Assembly: GCF_023634645.1 (NCBI RefSeq)
Contig: NZ_JAMKMR010000006.1
Location: 186,001 to 250,000, forward strand
Length of the DNA stretch: 64,000 nucleotides
DNA from: Vibrio sinus
GTDB lineage: Bacteria > Pseudomonadota > Gammaproteobacteria > Enterobacterales > Vibrionaceae
Direction of reading: 5' to 3'
Shown: positions 1 to 64,000 of the stretch, piece by piece
How positions within the stretch are numbered: position 1 is the first letter of the stretch
Layout of the letters: the number at the start of each line of letters is the position of its first letter
Notes under the pieces: model-generated
The model's database searches: none
What the model was told of the DNA's origin: nothing
What the model saw: the letters and a program-made list of their open reading frames with translations, nothing else
Program-made: the position numbers and the translations under genes

Positions 1-986
1 TCTGGCCCTAGAACCACAGTATGAATTGACTGATAGCCATTCGGCTTAGGGTTCGCCACATAATCATCGAACTCATCGGGTAAATGTTTGTATTTGGTGT
101 GCACAACACCGAGCGCGGCATAACAATCTTGCAGGCGATCGGCAATGATCCTCACCGCCCTAACATCGAACAACTCATCAAAGGCGAGGCTTTTCTTTTG
201 CATTTTTCGCCAAATGCTATAGATATGTTTGGGTCTACCACTAACTTCGGCCAAGATATGTGAGGCGTGCATTTCTGAGGTGAGATCATCAACAAAATCA
301 GTGATGTATTGCTCGCGGACAATGCGCCTTTCCGCAAGCTGTTTGGCAATTTGTTTATACGTTTCTGGTTGCTGGTAGCGAAAGGCGTAATCTTCAATTT
401 CCCACTTTAGCTGACCGATACCTAACCGGTTGGCTAAAGGCGCGTAAATGTTGGCACACTCTTTCGCAGCAGCCCGACGCACTTCATCAGGCTCTTTTTT
501 GACTTCAATAAGGTTGCAAATTCGCTCGGCAAGCTTGATGACCACACACCTAAAATCATCCACCATGGCCAGAAGCATGCGGCGAACATTATCCACCTGA
601 CCTGATGCCGCCGTACCCTCCAAGGTCGCATTCAGATGACCAATGGCCGCCATTTCCTCTACACCCACGATAAGCTTAACGATCTCTTTGCTGTACCTCT
701 CTTCGAGCAGCTCTCGATCGTAAATACCACTGATGACAATTGGAAAAAGCTGCGCTGCAACAAGGGTCGCGGTATCCATCGACAAGGTGATCAAAATTTC
801 GATCATTTCTCGCCCACGCCACAGTAGCACTGGCCCTTCCTCGTTACCTTCCAACATCTCCTCACATTGACGATACACTTGGGTCAATCGTTTTGCTGTT
901 TTGGAGTCTTGTCCCAGACTGGCGATCCATTTCTCGACTTCAAATTGTTCGTCTGGGTTTAAATGCGCACTTCTTACCGCGACCAT
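1..986 (-). CDS. relA: GTP pyrophosphokinase RelA, N-terminal part (cut by window edge)
   Basis: RelA makes (p)ppGpp on ribosomes carrying uncharged tRNA. Reading leftward from an ATG at 986, the frame stays open to the window edge (about 328 residues) and starts MVAVRSAHLNPDEQF. The N-terminal region is the catalytically dead hydrolase domain typical of RelA: where SpoT/Rel proteins have an HD pair, this one has LAMVDDFRCVVIKLAER. The start of the synthetase domain follows, with YSIWRKM, FDVRAVRII and NPKPNGYQSIH near the edge. The C-terminal regulatory domains lie outside the window. It sits directly downstream of rlmD on the same strand, as in other vibrios. Confidence 0.95.
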   Translation of the reverse strand, partial: MVAVRSAHLNPDEQFEVEKWIASLGQDSKTAKRLTQVYRQCEEMLEGNEEGPVLLWRGREMIEILITLSMDTATLVAAQLFPIVISGIYDRELLEERYSKEIVKLIVGVEEMAAIGHLNATLEGTAASGQVDNVRRMLLAMVDDFRCVVIKLAERICNLIEVKKEPDEVRRAAAKECANIYAPLANRLGIGQLKWEIEDYAFRYQQPETYKQIAKQLAERRIVREQYITDFVDDLTSEMHASHILAEVSGRPKHIYSIWRKMQKKSLAFDELFDVRAVRIIADRLQDCYAALGVVHTKYKHLPDEFDDYVANPKPNGYQSIHTVVLGP

Positions 987-1054
987 TGTTTTATCCTACA
1001 TGTCGTCATTCAGAGTCTACTGAACGTTTCAGGTGAATAGCTATATTATTGGGA

Positions 1055-2371
1055 TCAATTTCTCACAAACAAGGCCATGGACTCTAAGTGACTGGTATGT
1101 GGAAACATATCCAACATAGCCAATTTCTCCAATCGAAAACCTTGTTGGTATAATGATTCACTATCCCGAGCGAGAGTAGCCGGATTACAAGACACATAAA
1201 CCACTCGGGAAGCACCCATTGCTGCTATGTTGTTGATGACCACTCCAGCCCCCGCTCTCGCAGGGTCGAGCAATACTTTATCAAATGTCTTAGCCGCCCA
1301 TTTGGCCGAATCTAAACTTTCTTCTAAATTGGCGTGGAAAAAGTCCGTATTATTTAATTGGTTGAGCTGAGCATTGTGTGTTGCCTGCTCTACCATGGAA
1401 GGAACGCCTTCAACACCAACCACTTCAGAGGTCAGCTTGGCCAGAGCAAGTGAGAAGTTACCCACCCCACAAAATAGATCCAACACTCTATCTTGCTCGC
1501 TCACGTCAAGCCACTGGATAGCTTGTGATACCATTTTCTCGTTAATAGCTTGATTAACTTGGATAAAGCCATCAGGAGAAAAGCTCACCTCACAACCTGT
1601 TTCACGGTAACTTGGTGTATCACCCAACAGTTTCACTAGCTTTCCGTCATTGGGTAACAAAAATAATGAGAGACTGAACTGCTGAGCAAATTGGGTCAGT
1701 TGTGTGATATCACATTCTGGAAGCGCTTTAGTATTCCTTACCAACAACACCACACCTGAATCTGCTTTTACTAGCTCAATATGACCCAATGCATCTTGTT
1801 GCTTAAGTTGCTGTAGCGCCACTTTGAGATCAGGTAATAAGGTATTAAGCTCTGGTACTAATACTGGGCAGTGATCGACGTTAACTATCTGGTTACTCGA
1901 TTTTTTCCTAAAACCAAACTGAAGAGAAGCCGATTTTCTATGATAGTAAGTACTTATACGAGTTCGTCGCCGATAGCCTTTCTCGTTTGCAACCACTGCA
2001 GGTTGCAAAGGTATGGATTGACCAGAGGCCACTTTCATCAAATGGCTCAGTGAGCTTTGTTTATATTCAAGCTGAGCAGAGTGCTCCAAATGCTGCATGT
2101 TGCAGCCACCACACTCAGAATAATACCGACAAAATGGTTGAACACGCTTTGGACTCGGCGTAAGCACTTTGATTAAGTTAGCTCGGGCGAACTTCTTTTT
2201 ACTTTCGGTAAGCTGTACTACCACCTTTTCATCGGGTAATGCACCTTCAATAAACACTGGCTTACCCGATAGATAACCGATGCCGGCTCCATAGTGGTCC
2301 AATTTCTCAACTAACACTTGTTGATGCTTGGTATTTAACTGAGTTTTCTTAGGTTGAAAAAATTGTGCCAT
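1055..2371 (-). CDS. rlmD: 23S rRNA (uracil-1939-C5)-methyltransferase RlmD
   Basis: SAM-dependent methyltransferase of the RumA/TrmA class acting on U1939 of 23S rRNA. An N-terminal TRAM-like segment (about 20-75) is followed by a cysteine cluster CRYYSECGGC plus a later DHCPVL cysteine that would hold a [4Fe-4S] cluster. The methyltransferase core has VLDLFCGVGNFSLALA (SAM motif) and DPARAGAG, with the catalytic cysteine in VYVSCNPATLARD. The open frame extends 17 codons further upstream to 2422, but I chose the ATG at 2371 (MAQFFQPKKT): AGGT lies 7 nt before it and the family begins there. It gives 438 residues, the usual length. Confidence 0.93.
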   Translation of the reverse strand: MAQFFQPKKTQLNTKHQQVLVEKLDHYGAGIGYLSGKPVFIEGALPDEKVVVQLTESKKKFARANLIKVLTPSPKRVQPFCRYYSECGGCNMQHLEHSAQLEYKQSSLSHLMKVASGQSIPLQPAVVANEKGYRRRTRISTYYHRKSASLQFGFRKKSSNQIVNVDHCPVLVPELNTLLPDLKVALQQLKQQDALGHIELVKADSGVVLLVRNTKALPECDITQLTQFAQQFSLSLFLLPNDGKLVKLLGDTPSYRETGCEVSFSPDGFIQVNQAINEKMVSQAIQWLDVSEQDRVLDLFCGVGNFSLALAKLTSEVVGVEGVPSMVEQATHNAQLNQLNNTDFFHANLEESLDSAKWAAKTFDKVLLDPARAGAGVVINNIAAMGASRVVYVSCNPATLARDSESLYQQGFRLEKLAMLDMFPHTSHLESMALFVRN

Positions 2372-2609
2372 GGTTTTACCTGAAAATGTGACTACCACCG
2401 CTAACTCTCTGGTTAACGGCAAATTGACCTAGCAAGATTGTCGAAGCAAGCTAACTTGATTAAGCTAAGTATCTAATTTAATGTTTCGTATATAGCCAAA
2501 CTGGTGTGATTTCATTGATGCGAGTGGTTGATTCTCCCACACACATCACTTCCAAGTTGGCTGTGAAGGCGTTATTTTCCCATATCCAAGAGATGATGTT
2601 TAGATAATA

Positions 2610-5414
2610 ATGACACGATACGGCTTACGCGCCCGCGTAATTACTTTAACTCTCGCGCCAACATTAATCATTGGCTTGCTTTTAAGTGCCTTTTTTTCTT
2701 TTAGTCGCTACCACGACTTAGAAAAACAAGTGATCAATGAGGGTTTAAGTATCATAGAGCCTTTAGCCATCGCCAGTGCCGAAGGACTAAAAACTCAAAA
2801 CCGCGAATCTGTTAGGCGGCTCATCAGCTACGCTCACCGTAAAAACTCTAAATTCGTTCGCAGTATTGCCGTTTTTGATTACAACCATGACTTGTTTGTC
2901 ACTTCGAACTTTCACCCTAATTTTCAAGAGCTCACTTTTCCGAAAGACAAGCCGATCCCGCTGACTGGCTCATCTGAGTTGCATGACAATACACTGATTC
3001 TACGCGCACCAATTTTGGCAGAAGGCGGCTATATATCCAACTTAACTGGCCAAGCCGGGCCCAATCAAGCATTGGGCTATATCGCCGTCGAACTCGACCT
3101 TTCATCTTTAAGGCTGCAACAATATCAAGAGATCTTCTTCGCCTTCTTGGTCTTGCTCGCCGGCCTAGGCTTATCGAGCATTTTTGCTTTCAGGTTGCTG
3201 CAAGATGTCACCCGGCCGATTACGCATATGAAAAATATGGTCGACAGAATTCGCCGTGGTCATTTAGATGTACGAATTGAAGGTAAGCTGCATGGCGAGT
3301 TAGATGCGCTCAAAAACGGCATCAATGCGATGGCCGTATCGTTATCTGAATATCATATCGAAATGCAGCACAGCATTGATCAGGCTACATCCGATTTAAG
3401 GGAAACCTTAGAACAGCTAGAGATCCAAAACGTTGAGCTAGACATTGCGAAAAAACGCGCGCAAGAAGCCGCACGAGTTAAGTCAGAGTTTTTAGCCAAT
3501 ATGTCGCATGAGTTAAGGACACCGTTAAATGGTGTGATTGGCTTTACTCGGCAAATGTTGAAAACCAACCTGACCAACAGCCAAACGGATTATCTCATCA
3601 CCATAGAGAAGTCGGCCAACAACTTATTAGCCATCATCAACGATATTTTGGATTTTTCTAAACTAGAGGCGGGAAAACTCGCGCTAGAAAATATCCCGTT
3701 TGAGTTCCAAGATAGCTTAGAGGAAGTGGTCAGCTTACAAGCCACCAGCGCACATGAAAAAGGCTTAGAGCTCACCTTAAAAGTCGACCCTAAAATCCCA
3801 CCTGGGCTGGTTGGGGACCCATTAAGAATCCAACAAATCATGACCAACTTAGTCGGTAATGCCATCAAGTTTACCGAGCATGGAAACGTCGATATCAGTG
3901 TTGAAATGCGCTCACAAAAAGAAGAATACATTGAGCTGCAATTTATGATTCGCGATACAGGAATAGGGATTTCAGAGCGCCAACAAGCACAGCTTTTCCA
4001 AGCTTTCAGCCAAGCCGATGCCAGTATCTCACGTCGGTATGGTGGAACCGGGCTCGGGCTGGTGATTACGCAAAAGCTCGTCGCTCAAATGGGTGGAGAA
4101 ATCAGCCTAACGAGCCGCCTGCATCAAGGATCAACCTTCTGGTTTACGGTTCGCATGCTACCAAGCGATATGCCGATTACTGACTTGTATCCCATCGAAA
4201 CACTTGAGCAAAAAACCTTACTGCTTATTGAACCCAATGCCCAAGCCGCACTGGCGACTCGTATGCTATTAGATCAGTTCCAGCTCAATGTGGCCCATAC
4301 CTCAACCATTACTCAGATTGAACAGCACTTCGACTATTTATTATTGTGCCTTCCCCCTAATACAGAGCACCAAGTTGACAGTATCGAACAGCAAGTGGAA
4401 TGGGCACAAAGTGTTGCATCTAACGTCATCATTAGTACACCTAGCACCACATTAGCGCTCGCCGATCACTTAGTGCAAAAGTACCACATACCTTGCATTA
4501 CGAAACCATTGGCTAAGAAAAAGCTGCTGCAAGCCTTGATCTCAGAAGAACCCGAAAAAATTGAACCTGTGATCAGCCCTCCAGCAGCCCCTGAAAAATT
4601 AGAGAAACTGCCTTTATCCGTCATGGCTGTCGATGACAATAAAGCCAACCTAAAGCTGATCGAAGCCCTGCTTGAAGAGCGCGTGGATCTCGTTGTGGTG
4701 TGCACCAGCGGCCCTGAAGCGATTAAGCATGCCACTGAGCGTCAGTTTGATGTGATATTGATGGATATTCAGATGCCGCAAATGGACGGCGTCACCGCGT
4801 GCAAACATATCAAGAAAACCAAGTTAAATGCTGATACGCCAGTGATTGCCGTTACCGCTCACGCCATGAGTGGGGAAAGAAATAGACTGCTTGATGCGGG
4901 GATGGATGACTATCTCACCAAGCCTATCGAAGAGCAAAGATTGCAAAAAACACTCAAGTATTGGAGCAGTCACTCATCGTCAACAGGCACCTCATTAGAT
5001 GACAGCGGTTCTATTGAGGGTGACTCTAAAGCATCGACAACCGATGTAAAGCCATCTCAATCAAATCAAATCATTGACTGGCAGCTAGCATTAAAGCAAT
5101 CTGCATTTAAGGAAGATTTAGCCAAGGACATGCTACAAATGCTTATCGCTTATTTGCCAGAAGTCGTGCCTGTGATTGATAAAGCCATTGCTGACAGTGA
5201 CCAAGCAGATATAGAGAACCTCCTGCACTACATTCACAAACTGCATGGCAGCTGCGCGTACAGTGGCGTACCTCGGCTAAAATCGGTCTGTGCAACCATT
5301 GAGCAAGCACTGCGCTCAGGTTCAAGCATCGCCGATGTTGAACCTGAGTTATTTGAGCTTCAAGATGAAATTGAAAAAGTCACTGAAAGTTCGGTTGAGT
5401 ATTTATCCACTTAG
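2610..5414 (+). CDS. barA: hybrid sensor histidine kinase BarA/VarS
   Basis: Membrane hybrid kinase that in Vibrio (VarS) feeds the VarA response regulator and the Csr small-RNA circuit. Membrane segments lie near residues 11-31 and 173-194 around a periplasmic sensor. HAMP (about 195-250) and a coiled linker follow, then HisKA with H300 in MSHELRTPLNG. The ATPase has GNAIKF, DTGIGI and GGTGLGL. A degenerate middle receiver (about 530-640) precedes a true receiver with D719 in VILMDIQMPQMDG and a C-terminal HPt domain with H876 in HKLHGSCAYSG. The 934-residue length fits BarA. It is convergent with acpS. Confidence 0.94.
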   Translation: MTRYGLRARVITLTLAPTLIIGLLLSAFFSFSRYHDLEKQVINEGLSIIEPLAIASAEGLKTQNRESVRRLISYAHRKNSKFVRSIAVFDYNHDLFVTSNFHPNFQELTFPKDKPIPLTGSSELHDNTLILRAPILAEGGYISNLTGQAGPNQALGYIAVELDLSSLRLQQYQEIFFAFLVLLAGLGLSSIFAFRLLQDVTRPITHMKNMVDRIRRGHLDVRIEGKLHGELDALKNGINAMAVSLSEYHIEMQHSIDQATSDLRETLEQLEIQNVELDIAKKRAQEAARVKSEFLANMSHELRTPLNGVIGFTRQMLKTNLTNSQTDYLITIEKSANNLLAIINDILDFSKLEAGKLALENIPFEFQDSLEEVVSLQATSAHEKGLELTLKVDPKIPPGLVGDPLRIQQIMTNLVGNAIKFTEHGNVDISVEMRSQKEEYIELQFMIRDTGIGISERQQAQLFQAFSQADASISRRYGGTGLGLVITQKLVAQMGGEISLTSRLHQGSTFWFTVRMLPSDMPITDLYPIETLEQKTLLLIEPNAQAALATRMLLDQFQLNVAHTSTITQIEQHFDYLLLCLPPNTEHQVDSIEQQVEWAQSVASNVIISTPSTTLALADHLVQKYHIPCITKPLAKKKLLQALISEEPEKIEPVISPPAAPEKLEKLPLSVMAVDDNKANLKLIEALLEERVDLVVVCTSGPEAIKHATERQFDVILMDIQMPQMDGVTACKHIKKTKLNADTPVIAVTAHAMSGERNRLLDAGMDDYLTKPIEEQRLQKTLKYWSSHSSSTGTSLDDSGSIEGDSKASTTDVKPSQSNQIIDWQLALKQSAFKEDLAKDMLQMLIAYLPEVVPVIDKAIADSDQADIENLLHYIHKLHGSCAYSGVPRLKSVCATIEQALRSGSSIADVEPELFELQDEIEKVTESSVEYLST

Positions 5415-5442
5415 CGTTAATTAGGGCGCGCCCTAGTCTAAG

Positions 5443-5823
5443 TTAAGATTCAAAAATCACCGTCGCCACAGCATAGTGGCGTTCATCGGAAAGGGATAGA
5501 TGATAGTGAGTTGCTCCTTGCTCTAGCGCGATTTCTTTCGCCTTATTAGCTAAGGTAAGGATTGGCTTGCCTTTTGCGTCATTCGACACTTGAAAATCTT
5601 GAAAGGTCACGCCAGCGGCAATTCCTGTCCCTAGGGCTTTAGAAGCCGCTTCTTTTGCAGCAAACCGCTTAGCAAGAAAGCGGCTTCTATTGTTCAAGTC
5701 AACATAGGTCGCATATTCAAAGTCAGTAAGAATACGCCTAGCAAAGGACTCACCTGAGCGCTCCAATGCTCGATCAAACCTTTCTATTTCTGCAATATCT
5801 GTCCCTATACCAACTATCGCCAT
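5443..5823 (-). CDS. acpS: holo-[acyl-carrier-protein] synthase AcpS
   Basis: Transfers 4'-phosphopantetheine from CoA to apo-ACP, activating fatty acid synthesis. The family's metal and CoA motifs are visible: [12 protein letters not shown] at the N-terminus and [16 protein letters not shown] around residues 53-68. The 126-residue length is normal. It is the last gene of the leftward run recO-pdxJ-acpS, with only 6 nt between it and pdxJ, and faces barA. The short gap to barA holds a 12-bp perfect palindrome (AGGGCGCGCCCT) without a loop or T-run. Confidence 0.96.
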
Positions 5824-5829
5824 ATATAC

Positions 5830-6561
5830 TTATCTCCGTGCCGCATCCATAACACTTTTCATATCTGACACGGCTTTCGCCAGCCCATCAAATACCGCTC
5901 TTCCAATTATAGAGTGGCCGATGTTTAATTCATAGATTTCAGGCAATGCCGCAATGGGTGCCACATTGTGATAAGTGAGGCCATGACCTGCATTCACGGT
6001 AATTTCGAGATCGCTGGCATAACTTGCTGCTGCTGCAATTTTCTTTAGTTCATCTTGCATATCGGCTTCAGTTTTTGCGTCGGCATAGTGGCCGGTGTGC
6101 AATTCAATAAAAGGGGCGCCACATGCTTTGGCCGCATCAATTTGCTCTCTATCAGCATCAATAAACAGCGAAACCTGAATGCCTGCTGCCGTTAACTTTT
6201 CTGTCGCCGCTTTAATCTTCTCAAGTTGGCCCGCCACATCCAGTCCGCCTTCGGTAGTAAGCTCTTCACGCTTTTCTGGCACTAAACAGACAAAATCTGG
6301 CTGGGTATTTAATGCAATCTCCACCATTTCATCCGTGACCGCCATTTCTAGATTCATTCGAGTTTGCAACGTCTCGCGCAAAATGCGCACATCTCTGTCA
6401 TTAATGTGTCTACGATCTTCACGAAGGTGAATAGTGATACCATCTGCGCCTGCTCTTTCTGCAATTTCTGCTGCATGGACTGGATCTGGATACTGAGTAC
6501 CACGTGCATTACGCAGCGTTGCAATATGATCAATATTTACGCCGAGGAAGATTGGGCTCAT
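5830..6561 (-). CDS. pdxJ: pyridoxine 5'-phosphate synthase PdxJ
   Basis: Last step of DXP-dependent vitamin B6 synthesis: condenses 1-deoxy-D-xylulose 5-phosphate with 3-amino-2-oxopropyl phosphate to give pyridoxine 5'-phosphate. It is a TIM barrel of 243 residues, the usual size, with the family signatures [15 protein letters not shown] at the N-terminus, [17 protein letters not shown] and [11 protein letters not shown], and a C-terminal [12 protein letters not shown] phosphate-binding segment. It lies 1 nt downstream of recO and 6 nt upstream of acpS, so co-transcription is likely. Confidence 0.97.
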
Positions 6562-6562
6562 T

Positions 6563-7285
6563 TTAGTTACTCCGTAATTTGGAAGCGTTGGGCTGGATAC
6601 TAAACAGCTCCCGACTTTTTAATGGTTTGCCGCCAAGATAAGGCTTTAAGGCTATACGAGTAAAGCGTTTTGCCGCTTTTAGTTGATTTTTGCTAACAAA
6701 ATGTCGCTCTCCCATTGCGATGAGCTCTTCTCCTAAAAAGGTTAAGTGATCCTTTCTTACCGAAGCAATAAATCCTTTTTGCTCACGAAAGCGATAGGTC
6801 ATGCTAGGTTCAATGACTTCCCCTGAGCCTGCACAATAAAAGAAATCAACGCCATAGCCCATGGCATTGAGTAGAGATAGCTCAAAACGGCGCAGTGCAG
6901 GTTCAGGGTTATCGCACTGAGCTAACTCGGTCAGAGCCGCCAAATAATCATGAAAAAGTGCAGGCATGGGCACTTGGGCAGACAAGACACGACCGATCAA
7001 TTCGTTTAAATACAGCGCTGAGTAGAGATAAATACCACTAAGAGGCAGACCAAGGCTAATTGCCTCTGCTTGGCGCAACGTTTTCATTGAGCCTTTGCCA
7101 GACCATTTTAGCAACAGTGGCGTGAAAGGTTGCAGAGCGCCTTTGAGAGTTGAGCGCTTACTTCGCGCTCCTTTTGAAATTAAGCTGATTCGGCCTTGTT
7201 CTTCACTAAATACATCCAGAATAAGGCTGCTTTCACTATACGGGCGACGGTTTAATATGAAGCAACGTTGTAGATCATCACTCAC
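6563..7285 (-). CDS. recO: DNA repair protein RecO
   Basis: RecO works with RecR (and RecF) to load RecA onto SSB-coated DNA and to anneal strands. An N-terminal OB-fold (about 1-80, starting [22 protein letters not shown]) is followed by a helical domain with the basic, conserved segment [21 protein letters not shown] at the OB edge. The 240-residue length fits Vibrio RecO. It is the first gene of recO-pdxJ-acpS in the leftward direction. A hairpin separates it from era upstream, so some uncoupling from era-rnc is possible. Confidence 0.94.
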
Positions 7286-7306
7286 CTAACCTTTTCCTCT
7301 GCCAAT

Positions 7307-7336
7307 AAAGTGAAAGAGAGAGCTGGTAGCTCTCTC
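7307..7336 (-). terminator. candidate terminator after era
   Basis: A 9-bp perfect stem (GAGAGAGCT / AGCTCTCTC) with a 3-nt loop lies at 7316-7336. On the minus strand it is followed by TTTCACTTT. It falls between era and recO. The T-run is interrupted, so termination may only be partial. Confidence 0.5.
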
Positions 7337-7350
7337 AATATAACCATTAT

Positions 7351-8313
7351 TTAAAGGTCATCCATGTAACCGAGCGAGCGAAGCGCTCTTTCATCATCGG
7401 CCCAACCAGATTTCACTTTAACCCAAGTTTCTAGATACACTTTGCGACCAAACAGCTCTTCCATATCCAATCTAGCTTCTCGGCCTATGGTTTTGATTTT
7501 TTCGCCGCCCTTACCAATCACCATTTTTTTCTGGCCGCTTCTCTCGACTAAAATAAGTCCGTTGATGTGGAAGCCGTCTGTCTCAGGGTTGTAATCAAAA
7601 CGCTCGATTTCCACCGTAACAGAATAGGGCAACTCATCGCCTGTAAAACGCATCAACTTTTCACGCAGTATTTCTGATGCCATAAAGCGCTGAGAACGAT
7701 CGGTCACATATTCTTCAGGGAAGTGATGTGTCGCTTTGGGTAAATGCTCACGCACATGTTTGTGTAATACATCAATATTTTTGCCATGCTTGGCAGAGAT
7801 AGGTACTACATCAACAAAGTCCATTTTCTTGGACATCTCCTGCATATGCAGCATCACGTCATTTCTGTCTTTAACGTTGTCTACCTTATTCACGCACAGC
7901 ACAACGGGAAAATTCGATTTCTCCAGTTTATTTAGCACCATCTCGTCATCTTTGGTCCATTGCGTACCATCGACTAAAAAGAACACCAAGTTCACATCAC
8001 TTAGTGAGCTGTTCGCTGCACGGTTCATTAAGCGGTTAATGGCTCTTTTTTCTTCAATGTGCAACCCTGGAGTATCGACATAAATCGCTTGGTAGTCGCC
8101 ATCGGTATCCACACCCATAATTCGATGGCGTGTCGTTTGAGGCTTACGAGAGGTGATGGATATTTTCTGCCCAAGAATTTTATTTAGCAGTGTCGATTTA
8201 CCGACATTAGGTCGCCCCACTATCGCAATAAATCCACAGTGCTGGTTTTCCGGTGAAGTAGCTTCACCATGAGATGCAAAATACGCATCAATATCAAATT
8301 CTTTATCCGACAT
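7351..8313 (-). CDS. era: ribosome-assembly GTPase Era
   Basis: Essential GTPase that binds the 3' end of 16S rRNA during 30S maturation. The G motifs are complete: GRPNVGKST (G1, near residue 33), the G2 region around [14 protein letters not shown] (G3), NKVD (G4) and SAKHG (G5). A C-terminal KH RNA-binding domain carries [21 protein letters not shown]. At 320 residues it is slightly longer than E. coli Era because of an N-terminal extension ([24 protein letters not shown]). Its start overlaps the end of rnc by 11 nt, the usual rnc-era arrangement. Confidence 0.97.
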
Positions 8314-8983
8314 TTGTTAACTTCTCTAGTGCAGATTCCGCAGCCGCCTGCTCCGCTTTACGGCGACTAGTCCCTACTCCAATAATAGACTCTTTTAGAT
8401 CAACAATATCACAAGAGACGGTAAACTCTTGATTGTGGGCCTCACCTTTAATATTGGTGACTGTATAGACAGGCAATGGTTTTTTGCGCCCTTGCAGATA
8501 TTCTTGCAAACGTGTTTTAGGATCTTTTTGCGACACCCCAGGCTTGATTCCATCCAGTCTGGTTTTATACCAAGCCAATACGATCTTTCTGGCATTTTCG
8601 ATATCGCTATCTAAGTAAATCGCACCAATGATGGCTTCGACGGCGTCAGCAAGAATCGAATCTCGCCTGAAACCACCGCTTTTCAATTCACCTGGACCTA
8701 ATTTTAAGTAATCTCCTAGCTGAAACTCACGACCAAGCTCAGCCAAAGTGTGGCCTCGAACTAACGTCGCTCGCATTCGGCTCATATCACCTTCGTTCAC
8801 CTTGGGAAAACGCTGATACAGCTCATCGGCAATGACAAAACTTAAAATTGAATCGCCCAGAAACTCAAGACGCTCGTTGTGTTTACCATTGGCGCTGCGG
8901 TGAGTCAGCGCCAAATTAATAAGCTCAGCCTTATCAAACTGATAGCCGAGCTTCTTTTCTAACTTATTAATAGGAGAACTCAT
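8303..8983 (-). CDS. rnc: ribonuclease III
   Basis: Double-strand-specific endonuclease that matures rRNA and processes mRNAs. The signature [12 protein letters not shown], carrying the catalytic carboxylates, is near residue 36. The second acidic site is in [15 protein letters not shown]-terminal double-stranded RNA-binding domain (about 155-226) ends in [16 protein letters not shown]. The 226-residue length is standard. It lies 34 nt downstream of lepB and overlaps era. A small hairpin (GCCTAAC-CAA-GTTAGGC, 9002-9018) sits in the lepB-rnc junction and has no T-run. Confidence 0.97.
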
Positions 8984-9017
8984 ACTCTCTCATCTTATTC
9001 GGCCTAACCAAGTTAGG

Positions 9018-9914
9018 CTATTTAATACTACCTATTCGGTCCAAACGTACACCCGTTGGAACCCATGAAGGCAAAATGCTGTTAGGGCTACGATCGAAGG
9101 TAAAGCTCATCCAAATCGCAACCGCTTTACCAACCAGGTTCGCTTTTGGCACAAAACCCCAGTAACGGCTATCAGCACTGTTGTCACGGTTATCACCCAT
9201 CACAAAATATTCACCTGGTGGTACTACCCACTCATCGACACCTGGCCGTGGTTGATACTCATAAGTACGATCACGACGAAGTGGGTTAATCAATATATGA
9301 TGCGCCACTTTACCTAAATGTTCGGTTTTCTCAATTAAGTGCACGCCGTTTTGCACAAAACGGCTTTGATGTACGTTGCTGTCCACCACATTCGTGCACT
9401 GAGACGCACCTTTAGGTTGAATACACAGTACTTTATCGCTGTTGTAGCGAATAACATCACCAGGTAATCCGACGATGCGTTTAATGTAATCAATTTTTGG
9501 ATTCGGCGGATAACGAAACACTGCTATATCGCCACGCTTTGGCTCGCCAGTATTGATCAATTGGTGATGCCAAACTGGGTCTTTTAACCCATAAGCAAAC
9601 TTTTCCACCAGAATAAAATCGCCAACCAAAAGTGTTGGCATCATAGAGCCTGATGGGATTTGAAAAGGCTCAAATACAAACGAGCGCAGAATCAAAACAA
9701 ATGCGATAACTGGAAAAATAGAGACACTATTTTCTATCCACCATGGCTGAGTTTTCAACTTTTTGACGGTATTCTCATCCAAGCCGTTTGTTTGCGCTTC
9801 CACCGCTTTAAGCTTCGCTTCACGCTTTTTACTCCATACCCACTTCTCTAATGCCCATACAATGCCTGTCACCAATGTGACAATAACGAGTATGATTGAA
9901 AAAGTATTCGCCAT
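9018..9914 (-). CDS. lepB: signal peptidase I LepB
   Basis: Inner-membrane endopeptidase that removes signal peptides from secreted proteins. Two N-terminal membrane segments are visible (about 4-22 and 63-81), then the periplasmic catalytic domain. The Ser/Lys dyad is seen in PSGSMMPTL (nucleophile Ser) and DYIKRIVGLPGD (general-base Lys), with the late signature MGDNRDNSADSRYWGFV. The 298-residue length fits gamma-proteobacterial LepB. It follows lepA on the same strand, with a hairpin between them. Confidence 0.97.
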   Translation of the reverse strand: MANTFSIILVIVTLVTGIVWALEKWVWSKKREAKLKAVEAQTNGLDENTVKKLKTQPWWIENSVSIFPVIAFVLILRSFVFEPFQIPSGSMMPTLLVGDFILVEKFAYGLKDPVWHHQLINTGEPKRGDIAVFRYPPNPKIDYIKRIVGLPGDVIRYNSDKVLCIQPKGASQCTNVVDSNVHQSRFVQNGVHLIEKTEHLGKVAHHILINPLRRDRTYEYQPRPGVDEWVVPPGEYFVMGDNRDNSADSRYWGFVPKANLVGKAVAIWMSFTFDRSPNSILPSWVPTGVRLDRIGSIK

Positions 9915-9935
9915 CGCTTGTCCTTATCCTCAATA

Positions 9936-9972
9936 TGAAAATGAAAGTGGACTGAAAACAGCCACTTTCATT
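9936..9972 (-). terminator. candidate terminator after lepA
   Basis: An 11-bp perfect stem (AATGAAAGTGG / CCACTTTCATT, 9940-9950 with 9962-9972) is followed on the minus strand by TTTTC. It sits in the 86-nt gap between the lepA stop and the lepB start, so it probably attenuates rather than fully separates the two genes. Confidence 0.5.
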
Positions 9973-10000
9973 CTGCTCGATTGAAACCTAACCTAAAATT

Positions 10001-11794
10001 TTAATCTTTTCCTACATGCAAAATCGCTAAGAAGGCTTCTTGAGGCAACTCCACGTTACCAATCTGCTTCATGCGCTTCTTACCTTCTTTTTGCTTCTTG
10101 AGTAGTTTTTTCTTACGACTGACGTCACCACCGTAACATTTGGCAATAACGTTCTTTCTGAGCTGCTTAACGGTTGAGCGAGCAATAATATGGTTGCCGA
10201 TGGCCGCTTGAATCGCGATATCAAACATCTGGCGAGGAATAAACTCTTTCATCTTCTCAACCAACTGACGACCTCGGGTTTGCGCTTGATCTTTGTGTGT
10301 GATGATAGCCAACGCATCCACTTTATCGCCGTTAAGTAATACATCCACACGAACCATGTTCGATGCTTCAAAGCGTTGGAAGTTGTAATCCAAAGACGCA
10401 TAGCCGCGAGAAGTCGACTTCAAACGGTCAAAGAAATCCAGTACCACTTCAGCCATTGGAATATCATAAGTCAGCGCCACTTGATTGCCGTGGTACACCA
10501 TGTCGACCTGCACACCACGCTTTTCAACACATAATGTAATCACGTTACCCAAGTAGTCAGAAGGCACAAGGATGTTACAACGTGCAATCGGCTCACGAAT
10601 CTCTTCTAGATCGTTCACTGCAGGCAGTTTCGCTGGGCTGTCGACATAGAGTAAGTCACCATCGCTTTTTTCTACTTCATACACTACGGTAGGCGCGGTG
10701 GTGATTAAGTCCAAGTCGTATTCACGCTCTAAACGCTCTTGGATAATTTCCATGTGGAGCATTCCCAAGAAGCCACAACGGAAACCAAAACCTAACGCTG
10801 CTGAGTTTTCTGGCTCATAAAATAGCGACGCGTCATTTAAGCTGAGTTTGCCCAACGCATCGCGGAAATTTTCATAATCATCTGACGAGACAGGGAAAAG
10901 ACCCGCGTAGACTTGCGGTTTCACTTTTTTAAAGCCAGGCAGAGCTTCCTCACAACCGTGTTTGGATAGCGTCAAGGTATCACCCACTGGCGCGCCTAGG
11001 ATATCTTTGATGCCACAAACCACCCAGCCTACTTCACCGGTTTTCAGCTCATTGGTATCCAATTGCTTAGGAGTGAAAATACCCAGGCGATCCACACCCC
11101 AGACTTGGCCTGTGCTCATTACCTTAATCTTGTCATTCTTTTTCAGTGTGCCGTTTTTAATACGGACCAAGGAAACAACGCCTAGATAGTTGTCAAACCA
11201 AGAGTCAATAATCAGAGCTTGCAATGGCGCCTCAGGATCGCCTTCTGGCGCTGGAATCGCTGAAACGATGTTTTCTAATACATCGTCAACACCCAAGCCC
11301 GTTTTCGCTGAGCAGCGAGTGGCTTCCATGGCATCAATGCCAACAATCTCTTCGATTTCTTCAGCAACTCGCTCAGGCTCCGCCGCTGGCAGGTCAATCT
11401 TGTTGAGGATTGGCACCACTTCCAGGTCCATCTCAATCGCGGTGTAACAGTTGGCTAACGTTTGCGCTTCAACACCTTGACCGGCATCCACCACCAGCAA
11501 AGCACCTTCACAAGCGGCTAGAGAGCGAGACACCTCATAAGAGAAATCAACGTGCCCCGGTGTATCGATAAAATTGAGCTGGTAAGTTTCACCGTCTTTC
11601 GCTTTGTAATCCAACGTAACGCTTTGCGCTTTGATAGTAATGCCGCGTTCACGCTCTAGATCCATAGAATCCAGTACTTGGGCTTCCATTTCACGGTCAC
11701 TCAGGCCACCGCAAACTTGAATTAGACGGTCAGAAAGAGTGGATTTACCATGGTCAATATGGGCGATAATCGAAAAATTGCGAATGTGCTTCAT
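10001..11794 (-). CDS. lepA: elongation factor 4 (LepA), back-translocating GTPase
   Basis: Ribosome-associated translational GTPase. The GTP-binding domain is at the N-terminus: [14 protein letters not shown] (G1), [10 protein letters not shown] (G2), DTPGHVDF (G3), NKIDLP (G4) and CSAKTG (G5). EF-G-like domains II, III and V follow, then the LepA-specific C-terminal domain (about 490-597) rich in basic residues ([22 protein letters not shown] has the typical composition). The 597-residue length is the family standard. It is located upstream of lepB, as in E. coli and Vibrio. Confidence 0.97.
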
Positions 11795-11827
11795 AGGATT
11801 GGCGTGACTAAACTCGTTGCATTAAAA

Positions 11828-11857
11828 GAAACTGTAATGCCGCATTAAAGCGGCATT
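11828..11857 (-). terminator. candidate terminator of the rpoE-rseABC operon
   Basis: An 8-bp GC-rich stem (AATGCCGC / GCGGCATT, 11836-11843 with 11850-11857) with a 6-nt loop is followed on the minus strand by ACAGTTTCTTTT. It lies between rseC and lepA. The T-run starts a few bases late, so strength is uncertain. Confidence 0.5.
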
Positions 11858-11901
11858 TAACATAGGTTGGCAGATTCTACCCAATTTCTAGTCGATACGC
11901 A

Positions 11902-12372
11902 CTAGCTAATTGGCTCACCTAGCACGCGAAGCAATACAACTTCTTGAGCAGAGTCGTTTTCCGCTTTGCGAGCCAGCTTTTTAGCTAGCAAGATACCGAA
12001 AAATAAAAACAGACCAGACATAAGTATGGTCACGCCTTCTCCTGTATTCAATATGGGAACTAAAATCCATTGGGAGGCTAACGCGCCAACAAACAGCATA
12101 AGCAAAGGGACAATATAGACAACAGAAGCCGACCAAAGCAGACTTTTTTCAGGAAAACCGATTTCAACAACCTGACCTGCTTGCAAGGGTTGCTTAGTCG
12201 AAAGCTGCCAAAACAACGTTTTATTGCCAAATGCTTTACTGACAATACCCGTTCCACAGCTTTTTTGTGAAGAGCAGCTGCTACAACTGGTTTGCTGCTC
12301 GCAACTAAGCTCAACTTGATAACCTTTGGCTTTAGGATTAACCGAAGCCACAGTGGCGAGCGCGGTCATCAT
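11902..12372 (-). CDS. rseC: sigma-E regulatory protein RseC
   Basis: Inner-membrane protein of the sigma-E operon, related to Rnf-associated RseC/MucC proteins and linked in E. coli to reduction of SoxR. The N-terminal domain carries four cysteines (CEQQTSCSSCSSQKSC, about 24-39). Two membrane helices follow (about 84-103 and 109-129). The 156-residue length is typical. The start ATG overlaps the rseB stop (ATGA), showing translational coupling. It is the last gene of rpoE-rseA-rseB-rseC. Confidence 0.93.
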   Translation of the reverse strand: MMTALATVASVNPKAKGYQVELSCEQQTSCSSCSSQKSCGTGIVSKAFGNKTLFWQLSTKQPLQAGQVVEIGFPEKSLLWSASVVYIVPLLMLFVGALASQWILVPILNTGEGVTILMSGLFLFFGILLAKKLARKAENDSAQEVVLLRVLGEPIS

Positions 12373-13439
12373 TGCGTGCTACTCTCAACAGACACGCCAT
12401 TATCGACACCATCTGTTGTATCGTTCAATGCTTGTGGTGGGACAGCGGCAAACTTCACTGATTGGGCGATACGTTGGGCCGTTTCCGGTGGAATATCACC
12501 AATAACGGCAATTTCATTCTTACCACTAGCGAAAATTTGCAGCGTTCTGCGACCTTGTCTGACTAACTGGCTTTTTAAAGACTGGTTATCTCTGTCAGAC
12601 ACATACACAGAAAAGTCAAACAAGCCATCGGAATAGAGCTGACTTTCTACCGTTTGATCGGTACCAGAAAGCTTATAGCGATTGAGCTCTTCAGGCTTAA
12701 AGCCATTGGGGATCCAAGTAACTTTCCAATAGGTTTGCTTTAAGTTCCCTTGCGGCAATGAAAGCACTTGCGGCAATTGCACGTTTTGCAACGGGCTCAT
12801 TGCTTTAGTCACACTGCTTCCCGTGGCAAACGAGATGGTTCTAAACTGTTCTAAAATGTCGCCACCTCTATCAAGTAAATCGGCACGCAGTGGCAGTTTG
12901 GTTTTTTCATCCACCCATAAGATATAGGAATATCGCATGCCATCTTTCGACACGATGCGCAAGACTTGGCATGTTGCCCCCGCTTCTCTTGCTTTGCCAA
13001 GCGGAATAAAATCGTAATACTTACTTAGCTCACCGATGTTACTGTTTAACAAAGGAATAATTGGCGCGACCATATAGTTAGCACGAATGGTAAATGGCTC
13101 TGAGCTTGAGTCGATATAACTGACTTCGCCCCCACGACGAATCACTTCACGCATCGGTCCGCTTAGGTAGACAAGATGGGCAATCTGCACGTCATTTTCC
13201 ACCGCATGGCTATACTGCATCGGCTCGATAGAGTTGCGGTTCATGACGACATAAGAAAGTTGATAGCTAAGCTGTTTGCTCGCTTTATTCATTTCAGTTA
13301 ATAAAGTAAGCAATGGATTGGTATTGGTGGTTGCAGTAGCTGAGGATTGACTACCTGTTGAGGCTGGGGTGTCGGCGGCGTATGCGGCCACCGAGCTCAT
13401 ACAATAAATAACGATTGCGTAGACTAGAGACTTCTTCAT
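12369..13439 (-). CDS. rseB: periplasmic sigma-E regulator RseB
   Basis: RseB binds the periplasmic part of RseA and shields it from DegS. In E. coli it is released by off-pathway LPS, so it links envelope-glycan status to sigma-E. The protein has a signal peptide (MKKSLVYAIVIYCMSSVAAYA, cleavage near AYA-AD), then the MucB/RseB lipoprotein-localisation-like domain (about 45-220) and the C-terminal domain ending around residue 325. The last 30 residues are a low-complexity tail. It is 59 nt downstream of rseA and overlaps rseC. Confidence 0.93.
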   Translation of the reverse strand: MKKSLVYAIVIYCMSSVAAYAADTPASTGSQSSATATTNTNPLLTLLTEMNKASKQLSYQLSYVVMNRNSIEPMQYSHAVENDVQIAHLVYLSGPMREVIRRGGEVSYIDSSSEPFTIRANYMVAPIIPLLNSNIGELSKYYDFIPLGKAREAGATCQVLRIVSKDGMRYSYILWVDEKTKLPLRADLLDRGGDILEQFRTISFATGSSVTKAMSPLQNVQLPQVLSLPQGNLKQTYWKVTWIPNGFKPEELNRYKLSGTDQTVESQLYSDGLFDFSVYVSDRDNQSLKSQLVRQGRRTLQIFASGKNEIAVIGDIPPETAQRIAQSVKFAAVPPQALNDTTDGVDNGVSVESSTQ

Positions 13440-13498
13440 TCAGCTACCGGTTTGACGTGTTCATAAAAGTGGTGTGTTTCCTTCTCGCCCAATTCACT

Positions 13499-14074
13499 CT
13501 AGTTTGACTGACTTTTCATCAACATTTGTTTATCGAAATCGGAAGAGTAGCCGAGTATAACACGCCTTGTATGGGCTGAGTTATTTTCAACGGAACTACG
13601 AGTCAAACTGACCGGAGATGCACTTCCCCCCCAGGGTAGCGTGTTCAACACTTGGACAGCGCCACTCGCGCTGTTTTGCTCGGCATTGTCTGAACCTGTG
13701 TGAGTAAAGCCTAACACTACCGCTAGCGTGACGCTGGCGGCAACCGCCACTTGACTCACCGGAGATAACCATTTAGGCAAACGACGACGCGCCGCCGATG
13801 GCTCAGGCTGCGCTTCTAGCTTCGCATCGCCCAGGTTGAGCACTGTATTCGTACTCATGGGGTTGTGCGCAGGTTCGTTTTCCAACGCCAATGCAACACT
13901 TTCAGCAATATTCCAATTGGGATTTTCTGGGGCTTCACCACGCATCACATCACCAATCAGATGATAGTTTTTCCATGTTTGAAGGCCCTGATGATCGTCG
14001 ACTAATTCACTAATTAGCGATTTATCGATCATTTCCCCATCCATGAGTGCTGAAAGCTTTTCTTTGCCAGCCAT
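13499..14074 (-). CDS. rseA: anti-sigma-E factor RseA
   Basis: Single-pass inner-membrane anti-sigma factor that sequesters RpoE until DegS and RseP cleave it. The N-terminal cytoplasmic sigma-binding domain starts MAGKEKLSALMDGE. One membrane helix (VAVAASVTLAVVLGF, about 109-123) and a periplasmic tail follow. I chose the ATG at 14074, with GGTGG 6 nt upstream, over the in-frame ATG at 14086, because family members start at M-A-x-K-E-K-L. The coding strand contains a 7-G run near the C-terminal third. The protein is 191 residues. Confidence 0.93.
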   Translation of the reverse strand: MAGKEKLSALMDGEMIDKSLISELVDDHQGLQTWKNYHLIGDVMRGEAPENPNWNIAESVALALENEPAHNPMSTNTVLNLGDAKLEAQPEPSAARRRLPKWLSPVSQVAVAASVTLAVVLGFTHTGSDNAEQNSASGAVQVLNTLPWGGSASPVSLTRSSVENNSAHTRRVILGYSSDFDKQMLMKSQSN

Positions 14075-14101
14075 TATTTCCACCATTTTCGTTAATGCTT
14101 G

Positions 14102-14680
14102 TTAACGTTGTAAAAGAGGTTTTATCTTCTTTTCCACCGCTTCACGAGCACGGAATATACGGGAACGTACCGTTCCCACGGGACAATCCATCACTTCGGC
14201 AATTTCTTCATAACTCAAGCCATCCAGCTCTCGCAGAGTCATTGCCGTTTTCAAATCTTCAGGTAGCGCCTCGATAGAACTAAAAACTACACGCTTCAAT
14301 TCATTGGACAACGTTAAGTTCTCCGGGTTCGATATTTCTTTCAATGCACTACTGCTTTCATAATATTCTGCTTCTTCAGCATCCACATCGCTGGCTGGTG
14401 GCCTCCTGCTCTGAGCAACAATGTGATTTTTAGCGGTATTGACAGCTATTCTATATAACCAAGTATAGAACGCGCTTTCGCCACGAAAACTGGGGATTGC
14501 ACGATACGCTTTGATGAATGCTTCTTGAGCGACGTCGGCAACGTCTCCAGAATTGCTCACATATCGAGAAATAAGATTACACACTTTATTTTGATACTTT
14601 AAAACCAAAAGGTTAAATGCTTGCTTATCTCCGCCCTGTACTCGCTCTATCAATACTTGATCGGTCAATTGCTCGTTCAT
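14102..14680 (-). CDS. rpoE: extracytoplasmic-stress sigma factor RpoE
   Basis: ECF sigma factor (sigma-E) that directs envelope-stress genes. Region 2 contains FNLLVLKYQNKVCNLISRYV, the -10 recognition part SFRGESAFYTWLYRIA, and the helix NTAKNHI. Region 4 contains LPEDLKTAMTLRELDGLSYEEIAEVMDCPVGTVRSRI-type residues for -35 recognition. The 192-residue length equals the E. coli protein. It heads the operon with rseA, rseB and rseC, and a sigma-E-like promoter lies upstream, consistent with autoregulation. Confidence 0.97.
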   Translation of the reverse strand: MNEQLTDQVLIERVQGGDKQAFNLLVLKYQNKVCNLISRYVSNSGDVADVAQEAFIKAYRAIPSFRGESAFYTWLYRIAVNTAKNHIVAQSRRPPASDVDAEEAEYYESSSALKEISNPENLTLSNELKRVVFSSIEALPEDLKTAMTLRELDGLSYEEIAEVMDCPVGTVRSRIFRAREAVEKKIKPLLQR

Positions 14681-15003
14681 TCGAGCGTGTACTCCTATTG
14701 TTTATAACCCTATCTAGATCTAGATATGAGCTTTAATTATGCAAAATGCAGTATTGACACCACCGCTAACATGAGCAGTATTGTGACCTAGGAATGCAAA
14801 AAAAGTTCAAAACTTTCGTAAATTTTTTACCTTTCTTGCTTGTCATTATGATGTAATCTTAATTGGGTTTATTTTCCAAATCTAAAGTTGAACTCAATGA
14901 AAAGCAATGGGAACTAAGCATTATTGTATTCCAATCAACGATATTTGTAGATTTTCTTTACACAAGCTGAATGCCAATTTTCAGCTCAGGACAGAACAGT
15001 ATT
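14681..15003. other. rpoE-nadB divergent intergenic region
   Basis: This 323-nt gap between divergent rpoE and nadB holds the sigma-E promoter described separately and a 16-bp perfect palindrome TATCTAGATCTAGATA at 14711-14726, in the rpoE 5' leader close to the start codon. The rest is AT-rich and probably carries the nadB promoter; I do not assign one with confidence. Confidence 0.6.
14782..14808 (-). promoter_or_regulatory. sigma-E-type promoter of rpoE
   Basis: On the minus strand, GAACTT (14808-14803, preceded by TTTT) is followed after exactly 16 nt by TCACA (14786-14782). The -35 hexamer and spacing match the known sigma-E consensus (GGAACTT, 16-17 nt, TCTGA/TCAAA). The -10 is a weaker match. 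It lies about 100 nt upstream of rpoE in the right direction, as expected for an autoregulated rpoE. Confidence 0.65.
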
Positions 15004-16611
15004 ATGAACGCACACCGTGAACATCAATGTGACGTATTAGTAGTGGGGAGCGGAGCAGCTGGCCTTTCACTTGCCCTTCGCATCGCAGCTCATGCCAAAG
15101 TTATCGTTCTTAGCAAGGGGCCACGCAGTGAAGGAGCCACCTATTATGCTCAGGGCGGGATTGCAGCCGTTTTTGACGAATCAGATAGCATAGAATCTCA
15201 TATTCAAGATACGCACATTGCCGGCGCTGGCATTTGTGAGCCAGAGGCGGTGAAATTCATTGCCGAAAATGCAAAAGAATGTGTGCAATGGTTAATTGAC
15301 GGCGGTGTTCCGTTTGATAGAGAAGAGAACGGCAGTGACGGACAACCTCGCTACCATCTCAATCAGGAAGGTGGTCACAGCCATAGACGCATTCTCCACG
15401 CCGCTGATGCGACGGGGATGGCGATGCAAACCTCGTTGCAAGAGAACGTTAATAATCACCCGAATATCGAGATTTTTGAACGTTATAATGCACTCGATAT
15501 CATTACCGAAGATAAAGTCGGCGGCAACAAACACAAAGCGGTTGGCGCATACATCTGGAATCGAGCCGATGAACACGTCGAAACCGTTCGAGCGAAGTTT
15601 GTTGTGCTGGCAACGGGCGGAGCATCTAAGGTCTACCAATATACCTCTAACCCAGATGTCTCTTCAGGTGATGGTATCGCGATAGCATGGCGCGCTGGCT
15701 GCCGAGTCGCGAATTTAGAGTTTAATCAGTTCCATCCAACCTGTTTATACCACCCAGAAGCACGTAACTTCCTACTGACTGAAGCTCTGCGCGGTGAGGG
15801 AGCGTATTTACTACGTCCAGATGGCACTCGCTTCATGCCTGACTTTGATGAGCGAGAAGAGCTGGCACCAAGGGATATCGTTGCCCGAGCTATTGACTAT
15901 GAAATGAAACGCCTCGGCGTAGATTGCATGTACCTAGACATCAGCCATAAGCCCGTCGAATTTATCGAAAAACACTTCCCAACGATACATATGCGGCTGC
16001 AAGATCTGGGTATAGATATGACCAAAGAGCCAATTCCGATCGTGCCTGCGGCTCACTACACCTGCGGTGGTGTCAAAGTAAATAAAAATGGCAAGACGGA
16101 TATTGACCAATTGTATGCGATTGGTGAAGTCAGCTATACCGGTTTACATGGTGCCAATAGAATGGCTTCAAACTCTTTACTTGAATGTGTAGTGTACGCT
16201 TGGTCTGCAGCAAAAGACATTTTAGACAAGCTACCCACGGCATCGCTTCCTTCCACCTTACCGGCATGGGATGAAAGCCAAGTCTGTGACTCCGATGAAG
16301 AAGTGATCATCCAGCACAATTGGCATGAACTGCGTCTTTTCATGTGGGACTACATGGGCATTGTAAGAACGGATAAGCGTCTTGAAAGGGCATTACGCCG
16401 AATACAGCTTCTGCAACAAGAAACGCACGAGTATTACAGCAACTTCCGTGTTTCAAATAACTTATTGGAGTTACGCAACCTGTTACAAGTGGCTGAATTG
16501 ATGGTGCGCTGCGCGATGCAAAGAAAAGAAAGCCGCGGATTACACTATACCTTAGACTACCCAGATTTAATTGAAAATAGTGGGCCGACTATTTTAGATC
16601 CCAACCAATAG
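15004..16611 (+). CDS. nadB: L-aspartate oxidase NadB
   Basis: FAD enzyme that oxidises L-aspartate to iminoaspartate in de novo NAD synthesis. The N-terminal Rossmann motif [13 protein letters not shown] is near residue 14, with succinate dehydrogenase/fumarate reductase-like family signatures: [16 protein letters not shown]-type residues in [19 protein letters not shown] and [13 protein letters not shown]. The helical C-terminal domain is complete. An in-frame ATG lies 11 codons upstream at 14971, but I chose 15004 ([12 protein letters not shown]), where Vibrio and E. coli homologues begin. It gives 535 residues, and the gene is divergent from rpoE as in V. cholerae. Confidence 0.96.
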
Positions 16612-16622
16612 TGAAGCTTTTA

Positions 16623-16646
16623 AGTAGGGAGGATTCGCTCCCTACT
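16623..16646. terminator. hairpin between convergent nadB and ygfX
   Basis: A 9-bp perfect stem AGTAGGGAG / CTCCCTACT with a 6-nt loop lies between the convergent genes. The ygfX stop codon is inside the right arm. Neither side has a good T-run, so this may be a rho-assisted or mRNA-end-stabilising hairpin. Confidence 0.4.
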
Positions 16647-17064
16647 CGCGACCATACCTTAAATATACCAATACCTTTCGATACTCATCATCGCTCAAAC
16701 TGTCCCTCCACAGGCTAAATTTCTGCCCATGTTTACTGATAAATACGATAAAAAGTGGCGCATAAAGGAACAAAGTTTTTTGGCTTACAAACTTGTTGCC
16801 CGATAGAGTTAATTCACCATTAGAGGAGATATCCGCCCTACCAGAGATGCTTTTGGGCAGGCATTCATAATCACGAGCGTAACAGAGCACTAACCCAATG
16901 ATATATATCGAAGGAGCAAGGGGGAAAAACGATACGACACACGCACACACCGCAAACACAATGACCGTCATATTTGCAATGCGTGCATAGCAGGAAGGTT
17001 TAACGAATAGGCTAACGCACTTTGCTGAGGTTATAGGCGACAAGTTTATCGACCATAGCTGCAT
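16642..17064 (-). CDS. ygfX: YgfX/CptA-family membrane protein
   Basis: Small inner-membrane protein encoded with sdhE. In E. coli YgfX (CptA) has been reported to interact with MreB/FtsZ and as a toxin countered by its partner, but its main role is not settled. Two membrane segments are visible (about 29-46 and 48-64), followed by a basic soluble tail ending in DEYRKVLVYLRYGRE. The 140-residue length fits. The ATG at 17064 overlaps the sdhE end by 53 nt. A TTG at 17043 would shorten the overlap, so the exact start is uncertain. Confidence 0.8.
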   Translation of the reverse strand: MQLWSINLSPITSAKCVSLFVKPSCYARIANMTVIVFAVCACVVSFFPLAPSIYIIGLVLCYARDYECLPKSISGRADISSNGELTLSGNKFVSQKTLFLYAPLFIVFISKHGQKFSLWRDSLSDDEYRKVLVYLRYGRE

Positions 17065-17272
17065 GGACTAGATTTTCACTTCGCCTATGCCCCATTATCC
17101 AAGCAAACAAATCCGGGTCATCGCATTCCAATAGAGAAACGAAATCTTTTTGCTCACTTTCAGACAACGAATTAAAGCACTCTTCAAAAAATGGCATGAT
17201 CACCACATCCAACTCAAGCATACCTCTTCGGCAAGCCCACTTAATGCGTGCTTTTTCTTCAACTGTGTACAT
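17012..17272 (-). CDS. sdhE: FAD assembly factor SdhE
   Basis: Small acidic helical protein (YgfY/CptB) that promotes covalent attachment of FAD to the flavoprotein subunits of succinate dehydrogenase and fumarate reductase. It contains the family signature KWACRRGMLELDVV near residue 9 and a DDPDLFAWIMGH segment. The frame is open 38 codons further upstream (to 17386), but GAGGA sits 5 nt before the ATG at 17272 and the family starts there, giving 86 residues. It overlaps ygfX and is divergent from ygfZ, an arrangement shared with E. coli. Confidence 0.93.
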   Translation of the reverse strand: MYTVEEKARIKWACRRGMLELDVVIMPFFEECFNSLSESEQKDFVSLLECDDPDLFAWIMGHRRSENLVHAAMVDKLVAYNLSKVR

Positions 17273-17476
17273 ACTGTCCTCACAAGACATCATCAAAGTG
17301 TGCGCCGAGTGTACCAAGCCACTCTCATAACCACTAGTCTTACCTTCACACTCCTTGAGTGACACGCCAATTTTGCCCATTTTCAAACTTAAAATAACAG
17401 GTAAGTAACTTGCAGTATCAAAGCAATTCGCCTTAACATGTCAATCAAACAACTGATGAGATATAAGGTACGCACA

Positions 17477-18445
17477 ATGAGCTGGCAAAGTGCATTTACA
17501 CCGCTAGACGTTCATGAAAACGATACGCTTCCAAGTTTGATGCTCACCCATTTAAATTCATGGGCGGCAATCACGGTAACAGGCGATGATAGGAAGTCGT
17601 ATTTACAAGGACAAATCACGTGTGATGTAGTCACATTAGCAGAAGATAAAAGCACATTAGGTGCACACTGCGATGCGAAAGGTAAAGTGTGGAGTATTTT
17701 CCGCCTATTTGCTCATCAAAATGGTTACGCCATGGTGCAACCTCGTTCGGCCATTGAAACAGAGTTAGCGGAAATCAAAAAGTACGCGGTATTTTCTAAA
17801 GTGGACATTACGCTTTCTGAATCAGTGATGTTCGGCGTTATCGGCCAAGAAGCAGAACAATATATCGACGCCTTGAGTGAATCAACGGGTGATGTGAGAA
17901 ACATGTCATTTGGTACAGCCGTTAAAATCAGTGAGCTTCGCTGGCTGTTAATGGTTGATAAAGACAAGGTTACCTCTATCTGTGAGACAACTGATGCGAA
18001 AAAAGTCTCAGAAGATCTGTGGCGAGCATTTGATATCAAAGAAGGCTTACCAATTATCGGTAAAGATGCACAAAACGAGTACATTCCTCAGGCATTTAAT
18101 TTGCAAGCACTAGATGGCATCAGTTTTGAGAAAGGATGTTATACCGGGCAAGAAATGGTCGCTAGAGCCAAATACCGAGGCATTAATAAGCGAGGCATGT
18201 TCATTGTTAAAGGCAAATTGAACATGTCTATTACAGAGTCGAGTGTTGAAATGGAGCGCTCTGTGGGCGAAAACTGGCGCAAAGTGGGCACACTACTGTC
18301 TCACTACCAATATGTAGATGGCACTGTCATAGGCACCATAGTACTGCCCAATAATTTGGACCCGGATACGCAACTTCGAGCGAGTTCTTCCCCTGAAGAA
18401 ACATGGACAATACAGCCATTACCATACGCCATAGACGATGAGTGA
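17477..18445 (+). CDS. ygfZ: tRNA-modifying / Fe-S-repair protein YgfZ
   Basis: Folate-binding GcvT-like protein that supports activity of certain iron-sulfur enzymes such as the tRNA-thiolating MiaB. The signature KGCYTGQEMVAR (with the key cysteine) is near residue 228, and the N-terminal half has the GcvT-like WAAITVTGDDRKSYLQGQ. I chose the ATG at 17477 (MSWQSAFTPL) with AAGGT upstream, rather than the open frame from 17438. It gives 322 residues. The stop overlaps the next gene by 8 nt. Confidence 0.93.
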   Translation: MSWQSAFTPLDVHENDTLPSLMLTHLNSWAAITVTGDDRKSYLQGQITCDVVTLAEDKSTLGAHCDAKGKVWSIFRLFAHQNGYAMVQPRSAIETELAEIKKYAVFSKVDITLSESVMFGVIGQEAEQYIDALSESTGDVRNMSFGTAVKISELRWLLMVDKDKVTSICETTDAKKVSEDLWRAFDIKEGLPIIGKDAQNEYIPQAFNLQALDGISFEKGCYTGQEMVARAKYRGINKRGMFIVKGKLNMSITESSVEMERSVGENWRKVGTLLSHYQYVDGTVIGTIVLPNNLDPDTQLRASSSPEETWTIQPLPYAIDDE

Positions 18446-18917
18446 TTTATCCACTCCAGTTACACGATACCTTGATTCACACGGTATCGTGTACCAACGC
18501 CTTTTCCAGGAAAAAGCCACAACCAGCATAGAAGAAACGGCCCAGCAACGTGGGATCTGCCCAAGTAAAATGGTCAAGTCCATTTTACTGGTGGATATGG
18601 ACAACAATTATCGTCTAGCTTGTGTCCCGGGTAAGAGATCGGTTGACCCTAAAAAAGTCCGTGCCCACTTTCGCTCCAGGCGTGTTACCTGTGTGGCTGC
18701 CAACAGCGTTTACAAGGTAACTGGCTATGCTGTCGGAACCGTTTCTCCGTTACTACTACCCAAGGCTGTATCCGTTGTATTTGACATAGAGATCATGCAA
18801 TTAGATACCGTCACAATTAGCAGTGGCAACAAGCAATTTGGCCTGCAACTAGATTTCCGTACCCTACTCTCTCTTTGCTCTCCGGATATCGCTGATATTA
18901 GTCGCCAGATTAGCTAA
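18438..18917 (+). CDS. YbaK/EbsC-family aminoacyl-tRNA deacylase-like protein
   Basis: Single-domain member of the YbaK / prolyl-tRNA synthetase editing-domain family, whose members hydrolyse misacylated tRNAs. Typical segments are TPVTRYLDSHGIVYQ at the N-terminus, a lysine in GICPSKMVKSILL that corresponds to the conserved YbaK lysine, and a glycine-rich loop in KVTGYAVGTVSPLL. The 159-residue length is normal. The exact tRNA specificity (YbaK, ProX or other) cannot be told from sequence. Co-transcribed with ygfZ. It is the last core gene before the polysaccharide region. Confidence 0.85.
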   Translation: MSDLSTPVTRYLDSHGIVYQRLFQEKATTSIEETAQQRGICPSKMVKSILLVDMDNNYRLACVPGKRSVDPKKVRAHFRSRRVTCVAANSVYKVTGYAVGTVSPLLLPKAVSVVFDIEIMQLDTVTISSGNKQFGLQLDFRTLLSLCSPDIADISRQIS

Positions 18918-19032
18918 CTTCCCGTTTGATTTGAGGTTACTATCTAGCCTATTAAAACTGCCTCTGCAAACTCAACATTCACCCACGAGTAAGCCCAACG
19001 CTGAAAACATTAGGTTTCGTAGTGAACCAGGG

Positions 19033-19980
19033 TCAATCCCAACTCTCTAACATATGTTTAAATTCATTTTCGATCGAACTCACTGGTTTCCAGCCCAGCT
19101 GACGCGTTGTATATGTGATATCAACTCGGAGCGAGCCGAACAACCGCTCAGCAATTATGGTTTTGCCAAGTGACCTTAAAAGAAAACTAACAGCATTAAC
19201 AGGAATAGGTATCAATCTTAGTCGAGTATTTCCTGCGCATGCAACATACTGTAGTAGGTCCGACGTGGAGAGGTCGACACCGTCGCTTACCAAAAAAGTT
19301 TGGTTTGCTGCCCTCGGATGTGTAGTTGTCAAAAGGATCAAATCCACTAAGTTTGTCACAGAAACAATGGATCGTTTGTTTTCAATGCCACCAAGTGGCA
19401 ATGGAAAACCGCGCTTGACTAATCTAGCCAACGCTTTCATATTACCTTTCACACCTGGGCCATAAACCAGTGGAGGGCGAATGATGACAACTTCTAGCCC
19501 AGTCTGCGCAGCAATTTGATGCAACCCTTGCTCCGCCTCCCATTTCGATAAACCGTAAGGATCCTCGGGGTGGACCACGTCATCTTCGGTAAACGCAGTG
19601 TACGCGTCAGTGCGTTCACCATTAACCTTTATCGAACTAATGTATACAAAACGCTTGACTCCGGCTTCCGCTGCACAACGAGCTAAAGCCAGCGTCGGTG
19701 TGACATTCGCCTTCCGATAAAGTGTCAATGAGTCACTCGCACTATCCTTCATTTGATGTGCGCGGGCAGCAAGGTGTATAACAGCATCAATACCACGTAA
19801 ATGGTCTGAAAGGCCATCAAGTTGGTCCGTTAAATCTGCTTGAATGTACTCAACGTGAGACATTGGCAAGTATGGGTAAGCCCCACGATAGGTCCCAATC
19901 ACCGATATAGCGTCTGACTCACAGCGTGCCAGCAGGGCTCGCCCAACAAACCCTGTCCCACCCGTTACAAATAACCTCAT
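19033..19980 (-). CDS. NAD-dependent epimerase/reductase, WbjF/WbpV-like
   Basis: Extended SDR enzyme. It has an N-terminal Rossmann motif TGGTGFVGRALL, the catalytic pair as YGLSK (Tyr/Lys, near residue 148), and RPPLVYGPGVKGN, a segment typical of WbpV-type UDP-4-keto-sugar reductases. In pseudomonads and vibrios, relatives reduce UDP-4-keto-6-deoxy-GlcNAc to UDP-D-FucNAc/QuiNAc for the initiating transferase WbpL. Here no WbpL or WbpM homologue is nearby. It overlaps the upstream glycosyltransferase by 4 nt (ATGA) and is the last gene of arm A. Substrate is inferred only. Confidence 0.75.
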   Translation of the reverse strand: MRLFVTGGTGFVGRALLARCESDAISVIGTYRGAYPYLPMSHVEYIQADLTDQLDGLSDHLRGIDAVIHLAARAHQMKDSASDSLTLYRKANVTPTLALARCAAEAGVKRFVYISSIKVNGERTDAYTAFTEDDVVHPEDPYGLSKWEAEQGLHQIAAQTGLEVVIIRPPLVYGPGVKGNMKALARLVKRGFPLPLGGIENKRSIVSVTNLVDLILLTTTHPRAANQTFLVSDGVDLSTSDLLQYVACAGNTRLRLIPIPVNAVSFLLRSLGKTIIAERLFGSLRVDITYTTRQLGWKPVSSIENEFKHMLESWD

Positions 19981-21224
19981 CTACACTTCTTCCCCGCATT
20001 CTCTCGTCCTGTTAATTCCAAAAACCAGTTTTCTAACTGTAGAATCAGACCTTCCCTACTAAACTCGCGTTCAGCATATAGTTTTGCATTGTCGGACATC
20101 AACTTTATTTGAAAGGGCGCCATCACAGACATTGATTCGATATTATCAGCTAGCCTCGCATAATCGCCGGAATCCGCTGTCAGTCCACACTGGGCCTCAT
20201 CTACCACCCGAGACCCCTCTCCACTCAACATTGTGAGAATAGGTTTTTCTGCTTGCATGTAAGACTGTATTTTCCCAGGGATAGTCTTGGAAAACGCATC
20301 ACTCTCTTTCAAGCTAACTAAAAGCGCATCTGCCTCTCTAAAAAAGTGAGGCATTGCTTCCAGTGGGTAGCGCCCCAGCAAAATGAGTGTGTTCTCAAGT
20401 TCATGTTGCTCTACCAGCCTTCGTATTTGGTGTAATGCACGACCATCACCCACGATGAAAATTTGAATATTAAGACCTTTATCTCGAACCTGTATCGCCG
20501 CCTGAACAATAGCAGGAAAGTCTTGAGCTTCACCTACATTACCCGCAAAAAGCACTTTAAAGGCCTTCGAAGTGGTCAACTGAGCTGGTAACTCCTGAGT
20601 ATCATCGGTTAGGATATGATCGGGCCAGCTAGGAAAGTACTTCACTTTTTCAGGTTGCCGCGAGTACTTCAAGATACTGCCTACAAAAGCTTTGGATTGC
20701 GCTAATACCAGATCGCAGCGACGATAAATAAAACTCACCATACTACCAATAGCTCTCAGCAGTCTCGGAGAACGGACCACTCCCAATGCCTGTAGTGTCT
20801 CAGGCCATAGGTCGAGTACCCAAAAAACAACTGGTGTTTTATATATCCACTTATATACCAGTGCGGGAAGGCAGACAGTTACTGGCGAAGGTTCGAAAAC
20901 AAACACTACGTCAAACGTCTGCTTTCTAAGTTTCCATAACCCTAATGTAGATGCGGATAGTACAAAACTAATGTAATTTCCAACCAACCTTACGGGGTTG
21001 TTTTTTCCTCGCAAGAGAAAGGGGATTCGTACTACCTGAGCCCCCTTAAATTCATCAAACTTTCCAGGTTCTGCGCGATACTCAGGAAAAAGTTCACCAC
21101 TTGGGTAGTTTGGTCTCCCCGTCAACACTGTTAGTTCGTGACCTTTCTCCACCAATGCGTTGCACAAATCGTTGATACGAAAATTCTCAGGCCAAAAGTA
21201 CTGAGTAACCACCAAAATTCTCAT
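19977..21224 (-). CDS. GT4-family glycosyltransferase, WbjE/WbuB-like
   Basis: GT-B glycosyltransferase of 415 residues. The N-terminal acceptor domain starts MRILVVTQYFWPENFRINDL. The C-terminal nucleotide-sugar domain contains VLFAGNVGEAQDFPAI, a glutamate-containing loop around FREADALLVSLKESDAF, and IPGKIQSYMQAEKPIL, the pattern of WbuB/WbjE proteins. Those genes follow the fnlABC trio in E. coli and P. aeruginosa O-antigen loci and are thought to transfer L-FucNAc. The gene lies 3 nt after fnlC here, which supports an L-FucNAc transferase role. That assignment is inference from context. Confidence 0.8.
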   Translation of the reverse strand: MRILVVTQYFWPENFRINDLCNALVEKGHELTVLTGRPNYPSGELFPEYRAEPGKFDEFKGAQVVRIPFLLRGKNNPVRLVGNYISFVLSASTLGLWKLRKQTFDVVFVFEPSPVTVCLPALVYKWIYKTPVVFWVLDLWPETLQALGVVRSPRLLRAIGSMVSFIYRRCDLVLAQSKAFVGSILKYSRQPEKVKYFPSWPDHILTDDTQELPAQLTTSKAFKVLFAGNVGEAQDFPAIVQAAIQVRDKGLNIQIFIVGDGRALHQIRRLVEQHELENTLILLGRYPLEAMPHFFREADALLVSLKESDAFSKTIPGKIQSYMQAEKPILTMLSGEGSRVVDEAQCGLTADSGDYARLADNIESMSVMAPFQIKLMSDNAKLYAEREFSREGLILQLENWFLELTGRENAGKKCR

Positions 21225-21227
21225 GAC

Positions 21228-22358
21228 TCAATACTTTTTCCAAACTACACGGCTTATATAATCTGTATAGCTATGCAGAATACGAACGACCTTATCGCTA
21301 ACATTTGGCATGGAGTAATCAGCAACTAGTCGGAGAGTTCGGGAAACGCCACTGGCCTGATTAGACAAAATATCTAATCCCTGTAGTACGCGCTCTGACT
21401 CCAGTCCCACCATCATAACAGCAGCTTCTTCCATTCCTTCTGGCCGTTCATGAGCTTCTCGTAGATTCAATGCCGGGAATTCTAATATTGACGACTCTTC
21501 ATTGATAGTTCCACTGTCAGACAATACTGCAAGCGATTCTAGCTGTAGCTTGTTATAATCACTAAAACTCAATGGTTTGAGCATACGAATGTTCTCATTA
21601 AACTGTACACCGCTCGCGTTAATGCGCTTTTGAGTACGCGGGTGCGTGGAAACAATAATTGGCAGGTTGTATACTTGGGCAACGGTATTCAACAAACCAA
21701 CTAGCTTACCAAAATTAAGGTCAGACTCGATGTTTTCCTCACGGTGAGCACTGACTACAAAAAACTGACGCGAAGTCAGTCCTAATTTATTCAGAACATC
21801 GGATCTTTCGATGGACTCTCGGTAATGAGTCAGGACCTCAAACATAGGGCTACCTGTTTTGATAACTCTATCTGGGGGCACCCCCTCAGTTAAGAGGTAG
21901 TCTCTCGCGATAGTACTGTAGGTAAGGTTAATGTCAGATGTGTGATCCACTATTCGTCGGTTTATCTCCTCAGGAACACGCATATCAAAGCACCGATTGC
22001 CCGCCTCCATATGAAAGGTTGGGATTTTTCGACGTTTGGCAGGTAACACCGCATGACAGCTATTTGTATCTCCTAGAACTAATAACGCATCGGGTAGGAT
22101 ATTATTTAGTACACGGTCTACAGCGATGATAACGTTACCAATAGTTTCAGCCCCGCTTGCCCCCGCTGCATTAAGGAAGTGATCAGGTTTTCGAATACCT
22201 AAATCATCAAAGAATATCTCATTCAATTCGTAATCATAATTTTGCCCGGTATGAACCAAGGTATGATCACAATACTGATCGATTTTAGAGATTACACGAG
22301 ACAAACGAATTATTTCCGGCCGAGTTCCAACGACCGTCATGACCTTCAACTTCTTCAT
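21228..22358 (-). CDS. fnlC: UDP-N-acetyl-L-fucosamine 2-epimerase (FnlC/WbjD/CapG)
   Basis: Last enzyme of UDP-L-FucNAc synthesis: epimerises C2 of UDP-2-acetamido-2,6-dideoxy-L-talose. It belongs to the non-hydrolysing UDP-GlcNAc 2-epimerase fold. Visible signatures are VVGTRPEIIRLSRV, HTGQNYDYELNEIFFDDL, GDTNSCHAVLPAKR, HMEAGNRCFDMRVPEEINR and SDSGTINEESSIL. The 376-residue length fits. Its ATG overlaps the fnlB stop (4 nt). With fnlA and fnlB next to it in pathway order, the product assignment is strong. Confidence 0.92.
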   Translation of the reverse strand: MKKLKVMTVVGTRPEIIRLSRVISKIDQYCDHTLVHTGQNYDYELNEIFFDDLGIRKPDHFLNAAGASGAETIGNVIIAVDRVLNNILPDALLVLGDTNSCHAVLPAKRRKIPTFHMEAGNRCFDMRVPEEINRRIVDHTSDINLTYSTIARDYLLTEGVPPDRVIKTGSPMFEVLTHYRESIERSDVLNKLGLTSRQFFVVSAHREENIESDLNFGKLVGLLNTVAQVYNLPIIVSTHPRTQKRINASGVQFNENIRMLKPLSFSDYNKLQLESLAVLSDSGTINEESSILEFPALNLREAHERPEGMEEAAVMMVGLESERVLQGLDILSNQASGVSRTLRLVADYSMPNVSDKVVRILHSYTDYISRVVWKKY

Positions 22359-23491
22359 ACAGGAGGCTCTAAATAAAAGGGGTCTAGTGGACAGGCATGC
22401 GTGTCCGGGCTTTCCGGGTCATATATTTCGTTGGCCCAGAGCATACAAATGAGTTCAGTTTTTCCAATGTTTGTCACATCATGAGTCCAACCGGGCACTG
22501 TCTCCACAACCTGTGGTTCGCCACCATCCGTGGATATTTCAAATTGGTCACCAGTTATGAGGTGACAGAAACGAAACTTCGCTTTGCCCTTGATGACAAG
22601 AAATTTTTCCGTTTTTGTATGGTGGTAATGACCACCGCGTGTAACGCCTGGCAGTGCAGTGAAATAAGAAAACTGACCAGATGTTTCCGTTTTGAGCATC
22701 TCAACAAAAACTCCACGAGAGTCAGAATTCTTCTTTAGTGGGTAAATGAAGTCATCCTCAGATAGATAACTAACATAGGTTGAATACAGTGCACGGGTTA
22801 GACCCTCACCAACAGAGTCGACGACTAAGTTATCACGTGATTTCCTAAACCCCTTTATCATCTCTGCAAGCTCGCCAACCGTTTGTTTGTACTCTGGTGC
22901 TACCTGTTCGTAGCTGAGTTCCATAGTTCTCGGTTTTCGTAGCAAACTCAAAAAATCTTCAATTAGATCATCAATATATACCAAGCGTATTACTGAACTT
23001 GGGTCATTAATCTTAATTGGGAGGCTTCGTGCTATATTGTAGCAAAACGTAGCCACTACGGAGTTATAGTTAGGTTTAGCCCACTTACCAAAAATATTAG
23101 GTAATCGGTAAATGTATATTGGGCATCCAGTTTCCCGATTTAAGGCCTTCAATGTACCTTCGGCATCGAGTTTACTGCTGCCGTAGTCTCCATCTCGATC
23201 TACTTGGATAGAAGAGCTATAGATAATGGGGATCGTCTTACCTGTCGCAGCAACAGCATCGCATAAAGCAGAGGTAAATCCCGAATTACCCTGGTAAAAT
23301 TCGTCCGGTGAGTCAGGGCGATTAACGCCAGCAAGGTGTACTACCCAATCAGCACGCTTGACAAGCTCAGAGAGCTCACTTTTACCCGAAGTCCGGTCAT
23401 AAGTGGATACGTCGATATCTTTCGACTCTTTGAGACGCACCACTAAGTTTTTACCGATAAAACCACTGGCTCCTGTCACTAAAATTCGCAC
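22355..23491 (-). CDS. fnlB: UDP-2-acetamido-2,6-dideoxy-hexulose reductase (FnlB/WbjC/CapF)
   Basis: Second enzyme of UDP-L-FucNAc synthesis. The N-terminal SDR reductase domain (about 1-245) has TGASGFIGKNLV and YGSSKLDAEG. The C-terminal cupin domain (about 255-378) has metal-binding residues in GVTRGGHYHHTKTEKFLVI and PGWTHDVTNIG. This SDR-cupin fusion is diagnostic of CapF-type enzymes, where the cupin handles C3 epimerisation and the SDR reduces C4. Overlaps fnlC by 4 nt and is 3 nt downstream of fnlA. Confidence 0.92.
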   Translation of the reverse strand: MRILVTGASGFIGKNLVVRLKESKDIDVSTYDRTSGKSELSELVKRADWVVHLAGVNRPDSPDEFYQGNSGFTSALCDAVAATGKTIPIIYSSSIQVDRDGDYGSSKLDAEGTLKALNRETGCPIYIYRLPNIFGKWAKPNYNSVVATFCYNIARSLPIKINDPSSVIRLVYIDDLIEDFLSLLRKPRTMELSYEQVAPEYKQTVGELAEMIKGFRKSRDNLVVDSVGEGLTRALYSTYVSYLSEDDFIYPLKKNSDSRGVFVEMLKTETSGQFSYFTALPGVTRGGHYHHTKTEKFLVIKGKAKFRFCHLITGDQFEISTDGGEPQVVETVPGWTHDVTNIGKTELICMLWANEIYDPESPDTHACPLDPFYLEPPV

Positions 23492-23494
23492 AAA

Positions 23495-24535
23495 TTACTC
23501 CTCAGGCGGAACATACTGCCCCAATTCCAACGTTTGTATGAATTTCAGTTTCCGTAGTAGCTTCTTCATACCCTCGACATCCAGGCGTTGCGTATTGTGA
23601 GAATTGTAGTCAGAGGAATGAGAAATTTTCTCCTCTCCCTGTTCAACAAACTTGCCGTAGTTCAAATCACGCAAATCCGGGGGAATACGGTAATAATCCC
23701 CCATATCCTGTGCACTAGCCATCTCCTCACGACTAAGTAGCGCCTCATAAAGTTTTTCTCCATGGCGTGTACCTATCACTTCGACGGGATGCTCTGGCTT
23801 AGATAAAAGATCTGTGAGTGCCTGAGCAAGCGTCGCAACCGTTGCGGCTGGTGCTTTCTGTACAAACATGTCACCGTTCTGACCATTTTCAAACGCATAC
23901 AGTACGAGATCGACCGCATCTGAAAGCGTCATCATGAAACGCGTCATATTTGGATCCGTAATTGTAACTGGCTCTTCTCGTCTGATCTTCTCAACAAACA
24001 ATGGTATAACCGACCCACGAGAAGCCATGACATTGCCGTATCTAGTACCACAGATGACAGTTTTACCACTATCTAAGCCTCTCGATTTTGCGACCATAAC
24101 TTTTTCCATCATAGCCTTTGAAATTCCCATCGCGTTGATAGGATAAACAGCCTTATCTGTACTCAAACAGACGACACGCCGAACTTCATTTGTTATAGCA
24201 GCCTCAAGTACATTCTCTGTGCCCAAAATATTGGTTTTGACCGCTTCCATTGGGTGGAACTCACAGGAAGGAACTTGCTTTAATGCTGCTGCATGAAAAA
24301 TAAAATCGACGCCACGTGTGGCATTGAGCACACTGTTGTAGTCGCGAACATCACCGATGTAGAACTTTATCTTGGGATTAGAATAGCGTTTTCGCATATC
24401 ATCCTGCTTTTTCTCGTCGCGGCTGAAGATGCGAATTTCACCTAGGTCGGACTCAAGAAATCGGTTCAAGACTGCATTACCGAACGACCCAGTGCCACCT
24501 GTGATGAGAAGACTTTTATTAGTAAATAGATTCAC
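23495..24535 (-). CDS. fnlA: UDP-GlcNAc C5-inverting 4,6-dehydratase (FnlA/WbjB/CapE)
   Basis: First enzyme of UDP-L-FucNAc synthesis: converts UDP-GlcNAc to a UDP-4-keto-6-deoxy-L-sugar. It is a 346-residue SDR with TGGTGSFGNAVLNRFL, a CLSTDKAVYPINAMGISK stretch that carries the M-x-x-x-K form of the catalytic pair usual for this group, and TMTRFMMT-like residues in NMTRFMMTLSDAV. The C-terminus (DYNSHNTQRLDVEGMKKLL) is specific to FnlA/CapE rather than PseB. PseB and CapE share the same C5-inverting dehydration, so this enzyme could also feed the pse genes, which lack their own pseB here. Confidence 0.92.
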   Translation of the reverse strand: MNLFTNKSLLITGGTGSFGNAVLNRFLESDLGEIRIFSRDEKKQDDMRKRYSNPKIKFYIGDVRDYNSVLNATRGVDFIFHAAALKQVPSCEFHPMEAVKTNILGTENVLEAAITNEVRRVVCLSTDKAVYPINAMGISKAMMEKVMVAKSRGLDSGKTVICGTRYGNVMASRGSVIPLFVEKIRREEPVTITDPNMTRFMMTLSDAVDLVLYAFENGQNGDMFVQKAPAATVATLAQALTDLLSKPEHPVEVIGTRHGEKLYEALLSREEMASAQDMGDYYRIPPDLRDLNYGKFVEQGEEKISHSSDYNSHNTQRLDVEGMKKLLRKLKFIQTLELGQYVPPEE

Positions 24536-24550
24536 CGAAAAACCAAACCT

Positions 24551-25663
24551 TTATGAAGATAATCTCTTTTCCATAATATCGCATAGACGCGGTATTACAC
24601 GATTCTTTTCAAACTCCTGCGCTAGCTTGTGAGCCGCACGAGCACATTCTACCTGTAATTCAGGCGTTTCAATCAAAGCCTTGAGTGCTTCGTATAGAGA
24701 TTCAGCAGAGCGAGGCTCTACTAAAAGCCCATGTTCGTAATCTCGCACAAAATCAGGAATGATACCAACTGAGGTAACAACTGGACACAATCCAGACGAC
24801 ATCGCTTCTATTAGCGAATTTGGCATACCTTCCTTCCAGGAAGGAAGCACGAATATGTCGGCACATCGATAATGCTCAAGTAGCTCATTGTCACCTAGCC
24901 ATCCCTGTAGCTTCACTTTCCCATTGAGCCCATGCCGTTCAATAAAGTCCAGAGCCCACTGTTTTTGAGTTCCATCACCAGCCAATAAACAGGTAAAACT
25001 CAATCCGAACTTCGCCAATTTCTCACAAGCTTGGAGTAATTCACGGACGCCCTTCTCAATTTCGAGCCAACCGACAAATGCGATAGTAGGCGTTGCTTTA
25101 GCCTCTAGAGCTTCCATTTTATCGTCTCCAAGCGAAAAGCATTGGTTGGAAGCAGTCCAGTTGGGTACGATATAGGTATCACTCTTCTGAAATCCGCCAG
25201 TACTTCTGGCGTAACGTTGCCACGTACGTCCTTGAGCCAAAAACACATCACCGCACCGTAAAAGTAACCGATGGATACGGCGTATGAATTTGCTGCGTGA
25301 ACTCGATTCGATGAGTGCTCCTGCCCTAGGAAAGAGAAATACCTTAGCCCCTACAAGCTTCGCAAACGACCCCATTAAAATCTTTTCATAAAAGCTCATG
25401 CCCGACGAAAAAAATAGTAGTACGCCATCAGGGCGATGCTTCACAAGTTGGAGTATGAAATGCAACAAACGCCCAACTGAAAAAAAACCTCTAAGCAAAA
25501 CGTTAGGTGGAGGATTAGTTCGTTGCGTAGAGTCTACCGTTAAAACATCGAAGCGCTCGGTAAATTCAGATTCCATCAACTCTTCACAGGAACGCGCAAT
25601 ACCTCCCACTACCCCAAATTCTCGAGAGCGGAACGAACCAACCACAATTACTTTGTATTTCAC
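24551..25663 (-). CDS. GT4-family glycosyltransferase
   Basis: Complete GT-B glycosyltransferase of 370 residues beginning at a GTG (25663). The N-terminal half has VGGIARSCEELME. The C-terminal donor domain carries IAFVGWLEIEKGVRELLQA, LLAGDGTQKQW and the signature FVLPSWKEGMPNSLIEAMSSGLCPVV with the E-x7-E pattern of GT4 retaining enzymes. Donor and acceptor cannot be told. It lies 15 nt upstream of fnlA and 8 nt downstream of a truncated glycosyltransferase, so it is within the same operon. Confidence 0.85.
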   Translation of the reverse strand: MKYKVIVVGSFRSREFGVVGGIARSCEELMESEFTERFDVLTVDSTQRTNPPPNVLLRGFFSVGRLLHFILQLVKHRPDGVLLFFSSGMSFYEKILMGSFAKLVGAKVFLFPRAGALIESSSRSKFIRRIHRLLLRCGDVFLAQGRTWQRYARSTGGFQKSDTYIVPNWTASNQCFSLGDDKMEALEAKATPTIAFVGWLEIEKGVRELLQACEKLAKFGLSFTCLLAGDGTQKQWALDFIERHGLNGKVKLQGWLGDNELLEHYRCADIFVLPSWKEGMPNSLIEAMSSGLCPVVTSVGIIPDFVRDYEHGLLVEPRSAESLYEALKALIETPELQVECARAAHKLAQEFEKNRVIPRLCDIMEKRLSS

Positions 25664-25671
25664 CGTAAATC

Positions 25672-26109
25672 CTACCGTAATACTGCAGTTGGACTAGCAA
25701 GCCGATTAGCCAATAAAGTACTGACATAAAAAAGTAATTTTCGGACACGAGAGGTTTTTGAGATCGAGGAGCTATATTCACATACTGTGAGCGCGGCTTT
25801 AGGTACGAATAACTTAGCGATAGCTGCGTAAAAACTCTGCGCATGCAAGGCGGCAAAGACATGATCGTACCCCTCTTTGTACACCTTAATCAAAGACAAT
25901 AGTACCGAAAAAGAAAAACCACTCCCTTTACGATCAGACCTGATTATACGAGCACCTGCGTTAGTAAAGTTGTCATCATAGAATCTATTGTTATCATATA
26001 CAAAAACATCAGTACTATGGCCTGCTTTGACAAACTCACATGCTAGATGAGCAAACAAGCGCTGAGCTCCACCAGAGCTTAGAGCATCAATTACTAACAG
26101 TATTTTCAC
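25672..26109 (-). pseudogene. truncated GT4 glycosyltransferase (N-terminal domain only)
   Basis: The 145 residues begin like a full GT4 enzyme (MKILLVIDALSSGGAQRLFAHLA) and continue through the acceptor-binding half to ALTVCEYSSSI, then stop with TAVLR just before the next glycosyltransferase starts 8 nt later. The whole donor-binding domain (about 200 residues with the E-x7-E motif) is missing. I found no continuation in the other two frames, so a deletion is more likely than a simple frameshift. It overlaps the end of the Wzy/WaaL-like gene by 23 nt. It could be a functional half-enzyme, but I think it is a remnant. Confidence 0.6.
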
Positions 26110-27364
26110 AGTTTTTCCTTTCAGAAATCACGAGCCCTACCAACACCGCCATTGCAAACCACAGGGTTTTAAGATACCAAATATTCATCAAGCTACAGAT
26201 AATTACAACTGGACCAAAAATAAGGTACAGGACACCTCCTCCTGACGAGAAATATCGAGCAGAAATAAAGGCAACCGAATACAACAGAAGAGCAACAATC
26301 GAGGCCGCTCCCAACAAGCCACCATCAATATAACTCTCAACCAAATAGTTATGAGCGTTTGGGAGAAGCAACTCATCTCTAACCCGATCAAACTTAACCC
26401 TGCCTACACCAAAAACCGGTGTGTTTTCAGACATATAATACGCCAACTTCCAGGTTGGAAGTCGTCCTCCCAAAGAGATTACTGAGCCATCGACTTTTCC
26501 TAAATCATGCTGGCGCTCGAATTGATCCGTATACACTTTGTCAGCATTGCCGTAAGCATTGTAATCCAACGACATCCTCTGACTTACCGAGACACCACCT
26601 ATGCCAATTAGAATTGCACTCGACAGCAACAATCCCACTGCGTACAAAACGATTAGGTAGCGGCGCGAGAACAACGTTCTCGCAGAAAATGTGTTTTTCA
26701 ATAATCCAGCGGCTGATACAAGAACAATACCGATCATTGCGTAACGAGTGCCCGTAACTGCTACAAGGTAAATGTTTAATGAAAGACACAAAAAAATTAA
26801 GAAACTGACTATTGCCAAGCTTTTCCCAGAAAAAAGGGTGAGTCGGTATTTTTCTGCAACAATATATATTAGAGCGACAGATATCAGACCTACTGCAGCA
26901 CTGTCATTTGGGTTCATTCCACCTAGAAAAGCTCTTAAACCATTCACACCATTCACACCGTTTGAATGAAAATACCACCCCGACAGAGATAAATAACCGA
27001 CAATAAAAGAAACCAATACCAAACAGAATTTTTTATCTGACAAAGTTGAAATTAAAACCGAAACAGAATAGAACACAACTAGATTAGACATTAGTACCCA
27101 TAGATATTCATCTATCGTACGACCGCGGAAAAGATCGATAGCTATTGGTGAAAAAAAGGCCAGCAGCACAAGTATCGGAAGGGTTTCTAGTTTTCTCACT
27201 GGCAGAAATAAGTACAGCAACAAAGTGAGCCCCCCTAAGAAAAACGAAGGTGTCTTGTCTAGCCAACCCAAATTGACCGTCGAATGATAAGAGAAGCTTG
27301 CTCCATAAAGTGCTATAATCAAGAACGAATAAGTCTGTATAGTATTGCGAATTGAATTCCACAT
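26087..27364 (-). CDS. Wzy/WaaL-family polysaccharide polymerase or O-antigen ligase
   Basis: Integral membrane protein with about 11-12 hydrophobic segments and one large periplasmic loop (about residues 260-345). The loop contains GGRLPTWKLAYYM, TPVFGVGRVKFD and LPNAHNYLVESYIDGGLLG, the R-x-x-W and H-N patterns typical of the Wzy_C/WaaL superfamily. Ligase and polymerase cannot be separated by sequence; as the only such gene here, a Wzy role is plausible. I chose the ATG at 27364; a TTG nine codons upstream (27391) is possible and neither has a strong ribosome site. The segment NGVNGVNG (26940-26970) is encoded by a 9-bp tandem repeat. Confidence 0.75.
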   Translation of the reverse strand: MWNSIRNTIQTYSFLIIALYGASFSYHSTVNLGWLDKTPSFFLGGLTLLLYLFLPVRKLETLPILVLLAFFSPIAIDLFRGRTIDEYLWVLMSNLVVFYSVSVLISTLSDKKFCLVLVSFIVGYLSLSGWYFHSNGVNGVNGLRAFLGGMNPNDSAAVGLISVALIYIVAEKYRLTLFSGKSLAIVSFLIFLCLSLNIYLVAVTGTRYAMIGIVLVSAAGLLKNTFSARTLFSRRYLIVLYAVGLLLSSAILIGIGGVSVSQRMSLDYNAYGNADKVYTDQFERQHDLGKVDGSVISLGGRLPTWKLAYYMSENTPVFGVGRVKFDRVRDELLLPNAHNYLVESYIDGGLLGAASIVALLLYSVAFISARYFSSGGGVLYLIFGPVVIICSLMNIWYLKTLWFAMAVLVGLVISERKNCENTVSN

Positions 27365-27579
27365 ATCGTTTATAAAATACCTATTGGTCAATGCTATATT
27401 TACTAATTTAACGGTTTGGTATAGCCTTTCAAATCTAAAAACCGATATTTTGAACCGAAAGCATCCGCGTAACGCGAAAGTGAACTTCTCGGACCGAAAA
27501 AAACTTTAGATTCAAATAACATGCTATATAGATGTTAAACCCACCTTTGATACCGACAATGTATGACTATCTAGAAACT

Positions 27580-28986
27580 TTATTCTTTGGAGTTACCACT
27601 ACCATAGGCAGCAAGGTTAAGCATACTAGGATGCTTAATTTGAATGCTATCTTCCGCAGACATCTCTATGAATGCTATTTTTTCACCAAATAGGTGGTGT
27701 TCTTGCAGTACATCCCACCAGCTTGCAATAATAGAACCATTAAATCGGTACAACCTCTCCCGATCGTAAATCAAGTCTTGGAAGCGACCAGGGTTCAACA
27801 GGTCCAGCCCATCTCCTCCATAAGAAAACATTGGCTCGCGCTCCTCTTGTACAGAAGTAACCGTATCGCTTTCAGTTATGCGTAAGACGTTAAACGCTTT
27901 ATCAATATGAGAAGTCTGCCGATAAACAGCGTGAAGACTAAGAAACGCAATTGCATCTGGGTATTCGCCTTCTACGCTAAAGAAGTGTTCACCCGCATGA
28001 ATCATCAACTCACGTATTGGAATATTTCTCCCACCAAGCTCCTCGTTTCGCAGAACACGCAGGTGCGGAGGCACTGAGCCTGAGCGCTCAAGCTCTTCTG
28101 AGTAATCTAGAACACGTTGACTAGACGAGGAAACGACAACTGAAGAGACTTTGGATGATCTGGCTGCGGAGTTTATCGCACGCTCCAACAGGCTACATCC
28201 ACCAAAATCTCGGAATGGAACACCCTCAAAGCCTGGGTATGACTCTTTTACAGGGATTACTGCCACGTTTTTTAGGCCGTAGTCACCATTAAGTGACTGA
28301 CTAAGTCTCTCGAATATCCTAGATCGTGCCTGCAATAGGCGATTAGAGTCCCTACTGAGAGAGTCACCATGCTGTCGATAGTAAAAGGTCGGAACATCTA
28401 TGCTGGCAGCACCAATTCGATCATAGAGCTTATACCATAACTCCCAACCATCTTGCGCATTTATGTCTTCTGAATAGCCGCCCACTGCTTTAAGAGACCT
28501 TGTCCTGAACATAGTGCAGGCACCATGAGGAGGCAACTGGCCAACGTTGTCTTCAATACCAAGTTTATATCGGCGTTCAACACCCAGAACGTTCCCGTTA
28601 GGATCTGTGTAGAAATAGTTACCGTAAACCAATCCAATATCTGGCGAAGATTCAAGTTTCGCAACCATTACCAAAAGGGCATTTTCATCAAACCAATCAT
28701 CTGCATCAAGCCGAACCATATACTTACCATTTGCTAGAGCAAGTACCATATTAGCTAAGCGTTGCAGACCAGTTGGTTTCTTGTTTTGTAACAATTTAGT
28801 TTTGGCTGGAAAATGTCGGCACAATTCCTCAGCCAGTTCAACTGAGTCGTCATCCGAACCCTCATCAACGATTACGAGCTCCCAATTTGTATATAGTTGC
28901 TGGTAAACACTTTCCACACTCTGACGTAAAAAGCGCCCATAGTTACGACAGGGAATATATATAGTTACCAGTGGATTTGATTTCAT
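27580..28986 (-). CDS. two-domain protein: GT2 glycosyltransferase fused to a cytidylyltransferase-like domain
   Basis: The N-terminal half (about 1-235) is a GT-A glycosyltransferase of family 2: VTIYIPCRNYGRFLRQSVES, VIVDEGSDDDS and the metal-binding RLDADDWFD. The C-terminal half (about 240-468) begins KNVAVIPVKESYPGFEGVPF and resembles CMP-sugar synthetases (NeuA/PseF type): a Rossmann-like start, FGGCSLLERAINSA, VVVSSSSQRVLDYS and FNGSIIASWWD. The nucleotide-binding loop ARGGSKRIPRKN of true synthetases is replaced, so activity is doubtful. Start supported by AGAGG 6 nt upstream. The fusion links CMP-sugar chemistry with transfer in one chain. Confidence 0.7.
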   Translation of the reverse strand: MKSNPLVTIYIPCRNYGRFLRQSVESVYQQLYTNWELVIVDEGSDDDSVELAEELCRHFPAKTKLLQNKKPTGLQRLANMVLALANGKYMVRLDADDWFDENALLVMVAKLESSPDIGLVYGNYFYTDPNGNVLGVERRYKLGIEDNVGQLPPHGACTMFRTRSLKAVGGYSEDINAQDGWELWYKLYDRIGAASIDVPTFYYRQHGDSLSRDSNRLLQARSRIFERLSQSLNGDYGLKNVAVIPVKESYPGFEGVPFRDFGGCSLLERAINSAARSSKVSSVVVSSSSQRVLDYSEELERSGSVPPHLRVLRNEELGGRNIPIRELMIHAGEHFFSVEGEYPDAIAFLSLHAVYRQTSHIDKAFNVLRITESDTVTSVQEEREPMFSYGGDGLDLLNPGRFQDLIYDRERLYRFNGSIIASWWDVLQEHHLFGEKIAFIEMSAEDSIQIKHPSMLNLAAYGSGNSKE

Positions 28987-29270
28987 TGGAGCCTCTTACC
29001 TTGCACATTTGATTTTGGAGGTTTATCGAATTTAGTTTTGAGAAATTGCAGTGTGTTGTAAACGCCCATCCGATCGCACAACTAGGCAAAAGAAATACAC
29101 TGGCCTTATGAAAACCTGAGCTTCTAAAGTAGCTTGTTATTCTACTCGGATTCTCAACCGAACTTACCAAGTATTCCCTGTATAGAGTTGGAGTTTTCTA
29201 CAAAGCTGAGCTGAATTCAATAAGTAGCCAGCAATAATCCTGACTACTTTGAAGTCACCTCAATATATTA

Positions 29271-31043
29271 CTAGGCTTTACTCACTAGCCAATCACCCAA
29301 AATTAGGTGCTTAATACCACAACGTGAGAAAGTATCTAACGCATCAGTTGGTGTACACACAATGGGCTCACCATGGATATTAAATGACGTATTCAATACC
29401 GCCCCCACACCTGTACGCGCTTCAAACGCTTTAATTAATGCGTGGTATCCATCGTTATCCTGTTTCCTAACAATTTGAGGCCTTGCCGAGCGATCAAAAG
29501 GATGCAAGCCAGCCGACAGGTGCTCTTTACCCAAATCCGTAGAGTCTAACCCTATGGCCATGTAGCGAGCATCAATAGACTTAGGGTTGATAAGATAATC
29601 ATCAACCCGCTCTTCAAGAACACTCGGGGCAAACGGCATCCAAAAGTCCCGCATTTTTACTAATTTGTTAATTGTGTGAATCACCTGAGGATTACGAGGG
29701 TCTGCGATGATAGAGCGATTTCCTAGCGCTCTCGCCCCAAATTCCATAGATTGTGAGTCAAAACGAGCAACAACATCACCATTGGCCATATATTCAGCCA
29801 CTTTATCTAATACCAGTGGTTCAACCTTGAAAGAATGCGATTCTACATAGTCAGCGATCGTGGACTTGACAGTATCCTCATCATAGGAAATGCCAAAATA
29901 TCCATTGGTTATAGGCTTAATCGACTTAATATTGCCCTGCTCTACTATTGCAGACATAGCAGCACCGATTGAAATCGACTCGTCCCCAGGACCTGGCGGA
30001 ATGTAGAGAGAATCAACACCATCTTGCTCCCAAATGAGTTTATTAGCCTTAATATTTTGAGCTACGCCGCCAGACATCACGATATTGTTTAAACCAGTTT
30101 CTTCAACTCCATTTTTGATCCAGTCACAAAGCAGCTCTTCAGTACGCTTTTGAATACCATATGCAACTGCATCAAAACGCATCCCTTCCAAGCGTTCTTT
30201 GAAATGGAAGAAGTGATCCGCCACCTCAACTTTATACTTAAAACCTAAACCATCGACCTGAAGTGTTTCGGCAAAAACTTCATAAGCCTTACGCGCATTG
30301 GTCATAGAATTATAGGCTGCAAGGCCCATAAGTTTATACTCATGATCTGCCGGGCGCATCCCAAGTAACAACGTGGCATAGCGATACATGCGACCTATAT
30401 TGCAATTTGAAGAGCGTGAAATAAACTCCAACGGCTCACCTGGTCGACCAATAGACACTGTGCCATTCTGACCGTCACCACCGCCATCCATCGTATAAAC
30501 TAACAACTCTTTGGTTTGAGCTTCGGGACAGGTTAAGTAACCGTAATATGCATGGCAAGTATGGTGATCATGGACCGAGATTTTATCCGCTGTAATATTC
30601 AAAATCTCGCAGGTATGTTTAACCCTCGCAGCCCACATTCCTTCATGATCGGCTTCGTTTTTAATCAAGCTTTCGTCATAAGGAAAATCAGTATTGTCCA
30701 CATGCTCTTTGAAAATCTCCGTGTACAGTGGCGACTTTCCTTCATAAAATTTAGGGTACCAATACTCTTTTTGCTCTTTCCAGTAATCTTCGATTGAGAA
30801 TGTTGAGTTCCGACGTGTCTTGAAGTAGGCAGGTGGCAGTGTTTTGGTAGCCATAGCAACATGATCAATATCATCTAAGCCAATGTCTGCATCATTCAGA
30901 ACCGCTTTGACCGCCTGATATGGAAAACCATAGTGATGCTTTTCTCGAGAGAATCTCTCCTCTCCCGCGGCTGATACCAACTCACCATCCACAATAAGCG
31001 CAGCGCTTGCATTGTGCCCATCGTGAATTCCTAAAATAATCAT
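29271..31043 (-). CDS. carbamoyltransferase (NodU/CmcH/TobZ family)
   Basis: Transfers a carbamoyl group from carbamoyl phosphate, via carbamoyl-AMP, to a hydroxyl group; NodU-type enzymes decorate sugars. The N-terminal Kae1/HSP70-like domain begins MIILGIHDGHNASAALI and holds HDHHTCHAYYGY with the metal-binding histidines, plus MSGGVAQNIKAN. The C-terminal YrdC-like domain (about 400-590) has SMEFGARALGNRSIIADPR and NTSFNIHGEPIVCTP. I chose the ATG at 31043, with AAGGGAGAA upstream, over 31064; it gives 590 residues. In this operon it probably carbamoylates a residue of the surface glycan. Confidence 0.88.
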   Translation of the reverse strand: MIILGIHDGHNASAALIVDGELVSAAGEERFSREKHHYGFPYQAVKAVLNDADIGLDDIDHVAMATKTLPPAYFKTRRNSTFSIEDYWKEQKEYWYPKFYEGKSPLYTEIFKEHVDNTDFPYDESLIKNEADHEGMWAARVKHTCEILNITADKISVHDHHTCHAYYGYLTCPEAQTKELLVYTMDGGGDGQNGTVSIGRPGEPLEFISRSSNCNIGRMYRYATLLLGMRPADHEYKLMGLAAYNSMTNARKAYEVFAETLQVDGLGFKYKVEVADHFFHFKERLEGMRFDAVAYGIQKRTEELLCDWIKNGVEETGLNNIVMSGGVAQNIKANKLIWEQDGVDSLYIPPGPGDESISIGAAMSAIVEQGNIKSIKPITNGYFGISYDEDTVKSTIADYVESHSFKVEPLVLDKVAEYMANGDVVARFDSQSMEFGARALGNRSIIADPRNPQVIHTINKLVKMRDFWMPFAPSVLEERVDDYLINPKSIDARYMAIGLDSTDLGKEHLSAGLHPFDRSARPQIVRKQDNDGYHALIKAFEARTGVGAVLNTSFNIHGEPIVCTPTDALDTFSRCGIKHLILGDWLVSKA

Positions 31044-31392
31044 ATTTATTTCTCCCTTAGACATTCGACTTTGGCCATTTAAATGATCCTCGCTGAGTAA
31101 CCCCTAACCAGTTATACAGTATGCTGATAAAAAGTTATAAACAATACTGATAGGGGTTATGTTCTTGAATAATATATTATTAGCAATATTGAAGAGACTA
31201 CTATTGTCAGATCAAATCATACTGATTAGGTCTATATTTGCACCAAAAATGACACCAGCTTCCTAGAAAATGGTTCACTTTGTATACTTAACCACTATTT
31301 CATTCTATATGTTAACACCTAAAAAATGAGCCGTTGATCTGTTACATTTTCCCGAAAACTCAAAAGTTGAGATGGCTAGCTATCAAAATAAA
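31044..31392. other. 349-nt gap inside arm A with a nested inverted repeat
   Basis: AT-rich gap between the spsF-like gene and the carbamoyltransferase, both leftward. It contains an inverted repeat: TAACCCCTA (31098-31106) pairs with TAGGGGTTA (31151-31159), and inside it CAGTAT (31117-31122) pairs with ATACTG (31144-31149). It could end transcripts from upstream or fold in the leader of the carbamoyltransferase mRNA. I see no coding sequence. Confidence 0.55.
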
Positions 31393-32112
31393 CTAATTAA
31401 CGTTTAAAAAATGATTCTTGTCCCAAAGTTTCGCGAGTTCAAGCACAGTCCTGGCTGATTGTTCTGGTATTGGATTGCTTAGCTCAAGCTTTTTAGCGAC
31501 CCACTCTGCACGGTGTAGATCCTTATCGGTATCAACAACTAAGGAGGTAGGATAAACAGCTTTGCATATGTTCGGATAATCCAGATAGCGAATATCGAAA
31601 CTGCCCGCTCGCTCATAGAGGAAGGAGGTAAGATGTTCTTTATGAGAAGCTTGGAAAAATTCATAGTATTTCTCCAATGCCGAGCACAATACGACCTCAG
31701 TTGTTAACCCAGGAGGAAGCATGTATTCACCAGAAGTAGTAACTAGGTCGCACCGCCGATAAGACATATTTTCAATCGACGACCTAACGATGGACACATC
31801 ATAAAATGGGCGATCACCACAAATACGCACGAAAGCATCCCAGCCATAATAATTACACGCATCTATCGCCCTTTTCGCAACATCATTTACGTTACCACGA
31901 AAAACTTCAACGCCTTGAGATTTGGCAAAGTCAGCAATTACGTCATCAGTTTTTCGATCAGAGGTGGCAACCACGACACCCTCCACTCCAGTTAACTTCT
32001 TACTTCTATCAATTACTCTACCAAGCAACTCTTGACCATTGATTTTCAATAGTGCTTTTCCGGGTAACCGAGTAGAATCATACCTAGAAAAGATTAAAAC
32101 CCCAATATTCAT
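31393..32112 (-). CDS. SpsF-like cytidylyltransferase / acylneuraminate-cytidylyltransferase family
   Basis: GT-A-fold nucleotidyltransferase of 239 residues in the COG1861 (SpsF) group. The loop IFSRYDSTRLPGKAL matches the xxxR-x(S/T)RLPGK motif of KdsB/SpsF proteins. VVVATSDRKTDD, AFVRICGDRPFYD with its metal-binding aspartate, and a late DTDKDLHRAEWV follow. It would activate an acidic or 3-deoxy sugar, or a related molecule, with CTP. Its substrate is unknown. It lies 22 nt downstream of a capsule-type transferase gene, suggesting that the two act on the same activated sugar. Confidence 0.78.
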   Translation of the reverse strand: MNIGVLIFSRYDSTRLPGKALLKINGQELLGRVIDRSKKLTGVEGVVVATSDRKTDDVIADFAKSQGVEVFRGNVNDVAKRAIDACNYYGWDAFVRICGDRPFYDVSIVRSSIENMSYRRCDLVTTSGEYMLPPGLTTEVVLCSALEKYYEFFQASHKEHLTSFLYERAGSFDIRYLDYPNICKAVYPTSLVVDTDKDLHRAEWVAKKLELSNPIPEQSARTVLELAKLWDKNHFLNVN

Positions 32113-32134
32113 ATTATTTTCAATACTTTAAACT

Positions 32135-33685
32135 CTAATTAACTCTTTTCTTCACTTCACTATCAATAAAGCTCTCGATCAATCCCCTCATCCCATCATG
32201 CTGACTTGACACAAAACTATCGTCGTACCAGCACTCTTTATACATATTCAATTGCCCGCAATTGTTAATCATAGGTACTCCGTAATTACTGATCAAACGA
32301 ACTAAAAAGTTCCGAACGTCATCCACTGATGCGACAGCACATTTCGAAAAAGTGTCGTAGCTCTCGACCTCAGACCAAGAAACCACATTCGGACACCCGG
32401 CATACCATGCTTGGCCAAATACTATTGCAGGTTTGCCTAGTAACGAAGCTTCCAACGCCACAGAACCAGTAATTGTAGCGACACCTTCGCTGTTTCTCAT
32501 TAGATCAAACGAATCGACCTCAGGTCCTGCAAGTGTAATACCTCCAATATTATTTACTAGTTGGTAAAATAATGGGCTACGTCCACGAGAGCCTCGATCG
32601 GCCATCAAAAATTGTGAAGGATGCTCCTTAACAACAATATCTATATTGCTAGGAAGAAATCTCCTCAATAAGACCAGAACCTTAAACTGATCATGATACG
32701 CCTCACCGTCAGGGTTCGTTGTTCTTTCCGGTTCATAGTGTAGAGGAAAGTAGTAATAATCATTATTAAAGTTAACCTCATGAATTGAACTTGCAATCGC
32801 GTTATAGAGATTCCGCTGTCTACTTCTTTTAACCAAGTATCTTGAAACAAAGAAAAACCTATAAGGATTAGTAGCTCGATATTTCTTATCAAGAAGCAAC
32901 TTTATATCTGAAGCTGCATAACGCAGTACATAAAGCGTTTCTACGCTAAATATTTTCTTTATCCGGTTACCAAGCCTAGCATCATTTCTCTGTCTAACCA
33001 TATAGTGTGGAGAAAAGCTGGATTTTGAACATGATAATTCCTTCAAGGTGTCTACATACTCATTAACTGTAGACTCAAACCTAGCAAGCAAACTCGGATC
33101 AATGTTCTGAGCTCTTTTAACAAAAGATCCATCTTCTTTTTGTAGGAAGTTAACTGGCATAAGTGCGCAATCTTTAAAATGAGCAGTGGGTAATCCTAGA
33201 TAACGTGCTACGCGAAAGATCAAATACTGTGCATGCGAGTGAGGTTTTTCTATCATTAATACTGCGTCGGGCTTCTTTTCATAAAAAAACTTCAACGCCC
33301 ATATTAGCAGTTTGTGAAAATACACTTCCCGATCAATTCGAGAAAAAGTACCGTTCAAGTCGAGACGATCCATCATTTTCAAACAGATGTCTTTAGCATC
33401 CAAATAATCTTTTGTCGCAAAAAATTCACTATACTCACCCAAATAGTTAATTTTTGGGATATCTACAGGCCTGTGGACAAAGTCAAGCATACGTACAACC
33501 GAATCACCGAATGTGCTTTTAGCGCCTTCATAGTGACGGTCATCACCTAACCACAGCACAGGTGTTGCCACACCAGTGTTGTGTAACTCTCGGGCTAGTT
33601 CCAACCATGGCTCATTCCCTGTCATAAAGAAGCAGTATTTGACTGGACTATTTTTATCCGAAACTGGCATATTACTTTTATTCAT
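32135..33685 (-). CDS. Capsule_synth-type glycosyltransferase
   Basis: A 516-residue cytoplasmic protein related to the KpsC/KpsS/polysialyltransferase-like GT-B group. The C-terminal half has the family landmarks VVKEHPSQF (K-E-H-P) and ATITGSVALEASLLGKPAIVFG (S at the nucleotide-binding loop, E-A-L-L-G-K-P). The N-terminal half (KYCFFMTGNEPWLELARELHN) has the expected Rossmann start. Such proteins transfer CMP-activated sugars (Kdo, sialic and related acids), which fits a position directly after pseI (4-nt overlap) and before the SpsF-like gene. It is a good candidate for the transferase that adds the pseudaminic-type residue; this is inference. Confidence 0.7.
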   Translation of the reverse strand: MNKSNMPVSDKNSPVKYCFFMTGNEPWLELARELHNTGVATPVLWLGDDRHYEGAKSTFGDSVVRMLDFVHRPVDIPKINYLGEYSEFFATKDYLDAKDICLKMMDRLDLNGTFSRIDREVYFHKLLIWALKFFYEKKPDAVLMIEKPHSHAQYLIFRVARYLGLPTAHFKDCALMPVNFLQKEDGSFVKRAQNIDPSLLARFESTVNEYVDTLKELSCSKSSFSPHYMVRQRNDARLGNRIKKIFSVETLYVLRYAASDIKLLLDKKYRATNPYRFFFVSRYLVKRSRQRNLYNAIASSIHEVNFNNDYYYFPLHYEPERTTNPDGEAYHDQFKVLVLLRRFLPSNIDIVVKEHPSQFLMADRGSRGRSPLFYQLVNNIGGITLAGPEVDSFDLMRNSEGVATITGSVALEASLLGKPAIVFGQAWYAGCPNVVSWSEVESYDTFSKCAVASVDDVRNFLVRLISNYGVPMINNCGQLNMYKECWYDDSFVSSQHDGMRGLIESFIDSEVKKRVN

Positions 33686-34731
33686 TCAAAATCATCTATT
33701 CTGACAGGAGTATTTCTTCCAATGTCTTTGGTTAACCTACGACCTATAAGAGTCTCATAAAATTTAGGAGCTAGTCCATAACCTGGCCTCACAGATCTAA
33801 TGTGCTCCTTAGTCAATAGCTCTCCAGCTTTTAGATCAGCAATATAATAAAGAGATCTTCTGAACTTGACATTACCTTGCTCACTGGATTTTGTACCGTA
33901 ATCAACCTGCCCAAGTGAGTTCCAGGCGGTTTTTGAATCACGACAGAGGGCCATTAACTCATGTGGCTCTAAAGAAAAACTATCATCCGGCCCCCCCCCC
34001 ATACGGTCAAGGGTAAAGTGCTTTTCAATAATAGAAGCCCCTAAGCAAACACTCGCGATCGCCGTTGTATTATCCAAGGTATGATCTGACAACCCAGTTA
34101 CTAAACCAAATCTATTTATCATGTCGGGTATGGTTTTCAGGTTGTAATCTGCTGCAGGTGCAGGATATCCACTAACACAATGCAGAATTGCAATATCTTT
34201 ACAGCCCCCTTCCCGTGCAGTTTCCACGGCCTCCGCAATTTCCTCTGCATCAGCCATCCCCGTGGAGATAATCATAGGTTTTCCTGTTCCCGCCGCATAT
34301 CGGATCAACGGCAAGTCAACAACCTCAAACGATGCTATTTTATAAGCTGGGGTATTTAGATCCTCGAGCATATCAATAGCCGTCATATCGAATGGAGAGC
34401 TGAAAATTGTAATTCCAAGTTTGCTGGCATAGTCAAATAGAGGTTTATGCCACTCCCAAGGCATGTGAGCTTCTTGATAAAGGTCATAGAGAGATCTCCC
34501 ATCCCATAGCCCTCCCGCTATTTTGAAATCATCTTTGTTAGATTGCAAAGTAATCGTGTCTGGCCGGTAGGTTTGAAGCTTTACAGCATCGGCCCCAGCC
34601 TTAGCCACTTCCTCAATAATTTTAATAGCTGTTTCTAATTTTCCATTATGGTTAGCCGATAATTCAGCAATTACATAGGGAGGAACATCATGACTAATAC
34701 GACGACCTGCAATTGAGATTTCAGGCTTCAT
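33682..34731 (-). CDS. pseI: pseudaminic acid synthase PseI
   Basis: Condenses 6-deoxy-AltdiNAc with phosphoenolpyruvate to give pseudaminic acid. The TIM barrel (about 1-285) shows VIAELSANHNGKLETAI, ADAVKLQTYRPDTITL, ISTGMADAEEI, LHCVSGYPAPAADYNL and GLSDHTLDNTTAI followed by EKHFTLDR. The SAF domain (about 290-349) contains AGELLTKEHIRSVRPG. The coding strand carries ten consecutive G residues (33991-34000) encoding Met-Gly-Gly-Gly at residues 244-247; the gene is in frame as sequenced, and a one-base slip there would abolish the last third. It overlaps the capsule-type transferase gene by 4 nt. Confidence 0.93.
   Translation of the reverse strand: MKPEISIAGRRISHDVPPYVIAELSANHNGKLETAIKIIEEVAKAGADAVKLQTYRPDTITLQSNKDDFKIAGGLWDGRSLYDLYQEAHMPWEWHKPLFDYASKLGITIFSSPFDMTAIDMLEDLNTPAYKIASFEVVDLPLIRYAAGTGKPMIISTGMADAEEIAEAVETAREGGCKDIAILHCVSGYPAPAADYNLKTIPDMINRFGLVTGLSDHTLDNTTAIASVCLGASIIEKHFTLDRMGGGPDDSFSLEPHELMALCRDSKTAWNSLGQVDYGTKSSEQGNVKFRRSLYYIADLKAGELLTKEHIRSVRPGYGLAPKFYETLIGRRLTKDIGRNTPVRIDDFE
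33991..34000 (-). repeat. homopolymeric G10 tract inside pseI
   Basis: Ten uninterrupted C on the plus strand (G on the coding strand). The reading frame across it (ATG then three GGG codons, then CCG) matches the open pseI frame, so the length of 10 corresponds to the ON state. Tracts of this length are prone to slipped-strand mispairing. Confidence 0.85.
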
Positions 34732-34732
34732 T

Positions 34733-35296
34733 CTATCTCCTAGTAAGACGATTTAGCTTTTCTAAAATGTCAGGACGTATATCTAACCAATCACTTTTAT
34801 GTAATTCAAGTCGAAAGACATCAAAAAACAAACCATCACGAAAATACTGTTCTTTGAACTGCCCTGCAATATTGAAGCCAAACTTCTCATGAAGTCTAAT
34901 AACTGGTTTATTGAAATCCAGAACTTCACACCAAAGCTTACGCAGCCCAAGCTCTCCAAAAGCATAATCTAGAGCAACAAACTCCATTCGAGAGCCAGTT
35001 CCTTTAGGCGCCTCCGGTGAGGCATAGAATGCCCATGGTGAATTTTGATTTTTCGTATCAATTCCGGTGAACCCAACGATACCAAGAGGTACATTTTGGA
35101 ACTCGTACATGAAGTAGCGAAATTGTTCAGACTGTTTAATACTGCTATACCAAGTTAGGTGATCGTTAAGCGATATTTCATGAGTTGTATACATATTCTC
35201 TCTCACAGTTGGAGCATTTCTCCATGAGAGCATCATTTCCAATTCAGAATCTCTAATTAATCTAAGTGTGCTAAGTAAGTTAGCATTTCCATTCAT
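34733..35296 (-). CDS. pseH: UDP-4-amino-4,6-dideoxy-N-acetyl-L-altrosamine N-acetyltransferase PseH
   Basis: GNAT-fold acetyltransferase of 187 residues that acetylates the 4-amino group made by PseC, using acetyl-CoA. Visible parts are LRLIRDSELEMMLSWRNAPTVRENMYTT at the N-terminus (the W-R-N pattern common to PseH-like GNATs), GIVGFTGID, a CoA-binding segment around APKGTGSRMEFVALDYAF, and LRKLWCEVLDFNKPVIRLHEKFGF. It lies 1 nt from pseI and overlaps pseG by 4 nt, in pathway context. Confidence 0.9.
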   Translation of the reverse strand: MNGNANLLSTLRLIRDSELEMMLSWRNAPTVRENMYTTHEISLNDHLTWYSSIKQSEQFRYFMYEFQNVPLGIVGFTGIDTKNQNSPWAFYASPEAPKGTGSRMEFVALDYAFGELGLRKLWCEVLDFNKPVIRLHEKFGFNIAGQFKEQYFRDGLFFDVFRLELHKSDWLDIRPDILEKLNRLTRR

Positions 35297-36396
35297 ACTT
35301 TTAATCTCCCAAGCATTAATTCCACTACTTTGCTACAACCATCGCCGCTAACTAGTGAAGAGCCCCCTACTGACATTCGTTTCAATACTTGAGCACTGTT
35401 TGGAGAGCTGATAAGCATCTGAAGCGCATCGAGCGCTTCCTCAATACTGTTTGCTATAATCGCAGCACCGCTGGCCTTCAAAGCCCCGGCAGCTGCGTGT
35501 TGATTCTCGGCAATAACTATCAGTATTGCCGGTAAGCCCAAACAACAACGCTCCCAAGATGTACTTCCTGCGGCACCAATCGCTAGATCAGCCCGACTCA
35601 TCCTCTCAGCCATATCTTTCACGTTCACACTTACAGTCGCTGTACAGGATAACTGCTTCGCTAGTTCTTGAACATCTTCTAAATAAGGTGCCGCGGAGCC
35701 CATAACAATATCGAGTTCTAAATAACTTGGAAGAGCTAGCGTAGAAAGCGCACCCAATAGTTTCCCGGTAACGTTTGTACGATCTATGCCACCTAACGAT
35801 ACGAAAAGCCGATACACTTTTGCGTTTTGTCGGCGATCAACACTTATCTTACGTAATTCTGCAAACTCTGGGCGTAGTAACGCGTATTGAGGGCCAACCA
35901 GGCGTAAACAACTTGCTTCTAAAAGCCCATCGTAATCACCAACCTGCCTCCCTAAATTTTGGTCCAGTAGCACGTCACAGCTATGACCTCTATCAGCAAG
36001 ATCATCGACAACAAAGACGCGAGATACGTGTTTTCCGACCAACTGCTCCCAATTTCTGTCTAATGCATAATGATCTACGACGAGCCAATCTACGGCTCTA
36101 TCACTCAATACCAATTGAGTTTGTTGTGCATCTTGCTCCCAGTGAGTACCAAGCCAACGAGCATGATCGTTCCACTCAAATCTTGTTGCCTGTTTGTCGC
36201 ACGTAGTGTCACTAGGTAGCATTTCAACTCGATGACCGTGTGACCTGATTTTTTCACTCAAATGTCCTTTATGAGCGCGTGTTATAAATATGCACTCGTG
36301 GCCTCGATGTATTAATTCATCTGCAAGCGCTAAACAGCGCATTACGTGACCTGTGCCAATCTCAACCGATGAGTCTGTACGAAAGGCGATTTTCAT
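35293..36396 (-). CDS. pseG: UDP-2,4-diacetamido-2,4,6-trideoxy-L-altrose hydrolase PseG
   Basis: GT-B-like hydrolase that removes UDP to release the hexose used by PseI. The N-terminal motif GTGHVMRCLALADEL contains the G-x-G-H pattern with the catalytic histidine. LVVDHYALDRNWE, VFVVDDLADRGHSCDVLLDQN, LFVSLGGIDRTNVTG and AIGAAGSTSWERCCLGLPAILIV are typical of PseG. The length of 367 residues is within range. It overlaps pseH by 4 nt, and its start ATG abuts pseF. Confidence 0.92.
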   Translation of the reverse strand: MKIAFRTDSSVEIGTGHVMRCLALADELIHRGHECIFITRAHKGHLSEKIRSHGHRVEMLPSDTTCDKQATRFEWNDHARWLGTHWEQDAQQTQLVLSDRAVDWLVVDHYALDRNWEQLVGKHVSRVFVVDDLADRGHSCDVLLDQNLGRQVGDYDGLLEASCLRLVGPQYALLRPEFAELRKISVDRRQNAKVYRLFVSLGGIDRTNVTGKLLGALSTLALPSYLELDIVMGSAAPYLEDVQELAKQLSCTATVSVNVKDMAERMSRADLAIGAAGSTSWERCCLGLPAILIVIAENQHAAAGALKASGAAIIANSIEEALDALQMLISSPNSAQVLKRMSVGGSSLVSGDGCSKVVELMLGRLKV

Positions 36397-37094
36397 TAAA
36401 CCACCCCTTCAGCCCGCATTGCTTTGAACAACCACTCTGCCCTTTCCCAATCTTCTATCGTATCTATATCTTGCACTCTAAAACGAGGCAACTTAACTAC
36501 GCTCGATTGTTGTGTGAAAACAACTCTCTCTTCGCACCAAGCCTCAGCTGTGCCCCAATAGAATTGTCCAGCGTCATGCCACGCTTCAACAAGATCTTGT
36601 GATCGTGTAAAAAAATGCTTGGCCTGAAACATGTTAATTCTGCCAGCATTATCTATTTCAAAAGCTCTTTGGATGGGGTATGAGTAACTAGAAGCTGAGA
36701 ACACGTAATCAAGTTCGCTGCCCTCAATCAAGTTCAAACCTGTTCCTAGATCCTTACCCAAGACAAAAGGAGCTGTGGCGTACAAGCAACAAGCCAGCGC
36801 TACATTCTCTCCATTTTTGTTCATCCATTCAATCGCATGATGCATCACGGGGATCGTACCCGTGTGATCATCGGAAAGGTTATGGGGACGGAAAAAGGGA
36901 ACCTCAGCCCCGCAGTCTTTCGCAACATCTGCGATCTCAGCGTCATCTGTTGAAACTATAACTCTATCGAAATAACCTGACTCTATCGCGGTAGCAATTG
37001 AGAAACTGATCATTGGCTTACCACAGAACTGCTTGACGTTCTTTCGTGGGATTCTCTTACTTCCCCCACGAGCAGGAATCACACATAGTTTCAT
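36396..37094 (-). CDS. pseF: CMP-pseudaminic acid synthetase PseF
   Basis: Activates pseudaminic acid with CTP to CMP-Pse. GT-A-fold cytidylyltransferase of 232 residues with a complete nucleotide loop (VIPARGGSKRIPRKNVKQF), VSTDDAEIADVA, CCLYATAPF and the late VQDIDTIEDWERAEWLF segment. The family-typical HDAGQFYWG segment is present. It overlaps pseG and pseC by 1 and 4 nt. A second PseF-like enzyme occurs in arm B (47318-48004). Confidence 0.93.
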   Translation of the reverse strand: MKLCVIPARGGSKRIPRKNVKQFCGKPMISFSIATAIESGYFDRVIVSTDDAEIADVAKDCGAEVPFFRPHNLSDDHTGTIPVMHHAIEWMNKNGENVALACCLYATAPFVLGKDLGTGLNLIEGSELDYVFSASSYSYPIQRAFEIDNAGRINMFQAKHFFTRSQDLVEAWHDAGQFYWGTAEAWCEERVVFTQQSSVVKLPRFRVQDIDTIEDWERAEWLFKAMRAEGVV

Positions 37095-38305
37095 GCTATT
37101 GCCATCAAGTTACGTAATGATGCTATGACTGAATTAAATTCTTCATCAGTCAAACCGTAATACAGTGGGAGGGTTAAAGTCTGTTCGTAGTACGAATTAG
37201 TATTTGGGCACGCGCTTTGCCTGTAACCTAGCGTACTATAATATGGCTGCCAATGGACTGGGATGTAATGCACCTGGCTACCTATCCCCATATCCTTCAA
37301 ACGCCTCATAAACTCACCGCGCCCAATGGCGAGCTTATCAAACGATATTCGAGCTATGTATATGTGAATTGAGCTATCGGTTCTATATTGCGGTTGTGCA
37401 GGTTCAATAAATGGGATATCTCGTAAAGCTTCGTCATAACGTAATGCCAGCTCTTGACGCCTCATTACAAATCTATTCAATTTTTTAAGTTGAGATACAC
37501 CCAGTGCAGCCTGAAAATCTGTCATTCGATAATTAAAGCCCAACTGCTGCATTTCGTAGTACCAAGGATTTAAATTTCCCTCTGAATCGAATGCGTTTTC
37601 AGGACAGAAGAGTGGTTCGCTATCTGGCACACTAATCCCGGGGTGTACAAAGTTTCCTTTGCATATTCCATGGCTTCTTAACTGCAGCAATTTTTTATAA
37701 GACATGTAGTCATTTGTAGTAATGACTCCCCCCTCGCCTGTCGTAACACCCTTAACAGGGTGAAGCGAAAAAACTGTGAAATCAGAGTATTTACAGCTTC
37801 CAACTTTTGCTCCGCACTGATAACTGGCTCCGAGGGCGTGGGCCGCGTCTTCAATCACTTTTACTCCAGCCGGATTTACCATTGACGCGATACTTTCCAT
37901 ATCACATGGAAGCCCTCCAAAGTGTACAGGTAGAACTACTTTCACCCCACTGGTTCGCAGAAGTTCTTTTCCTAACTCTTCTGGGCACATATTAAGTGTG
38001 GTTGGATCCATATCCACGAACACTGGTCGAGCGCCACAATAGAGAACCGCATTTGGTGTTGACACAAAGGTATTAGGGCTAACCAAGGCTTTATCACCTT
38101 TAGAAAGGCCTGTGGCCATACAAGCTAAATGAAGTCCTGCCGTAGCGTTTGACACTGCAACGGCATACTTAGCGCCCACCATTTCCGCTAGCTTTGCCTC
38201 GAATTCATCTATCTTAGGGCCTTGAGTCAACCAGCCATTTTTCAGTACATCAACCACTGCATCGATATCATCTTGTTCGATAAAATGCTTTCCATACGGG
38301 ATCAT
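37091..38305 (-). CDS. pseC: UDP-4-amino-4,6-dideoxy-N-acetyl-L-altrosamine transaminase PseC
   Basis: PLP-dependent DegT/DnrJ/EryC1 aminotransferase that aminates the UDP-4-keto-6-deoxy-L-sugar made by a C5-inverting dehydratase. Features include IPYGKHFIEQDDIDAVVDVL, FVSTPNAVLYCGARPVFVD, VIEDAAHALGASY and the PLP lysine in FSLHPVKGVTTGEGG. The C-terminus has GIGSQVHYIPVHWQPYY. It is 404 residues. The first nucleotide of its stop is directly followed by pseF. No pseB lies next to it, which is unusual, since pseB-pseC are normally adjacent. Confidence 0.92.
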   Translation of the reverse strand: MIPYGKHFIEQDDIDAVVDVLKNGWLTQGPKIDEFEAKLAEMVGAKYAVAVSNATAGLHLACMATGLSKGDKALVSPNTFVSTPNAVLYCGARPVFVDMDPTTLNMCPEELGKELLRTSGVKVVLPVHFGGLPCDMESIASMVNPAGVKVIEDAAHALGASYQCGAKVGSCKYSDFTVFSLHPVKGVTTGEGGVITTNDYMSYKKLLQLRSHGICKGNFVHPGISVPDSEPLFCPENAFDSEGNLNPWYYEMQQLGFNYRMTDFQAALGVSQLKKLNRFVMRRQELALRYDEALRDIPFIEPAQPQYRTDSSIHIYIARISFDKLAIGRGEFMRRLKDMGIGSQVHYIPVHWQPYYSTLGYRQSACPNTNSYYEQTLTLPLYYGLTDEEFNSVIASLRNLMAIA

Positions 38306-40105
38306 TTAAGACTCTCTTCTGTCTGCTGGCTCTGCCAGGATGAGTTGTTCATAGGTGCTGCTGGAGAGAATTTCGCCGCTCTCCATCTGAATTAGATAAT
38401 TACACGCTTCTAGTGTATTTAGTCGATGTGCTACAAGAATCACTGTAAGCTCAGAGTTCAACTCCCTCAACGCGCCCATGAGGACTTTCTCTGTATGTTG
38501 GTCTAAAGCACTCGTAGCCTCATCAAAAATTAGAATTTCAGCCTCTCGATATAAAGCCCTGGCAATTGATAACCTTTGCAACTGCCCACCAGAAAACTGG
38601 ACTCCCGCTTCCCCAACACTAGTATGAATCCCTTGCTCCAAGCCTTCAATAGTGCTGTTCAGTTGTGCAACTTTGAGGCAGGTGTTCAGCCGTTCAAAAT
38701 CTGGACTCTCTCCAGCAAGAACAATACTATCCAGAATTGTCGAGTCTGAAAAATAGACTGACTGCGATACCACTGCCAACTTATCTCTCCAATCAGAGCG
38801 ATTTCTGGCACCGAGTTCCACACCGTCAATCAATATTGAGCCTGATGTAGGGCTCAAAAGGCCGCAAATAAGGTCTAATAGGGTACTCTTACCAGACCCC
38901 GTTTTCCCATAGATCCCGACCCAATCTCCTTTCTTGATCGAGAGTGTAATGTTCTTTAGTTGGTTGGTTTGTGTCCCAGGATAACTATAGCTTACCTGGT
39001 TAAGCACCAAACTTTTTTCAAAATCGATGCTTTTGCATGCTACTTCTATAGGAGTATCTCTATCATTTGTCACCGACGCCATATCGATGACATCCCCGAC
39101 AGAACAGAGAGCTCCCCTCATAGTCGCAACATTTGCGTATATAACTTGCGCCAACGGCATAATTCTCTGTACACCTAAAACAACCACACCTAATGACGGC
39201 AATAAATCTCCTGATAGTGTGAGGTGACCCGCTTGCATCAGAGCCATTCCCACAAGCGAAATCACCAAAAGTGACTCCACAACATATCTCGGTGCTTGAC
39301 TTAAAACAGCGCTACTGCTTTGAGCTAGCCGAAACTCTCTATCCATCGCAGTGAATGTATTTCTTCTAGTCTCACCCGTATCACTTAGTATCACCTCACG
39401 AATACCTTGAAATGATTCTTGTACTTCCTGAACTATCGAGTTAGAACGCTCGCTGATTATTTGGCTGTTATAGGCAAGTTTGGATCTTATAGATAATGTT
39501 ATACCAGTGTAAACCAAGCCGATCAAAACAACGACTGCAACGACTGCTAGTCCAGCAGTTATTACAAGTGCGCTAACTATAGCGATCAAAAGAACAAAAC
39601 TACTACATATCGCAACAAGTGGATTTATGTAGCTACCCACAAGTTGGTTTATCTTCATCGTGATGCCAGCAACAACCTCACTAGTGTTGCGAACTATGTG
39701 CTGCTCATAACTCTGCTCCAACAACCGGCTAAATACCAAGATGCTAAAATCATGCCCTACTGCGTTACCCCAACTTACCTGGAGCCACACTAGCACAATC
39801 CTGTACAGGGAAGAGATCATGATTATCACTGCAAACAGAATACCTATGCTATACGATTCGCTTAACGGGATATAACTAGTCAAAGGCTTGATAAATTTCA
39901 TCACCTCCCCGTTCATCGCAGAGACAGGATCAAGTATGTAGGCCAAGATAGGAAATACTGACGCCAAACTCACAACTTCGAAAACAGCACCTAATGCTGT
40001 AAGAAGCACCAGTAAACCACCTTGATTTCTACGACTCACACTGACCAAAGATAGCAGCTTACTCAAGTTTGAATTACTCAACTTGCTGCTTCCTCTGTTC
40101 CACAA
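38306..40105 (-). CDS. ABC transporter, PglK/flippase-like half transporter (fused TMD-NBD)
   Basis: A 599-residue half transporter. The N-terminal membrane domain has about six helices (residues 28-300). The ATPase domain has [19 protein letters not shown] (Walker A), [17 protein letters not shown] (ABC signature), [12 protein letters not shown] (Walker B) and VAHRLNTL (H-loop). This architecture matches PglK-type flippases of lipid-linked oligosaccharides. No Wzx-type flippase occurs in the window, so this is the likely exporter of the arm A product. The TTG at 40105 overlaps tviC by 32 nt; a TTG at 40081 preceded by GAGGA is an alternative start. Confidence 0.82.
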
Positions 40106-41114
40106 ACCATTTCACAGTTTCGACAACGCCCTCTGCTATTCGATGACTGGGAGCGTAACCCAATTCATCAGTCGCACGCGAAATATCTGCCTGAGAATGA
40201 CGCACATCACCCGCCCTAAAGTCTTGGTAAGCAGGTGACTGTACTTTAAGCCCTTCTACCAGATTTTGCGCAGCGGAAGATATCAGCTCATACAAAGTAT
40301 TGAGTGACGTTCTATCGTTTAAAGCAACATTGAAAAGCCCATAACTCCTTGTTAACGGATTGGAGCAAGCTGCCAAAATGTTCATTTGTACTGCGTTTTG
40401 CACGAAACAAAAATCACGACTTGTCTCACCATCACCGTTAATCGCTATCTGTTCACCACTTAAAACGCTTCCAATCCATTTTGGGATAACTGCAGCATAT
40501 GCGCCGTTGGGATTCTGCCGTGGTCCGAAGACATTGAAATATCGCAGCCCCACTGTTCTGAACCCGTAAACTGATTCAAATACCTCTGCATATAATTCAT
40601 TGACATATTTGGTTACAGCGTAAGGTGACAAAGGTTTACCAATGACATTTTCTACTTTCGGTAGAGCAGGATGATCGCCATAGGTCGAGCTGCTCGCAGC
40701 ATAAGTAAAGCTGGAAACATTCTCATCTCTGGCTGCAGTGATCATATTCAAGAACCCTGTCACATTTGCGGAGTTGCTAGTAATTGGATCATTTATAGAG
40801 CGGGGGACAGATCCAAGAGCAGCCTGATGCAATACATAATCAACGCCCTCACAGACCTCTAGACAAGTGTCGAAATCACGAATATCACCTTCTCGAAACT
40901 TAAATCTATCCCACTGTTCTTTCGTTACACTATCTTTAACCAAATCAAGATTCGATTGAAAGCCAGTTGCAAAGTTATCCAGACCCATAACTTTTTGATT
41001 CAATTTCAAAAGAGCCTCTAACAAATTTGAACCAATAAAACCCGCTACCCCTGTAACGAGCCATATTCGTGGATTAAGCTCTAGATTCTCTTTTACTCGC
41101 TCAAACTCAGACAT
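40074..41114 (-). CDS. tviC: UDP-GlcNAc / UDP-GlcNAcA C4-epimerase (TviC/WbpP type)
   Basis: Extended SDR epimerase of 346 residues that interconverts UDP-N-acetyl-gluco and -galacto sugars. Signatures are [32 protein letters not shown], the catalytic [13 protein letters not shown] followed by [13 protein letters not shown], and [22 protein letters not shown], all typical of WbpP/TviC/WbgU. Together with tviB it would produce UDP-GalNAcA, as in Vi-antigen and P. aeruginosa O6 pathways. The stop overlaps the ABC transporter gene. Confidence 0.9.
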
Positions 41115-41133
41115 TTAAATCTCCAAAAAGGCT

Positions 41134-42423
41134 TTATAAACGCACATCAACGTCTTCTTTGCTGAATATGTATTTTAAATCGTACAATACATGTTTTTGT
41201 TTACCTAAAGCCCTAACCTTCTGAGAGCCCATATCTTTAAAACAACTATGGCCAACTGCTATCAATATTGAGTCATAACTATTTTCCATACACTCTGAAA
41301 TTAACTTAACGCCATACTCTTTTTCAGCCTCTTCGTTAGAGCACCACGGATCATAAATATCAGGGACGATGTTATACTCATTAAGCTCATCTATAATATC
41401 TATCACCCTTGTGTTCCTAAGATCAGGGCAGTTTTCTTTAAACGTCAACCCCATGATCAACACCTTGGCACCTTCAACTTGTATTCGTTCTTTAATCATC
41501 GTTTTGACTAGCTGGGAAACCACATATTTACCCATTCCATCATTTAGCCGACGACCCGCCAATATCATCTCTGGATGATATCCAACTGACTGAGCCTTAT
41601 GTGTCAAATAATAGGGATCAACACCAATACAGTGGCCACCAACCAAGCCGGGGCGAAATGGTAGAAAATTCCACTTTGTACCTGCAGCTTCTAAAACTTC
41701 CAGTGTATCAATGCCAAGACGATTAAAAATGATAGATAGTTCGTTTATCAGAGCAATATTCACATCTCTCTGTGTGTTCTCAATAACTTTGGCAGCCTCT
41801 GCAACCATGATGCTGCTTGCTTTAAAAGTTCCAGCGGTAATGATCGAAGCATACAGTTGGTTGACAAATTCAGCCACTTCTCTCGTAGAGCCACTGGTTA
41901 CTTTCAGTATGGTGCTTACACGGTGTTCTTTGTCACCTGGATTGATGCGCTCCGGGCTATATCCAGCGTAAAAATCAACGTTAAATCTAAGGCCGGAAGC
42001 TCGCTCAACTACTGGAATACAGACTTCCTCAGTTGCACCAGGGTAGACTGTCGACTCGTATATAATTATGTCGTCAGTTTTAACAACACTTCCCAGCATC
42101 TCACTAGCACGCACTAATGGCGATAGATCCGGCTGCTTGTGTCGATCAATCGGGGTAGGAACGGTGACTATGTAAACATTACACCCTTTCAAGTCTTCAA
42201 CAGAGTTAGAAAACTGTAGATGCTTTGCTTCAGCTAACTCCTCTTTACTAACTTCTAATGTAGAATCTGTACCAGCTCGCAATTCAGCAACCCGATTCTG
42301 ATCAATATCAAAACCAAACACACTAAACTTCTTACTAAATTCAACGGCCAGCGGCAGGCCAACGTAACCCAACCCAATTATTGCAATTTTTGCATTTTCA
42401 ATATTCAAATTTAATCCCTGCAC
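41134..42423 (-). CDS. tviB: UDP-N-acetyl-hexosamine 6-dehydrogenase (TviB/WbpO type)
   Basis: NAD-dependent enzyme that oxidises C6 of UDP-HexNAc twice to the uronic acid. The N-terminal Rossmann motif [21 protein letters not shown], the VPTPID loop, [12 protein letters not shown], a conserved lysine in [18 protein letters not shown], the catalytic cysteine in [17 protein letters not shown], and the C-terminal [17 protein letters not shown] are all present. The length is 429 residues. The annotated start is a GTG; a TTG five codons later, with AGGGA upstream, is possible. It is the first gene of the leftward arm A operon. Confidence 0.92.
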
Positions 42424-43272
42424 ATTTGTTAAAACAACAATGAAAATGGCATGTGAAAAACGTAACCAATTGACCCTTTAAAGAATTCTGTTGGGCATAA
42501 TTGTGACATATTGTTCCACTAAAAAGCTCCAAACCTGAATAGTATAATTTGCTGCGCAAGACAGGTATATAAATGATCTCAACCTCAGCCCCCGATTTGG
42601 TTAATCTTGCTTGCAATTGCTTATACTCGAGCACTTTCCATTTCAGAAATCTGGCGGTCATTATTGCCCCTGCCGGCACTCTTTCTGTTGAAAAGCAGTA
42701 GTTCAACACACTCAAACGTACATTGAGCTCGCTTGCGAGATAGGTCTTGCCTCAATATTCTCTTCAAGCACTCGCATAAGCAAGTAGCTCCTCTTGAAAT
42801 GAGGTATTTTCTGATTTTTCAGGCGGTGGCATTTTTCTTTCAAAGACAGCAATACTCGGCGCGATGACACAGCACGGTTATGGAAACGTTCATATAACAG
42901 ACATACTATCCTGATATCACTCCCACGTCACGCCATTTGTAGTCATTTATAAACTTGCCTGATTTAACTCAAACATAGAACGCTGCTCAAAATTGATTGG
43001 TCACAAAAATATTCTTTGTAATTACGCATTTCAACAACTTTGGTATTTCAGACTCTATTTAGACAACAATTGTTACAATACGGCACTTTCCAACTAGATA
43101 CTTGGAATTGCGAGAGCAAAAGCATCATTCCAGACATCACTTATTTTTCCTGTGATATATCCCTCGATCATGACATTCATTATTGAGTGATGTAAGATCG
43201 CCATATACTATTACCCCCCTGTAAAATCAGGAACCTAATTTTAACGACCACCTAATTTAAAAGGAAATACGC
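42424..43272. other. 849-nt divergent spacer between arms A and B
   Basis: This spacer separates the leftward arm A operon from rightward arm B and must hold the promoters for both. I see no JUMPstart/ops element with a good match. On the minus strand, 42424-42930 shows short open pieces in different frames (for example SVLNYCFSTERVPAGAIM and MPPPEKSENTSFQEELLA) that look like a decayed gene I cannot name. A palindrome AACAATTGTT is at 43065-43074 inside TTAGACAACAATTGTTACAA, a motif with a near copy before ytfK. Confidence 0.5.
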
Positions 43273-43971
43273 ATGGCTCTCACTTTCATCGCTGAAATTG
43301 GCTTGAATCATAATGGTAATTTTGGCCTACTACCTGAACTGATTCGCCAAGCCTCTCTCGCTGGTGCCGATATTGCCAAATTTCAGCTTGGCTGGCGTGC
43401 AGGCGAAGGTGAAATGAATCAGCTGACCAAAAAAGAACTGAAAGTGATCGTAGATGCATGTGAATATTATGGTGTTGAGCCAATGTTCTCGATTTTTACA
43501 GAAGAAGCTTTAGAAACGATTAAAACGTTTGATTATGATTTCACCCACTACAAAATCGCTTCACGTACTGTGGTTGATAATCCAGAGCTGGTAGAGAAAG
43601 TTCTAGATGAAGGGAAAGAAACATTTGTATCACTAGGGTTCTGGGATAGAGAAGGCCTACCATTTGAGAATCGCGATAATTTAAATTATCTGTTCTGCAT
43701 TTCCAAATACCCATGCTTACCAAACGATATAAAAAATTTCCCTGAAGACTTTTCTAGCTCGCCTTACATTGGCTATAGCGACCATACGATTGGTACCGAG
43801 GCAGTGCTTCTAGCTGTAGCAAGAGGAGCAAAAGTAATTGAAAAACATTTCACCTTAGATAAATCAGATACCACCATTCGCGATCATGCCCTCAGCACCA
43901 CGCCAGATGAATTTGGTGAAATGGTAAAAAACGCACGTGCGATCTCACGTTTGCTGGACTTGGGAGTTTAA
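43273..43971 (+). CDS. NeuB-family synthase-like protein, TIM barrel only
   Basis: A 232-residue protein related to the PEP-condensing nonulosonate synthases (NeuB/PseI/LegI). The barrel motifs are recognisable: FIAEIGLNHNGNFGLLPELI, ADIAKFQLGW, THYKIASRTVVDNPEL, SKYPCLPNDI, IGYSDHTIGTEAVLLAVARGAKVIEKHFTLD and DHALSTTPDEF. It differs from classic members in two ways: STGM is replaced by VSLGFW, and the C-terminal SAF domain (about 60 residues) that closes the partner active site is absent. AAGGAAA precedes the ATG. It is the first gene of arm B and is followed after 7 nt by a formyltransferase. Substrate unknown. Confidence 0.75.
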   Translation: MALTFIAEIGLNHNGNFGLLPELIRQASLAGADIAKFQLGWRAGEGEMNQLTKKELKVIVDACEYYGVEPMFSIFTEEALETIKTFDYDFTHYKIASRTVVDNPELVEKVLDEGKETFVSLGFWDREGLPFENRDNLNYLFCISKYPCLPNDIKNFPEDFSSSPYIGYSDHTIGTEAVLLAVARGAKVIEKHFTLDKSDTTIRDHALSTTPDEFGEMVKNARAISRLLDLGV

Positions 43972-43978
43972 AGCTTCT

Positions 43979-44689
43979 ATGGAAAAGGTTGTCCTATTGG
44001 GGAATGATACACCACATCGCCGTTATATCATTAATTCGCTTATCGATCGTGGATTTAACATTAGCGATTGTTTATTCCAAACCAACAATCTGGAACCCTC
44101 ATTTGATACCAAGCCCAAATGGCAAACACAGGAAAATGAGGCATTAATAAGTCTTTTTGAGAACGAAGCTCGCCAGGATCTTGAACGTGTATCAGTACAA
44201 TATGTAAGAGATTTGAATGACACAACGTCACAGGACTACCTTAAAACGATTGCCCCCTCTTTTTACATCGTTAGCGGCGCGGGTAAGTTAAAAGGTAGCA
44301 TCTTACAGCTGATTACTAATAAGAGCCTAAACGTACATATTGGTTATGCCGAAGAATATCGTGGTCTTGATAGCAACCTCTGGGCTATTTACCATGGCGA
44401 CTATTCACATATCGGCGTTACACTCCATAAACTAGAAAACGAGTTAGATACAGGGAATATCATTGAGCAAACAACTCTAGATCTACCCTCCGATATTGCG
44501 ATCACTACTTTACGCTATTATGAATCACGTTTAGCGGTAGAGATGCTTACGCGTGCACTAGAGAAGCAAAGGCAAGGACAGCTCGCTAGTCGCAAGCAAA
44601 CATCGCTCGGCAGATATTACTCGTTTATGCCAGCCTGTTTAAAAGACCATATTGAGAGTAAAATTACTAAGGCGACGAGATTGAAATAA
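43979..44689 (+). CDS. formyltransferase-family protein
   Basis: A 236-residue protein of the methionyl-tRNA formyltransferase/sugar N-formyltransferase fold. The catalytic Asn-His pair appears as LNVHIGYAEEYRG, and the catalytic Asp in ELDTGNIIEQTTL. Such enzymes use N10-formyl-tetrahydrofolate to formylate amino sugars. I chose the ATG at 43979 (MEKVVLLGND), 7 nt after the NeuB-like stop, instead of the upstream in-frame GTG overlapping that gene. It is adjacent, stop-to-start, to a polysaccharide deacetylase. Context suggests an N-formyl modification of the arm B sugar. Confidence 0.75.
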   Translation: MEKVVLLGNDTPHRRYIINSLIDRGFNISDCLFQTNNLEPSFDTKPKWQTQENEALISLFENEARQDLERVSVQYVRDLNDTTSQDYLKTIAPSFYIVSGAGKLKGSILQLITNKSLNVHIGYAEEYRGLDSNLWAIYHGDYSHIGVTLHKLENELDTGNIIEQTTLDLPSDIAITTLRYYESRLAVEMLTRALEKQRQGQLASRKQTSLGRYYSFMPACLKDHIESKITKATRLK

Positions 44690-45616
44690 ATGACCAAAGA
44701 TCACGAACTGACCATGTTACTCTACCATGGAGTGACAAACACTTCACCAGAAGGAATTGCTAACTACTCAGGCAAACATATTGCAGCAAATGCTTTTGAT
44801 GACCAGATGCGTATACTTCATAATCACTGCAATGTACTCACCATCGACGATGTAGTAACACTTACCCGAGAGAAAAAAGACTGGCCAGAGAATGCTGTGG
44901 TAGTAACATTTGATGATGGATTTAGAAACAATCTTCAATGCGCCGCCCCGATACTGGAAAAATACAACATCCCCGCAACCTTTTACATATGTGCGGGCAT
45001 GGTCGGAACAGATCAAATGTTTTGGGTCGATGAGATTGAAGATTGTATAAACCGAACTCTACACTCTACAATCACCATTACACTTGATAAAAAACGATAC
45101 TTTGAGTTAACGTCACCCGAAGCAAAGATCTCTGCTATAGAGTCTATTAAGCAATTCTGCAAACGTTCTACATCAGTCACAAAAAACCGCGTACTTGCAG
45201 ATCTCACCCTAGCATCCGATATAACTCCGAATGTGAAGCACTCTGCGAACTATCAGATGATGTCATGGGATGAGTTAATAGAACTTAATAGTAACCCACT
45301 CTTCACCATTGGTGGTCACACTTTATATCATGATATCATGTCTTCGCGTCCAGTAGAGGAAATGACTCAGGATGTCAAAGAAACCTTATCTTTACTTGAG
45401 CAGAAGCTAGGTCACCCAATTCGGCATTTTGCTTACCCAGAAGGACAAGCACATCATTACTCGGAAGAAGTCATTACATCCCTCAAAAACTACGGAGTAT
45501 CCATCTGTCCAACAGCAATTGACGGAACCAACCCGCCGGGAAGTGATCTATTCCACCTAAAACGCATTATGCCCGGTTTCATGAATCGAGCGTTCCCTAT
45601 ATTGTCTGAGGTTTGA
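44690..45616 (+). CDS. polysaccharide deacetylase (NodB/CE4 family)
   Basis: A 308-residue carbohydrate esterase family 4 protein without a signal peptide. The metal and catalytic motifs are VVTFDDGFRNN (D-D) and GGHTLYHDIM (H-x3-H); a later FAYPEGQAHHYSEEV replaces the usual motif 3. Cytoplasmic members can remove an N-acetyl group from a sugar precursor, which would expose an amine for the preceding formyltransferase. Its ATG directly follows the formyltransferase stop (TAAATG), so the two are surely co-expressed. Confidence 0.83.
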   Translation: MTKDHELTMLLYHGVTNTSPEGIANYSGKHIAANAFDDQMRILHNHCNVLTIDDVVTLTREKKDWPENAVVVTFDDGFRNNLQCAAPILEKYNIPATFYICAGMVGTDQMFWVDEIEDCINRTLHSTITITLDKKRYFELTSPEAKISAIESIKQFCKRSTSVTKNRVLADLTLASDITPNVKHSANYQMMSWDELIELNSNPLFTIGGHTLYHDIMSSRPVEEMTQDVKETLSLLEQKLGHPIRHFAYPEGQAHHYSEEVITSLKNYGVSICPTAIDGTNPPGSDLFHLKRIMPGFMNRAFPILSEV

Positions 45617-46174
45617 TAAAGCACGATTGAACTCTGTTGCATATACGAAAATAGAGGCATCACTATCACTACTCGTGTTCTAGCTTTCGCCCAAGGTCCA
45701 TTATGAAGTAAAAAAGTTACCGGTTACCCAAAGGCGCTATTCTTACCTTAACTCTACTGTTAATTTCTGCAACATAGTAGGAACCTATATGGAGAGATGC
45801 ATCAACATTAACCATACAACATCAACTGCCGGCTCTTATTTCTCCCCCAGAAACTGAACAAGCTGCGCACCGTTATTAGATAATGTATTTCTAAATTCTT
45901 AAGGTCGAGAAAAGCAAAGGGAAATAAACGTGCTACCAATTGGCTGTTGATAAGCTCTAAGGTTCGATCAGCTTTTCTCTCTGTAAAAAGCAACAGATAA
46001 ACTTGGCATAGGCAATTGGATCTGTTTAAGCTGGAACGATTAGCTAGATGAGTAATGCTACAACAAAATGAATTATTAAGAGTGTTACATTCCAAAATGT
46101 GAAGGATAATATTTATTATAGATACCATCATTGCTCAAATTCAAAGCAGAACTATCAATAGTGAGAAAATAAAC
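45617..46174. other. 558-nt non-coding gap in arm B
   Basis: No convincing gene. A leftward open frame of 107 codons (45808-46131) has no ribosome site, no recognisable motif and stops typical of chance. The sequence just after the deacetylase stop contains CTCTGTTGCATA, faintly reminiscent of insertion-sequence ends, but I found no partner repeat or transposase. It probably holds decayed DNA plus a promoter for the downstream genes. Confidence 0.4.
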
Positions 46175-47229
46175 ATGAGAGTATTAGTGATTGGCTGTGG
46201 CTCTTTGGCCAACGCCAGGCTCGAAATGCTGTAGCATTGGGCTGTGAGGTCGTACTTTGCGATTTATATAAAGCATGCTTTTCAACATTTTCAAAGTAAA
46301 TCAACGCATTAGAATCTTATACCGACCTAAACCAAGCTGTAGAACAGGCTAAACCTCAAGCCACAGTAATTGCAACACCAAGCAATCTGCATGTGAAGCA
46401 TGCCAAAGCTATGCTAGGGTTCGGCATCCATGTCATGGTCGAAAAACCTCTAAGTAATTCTTTGTCAGGTGTCTATAAGCTACAGGAAATCGTATATAAA
46501 TCTGATTCAGTTTTTATGATGGCACACACCTATCGCTTCCGAGAAGAGTGGCAAAGAATAAAGAGCTTGCTTGATTCAGCTCCTGTAGGCAAAGTGTATA
46601 CGGCAGAGTTTTCAGGTGGCTTATACCTTCCAGACTGGCACTACCAAGAAGATTATAGAAAAGAATATGCAGCTAACAAGAAACAAGGCGGTGGAGTTTT
46701 ATTGACGAGCCTAAGCCACTTTTTTGATTTAGTTGACTGGTATTTTGGAAAAATCATTAATGTGGCTGGTGTAAAATCTAAACAGAGTGATTTGGACCTT
46801 GATGTTGAAGACGTTGTGACTTGTACGGTGAAAACTGACAGTGGAATATTAGTGACTTTCTATGAGGATTTTCTCTCTAGATCTCCAAGACGCACTTTCA
46901 GAGTTAATGGAGAATTCGGTTACATTGAAATAGATTTTAATCGGAAAACTTTGTGTATTTGGGATTCTCGTAAGAATCGCTTTTTACCCAGTGCTACTTT
47001 GGAAAACGACATAGAGTTATTTCGTATTCTAGAAGATGGGATCGGATACAAAATGGAACCAGAGCTTCAACAGCTAGGTTACTCAGGTAATGATGCTTAT
47101 TTAGCTGAACTAAAGCACTTTTTAAACCTTGTAGATAAGGGTGAATCAGATAGTAAGCTCAATATAGATGCCGGAATGAAAGTCTTAGAGGTGATCAACC
47201 ATGCGAGACTCCAAAATTGGATGACTTAA
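46175..47229 (+). pseudogene. Gfo/Idh/MocA-family oxidoreductase, broken by frameshift and stop
   Basis: The gene starts at 46175 with MRVLVIGCGS, the Rossmann motif of the family. One base is missing just after this (near 46202-46206), and the other frame continues as GQRQARNAVALGCEVVLCDLYKA, then hits an in-frame TAA at 46297. After it the homology goes on without interruption: YTDLNQAVEQAKPQ, VIATPSNLHVKHAKAML, HVMVEKPLSNSLSG and the C-terminal domain with GGGVLLTSLSHFFDLVDWYFG. A remaining open frame from a GTG at 46393 (278 residues) lacks the NAD-binding first half. Relatives oxidise or reduce nucleotide- or CMP-linked sugars. It looks recently inactivated. Confidence 0.85.
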
Positions 47230-47317
47230 AATGAATAACTTAAATATGGTATTTACTTGTTCATTTAGTTTATATATCACATCAACTATTAGATTCCCCC
47301 TCTAAGGACAGACGATA

Positions 47318-48004
47318 ATGAGACTTGCAATTGTACCTGCTCGTGGAGGGAGTAAACGCATCCCCCAAAAAAACATAGTGACATTTTGTGGAAGACCGAT
47401 GATCGTATATGCTTTGGAGGCTCTAAAACAATCACGTTTATTTGATAAAATTCATGTTTCAACAGATTGCGAAGAAATCCGAAATGTAGTTATTGAAGAA
47501 GGCTTTTCTGTAGATTTTATGCGAGATCCAAAACTGGCTGACGATTATACAGGGTTAATTCCGGTAATGCGCTGGGTTCTGGACGAATATAAGAAACTCG
47601 GGGAGGAATATACGCAAGTATGCTGTATGATGCCAACAGCTCCCTTGTGCAGGAGCCAAGACCTGTTGGACGCATATGAAATATTTGAGCAAGCCAAAGG
47701 CCACTATCCTCTTATTGTATATGCTAAATATCCTGTACCGATTGAGTGGGCATTTAGGCGTCAGAATGATGGTTTAATGAGTGCTGATTCGCCAGATTTA
47801 TTATCTACTCGATCGCAAGATCTTGAAGATGCCTACTATGAGTGCGGACCTTTTACCCTATGGACTTCTAAGCACTTAAATCAACGAGAGCCTCAATCAG
47901 GTAAAGTTTTACCATATATTATGCCGAATGAGAGAGCTGTAGATATAGATACTCCAGATGATTTGGCGTACGCTGAGCGTTTATACCGCCTTATGTATCA
48001 ATGA
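47318..48004 (+). CDS. CMP-nonulosonate synthetase (PseF/NeuA-like)
   Basis: A 228-residue GT-A cytidylyltransferase with an intact nucleotide loop (IVPARGGSKRIPQKNIVTF), VSTDCEEIRNVV, CCMMPTAPLCRSQDLLDA, YECGPFTLWTSKHL and the metal-binding DIDTPDDLAYAERL. It resembles PseF but is divergent from the arm A copy. It implies that arm B ends in a CMP-activated acid sugar distinct from, or parallel to, Pse. An AGGACAGACGATA sequence lies upstream of the ATG. It is followed 42 nt later by the aminotransferase. Confidence 0.88.
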   Translation: MRLAIVPARGGSKRIPQKNIVTFCGRPMIVYALEALKQSRLFDKIHVSTDCEEIRNVVIEEGFSVDFMRDPKLADDYTGLIPVMRWVLDEYKKLGEEYTQVCCMMPTAPLCRSQDLLDAYEIFEQAKGHYPLIVYAKYPVPIEWAFRRQNDGLMSADSPDLLSTRSQDLEDAYYECGPFTLWTSKHLNQREPQSGKVLPYIMPNERAVDIDTPDDLAYAERLYRLMYQ

Positions 48005-48046
48005 TGAGCTTACTCGTTCCGCAAGCCAAAAATAGAAAAGAAAGCT

Positions 48047-49333
48047 ATGTATAATTATCGAAATTCCGAACAATTGCTCGAACGGGCATTAAAGACGATT
48101 CCACTTGGATCTCAAACTTTTAGTAAAAGTAAAACTCAGTATCCTCATGGTGTTTCCCCGTACTTTATTCAAAAAGGGAAAGGAAGTCGTGTATGGGATG
48201 TAGATGGTAATGAATATGTTGACTACATTAATAGTTTGGCCGCAATTACTTTAGGCCATCAAGATCCAGATGTGGATTCCGCTGTAAAGGCACAGATTGA
48301 AGAAGATGTACTTTTTTCTTTACCCCACCCAATTGAAATGCAGGTTGCAGAGAAGTTGGTTGAACTGGTCCCCTGTGCTGAAAAAGTTCGATTTGGAAAA
48401 AATGGTTCAGATGCTACAGCTGGGGCGATCAGGTTAGCCCGCGCATTTACGAAACGTGATCATGTTGCAGTGTGTGGTTACCATGGTTGGCAGGATTGGT
48501 ATATTGGAAGCACTTCTCGAAATTTAGGCATACCTGAAGCAGTTCAAGACCTTACTCACAAATTTATATTTAATAATATAGAAAGTCTTGAACATGTATT
48601 TGCCAACCATCCAAAAAAAATTGCAGCAGTCATTCTCGAACCAATGAACATCGAAGAACCACATCCAGGTTTTCTAGAAGCAGTCAAAGAGTTAGCACAT
48701 CATCACGGTGCCTTATTGATTTTTGATGAAACTATTACAGGGTTTCGTTATTCAACGGGCGGGGCTCAACAGCTTTTTAATGTAACCCCTGATTTAGCGA
48801 CATTTGGTAAAGGGCTTGCAAATGGCTACCCTTTGTCCGTGCTAGTTGGATCTTCTGAAGTTATGTCCCTTATGGAAGAAGTATTTTTTTCTTTTACTTT
48901 TGGCGGGGAGACTGTATCTCTTGCAGCTGCGTTGGCCACTTTAAATAAGCTCCAAAGAGAGCCAGTTATTGATACCTTACAAAACCAAGGCACTAAAATT
49001 ATTCAAGCTCTATCGAATATAATTAAAGATGAGTGTGCCAGTGATTTTCTTCATGTGTCAGGTCACCCTAGTTGGAGTTTCTTTTCCATGGCCGACTGTC
49101 AAGGTATCTCTCACTGGAATCTTAAAACACTTTTTTTACAGGAGATGTTCGCTCGCGGTATTCTGACGCTTGGTACTCATAATATGAGTTATAGTCACTG
49201 TGATGAAGACGTGAATTTACTCATCAAAGCATACGAAGAAGTGATACCTTTAATAGTCAATGCTGTCCGCCAAGGTAGAGTTGACAACCTTCTTCGTTGC
49301 GCTCCTATAGAGCCTTTATTTAAAGTTCGTTGA
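48047..49333 (+). CDS. class-III aminotransferase, glutamate-1-semialdehyde aminomutase-like
   Basis: A 428-residue PLP enzyme of the HemL/class-III fold. Features include GSRVWDVDGNEYVDYI, GKNGSDATAGAIRLARAFT, CGYHGWQDWYIGST, LIFDETITGFRYSTGG and the PLP lysine in DLATFGKGLANGYPLSVLVG. A true HemL would sit with haem genes; homologues in glycan loci next to CMP-sugar synthetases are thought to aminate the sugar chain. It probably puts an amine on the arm B sugar, which a formyl group could then block. Last gene of the rightward arm B run. Confidence 0.8.
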   Translation: MYNYRNSEQLLERALKTIPLGSQTFSKSKTQYPHGVSPYFIQKGKGSRVWDVDGNEYVDYINSLAAITLGHQDPDVDSAVKAQIEEDVLFSLPHPIEMQVAEKLVELVPCAEKVRFGKNGSDATAGAIRLARAFTKRDHVAVCGYHGWQDWYIGSTSRNLGIPEAVQDLTHKFIFNNIESLEHVFANHPKKIAAVILEPMNIEEPHPGFLEAVKELAHHHGALLIFDETITGFRYSTGGAQQLFNVTPDLATFGKGLANGYPLSVLVGSSEVMSLMEEVFFSFTFGGETVSLAAALATLNKLQREPVIDTLQNQGTKIIQALSNIIKDECASDFLHVSGHPSWSFFSMADCQGISHWNLKTLFLQEMFARGILTLGTHNMSYSHCDEDVNLLIKAYEEVIPLIVNAVRQGRVDNLLRCAPIEPLFKVR

Positions 49334-49567
49334 TAAAATATTTGTCTTATAGGTGTGGTGATCTTACTCATCACATCAAGCCTTTCGTAAGCACCTCATA
49401 AACCCCATGGGGGTTTGAAAGGCAAAACACCTTATAAGGCCCTCATTGAGAGAATGAGAGCCTAAAATGTGCTGTCAGTTGGGTTTCGGAGCTCACAACG
49501 TGAAGCAATATATTTTGACTTACTCAACTAACCACAGCACTTATGTATTACTCTAGGCATTTTCACG
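49334..49567. other. convergent spacer with two hairpins
   Basis: Between the aminotransferase and the leftward formyltransferase/propeller gene. Hairpin 1 is AAACCCC-ATG-GGGGTTT at 49400-49416, extended by CCTTTC/GAAAGG outside (49381-49386 with 49417-49422). Hairpin 2 is CTCATT-GAGAG-AATGAG at 49442-49458 with GGC/GCC further out. They may act as bidirectional terminators although neither has a long T-run. Confidence 0.45.
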
Positions 49568-51271
49568 TTAACTATCCGAACAATCATTTTTCATTGTAAG
49601 CAAACCAGTTTTGTTTTTGGCTATCTCAACAAAATCAAATACCAGAAGTCCTTTATCAAAGTTGTAAGTGTGAGTTCCCTTTATTCCTTTGAAGAATCTA
49701 GGCTCAACCTCAAATAACACTTCTTCTGAGTAATCAGAAGTAGTTAGAGTTTTTACTTTTGCCACTCCTAATGCTTTGCCATAGAAGTTAAATCCTTGGC
49801 GCTGAAAAGCTCGGTAAGTTGCGCTCTCGTCTCTTATTAATCCACCATTACGTGCTGTTAAAGGATCAAAAATTAGAGGGTTCTTATCGTGTGGAGTCCA
49901 ATTATCCGTCAAAGGATCAGACCCATAAAATATATGAAGTTGAGACCCATGCTCACCTACTGAGCTTTTATCCAAGTTGGTAAACATCCACCACTTATCC
50001 CCATGAGGAAAGATCGTAGTATCTGTTGCAGATAAGTCTTTCATAATTGTTTTATGAAAAGCCCATTTAAGTGGAAAATCTACGCACTTATAGAGCCTTA
50101 TTTCTCTCTTTTCTTGTGTCTCCGGACACATATAAAGCTCGCCGTTAAATTCGAAGCAATAAGGGTAAGATAGATGAAAATCCTCTACTAACGCTGCTCC
50201 TAACTCTACGCTTGAATCTGACGTTATCTTATAGACTGATATGCTTCCTTTTTTTGTTGCGTAGTCATAATCTTCAACAAAGCAGTAATGCTCACCATTT
50301 CGATAGACCACAAATGGATCGGCAAGAAATCGATTTTTGGGATTAGGTATCTTAATTGAACGCCACAGCGTGACATCACGCCAGTTCTCCACAAACTGAT
50401 ATGCAACACCCCATCTGTGGCTTTTACCCCTTATTTTTCTTAACATCTTTCCAAAAAGAATTGCAGACGTTTTCACTAGGTAAACTGATGATTGGGGCAC
50501 ACTTGGCACCGTATACAAAGGGTAGCTGTAAGGAGATTTTTTCTGAGCACTGAGAGAAGACTTTCCTGAAGTAATATTATCAATGACGTTATGAAGAAAC
50601 GGATTTGCTACTTCATACAATTTTGCTAAGTTTAGGCTATAGAACCAGCTTGTAGGTACAAACCCTTTGTAAAGAACGTCTCCTCCATCTAATTCCTCTT
50701 TCAGCCTTTGAATAATAAATCCAGTTCTTGGATTACGCTCGTAGACTTCCCAAAAGCCAGCGGGGCCACCACGATTAATGTCATTATCTGCATGATGGAA
50801 TGAGATGATCCCATTGGGACAAACAGTTAGTATTTCTCCTCGCAAAATACCGCTCCCGGCGCGAATAAGTAAGTCTAATTTTGCATTTTTAATTTTTTCG
50901 AGGTCAGACTTTTCATACCTGTAAACAAGCCCACTCGGAGATATTGTTGGCTTTACATTGATAACTTCATACTTACTTTCAGAGAGTTGGTATTTGTCAT
51001 AAAATGCAGAAAACTTTCCCACACGCTTAATAGCTAGTGACTCAAGCTTACATATTAATTTAAATACTGCAGCTGATGAGAATTTAGATAGACCACAACT
51101 GTTTATATAGGAAAATATTTTCGAAATAATATTCGCGTCATTCTTATTTATATTATTGATAACTAGAGATGTAATTTCATAATTATCCGACTGCAATGAA
51201 AGCTGCAATAGATCATTTATTTGTTTTGATACACTAGTAGAGTCAACAAGAATCCCAACTTTCTTTTTCAT
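49568..51271 (-). CDS. formyltransferase-like domain fused to a GINT1_N-like (beta-propeller) domain
   Basis: A 567-residue two-domain protein. The N-terminal half (about 1-260) is formyltransferase-like: LLIRAGSGILRGEIL, CPNGIISFHHADNDINRGGPAGFWEVYERN and ELDGGDVLYKG. By my alignment the catalytic Asn position is Ser, while the His and Asp remain. The C-terminal half (about 270-567) resembles the domain named after glucosamine inositolphosphorylceramide transferase 1, a GH43-like propeller: ADPFVVYRNGEHYCFVEDYDY, SYPYCFEFNGELYMCPET and TTIFPHGDKWWMFTN. Function unknown. It overlaps by 4 nt an upstream decayed frame and faces arm B. Confidence 0.65.
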   Translation of the reverse strand: MKKKVGILVDSTSVSKQINDLLQLSLQSDNYEITSLVINNINKNDANIISKIFSYINSCGLSKFSSAAVFKLICKLESLAIKRVGKFSAFYDKYQLSESKYEVINVKPTISPSGLVYRYEKSDLEKIKNAKLDLLIRAGSGILRGEILTVCPNGIISFHHADNDINRGGPAGFWEVYERNPRTGFIIQRLKEELDGGDVLYKGFVPTSWFYSLNLAKLYEVANPFLHNVIDNITSGKSSLSAQKKSPYSYPLYTVPSVPQSSVYLVKTSAILFGKMLRKIRGKSHRWGVAYQFVENWRDVTLWRSIKIPNPKNRFLADPFVVYRNGEHYCFVEDYDYATKKGSISVYKITSDSSVELGAALVEDFHLSYPYCFEFNGELYMCPETQEKREIRLYKCVDFPLKWAFHKTIMKDLSATDTTIFPHGDKWWMFTNLDKSSVGEHGSQLHIFYGSDPLTDNWTPHDKNPLIFDPLTARNGGLIRDESATYRAFQRQGFNFYGKALGVAKVKTLTTSDYSEEVLFEVEPRFFKGIKGTHTYNFDKGLLVFDFVEIAKNKTGLLTMKNDCSDS

Positions 51272-51477
51272 TTACTTATCCTACCTTCGGTAAGCGAAAC
51301 TATATACACTCCGACTACAAAGCCGAGGCCTTTGTATGAGCGCTTTACTTCTTTGAACGCGTTATTAGCACATTCAATTTTATTAACTTCAACCATTTGC
51401 TATTGAATAACTTCCATTTCAGCTTTCAATTCACCATAAGACAGGCTATCTTTATCGATAGCATGTCTATGAACTAA
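51268..51477 (-). pseudogene. possible decayed H-NS-family-like small gene
   Basis: On the minus strand one frame reads DSLSYGELKAEMEVIQ, an in-frame TAG (51402-51400), then QMVEVNKIECANNAFKEVKR and SLTEGRISK, ending in a TGA that overlaps the next ATG (ATGA). The pattern of a coiled-coil start followed by A-x-KEVKR-x5-GF-x8-L-x-EGR is reminiscent of short H-NS-histone-family proteins of gamma-proteobacteria. No start codon with a ribosome site is evident and the frame is interrupted, so I call it a remnant. The identity is a tentative inference. Confidence 0.35.
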
Positions 51478-52143
51478 TTATCGTCTGCAAACATAACCAA
51501 TAAAAAGGCTACTGTGATTATCTCCCTGAGAAAGCTGCTAACGCAAATCTTTAGCTTCGATTTCCTTCAAAAAATAGGAAAAAATACTGGGTTTATTCAA
51601 TACTCCAGTACGAATGTAATACGCGCTTAATCAAGACACAAATCTAGGGGAGCTTCTTACCGAACCGATGGTGTGCCTCTATCAGTCAGTGACTTGAGAC
51701 GATACTCCTTGATTACATATTGTGACCCTTATCACTTCGGAAGATCAAGCTTTTTAAAGGCTAGCACGCGCACCAATCTATGACAATGATCAATCAAAAT
51801 GCTGAACTTCCTAGCACATTAACTGTCTACTGTACTGGAAAACATAAGACAGGCTTAACATTTGCTTGTATATATTTCACACAAAACTGGCATAGATATT
51901 GGGGAATAGTCTAACCTTAGTAAAGTTAAGAGTGAATAAAATGCTCTAATGGGAAAGATGGCTTTGCCAACAGAAGAGGTAAGATTTTCATTCAAACAAC
52001 AAATACATTCGCTAGATTTCCCTTCATTTGCAATATTTATGTCTAATTAGACAAGTTGTTACAACAATTTCTCCCGGTACTATCACATAAATAAAATGGG
52101 AGTATTGGTATAATCAGTGGCTAGAGATTAGGAAGGATATCGT
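51478..52143. other. 666-nt gap at the right edge of the polysaccharide region
   Basis: AT-rich, with many stops in all frames; no gene recognised. It marks the junction between arm B and the conserved core. TCTAATTAGACAAGTTGTTACAACAA at 52042-52067 is a near copy of the motif in the A/B spacer at 43055-43077. The ytfK promoter should lie in the last 100 nt; TAGGAAGGA at 52130-52138 is its ribosome site. Confidence 0.45.
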
Positions 52144-52350
52144 ATGAGATTGTTTAAGCGCTATATTCCGAGTATGATTGCGAAACACATTAGTCGGCTA
52201 TTTAAGGGAAGATTGTACATATATGGCATTGGTGGATTTGAGTTCGACAACGGTAAATTGATATTACCCGCCAAAGCAGAGCCGAGACATTTTCAAGCAG
52301 TCAAAGAGGTCAATCAAGAGATCATGAAGCTGCGCTGCGCTTATGTATAA
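52144..52350 (+). CDS. ytfK: YtfK (DUF1107) small protein
   Basis: A 68-residue protein that matches the YtfK/DUF1107 family across its whole length: MRLFKRYIPSMIAKHISRLF, then GRLYIYGIGGFEFDNGKLIL and VNQEIMKLR. In E. coli YtfK stimulates SpoT to accumulate (p)ppGpp during phosphate or fatty-acid starvation; whether Vibrio YtfK does so is inference. GGAAGGATATC upstream of the ATG is a good ribosome site, and a strong hairpin follows the stop. It is the first core gene to the right of the island. Confidence 0.88.
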   Translation: MRLFKRYIPSMIAKHISRLFKGRLYIYGIGGFEFDNGKLILPAKAEPRHFQAVKEVNQEIMKLRCAYV

Positions 52351-52370
52351 CAAAACGTATACTTACTTGG

Positions 52371-52403
52371 AAAGAGGTTAGTGGTGTCTTCTAACCTCTT
52401 TTT
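52371..52403 (+). terminator. intrinsic terminator of ytfK
   Basis: An 11-bp perfect stem AAAGAGGTTAG / CTAACCTCTTT with a 9-nt loop runs into TTTTT. It sits between the convergent genes ytfK and ubiI and may also serve ubiI weakly. Confidence 0.85.
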
Positions 52404-52437
52404 AGTTACTGATTACTGCCAAACGACACTCAATCCA

Positions 52438-53670
52438 TTATTCACCAAGTTTTGCCAACTCAGGCAAGCTCCCCTTAAGCCCCAACGCGTGTTTGATGAT
52501 TTCATCTTTTGCGCCCGGTAAGTATGACATTGCGCTAACCCCAAGGCCACGAACCAACTTTTTGACTGGATTATCCCCGCTAAACAAATCTTTAAAGCCC
52601 TGCATCGTCGTAATCATTTTTGCCGCTTCAGCTTTTCTCCAGCGTTCGTAATGGCGCAAGTTTCTTTTCAAACCAACATCTTGCCCTTGTTTCCAATTAG
52701 CAATCACCTGCTCTGCTAAACAAGCTGCATCGAGAAAACCTAAGTTGACCCCTTGCCCAGCAAGAGGGTGTATTGTATGAGCGGCATCGCCAATCAGAGC
52801 TACACGCTCCAATACAAAGTCTCTCGCGTATCGCATTTTTAACGGAAACACTTGGGGTTCCCCAATCAACTTACAAAGGCCCAGTTTGCCGTCAAACTCA
52901 GCCGTTAGCTCGCGGCTAAACGCCTCACTCGACATATCAACTAGCGATTGGGCACGAAGAGGATCGGTGGACCAGACAATAGAACTCAAACGTTCTGAGT
53001 CTGCAATACTACTATGCTGAAAAGGCAAAAATGCGAGCGGCCCTTTCGGTGTGAATATCTGCCTAGCCACTTTCCCGTGCGGAAGCGCGGTTTGTATATT
53101 GGCAACAACGGCACTGTGTCCGTAATCCCAATGTGTCAAAGGAATGTTGAAGTGATGTCGAACCCATGAGTTGGCACCATCAGCGCCAACCACCAGCTTA
53201 GCCGTTAGCATTTGCTCGTTGTCCAGTGACATCCATGCTTCGCTTTCTCCAATGTTCAGAGACGTCAGTTTAGCGGGCATAAACAATGAGACATTCGAAC
53301 AGCGCTTTACTTTCTCTAACAATGAAGACTGAATGACTCTGTTTTCTATGATGTGCCCTAAGTCAGGTTGGGCAATGTCTTGCGCCACAAAATCTATCTT
53401 GGCAAAGCTGTCTTTTTCCCACACTTCCATTGCCTGGTATGGTGAGAGTCTGTTGTTGCGAATATCATTCCAAACACCTATGTTTTTCAGAATATTTTCG
53501 CTCGCACGGTTGAGCGCCGATACTCGTACATCGGGAAGTTCCGTGACGTCTGTGTTTATTGTTCGACTTTCAATCAGAGCGATTCTCAGCTCGCTATCTT
53601 CAAGTGCGGCTGCTAACGCCAACCCAACCATACCGCCGCCTACAATGGCAATATCTACATTGTGTATCAT
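52438..53670 (-). CDS. ubiI: 2-octaprenylphenol 5-hydroxylase UbiI (VisC)
   Basis: FAD monooxygenase that hydroxylates C5 of the ubiquinone precursor ring. It contains the Rossmann motif DIAIVGGGMVGLALAAAL, VVGADGANSWVRH (the D-G motif) and LIGDAAHTIHPLAGQGVNLGFLDAA (FAD ribityl motif). The length of 410 residues is typical. The ATG at 53670 is preceded by AAGGTT. It lies downstream of ubiH in the same direction, the ubiH-visC order seen in E. coli and V. cholerae. Confidence 0.94.
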   Translation of the reverse strand: MIHNVDIAIVGGGMVGLALAAALEDSELRIALIESRTINTDVTELPDVRVSALNRASENILKNIGVWNDIRNNRLSPYQAMEVWEKDSFAKIDFVAQDIAQPDLGHIIENRVIQSSLLEKVKRCSNVSLFMPAKLTSLNIGESEAWMSLDNEQMLTAKLVVGADGANSWVRHHFNIPLTHWDYGHSAVVANIQTALPHGKVARQIFTPKGPLAFLPFQHSSIADSERLSSIVWSTDPLRAQSLVDMSSEAFSRELTAEFDGKLGLCKLIGEPQVFPLKMRYARDFVLERVALIGDAAHTIHPLAGQGVNLGFLDAACLAEQVIANWKQGQDVGLKRNLRHYERWRKAEAAKMITTMQGFKDLFSGDNPVKKLVRGLGVSAMSYLPGAKDEIIKHALGLKGSLPELAKLGE

Positions 53671-53687
53671 CTGTGTAACCTTAATAA

Positions 53688-54866
53688 TTAGCGGTCGACT
53701 AATCCAAGAGCCTGTTTTAACAAAGGCGACTTCAATGGGGCAATATTGTCCATCGCAAATAAGCCTAAGTTTCTAGCCACTCTTAGAAAAGGTAAATCAT
53801 TGGAGAATAGGTGTACTAAGCTAGACGTCAACTGAATCGTGCTAACACGATCTTGCTCTCTGCGCGTTCGAAAACGGCTAAGTACCTGATGCTGACCAGG
53901 ATCGTCGATGGCGGCACAAATTTCTTCCACCAAACTGGCAGCATCGCGAATGCCTAGGTTAAACCCCTGCCCCGCAATAGGGTGTAAGGTTTGAGCTGCG
54001 TTACCAACAATAGCAAAACGATGGGAAGTATTTTGCATTCGAGAGCGCAATGTCAGTGGATACGATGAGCGCTTGCCCACCTGTGCAAGCTGACCTAGTC
54101 GCCAACCAAACATGCCTTGCAGCTTAGCCAAAAACTGGCTGTCATCTAGCGCCATCACATCAAGGGATTGTTCTGGAGTCATGCACCAAACCAAAGACAT
54201 CCGATTGTCAGTCAATGGTAATAAAGCGACGGGACCATACTCTGTAAATCGCTCATAAGCACGATACTGATGTGGCTCGCTCGGGACGATATTGGCAATC
54301 ACGGCTGTTTGAGAAAAGTTGTGATCGTGATAAGAAATTCCCAAATATTCACAGCAAGTCGAACCTGCACCATCGGCGGCAACCAGCAGTTTACTGTCTA
54401 TCTTCCTACTGCTAGACAATTCTATCGTGACCTGCTCGGAGCTTCTTTCAATAGATTGAACTCGGTCTGGACAGATAAATTCAATGTTTTCTACCGCATT
54501 GACTTTCTGCTGCAATGCCCAACCCACAGCCTCCAGTTCAACGACGTAGCCGAGCGAATCAATCGATAAATCGTTAGCTCGTATATCCGTCATACCAGCA
54601 TGAGATCTATCCGACACATGAATGGTCTTGATCGGAGTGGCTAGCGGCCGTAGCGATTGCCACAACCCATATTTTTGCAAAATTTGCACTGTGCCATAAG
54701 ACAAGGCGATACAACGCGCGTCAAAACCAGGATGCTCCTTATGCTCAATATGATGAGCTTCAACAATGGCAATCTTGAGCTGGCCGCTAGTCGACTCATT
54801 AAGCGACAACGCCAAAGTCATCCCTGCCATCGCACCACCAGCGATGACAATATCGTAACTACTCAT
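53688..54866 (-). CDS. ubiH: 2-octaprenyl-6-methoxyphenol hydroxylase UbiH
   Basis: FAD monooxygenase acting at C1 in ubiquinone synthesis. The motifs are DIVIAGGAMAGMTLALSL, HPGFDARCIALSYGT, LVAADGAGSTCCEYLG and AIVGNAAQTLHPIAGQGFNLGIRDAA. The Rossmann motif ends in AMAGMT rather than GMVG, as is usual for UbiH. It is 392 residues and lies between ygfB and ubiI, all on one strand. The paralogy with ubiI is obvious from the shared motifs. Confidence 0.94.
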   Translation of the reverse strand: MSSYDIVIAGGAMAGMTLALSLNESTSGQLKIAIVEAHHIEHKEHPGFDARCIALSYGTVQILQKYGLWQSLRPLATPIKTIHVSDRSHAGMTDIRANDLSIDSLGYVVELEAVGWALQQKVNAVENIEFICPDRVQSIERSSEQVTIELSSSRKIDSKLLVAADGAGSTCCEYLGISYHDHNFSQTAVIANIVPSEPHQYRAYERFTEYGPVALLPLTDNRMSLVWCMTPEQSLDVMALDDSQFLAKLQGMFGWRLGQLAQVGKRSSYPLTLRSRMQNTSHRFAIVGNAAQTLHPIAGQGFNLGIRDAASLVEEICAAIDDPGQHQVLSRFRTRREQDRVSTIQLTSSLVHLFSNDLPFLRVARNLGLFAMDNIAPLKSPLLKQALGLVDR

Positions 54867-54892
54867 TTTAAGAAACTTCTCATCAAAAACGG

Positions 54893-55480
54893 TTAGTGGA
54901 TAGTTGGTTTTTTGTCCGAGCCTGTCTCTTTTGACGCTTTTACACCAAGCTCAGCATGAATAGTCAGGGCACAAATTTTCGCATGCTCCATGACTTGTTC
55001 TAACAACTCGGTTTGCTCTGCTAGATCATCTTCTTCGTCGATACCCAATCTGGCTATTTCTTCAAGATCAGCGAGTGCTTCTTTTACCTCTTGGGAAGAT
55101 TTACGTAATTTTGCATCAGCCAGCCCCAAACCTGAAATAAAGTGATTCACCCAATCAGAGAAGCTTTCCGCCACATCAAACAACGACTCTTTAGTCAGCT
55201 CATCGCTAAGTATCAAGGTTAACTCAAAGCCTGTCCCCATCAGCTCTTTCTTGGTCGAGTCAAACATCAGTTGGGCGATCTCTAACGCCTTAGTCGGCCA
55301 CCCCATTCCTTCATTGGTATAATCGGACAGCAGAGCCTGCCATGTAGTATCGCTAGGACTCAGGCCTCCACTTAGCATCCCTACCAATAACCCATGGAGT
55401 TCAGATGGCGTAACGGAAAGAGAAGCGGAGGTTAATGTTTCAGATAAGGAAGTGTAATCTGGCAAAGTCTTATCGGTCAT
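54893..55480 (-). CDS. ygfB: YgfB/YecA-family protein
   Basis: A 195-residue all-helical protein of the UPF0149 family. Recent work in Pseudomonas links YgfB to regulation of beta-lactamase expression, but a general function is not known. Typical parts are TPSELHGLLVGMLSGGL, FDSTKKELMGTGFELTLIL and LADLEEIARLGIDEEDDLAEQ. The frame is open 13 codons further upstream to 55519, but an AGG 7 nt before the ATG at 55480 (MTDKTLPDY) and family starts favour the latter. It heads ygfB-ubiH-ubiI and is divergent from zapA. Confidence 0.92.
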   Translation of the reverse strand: MTDKTLPDYTSLSETLTSASLSVTPSELHGLLVGMLSGGLSPSDTTWQALLSDYTNEGMGWPTKALEIAQLMFDSTKKELMGTGFELTLILSDELTKESLFDVAESFSDWVNHFISGLGLADAKLRKSSQEVKEALADLEEIARLGIDEEDDLAEQTELLEQVMEHAKICALTIHAELGVKASKETGSDKKPTIH

Positions 55481-55723
55481 AGGGAGGCCTAAATTAAAAA
55501 AGTTGCCTAATAATAGCACTACCGCGACAACGCTGAAATGCTGACATCACGAAAACTGAATAGCTTGTATCCAATTTGCCCAATTCCTGTGTAATTAGCC
55601 TATCATTTAATTACCAGCGAGTAGAAAAGCTTGAATCTTATAGAGTGTTTACCTTATAGTTTCTACCTCGGTGGTCTCGAATGAAAACCACCTTAAAAGA
55701 AGCGCGTATAGAGTTCATGGATA

Positions 55724-56029
55724 ATGAGTAATCAAGCGGTAGAAGTTGAAATATTAGGAAAATTAACTCGAGTCAATTGCCCAGAAGGGCAAGAAGAATC
55801 CCTCATTGAGGCAGCGCAAGACCTCGATGACCGTTTACGAGAAATGACTTCAAAAACGAAAGTCACCAATGAAGTTCAATTACTCACGATTGCTGCATTG
55901 AATTGCTGTTATGAATTAAAGCAATCCAGTAAGGTCTCTCAAGACCAACAAAGTGAACTCTTCGATAAAGTTGAAAAGCTTTCCGAGTCGCTAGAACAAG
56001 CGTTAAGTAGAGTAAGGTCAGCCAGCTAA
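55724..56029 (+). CDS. zapA: cell division protein ZapA
   Basis: Small cytoplasmic protein that bundles FtsZ protofilaments and stabilises the Z ring. The 101 residues form the typical globular head (VEVEILGKLTRVNCPEGQEESLIEAAQDLDDRLREM has the family pattern) and a C-terminal coiled coil (about 60-98). It is divergent from ygfB and directly upstream of 6S RNA, an arrangement conserved from E. coli to Vibrio. Confidence 0.94.
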   Translation: MSNQAVEVEILGKLTRVNCPEGQEESLIEAAQDLDDRLREMTSKTKVTNEVQLLTIAALNCCYELKQSSKVSQDQQSELFDKVEKLSESLEQALSRVRSAS

Positions 56030-56049
56030 CCTTTTCTACAATACCAATA

Positions 56050-56236
56050 TTTACCCTGAGGTGTTCGTCTGTGGGATTAAGTCCCTGAGCCGATAAGCAA
56101 TACTTAAGGGTTAGTACTTGTTAGCTATTGAGCAAGCTCGACTTGAATCGAGAAGCCTACGGTTAGCATTGCTGATCCGCCTTGAACCAGCTGGTTCAAG
56201 GGTCAATATCCTCGACGGCACCCCGGGGTATCTCCT
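56050..56236 (+). ncRNA. ssrS: 6S RNA
   Basis: 6S RNA binds sigma-70 RNA polymerase in stationary phase and imitates an open promoter. The conserved ends are present: CCTGAGGTGTTCG at 56054 pairs with the 3' region ACCCCGGGGTATCTCC near 56235, and GTCCCTGAGCCGATA plus CTTGAACC...GGTTCAAGGGT match the well-known internal blocks. It sits between zapA and fau, as in enterobacteria and vibrios. Exact ends are estimates from alignment by eye with E. coli 6S. Confidence 0.92.
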
Positions 56237-56263
56237 TCTACTCTGCAGGACTTGCACTGAATC

Positions 56264-56854
56264 ATGATAAGTTCACGAGACAGCCTGAGAAAACAAATTC
56301 GAGATACGCGCAACCAGCTTAGTGAGCAGCAGCAGCATGAGGCTGCCCAAGACTTAGTGTCTTCATTCTTAACCTTGCCAGAGCTGAAAAGTAGTCAGCA
56401 TATCGCCTTATATTTATCCAATGATGGCGAGCTCTCAACTCAGCCACTAGTTGAAAAATTGTGGCAACTAGGCAAACATACCTACCTCCCTATTTTACAT
56501 CCGTTTTCTAAAGGAAACTTACTCTTTCTCCACTACGATGCCAACACGCCACTGGTCACCAACCGTTATGGAATATGGGAACCGAAACTGAGCCAGCCGC
56601 ATATTAAACCCGTATCCCAACTTGACTTAATTGCCACCCCTCTCGTTGGCTTTGATGCCCTTGGTAACCGGCTAGGCATGGGTGGAGGCTATTACGATCG
56701 CACCTTAGAAAACTGGCGCAACAACGAGTCCGGACCTTACCCCATTGGTATTGCCCACGATTGCCAACAAGTGGATTCTATTCCTGTTCAAGCATGGGAT
56801 GTGCCTTTAGCTAAAATCGTCACGCCGAGCAAAATTTGGCATTGGGACGGCTAA
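56264..56854 (+). CDS. fau: 5-formyltetrahydrofolate cyclo-ligase (YgfA)
   Basis: ATP-dependent conversion of 5-formyl-THF to 5,10-methenyl-THF. The 196 residues contain RKQIRDTRNQLSEQQ at the N-terminus and the C-terminal signature LVGFDALGNRLGMGGGYYDRTLENW with the phosphate-binding glycines. It is located just downstream of 6S RNA, with which it is usually co-transcribed. In E. coli this gene affects persister formation through the same folate reaction. Confidence 0.95.
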   Translation: MISSRDSLRKQIRDTRNQLSEQQQHEAAQDLVSSFLTLPELKSSQHIALYLSNDGELSTQPLVEKLWQLGKHTYLPILHPFSKGNLLFLHYDANTPLVTNRYGIWEPKLSQPHIKPVSQLDLIATPLVGFDALGNRLGMGGGYYDRTLENWRNNESGPYPIGIAHDCQQVDSIPVQAWDVPLAKIVTPSKIWHWDG

Positions 56855-57006
56855 ACCACCTAGATCTGGCCAAATAATACTGTCGCAAAACACCTCTCAA
56901 GCCTGCATCTTGAAGTAATTTAGGTATATAATCATGCCCATTATCGCTTCCCGCTTTGTTGAAGGTGTGGGAGATTTCATAACTGCAGTGACAAATAGAG
57001 GTAGGC

Positions 57007-57663
57007 ATGACTCAAGATGAAATGAAGAAAGCGGCAGGATGGGCTGCATTAAAGTATGTTGAAAAAGGCAGCATAGTCGGGGTTGGTACTGGCTCTACTG
57101 TTAATCATTTCATCGATGCATTGGGCACCGTTAAAGAAGATATCAAAGGAGCCGTGTCTAGCTCTGAAGTGTCAACGGAAAAGTTAAAGCAACTCGGAAT
57201 CGAAGTCTTTGATTGCAACCAAGTATCTTCGTTAGATATTTACGTTGACGGCGCTGACGAAATTAATGCCGCACGAGAGATGATCAAAGGCGGCGGCGCA
57301 GCCCTTACTCGAGAGAAAATTGTCGCAGCAATCTCGGACAAATTCGTCTGCATTGTAGATGGAACAAAAGCTGTCGATGTATTAGGCTCTTTTCCTCTAC
57401 CTGTTGAGGTCATTCCAATGGCTCGCTCTTATGTGGGGCGCGAAATGGTTAAACTAGGCGGAGATCCTGTATACCGAGAAGGTGTCACGACCGACAATGG
57501 CAACATCATCATTGACGTACATGGACTCAGCATCACCCACCCTAAAGAGCTGGAAGATAAAATTAATGCGATTGCCGGTGTCGTTACCGTCGGGCTATTT
57601 GCTCACCGTGGTGCCGATGTGGTTATTACTGGCACAGAGAATGGCGCTCAAATCGAAGACTAA
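57007..57663 (+). CDS. rpiA: ribose-5-phosphate isomerase A
   Basis: Interconverts ribose 5-phosphate and ribulose 5-phosphate. The 218 residues carry [51 protein letters not shown] (active-site D-G-A-D-E and K-G-G-G) and the lysine-containing [23 protein letters not shown] ribosome site precedes the ATG. A terminator separates it from serA. Confidence 0.97.
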
Positions 57664-57724
57664 TACGATTGGGTGCACTTAGATGGATTCGATATAATTC
57701 ATTCCATAATAGTAATCTAACGAC

Positions 57725-57753
57725 AAACAGCGCCAAATGGCGCTGTTTTTCTT
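57725..57753 (+). terminator. intrinsic terminator of rpiA
   Basis: An 11-bp stem AAACAGCGCCA / TGGCGCTGTTT with a 2-nt nominal loop is followed by TTCTT. It lies between the rpiA stop and the serA leader. Confidence 0.8.
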
Positions 57754-57936
57754 GCTCTATTTTAGTCATTTTGCATTTTCTTGTAATTTTCTTACCCAAA
57801 CGAATTTTTTTTTGTTACTTTATCGTATAGATAGCACTCACGAAAACGTTTGCGCAACTTCAGTTCTCAGCAAAAGTAGTTTTTTGGGCGTTTCTCCTCG
57901 TTATTCATTTCTTTCACGAAAAATAGGACAAGAACA

Positions 57937-59166
57937 ATGGCTAAAGTATCACTGGAAAAAGAAAAAATAAAAATCCTACTACTTGAAGGCCCACATTCAT
58001 CTGCTGTTGAAGTTTTAAAGGCTGAAGGTTACACCAACATCGAGTATCACAAAGGTTCCTTGTCTGAGTCTGAGTTACTAGAATCCATCAAAGATGCCCA
58101 TTTTGTTGGCATCCGATCCAGAACCCATTTATCTCAGGACGTCATTCAAGCCGCGAAGAAACTGGTCGCAATTGGCTGTTTTTGTATCGGTACCAACCAA
58201 GTTGACCTAAAAGCTGCAGCTGAGCGCGGAGTGCCTGTCTTTAATGCTCCCTTTTCAAACACACGCAGCGTAGCTGAACTGGTGCTGGGTCAGCTATTGC
58301 TGCTGCTGCGCGGCATTCCAGAGAAAAATGCACTCGCTCATCGTGGTATTTGGAAGAAAAGTGCTGATCACTCTTTCGAAGCACGCGGTAAAAGACTCGG
58401 CATTATAGGCTATGGGCATATCGGTACCCAATTGGGTATCATCGCCGAAAACCTAGGAATGCGAGTATATTTTTACGATATCGAGAATAAACTTTCTCTT
58501 GGCAACGCAACGCAAGTTAACTCAATGGCAGAGCTGCTTAATCAATGTGACGTTATCTCTCTGCATGTTCCTGAAACCCCTGAAACTAAGAATATGATGG
58601 GTGCTGAGCAATTTGCTTTAATGAAGCCCGGTGCAATATTTATCAATGCCGCGAGAGGAACCGTGGTGGATATTCCGGCGCTTGCCGCTGCTATCGAGTC
58701 TAAACATTTGGCTGGGGCAGCCATTGATGTCTTTCCTGTCGAGCCTAAAACTAACGCTGACCCATTCGAATCACCATTGATGCAGTTTGACAACGTCATA
58801 TTGACCCCTCATGTTGGCGGCTCTACGCAAGAAGCTCAAGAAAACATCGGCATTGAAGTAGCAGGAAAATTGGCGAAATACTCCGATAATGGGTCAACGT
58901 TGTCGAGCGTCAACTTTCCGGAAGTCTCTTTACCTATTCATAGAAACTGCTCTCGACTGCTTCATATTCACCAGAACCAACCAGGGATTTTGACCCAAAT
59001 TAATACTATTTTCGCCGAAGAAGGCATCAATATCGCCGGACAATATCTGCAGACCTCTGCTGATATTGGTTATGTCGTGATAGACGTTGAGTCAGCACGC
59101 TCTGAAGAAGCACTGGAAAAGTTAAAGAAAATTAACGGAACTATTCGAGCGCGTATCCTTCATTAA
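57937..59166 (+). CDS. serA: D-3-phosphoglycerate dehydrogenase SerA
   Basis: First committed enzyme of serine synthesis (3-phosphoglycerate to 3-phosphohydroxypyruvate, NAD-dependent). The 409 residues contain a nucleotide-binding domain with LGIIGYGHIGTQLGIIAENLG, the catalytic arginine in NAARGTVVDIPAL, the His in LTPHVGGSTQEAQ, and a C-terminal ACT domain (about 335-409) with NQPGILTQINTIFAEEGINI for serine feedback. An AGGA precedes the ATG by 8 nt. The 270-nt leader upstream holds the promoter. Confidence 0.96.
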   Translation: MAKVSLEKEKIKILLLEGPHSSAVEVLKAEGYTNIEYHKGSLSESELLESIKDAHFVGIRSRTHLSQDVIQAAKKLVAIGCFCIGTNQVDLKAAAERGVPVFNAPFSNTRSVAELVLGQLLLLLRGIPEKNALAHRGIWKKSADHSFEARGKRLGIIGYGHIGTQLGIIAENLGMRVYFYDIENKLSLGNATQVNSMAELLNQCDVISLHVPETPETKNMMGAEQFALMKPGAIFINAARGTVVDIPALAAAIESKHLAGAAIDVFPVEPKTNADPFESPLMQFDNVILTPHVGGSTQEAQENIGIEVAGKLAKYSDNGSTLSSVNFPEVSLPIHRNCSRLLHIHQNQPGILTQINTIFAEEGINIAGQYLQTSADIGYVVIDVESARSEEALEKLKKINGTIRARILH

Positions 59167-59180
59167 TCGCTTAAATTTAT

Positions 59181-59220
59181 ATGTAAAGAGGCCACTTCCT
59201 TTGAAGTGGCCTCTTTACAT
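59181..59220. terminator. bidirectional terminator between serA and ilvH
   Basis: A perfect 18-bp stem (ATGTAAAGAGGCCACTTC with its complement) and a CTTT loop lie between convergent serA and ilvH. Because the outer stem is AT-rich with T-runs on both strands, it can stop transcription from either side. Confidence 0.9.
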
Positions 59221-59243
59221 GACTAGGACTGATCTTTTAGAGT

Positions 59244-59738
59244 TCAGGGTTTTAGTGCTCGCTCGCCACGCACGATTCCGACAACACCACTTCTCGCAAC
59301 TTCAATCACTTCTGTGGCTTCAGACAACGCTTTAATAAAAGCATCAAGCTTCTCGCTTGTCCCTGCCATTTGTACTGTGTACTGAGTCGCCGTCACATCA
59401 ACGATCTGGCCTCGGAAGATATCGGCAGTACGCTTAACTTCATCTCTAGATAGTCCACTGGCCTTGACTTTCACCATCATTAGCTCACGCTCAATATGCT
59501 CAAGCTCGGTGACTTCTTGCACCTTTAGAACGTCAATCAATTTATGTAACTGTTTTTGGATCTGCTCTAACTGCATTTCATCAGACTTGGTGGTAATGTT
59601 CAGTCTTGATAAGGTCTCATCATCGGTGGGCGATACGGTGAGAGATTCAATATTGTAACCGCGTTGAGAAAACAGCCCAACAACACGAGATAAAGAACCA
59701 GGTTGGTTTTCCATCAACAAAGAAATTATATGTCTCAT
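59244..59738 (-). CDS. ilvH: acetolactate synthase III small subunit IlvH
   Basis: Regulatory subunit that makes acetolactate synthase III sensitive to valine. The 164 residues have an N-terminal ACT domain with MRHIISLLMENQPGSLSRVV and FSQRGYNIESLTVSPT, and the C-terminal domain ending near GVVGIVRGERALKP. It starts 1 nt after the ilvI stop, so the two are translationally coupled. Confidence 0.96.
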   Translation of the reverse strand: MRHIISLLMENQPGSLSRVVGLFSQRGYNIESLTVSPTDDETLSRLNITTKSDEMQLEQIQKQLHKLIDVLKVQEVTELEHIERELMMVKVKASGLSRDEVKRTADIFRGQIVDVTATQYTVQMAGTSEKLDAFIKALSEATEVIEVARSGVVGIVRGERALKP

Positions 59739-59739
59739 A

Positions 59740-61461
59740 TCAGGTTCTCTCCGTCTTGCTTAGCCACATTTTATCCATACCTTCGCCTTTTATTTGCATC
59801 GGGTAGACATGCTCGGTTTCATCAACACTGATATCAACAAATACTAGTCTGTCTTTCATGCTAAGTGCTTTCTCAAGCCCAGACTCGAGTTGATCTGGGG
59901 TAGAAATGCGCATACCCACATGGCCATAGGCTTCTGCGATAGCGGCAAAATCGGGTACCGAGTCCATATAAGAATTCGAGTGGCGGCCTTGATAAATAAT
60001 GTCTTGCCACTGCTTAACCATTCCCAAGAAGCGATTATTCAGATTAATGATCTTAACCGGGATATTGTATTGCAGCGCGGTGGAAAGCTCTTGTATATTC
60101 ATTTGAATACTGCCATCGCCAGTGACAACGATCACTTCTTCATCAGGCTTGGCAAATTTTACCCCCATACCCGCAGGCAAACCAAAGCCCATGGTCCCTA
60201 GACCACCAGAGTTTATCCAACGGCGAGGTTTATTGAACGGATAATACAGTGCGGCAAACATTTGATGCTGCCCCACATCAGAGGCCACATAAGCATTACC
60301 CTGCGTCAAACGATGAAGTGTCTCAATCACTTGTTGCGGCTTGATCGTTTCAGCACTTGTCTCATAGGCCAAACATTCGCGACTGCGCCAGCTTTCAATA
60401 TCCGTCCACCAAGCTTCAATCGCTTGGGTGTCATTACAACCACCTTGATCTACTAACTGGCTCAACATACTGGCGAGCACTTTGTCCGCTGAACCAACAA
60501 TTGGCAAATCTACTTTGACGTTTTTCGATATCGAGGACGGGTCAATATCGATATGCATGACTTTCGCATCCGGACAATACTTTTCTAAATTGTTGGTTGT
60601 CCTATCATCAAATCGCACCCCGACACCAAATATCAAGTCGGCATTATGCATAGCCATGTTGGCTTCATATGTTCCATGCATCCCCAACATTCCAAGGGAG
60701 TTTTTATGAGTCCCTGGAAATGCTCCAAGTCCCATTAAGGTACTGACGACAGGTAAATTAAGCGATTCGGCGAGCGTTGTGATGTATTCCGCCGATTCAG
60801 AAATTACAGCACCACCACCGATATACAGCACTGGCTTTTTTGCTTCCAGCAATGCTTTTAGGGCTTTTTTGATTTGCCCTTTGTGACCTGTGGTAGTCGG
60901 GTTGTATGAACGCATCTTAATCGTTTCCGGGTATTGATATGGGAACTTTATCAATGGATTCATAACATCTTTGGGTAGATCGATCACGACAGGTCCAGGA
61001 CGCCCCGTCGATGCAATATAGAAGGCTTTTTTGATTGTCTCAGGGATCTCTTCGGCTTTTTTAACCAAAAAGCTGTGTTTGACGATTGGGCGAGAAACAC
61101 CAACAATATCGCACTCTTGAAAAGCGTCATTACCAATCAAATTATTTGGTACATTACCTGAAATCACTATCATTGGAATTGAATCCATGTACGCTGTAGC
61201 GATTCCAGTAACCGTATTCGTGGCTCCTGGGCCAGAACACACTAGCACGACACCTGGTTTTCCCGTTGCACGAGCATAGCCATCGGCCATATGCGTGGCC
61301 GCTTGTTCATGGCGAACCAATACATGTTTTATATTTTCGGTTTTAGCATGCAGAGCATCATAGATATCCAAGACGGATCCACCTGGATAACCAAAAATTT
61401 GCTCTACTCCTTCTTCGATCAGAGATTGCACAACCATCTCTGCGCCAGATAGCGACTCCAT
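59740..61461 (-). CDS. ilvI: acetolactate synthase III large subunit IlvI
   Basis: ThDP- and FAD-dependent catalytic subunit making acetolactate or acetohydroxybutyrate for branched-chain amino acid synthesis. It contains the ThDP glutamate in [46 protein letters not shown] and the ThDP motif [20 protein letters not shown]. The ORF is open up to 61506, but AAGGAGAG stands 6 nt before the ATG at 61461 ([11 protein letters not shown]), as in E. coli, giving 573 residues. Its leader may hold regulatory structure. Confidence 0.96.
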
Positions 61462-61842
61462 ATTTCTCTCCTTAACCAGCAACAATCTTATCGGTAAATA
61501 AGTCACTCTGGCTTACATAGTCGTAGGTCTTATTCGTAGCCTAATGCTGAAGCAATGTGTATTCGGCTATGTACTTAACTTCACGGTAGCGAAGTAAGTT
61601 AACGCAGTAACTGTAACGTCTAAAACAATGAAGGTCTAATGGTATGCTTTGGCGAAAAGTACAAAGTGTTGAATAAGCCAGGTCAAATAGTATGAGCTAC
61701 TGCCACGAACAGAGCATATGGAAGAAACAATAAATATACGAGAAAAATACGACGCTAAATTCTAATGACAACGCAAAAATGAATAAGTTGCGGTAGAAAA
61801 TAACAAAGATGGGAGGCAGTAAGTTGTGAGTGAGGATAGACG
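61462..61842. other. ilvI upstream region
   Basis: 381 nt between the leuO terminator and ilvI. It must carry the ilvIH promoter. Around 61573-61602 an imperfect inverted repeat CTTAACTTC-ACGGTAGC-GAAGTAAGTTAA could fold in the leader. I looked for a leader peptide rich in Leu, Ile or Val and did not see a convincing one. Confidence 0.4.
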
Positions 61843-61871
61843 AATAGCCCTGAGTGAGTCTCAGGGCTATT
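61843..61871 (-). terminator. intrinsic terminator after leuO
   Basis: A 12-bp perfect stem AATAGCCCTGAG / CTCAGGGCTATT with a 5-nt loop lies 23 nt downstream of the leuO stop. The T-run on the minus strand is poor, but the stem is strong. Confidence 0.7.
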
Positions 61872-61894
61872 GTGAATTTCTAAACAAGAAAAGA

Positions 61895-62854
61895 TTAGTT
61901 CAGGGCAACAACTTCGCCGCAGATAACCATTAACTGATCGCGCAACCAGATATGACCTTTATCTTTCTCGCTCGACTCATGCCAGCTTAGGAAACCACTG
62001 ATGCAAGAGTTCTCAAATGGGAAATCCAAAATTTGCAGCTGATCTTTATTCGCGGCATTCTCAACCATCCAACGAGGAGCAATAGTCACCAGCTCAGACT
62101 GGCCCACCACGTAGAGGACATTACTTAAACTTGTGCCTTCATAGTATGCTTGAACATCGATGTTGCTGTAAGCTTGCTCAGAGAAGCTGCGTTGGCCATG
62201 GACCTTAGAAAGCTTCGCGTGCTTCTCAGCCGCTAACTCTTCTGCAGTCACTGAACCTTGAATTCGCGTATGGCCTTTAGAAACAACCACAACCAGTTCA
62301 TCTTGGAAAATTTCTGTGCTTGAAAAACCTTGCTCATCGAATCGCGCATAGTCGATAACGAAATCGATCTCTTGATAACGCATTCTTTCCGCAAGCATAC
62401 GGTCAAATTCCGCATCTAAGTGCAGTTGCACATTCGGTGCTTGCTCGTGCACGGTAGACATGATTCTTGGAGCAAAGCGCATATCACATGGGCTGCAAAT
62501 CGCTAGCTTGAATAAGCGAGTTGAAGTTTCTGGAGAGAAAATAGAACTTGGCAGCTCATTTCTAATCAATTGTAAAGCCTGACGAATGGGGCCAAATAAT
62601 TGTCTTGCACGTTGAGTCGGCTGAATGCCACGCCCTTGGCGCATAAATAATTCGTCGTTAAACATAACTTTAAGGCGAGCAACTGCGTTACTTACGGCAG
62701 GTTGAGACATCCCTAAGTTATGAGCAGCTCTGGTGATGTTCTGTTCCTGCATAACTGCATCAAATACAGTTAATAGGTTTAAGTCTACTCCACGTAAAGT
62801 GCTTTCCATACGATAGCTCGCGATAGCACTCATTGCATCTTTTTTGTCCAACAT
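61895..62854 (-). CDS. leuO: LysR-type regulator LeuO
   Basis: Global LysR-family regulator that often opposes H-NS; in V. cholerae LeuO is controlled by ToxR and affects biofilm, acid and bile responses. The winged-helix domain is DLNLLTVFDAVMQEQNITRAAH and MSQPAVSNAVARLKVMFND (about 24-80), followed by a PBP2-like effector domain to residue 319. GAGGCG lies 7 nt upstream of the ATG at 62854. It is transcribed toward ilvIH, the conserved leuO-ilvIH neighbourhood. Confidence 0.94.
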   Translation of the reverse strand: MLDKKDAMSAIASYRMESTLRGVDLNLLTVFDAVMQEQNITRAAHNLGMSQPAVSNAVARLKVMFNDELFMRQGRGIQPTQRARQLFGPIRQALQLIRNELPSSIFSPETSTRLFKLAICSPCDMRFAPRIMSTVHEQAPNVQLHLDAEFDRMLAERMRYQEIDFVIDYARFDEQGFSSTEIFQDELVVVVSKGHTRIQGSVTAEELAAEKHAKLSKVHGQRSFSEQAYSNIDVQAYYEGTSLSNVLYVVGQSELVTIAPRWMVENAANKDQLQILDFPFENSCISGFLSWHESSEKDKGHIWLRDQLMVICGEVVALN

Positions 62855-63324
62855 TGGTTACGCCTCTTCAATGGTAATCAATAACAATACTTAACAATCT
62901 TATTTACGCTGTATTAGCGTTTGGTTAGGAATAGATAACCTACATTTTTTATATTTATCGCCCAGATGCATCCGGGACAATTGTTACTATCAACTAATCA
63001 ATCATGGCTTGGCAACAAGATTGATAATTAATCAGTATTTTTTATCTGCAATCTTGCATTCTACTTATATTTCATATAGATAGTCAATTTATAAAAAAAC
63101 ATAAAACAATTATTTATAAAATCAACATATATATTTAGGTAAAATCATGCACAAAAGATAATCAATTTGTAGCCAGCATAAAAATCCATGCTCTATGTGT
63201 AAAGGTGAATATTGAAGAATTAAGTAAAAATGGACACAAAATATCTAAAATCGCAATTAAAATGGCTAAATATTCATCGCAGACAAAGTTAACTTACTTA
63301 GGCAGGTAAATTATGTCTAGTGGT
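62855..63324. other. AT-rich leuO upstream region
   Basis: 470 nt without genes, visibly AT-rich with A- and T-tracts (for example around 63050-63150), as expected for an H-NS-silenced leuO promoter. It includes GACAATTGTTAC at 62978-62989, similar to the motifs at 43059 and 52047. The upstream gene also points leftward, so its end and the leuO promoter share this stretch. Confidence 0.5.
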
Positions 63325-64000
63325 TTAGGAATGAGAAACGTAACTAGGGAAATCAACTTGTTCCCATAGCTGATGTGATAGTGATTCAGTATTGCTCCAA
63401 TTCGCCGAAATTATCCAATCAACTAATGGTGAAGCCACATCTGGATAATGAATACTTTCGGGGTTTTCTTCATCTAGCCACTGCCGGACTTTGGCAGCAT
63501 CTAGATGTTCCATAGTACTTGCTAGCCCCAACGCTTCTAGTGTGTCAGCGTTACTCACTTGCTCAAACTGACCGGTTAAGGGTTTTAATAAAAGTTTTTT
63601 GCCACGTACTAACGCTTCGGAAGGCAGTTCAAAGCCACCATTGGCAATCACTCCTAGACAACAAGCAAGATGCTGCTGAAAGTCAGTATAATTGAGTGGC
63701 TTTAATTCAATGTTATCCACCTGGTGAGTGTCGGTAACATCTGGGTGATAGCAGACGAATTTGTGGGTGACGAATCGATGGCAAAGATCCATCACTTGTT
63801 GCAAATTTTCAAAAGGTAAGTAGATCAACAAATAGTCATCACTTTGCTTTGAACAGCATAATGTATCAATAATGGGTGGCAGTAGAGGTTGGTCAAAATG
63901 ATACCAATGCAGCCCAATATGGCATGTTGAAGGAGCAAAGTACTCGATAATCTGCCGATCCAACCAGCTCACTCCACGGGTGGGTACATGATAACGAAAG
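63325..64000 (-). CDS. MJ1255/VC2487-family glycosyltransferase-like protein, C-terminal part (cut by window edge)
   Basis: The frame is open to the window end, so the GTG at 63972 is not the true start; upstream residues read FRYHVPTRGVSWLDRQ. It belongs to a GT-B-like family named after this very Vibrio locus (MJ1255/VC2487). The visible C-terminal 225 residues include YHVPTRG, HIGLHWYHFDQPLLPPII and the hallmark NGGFELPSEALVRGKKLLLKP with GQFEQVSNADTLEALGL. Function unknown; the fold suggests a UDP-sugar or lipid-sugar transferase. Confidence 0.82.
   Translation of the reverse strand, partial: FRYHVPTRGVSWLDRQIIEYFAPSTCHIGLHWYHFDQPLLPPIIDTLCCSKQSDDYLLIYLPFENLQQVMDLCHRFVTHKFVCYHPDVTDTHQVDNIELKPLNYTDFQQHLACCLGVIANGGFELPSEALVRGKKLLLKPLTGQFEQVSNADTLEALGLASTMEHLDAAKVRQWLDEENPESIHYPDVASPLVDWIISANWSNTESLSHQLWEQVDFPSYVSHS

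Follow-up and report, generated by a model that had tools for sequence, protein, structure and literature searches.

Arm B of the locus described here likely consists of two functional modules, B1 and B2, rather than one six-gene pathway. The analysed window is a 64,000-nt stretch of Vibrio sinus DNA (assembly GCF_023634645.1, contig NZ_JAMKMR010000006.1, positions 186,001 to 250,000, forward strand), and all named Arm B genes were found in it. Module B1, a short NeuB-type synthase (NeuBs) followed by a formyltransferase (FT1) and a CE4 deacetylase, is a portable cassette, while module B2, with a PseF-like CMP-synthetase (PseFl) and a HemL-like aminotransferase, belongs elsewhere to pseudaminate-type loci. 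On balance, we favor a reading in which B1 makes an ulosonate-type sugar, likely with an N-acetyl group exchanged for N-formyl, and B2 aminates a pseudaminate-type sugar. Flagella, capsules, and lipopolysaccharides carry a coat of nonulosonates, sugars that shape the encounters of bacteria with phages and hosts. Nonulosonates bearing N-formyl or 8-amino groups are known, so the novelty is a variant route and not a new kind of sugar; if confirmed, it would be a new route to sialic-acid-like surface sugars. The features of Arm B are:

43273..43971, forward strand: NeuBs, short NeuB-type synthase of module B1 (PF03102, 118 bits; 232 aa; no SAF domain)
43979..44689, forward strand: FT1, predicted N-formyltransferase of module B1 (PF00551, 42.6 bits; 236 aa from the ATG at 43979)
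44690..45616, forward strand: CE4 polysaccharide-deacetylase-family protein of module B1 (PF01522, 73.2 bits; 308 aa)
46176..47229, forward strand: remnant of a Gfo/Idh/MocA oxidoreductase (Gfo) of module B2 (open part 46393-47229)
47318..48004, forward strand: PseFl, PseF-like CMP-ulosonate synthetase of module B2 (PF02348; TIGR03584, 203.9 bits)
48047..49333, forward strand: HemL-like class-III aminotransferase of module B2 (PF00202, 180 bits)
49568..51271, reverse strand: formyltransferase-like domain (weak fmt match, 6.9e-5) fused to GINT1_N (PF24793)

Recurrence was assessed in two samples. The short-NeuB family comprises 27 loci (L023-L049) with at least 48% identity, and its control set 53 longer-NeuB loci (L050-L102, 28-35% identity), together the best 80 of 379 relatives. 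For HemL, 22 extended loci were used, 12 from 17 other genomes and 10 from 11 new genomes; in the remaining five of the first 17, only flanks of about 1.5 kb were viewed, and G893 was omitted, its match lying at the contig start. Family counts (tblastn) give the best non-overlapping match per place, where a weaker family is hidden, and locus counts are not independent: many records derive from metagenome bins or single cells, and some are close kin.

Module B1 spans 43273-45616, its genes spaced by 7 and 0 bases. NeuB, formyltransferase, and CE4 follow each other in this order in 9 of the 27 short-NeuB loci versus none of the 53 longer-NeuB loci (Fisher p about 2e-5, relatedness ignored), and the cassette is thus more than chance. 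By their labels, the nine records are from Alphaproteobacteria (with Magnetospirillum and Rickettsiales), Magnetococcales, Bacteroidetes, Neomarinimicrobiota, Prochlorococcus, and SAR86; in one of them (L049) the NeuB reading is interrupted. The formyltransferase-CE4 pair is absent from the other 18 of the 27 loci (two of the 27 have less than 2 kb of downstream sequence), and NeuBs therefore has other partners as well. Nine of the 27 contain a fusion of a cytidylyltransferase and a 2-hydroxyacid dehydrogenase, only two the carbamoyltransferase CarbT, and one GT516.

NeuBs is, as the preliminary description had it, a NeuB-type TIM barrel devoid of a SAF domain. Its structure model (pLDDT 89.8) has eight strands forming a full (beta/alpha)8 barrel, with 6ncs, NmeNeuB, and CjPseI as best PDB matches and TM scores (query) of 0.79-0.84 against 1xuu, 6ncs, and 8h2c. 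The best 120 relatives have 222-248 aa, with PF03102 as the sole domain listed. In a sequence alignment, not a superposition of coordinates, 7 of 13 listed NmeNeuB contacts (E25, Q55, K129, Y186, S213, H215, and E234; PMC6795526) are identical in NeuBs (E8, Q38, K94, Y146, S169, H171, and E190). Thr110 and Phe112 of NmeNeuB have plausible counterparts in ungapped alignment, and Asn184 is a Ser in NeuBs, likewise in the window's PseI. The same alignment gives no counterpart for Phe288 and Arg314, the latter lying in the absent SAF domain, nor for Asn74, whose loop is shortened. NeuBs also scores far under the equivalog cut-offs (NCBIfam) for NANAS (121.2 vs 399.65 bits) and PseI (96.7 vs 340.25 bits). 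Missing PEP-binding residues had been named as what would speak against the proposed pathway; with a full barrel and most PEP- and metal-side residues kept in NeuBs, the proposal withstands this objection, although the PEP reaction is not certain because of the missing counterparts, the shortened loop, and the failed cut-offs. We propose that NeuBs would condense PEP and an aldose whose recognition does not involve the SAF arginine, and a barrel that keeps its PEP side while lacking SAF and its arginine raises the question of which sugar it accepts. Another NeuB-domain protein, likened to NeuBs by description, is SO_3261 (290 aa) of sfmABCDE in Shewanella oneidensis: the sections of PMC3765264 on this locus report that it is needed for full modification of a flagellin carrying a putative pseudaminate-type sugar, but a TPP enzyme, a methyltransferase, and an ATP-grasp protein are among its partners. 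Phages or plasmids as carriers of the short NeuB were considered and rejected: at E <= 1e-20 there was no phage record, and three plasmid records were below 40% identity. Three IMG/VR loci match it at 28-33%.

The formyltransferase and deacetylase identities of the next two genes were borne out. FT1 is above the PF00551 cut-off (26.1 bits), and its N-x-H and LD-x-G motifs are conserved in 10 of 10 aligned members, the window included; N-x-H and the Asp are presumably the formyltransferase triad. A GTG start listed at 43937 overlaps neuB, and the start was taken as the ATG at 43979, 7 bases past the neuB stop; in six of nine relatives the reading frame begins at the corresponding site or right beside it. 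By sequence, FT1 is a member of the sugar N-formyltransferase family with a predicted formyl-tetrahydrofolate-dependent activity on an amino sugar. All 10 aligned CE4 members keep the FDDG and GGH...H motifs, with FDDG and H...H taken by us as the deacetylase motifs, and the top-scoring models (NCBIfam) for the window's CE4 are the PgaB and IcaB deacetylases. CE4 would strip an N-acyl group and FT1 would formylate the freed amine, an order that nothing in this analysis shows. In three pseudaminate-type loci (L151, L154, and L167), a formyltransferase likewise adjoins or neighbors a deacetylase, there the unrelated PIG-L. The formyltransferase-deacetylase pairing, with CE4 here and with PIG-L there, makes acyl exchange directly testable.

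PseJ is the formyltransferase of the pseudaminate pathway, yielding 7-N-formyl-Pse, and we take PDB 6ci4 to be PseJ. Both systems would have an N-formyltransferase within a nonulosonate pathway, but FT1 resembles PseJ only remotely (6.6e-7), is coupled to CE4 and a short NeuB, and is no PseH substitute, as PseH is present in Arm A. N-formylated nonulosonates are published, one with a partly tested pathway, as far as the relevant parts of PMC6137143 and PMC3210612 go: PMC3210612 reports a 7-formamido-Pse for Pseudoalteromonas distincta, and 5-N-formyl-legionaminic acid was detected by mass spectrometry in Halorubrum sp. PV6 (PMC6137143). In a locus of the latter, LegI and LegF are accompanied by a predicted formyltransferase, but the passages on it mention no short NeuB or CE4 (PMC6137143).

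The main rival to a formyl-for-acetyl exchange is temporary formylation as in the Arn pathway, where FT1 would formylate an amino sugar, a GT2 enzyme transfer it, and CE4 deformylate it to leave a free amine. ArnC is a GT2 enzyme and the deformylase ArnD a CE4 protein. The cassette thus holds the classes of the ArnA formyltransferase domain, ArnC, and ArnD; FT1 scores against ArnA (NCBIfam), which is also among its PDB matches, and such a GT2 domain is found in 17 of the 27 short-NeuB loci. However, CE4 matches PgaB and IcaB best, with no ArnD-named model among its NCBIfam matches at E <= 0.001 (the library may hold none), formyltransferases accompany PIG-L deacetylases as well, and ArnC is a membrane protein acting on undecaprenyl phosphate. 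In the Arn pathway, formylation, transfer, and deformylation follow in this order (PMC12650200). The three classes likewise occur together there, but it has no NeuB. We regard temporary formylation as unlikely.

The usual partners of the cassette, overlooked by the preliminary description, lie in Arm A:

27580..28986, reverse strand: GT2 glycosyltransferase fused to a CMP-sialate-synthetase-fold domain (GT2/NTase; homologues in L029 and L045)
29271..31064, reverse strand: NodU-type carbamoyltransferase CarbT (homologues directly before NeuBs)
31393..32112, reverse strand: SpsF-type cytidylyltransferase (homologues precede CarbT in L029, L045, and L218)
32135..33685, reverse strand: PF05159 Capsule_synth protein, possibly an ulosonate transferase
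33682..38305, reverse strand: PseI, PseH, PseG, PseF, and PseC, pseudaminate-type

Gene order is TviB-ABC-GT516-SpsF-CarbT-[NeuBs-FT-CE4]-GT2/NTase in L029 and SpsF-CarbT-[NeuBs-FT-CE4]-GT2/NTase in L045. CarbT homologues (65% and 56% identity, respectively) stand immediately before NeuBs, and GT2/NTase homologues (58% and 26%) close the cassette. Arm A keeps this order, but a 284-bp gap takes the place of the triplet. The window's cassette therefore looks split, since the flanking partners in L029 and L045 have homologues in Arm A. In L218, which carries PseC, PseG, PseH, and PseI in the same order as Arm A, the slot is occupied by SpsF fused to a longer NeuB, and this suggests that the slot between CarbT and GT2/NTase supplies an ulosonate synthase. 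The C-terminal domain model of GT2/NTase matches 1eyr and 6ifd (TM 0.74-0.85), and the nucleotide-binding motif of this domain is altered in the window. SpsF and GT2/NTase would activate and transfer the B1 product, which CarbT may decorate. Within the pseudaminate-type set, PseI consists of NeuB plus SAF and PseC is over its equivalog cut-off; PseF, PseG, and PseH were named by position and similarity. Neither a canonical PseB nor an aldo/keto reductase (AKR) of the relatives' type was found in the window's own genome, so that the first step would need the FnlA-like protein at 23495-24535. A search of six gap stretches against our own ORF library (small, hence a weak test) found no gene remnants at E <= 0.01.

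For module B2, a broken oxidoreductase, a PseF-like CMP-synthetase, and a HemL-like aminotransferase were all confirmed. Gfo is broken in its Rossmann part by a frame change near residue 10 and a later in-frame stop. In four intact relatives (354-360 aa), the part between residue 11 and about residue 350 aligns with 46204-47226 in a single frame, with a stop just before 46300 in that frame and a start-like reading at 46176 in another. The open part encodes 278 aa, versus mostly 351-360 aa in the best relatives, and reaches 21.6 bits for PF01408, below the cut-off of 24. PseFl falls just under the PseF equivalog cut-off (TIGR03584, 203.9 vs 205.7 bits), is 37% identical to the window's own PseF, and represents a further cytidylyltransferase of the locus besides PseF and SpsF of Arm A. 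HemL carries K255, presumably the PLP lysine, within an FGKG motif and scores under the glutamate-1-semialdehyde aminomutase equivalog cut-off (263.5 vs 527.3 bits; PRK06209, 429.6 vs 486). By context, it is a HemL-like aminotransferase of sugar loci: its relatives (45-63%) mostly lie within nonulosonate-type loci, in keeping with the preliminary description. In the 22 extended loci, it has nearby a cytidylyltransferase in 20, AKR in 18, PseB in 17, PseC in 16, and PseI in 15; PseFl accompanies it in three (L187, L190, and L192). PseFl and HemL would work jointly, with a pseudaminate-type ulosonate of Arm A as the substrate and a ketone as the site of action. Making that ketone would take an oxidoreductase; with Gfo broken, B2 probably stands idle in this locus unless a different enzyme takes over. 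Gfo-PseFl-HemL was rejected as a recurrent trio, with Gfo in none of the 22 HemL loci; at E <= 1e-50, Gfo was found only in its own genome among 369 class genomes, and 5 of the 53 longer-NeuB loci have Gfo-type matches (25-34% identity).

These counts also bear on the original proposal of a single Arm B pathway leading to an N-formylated CMP-nonulosonate, in which oxidation and HemL transamination create the amine to be formylated. L151 and L154, the latter from the window's own genus, combine PseB, PseC, AKR, SpsF, HemL, PseG, formyltransferase, PIG-L, and PseI, and L218 has the CarbT-NeuB-GT2/NTase slot and, within the same locus, a HemL module. In L151 and L154, equivalents of the six functions do co-occur, but apart from HemL they belong to other families (PseI rather than a short NeuB, a PF21553-type formyltransferase, PIG-L, AKR, and SpsF). 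The same six families are together in none of the 27 short-NeuB and none of the 22 HemL loci: by best match, HemL, Gfo, and PseFl are absent from the former, and short NeuB, FT1, CE4, and Gfo from the latter. With Gfo broken, the pathway as drawn also lacks its oxidation step, and we consider it decidedly unlikely. That Arm B is a decaying leftover of horizontally gained sugar loci with no product, as the broken Gfo, about 850 and 560 bp without a recognized gene flanking module B1, a GC content of 0.37-0.41 over 42-52 kb versus 0.44-0.45 over 52-62 kb, and the short NeuB in 0 of 60 other related genomes searched might indicate, is very unlikely given five of six intact frames, examined motifs that are kept, and the operon-like spacing of neuB-FT-CE4.

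The opposite-strand gene had been listed with Arm B as well. The gene and its weakly formyltransferase-like N-terminus are there, fused to what we take to be a propeller (GINT1_N), but a pathway role was rejected: the propeller part has no match in the 27 short-NeuB loci, the whole protein is never the best match in the 22 HemL loci, and Ser replaces the Asn of the N-x-H motif that the other formyltransferases keep. It probably lies outside both modules.

Beyond the two-module reading, we tentatively put forward a bolder and rather doubtful one. The SAF-less NeuB/FT/CE4 triplet would be a portable cassette for undescribed formylated ulosonates, plugging into a fixed CarbT-GT2/NTase slot in place of an SpsF-NeuB fusion, and the two arms would together assemble a glycan that bears two different ulosonates: one with formyl and carbamoyl groups, and an amino-pseudaminate produced by a HemL enzyme coupled to a cytidylyltransferase.

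Two published systems are close to the HemL loci. In EpaA/EpaB, a cytidylyltransferase and aldo/keto reductase protein alters Pse at C8, paralleling the relatives' AKR-SpsF-HemL, but by epimerization and not amination, and without an aminotransferase (PMC12053666). In the O-antigen locus of Legionella pneumophila serogroup 6, PseG, an annotated glutamate-1-semialdehyde aminomutase, and an acylneuraminate cytidylyltransferase adjoin, the same neighbors as in our HemL loci, but no short NeuB, FT, or CE4 is mentioned there (PMC3694923). In a literature search, none of the titles listed (8 of 20) dealt with the genes behind the 8-amino sugar of Tenacibaculum. A single open frame encodes both cytidylyltransferase and HemL in three of the 22 loci (L186, L189, and L191) and in L218, whose HemL is only 34% identical; these fusions link a class-III aminotransferase to CMP-ulosonate synthesis, and provide a candidate enzyme for 8-amino nonulosonates.

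Arm B, described in preliminary form as a single six-gene pathway to an N-formylated, CMP-activated nonulosonate, appears to consist of two modules with separate associations in other genomes: a NeuB-formyltransferase-deacetylase cassette (B1) and an aminotransferase module (B2). All seven genes of that description, including one on the opposite strand, were found in place by ORFs and profile searches:

From 43273, +, NeuB-family protein (NeuBs), 232 aa, without SAF domain
From the ATG at 43979, +, formyltransferase FT1, 3′ of NeuBs
3′ of FT1 (B1 ending at 45616), +, CE4 protein, third gene of B1
46176-49333, +, B2, in order: Gfo/Idh remnant, PseF-like cytidylyltransferase, HemL-like class-III aminotransferase
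49568-51271, −, formyltransferase-like domain fused to GINT1_N, with Ser replacing the motif Asn

The B1 genes are tightly packed (7 bases between NeuBs and FT1, 0 between FT1 and CE4), and no recognised gene lies in the about 850 bp 5′ of NeuBs or the about 560 bp between CE4 and the Gfo remnant. GC content is 0.37-0.41 at 42000-52000 of the window and higher, 0.44-0.45, at 52-62 kb; the genome measures 4.8 Mb. The best protein relatives of the Gfo/Idh oxidoreductase are mostly 351-360 aa long, and for four of them the alignment starts at residue 11 and covers 46204-47226 in a single frame, leaving the first ten residues unmatched in that region. Because, read by eye, a stop sits just before 46300 in this frame and the start-like reading at 46176 is in a different one, the gene is, judged from its reading frames, a pseudogene or else carries sequence errors at two places.

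The cassette recurs with short NeuB proteins. In a scan of NeuB loci with one genome per species, the best 80 of 379 relatives were kept, giving a short family of 27 loci (identity 48% or higher) and a control of the other 53 (28-35%). Among these 80, FT followed by CE4 lies downstream of NeuB in 9/27 short-NeuB loci (L023, L029, L032, L035, L037, L039, L045, L048 and L049, the last with an interrupted NeuB reading) versus 0/53 control loci (Fisher p about 2e-5, relatedness ignored); a CE4-type match without FT occurs in two of the controls. The FT and CE4 motifs, which we take to be catalytic, are intact in all ten aligned members, including the window's. In nine short-NeuB loci (L024, L026, L027, L028, L032, L038, L040, L042 and L046), a single ORF encodes a cytidylyltransferase fused to a D-2-hydroxyacid dehydrogenase domain; L039 has both, separately.

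A search of 5.8 billion proteins with NeuBs returned 6944 matches among 7995 scored candidates. Within the permitted lengths of 0.55-1.75 times the query, the best 120 matches are all 222-248 aa with PF03102 as sole domain, and because of this the short form is, by sequence, a family rather than a truncation. It was absent from 60 other related genomes searched, whose NeuB-type matches all fall in open frames of 341 aa or more. The AlphaFold2 model of NeuBs has eight strands (mean pLDDT 89.8), and Foldseek ranks 6ncs, NmeNeuB and CjPseI at the top, followed by SpsE proteins and then DAHP synthases. Of the 13 NmeNeuB contact residues given in the consulted part of PMC6795526, seven are identical in the alignment (E25, Q55, K129, Y186, S213, H215 and E234, corresponding to E8, Q38, K94, Y146, S169, H171 and E190). 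At the position of Asn184, NeuBs and the window's PseI both have Ser, and S73 and F75 are plausible equivalents of Thr110 and Phe112; nothing corresponds to Phe288, Arg314 or Asn74, whose loop is shortened. R314A inactivates NmeNeuB while R314K is active (the same portion of PMC6795526, citing Joseph et al.). In the alignment, NeuBs thus withstands the refuting check of the preliminary description, a lack of PEP-binding residues: most residues of the PEP side are retained and this side looks usable. The part that would recognise the N-acyl sugar is gone, and the substrate probably differs. A 39% short NeuB on Azospirillum argentinense plasmid p6 (L214, 8001-8699) has another partner set, lying between asparagine synthase and methyltransferase genes, with GNAT, DegT, GT2 and NTP-transferase genes around it.

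PseJ is an N-formyltransferase of the pseudaminate pathway, ArnC is a GT2 and ArnD a CE4 protein. Formyltransferase and deacetylase are paired in two builds, with CE4 in the cassette and PIG-L in L151, L154 and L167, which fits a scheme where an acetyl group would be removed and the same sugar then formylated. An acetyl-to-formyl order of this kind is what one would expect a 5-N-formyl nonulosonate, like that of Halorubrum (PMC6137143, in the section consulted), to require. The main alternative to this exchange, temporary formylation, is unlikely. In the Arn pathway, formyltransferase, glycosyltransferase and deformylase work around a transient formyl group (PMC12650200, as excerpted). Sequence is compatible with either scheme, though no ArnD-named model is among the NCBIfam matches of the cassette's CE4 (E ≤ 0.001).

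What looks like the other half of the cassette lies in Arm A (−). In L029 and L045, the triplet is flanked on one side by a carbamoyltransferase (65/56% to its Arm A homologue, CarbT) and on the other by a GT2 protein that carries an additional C-terminal domain (58/26% to its Arm A homologue, GT2/NTase). Arm A follows the L029 order, TviB-ABC-GT516-SpsF-CarbT-[NeuBs-FT-CE4]-GT2/NTase, except that TviC and pseudaminate-type genes are interposed; a 284-bp gap takes the place of the triplet, itself 14 kb off in Arm B. Searching 369 class genomes with GT2/NTase gave two further loci (E ≤ 1e-40). One (L218, genome G568) has the Arm A order with SpsF fused to a longer NeuB in the triplet slot (SAF-like tail by eye; no SAF by Pfam); in the other (L220, G646), a 38% short NeuB adjoins GT2/NTase. 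The model of the window's GT2 C-terminal domain (pLDDT 83.6) matches the CMP-sialate synthetases 1eyr and 6ifd (TM 0.74-0.85). Its RG motif is altered; instead of activating a CMP-sugar, this domain (27580-28302, −) may bind one. No canonical PseB was found in the genome, the best match (46%) being a dehydratase of the window, FnlA/CapE-like by eye (23495-24535, −); for this reason the first step for the pseudaminate-type genes of Arm A may rely on it.

HemL relatives occur in 18/295 order genomes (E ≤ 1e-100) and 15/398 phylum genomes (E ≤ 1e-120), sets that both include the own genome and have three others in common. Of the 22 loci extended, 12 from the order and 10 from the phylum genomes, 20 have a cytidylyltransferase near HemL (SpsF type 17, PseF-like 3), and the counts for other neighbours are aldo/keto reductase (18), PseB (17), PseC (16) and PseI (15); in the own genome, no aldo/keto reductase of this kind was found. 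Cytidylyltransferase and HemL are read as one open frame in three of the 22 (L186, L189, L191) as well as in L218, which is not among them; HemL is also present in 7/53 control NeuB loci. By these neighbours, fusions and control loci, HemL associates with CMP-ulosonate synthesis.

Co-occurrence of the proposed gene set held for its functions and failed for its families. Two clusters, L151 and L154 (the latter from the window's genus), contain PseB, PseC, aldo/keto reductase, SpsF, HemL, PseG, formyltransferase, PseI and PIG-L deacetylase, and L218 unites the HemL module with the CarbT/GT2 slot, which keeps a single Arm B pathway in consideration as a very unlikely reading; however, L151 and L154 use mostly different families and no short NeuB, while HemL, Gfo and PseF-like (as best match) occur in 0/27 short-NeuB loci and short NeuB, FT1, CE4 and Gfo in 0/22 HemL loci. 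No title among the literature matches listed describes this gene set, most subscription journals lying outside the coverage.

B2 has a parallel in the EpaA system, in which EpaA, a cytidylyltransferase plus aldo/keto reductase, together with EpaB alters C8 of Pse (PMC12053666, consulted in part). This parallel suggests C8 as the putative site of HemL action at this locus; an 8-amino nonulosonate, which would then be its product, is known in Flexibacter maritimus (PMC3210612, from the text consulted). A xylose-isomerase-like barrel adjoins PseF-like in L187 (9352-12114; PF01261) and L190 (4559-5350; similar in look); L187 also carries, between PseF-like and HemL, a protein that looks radical-SAM-like by eye.
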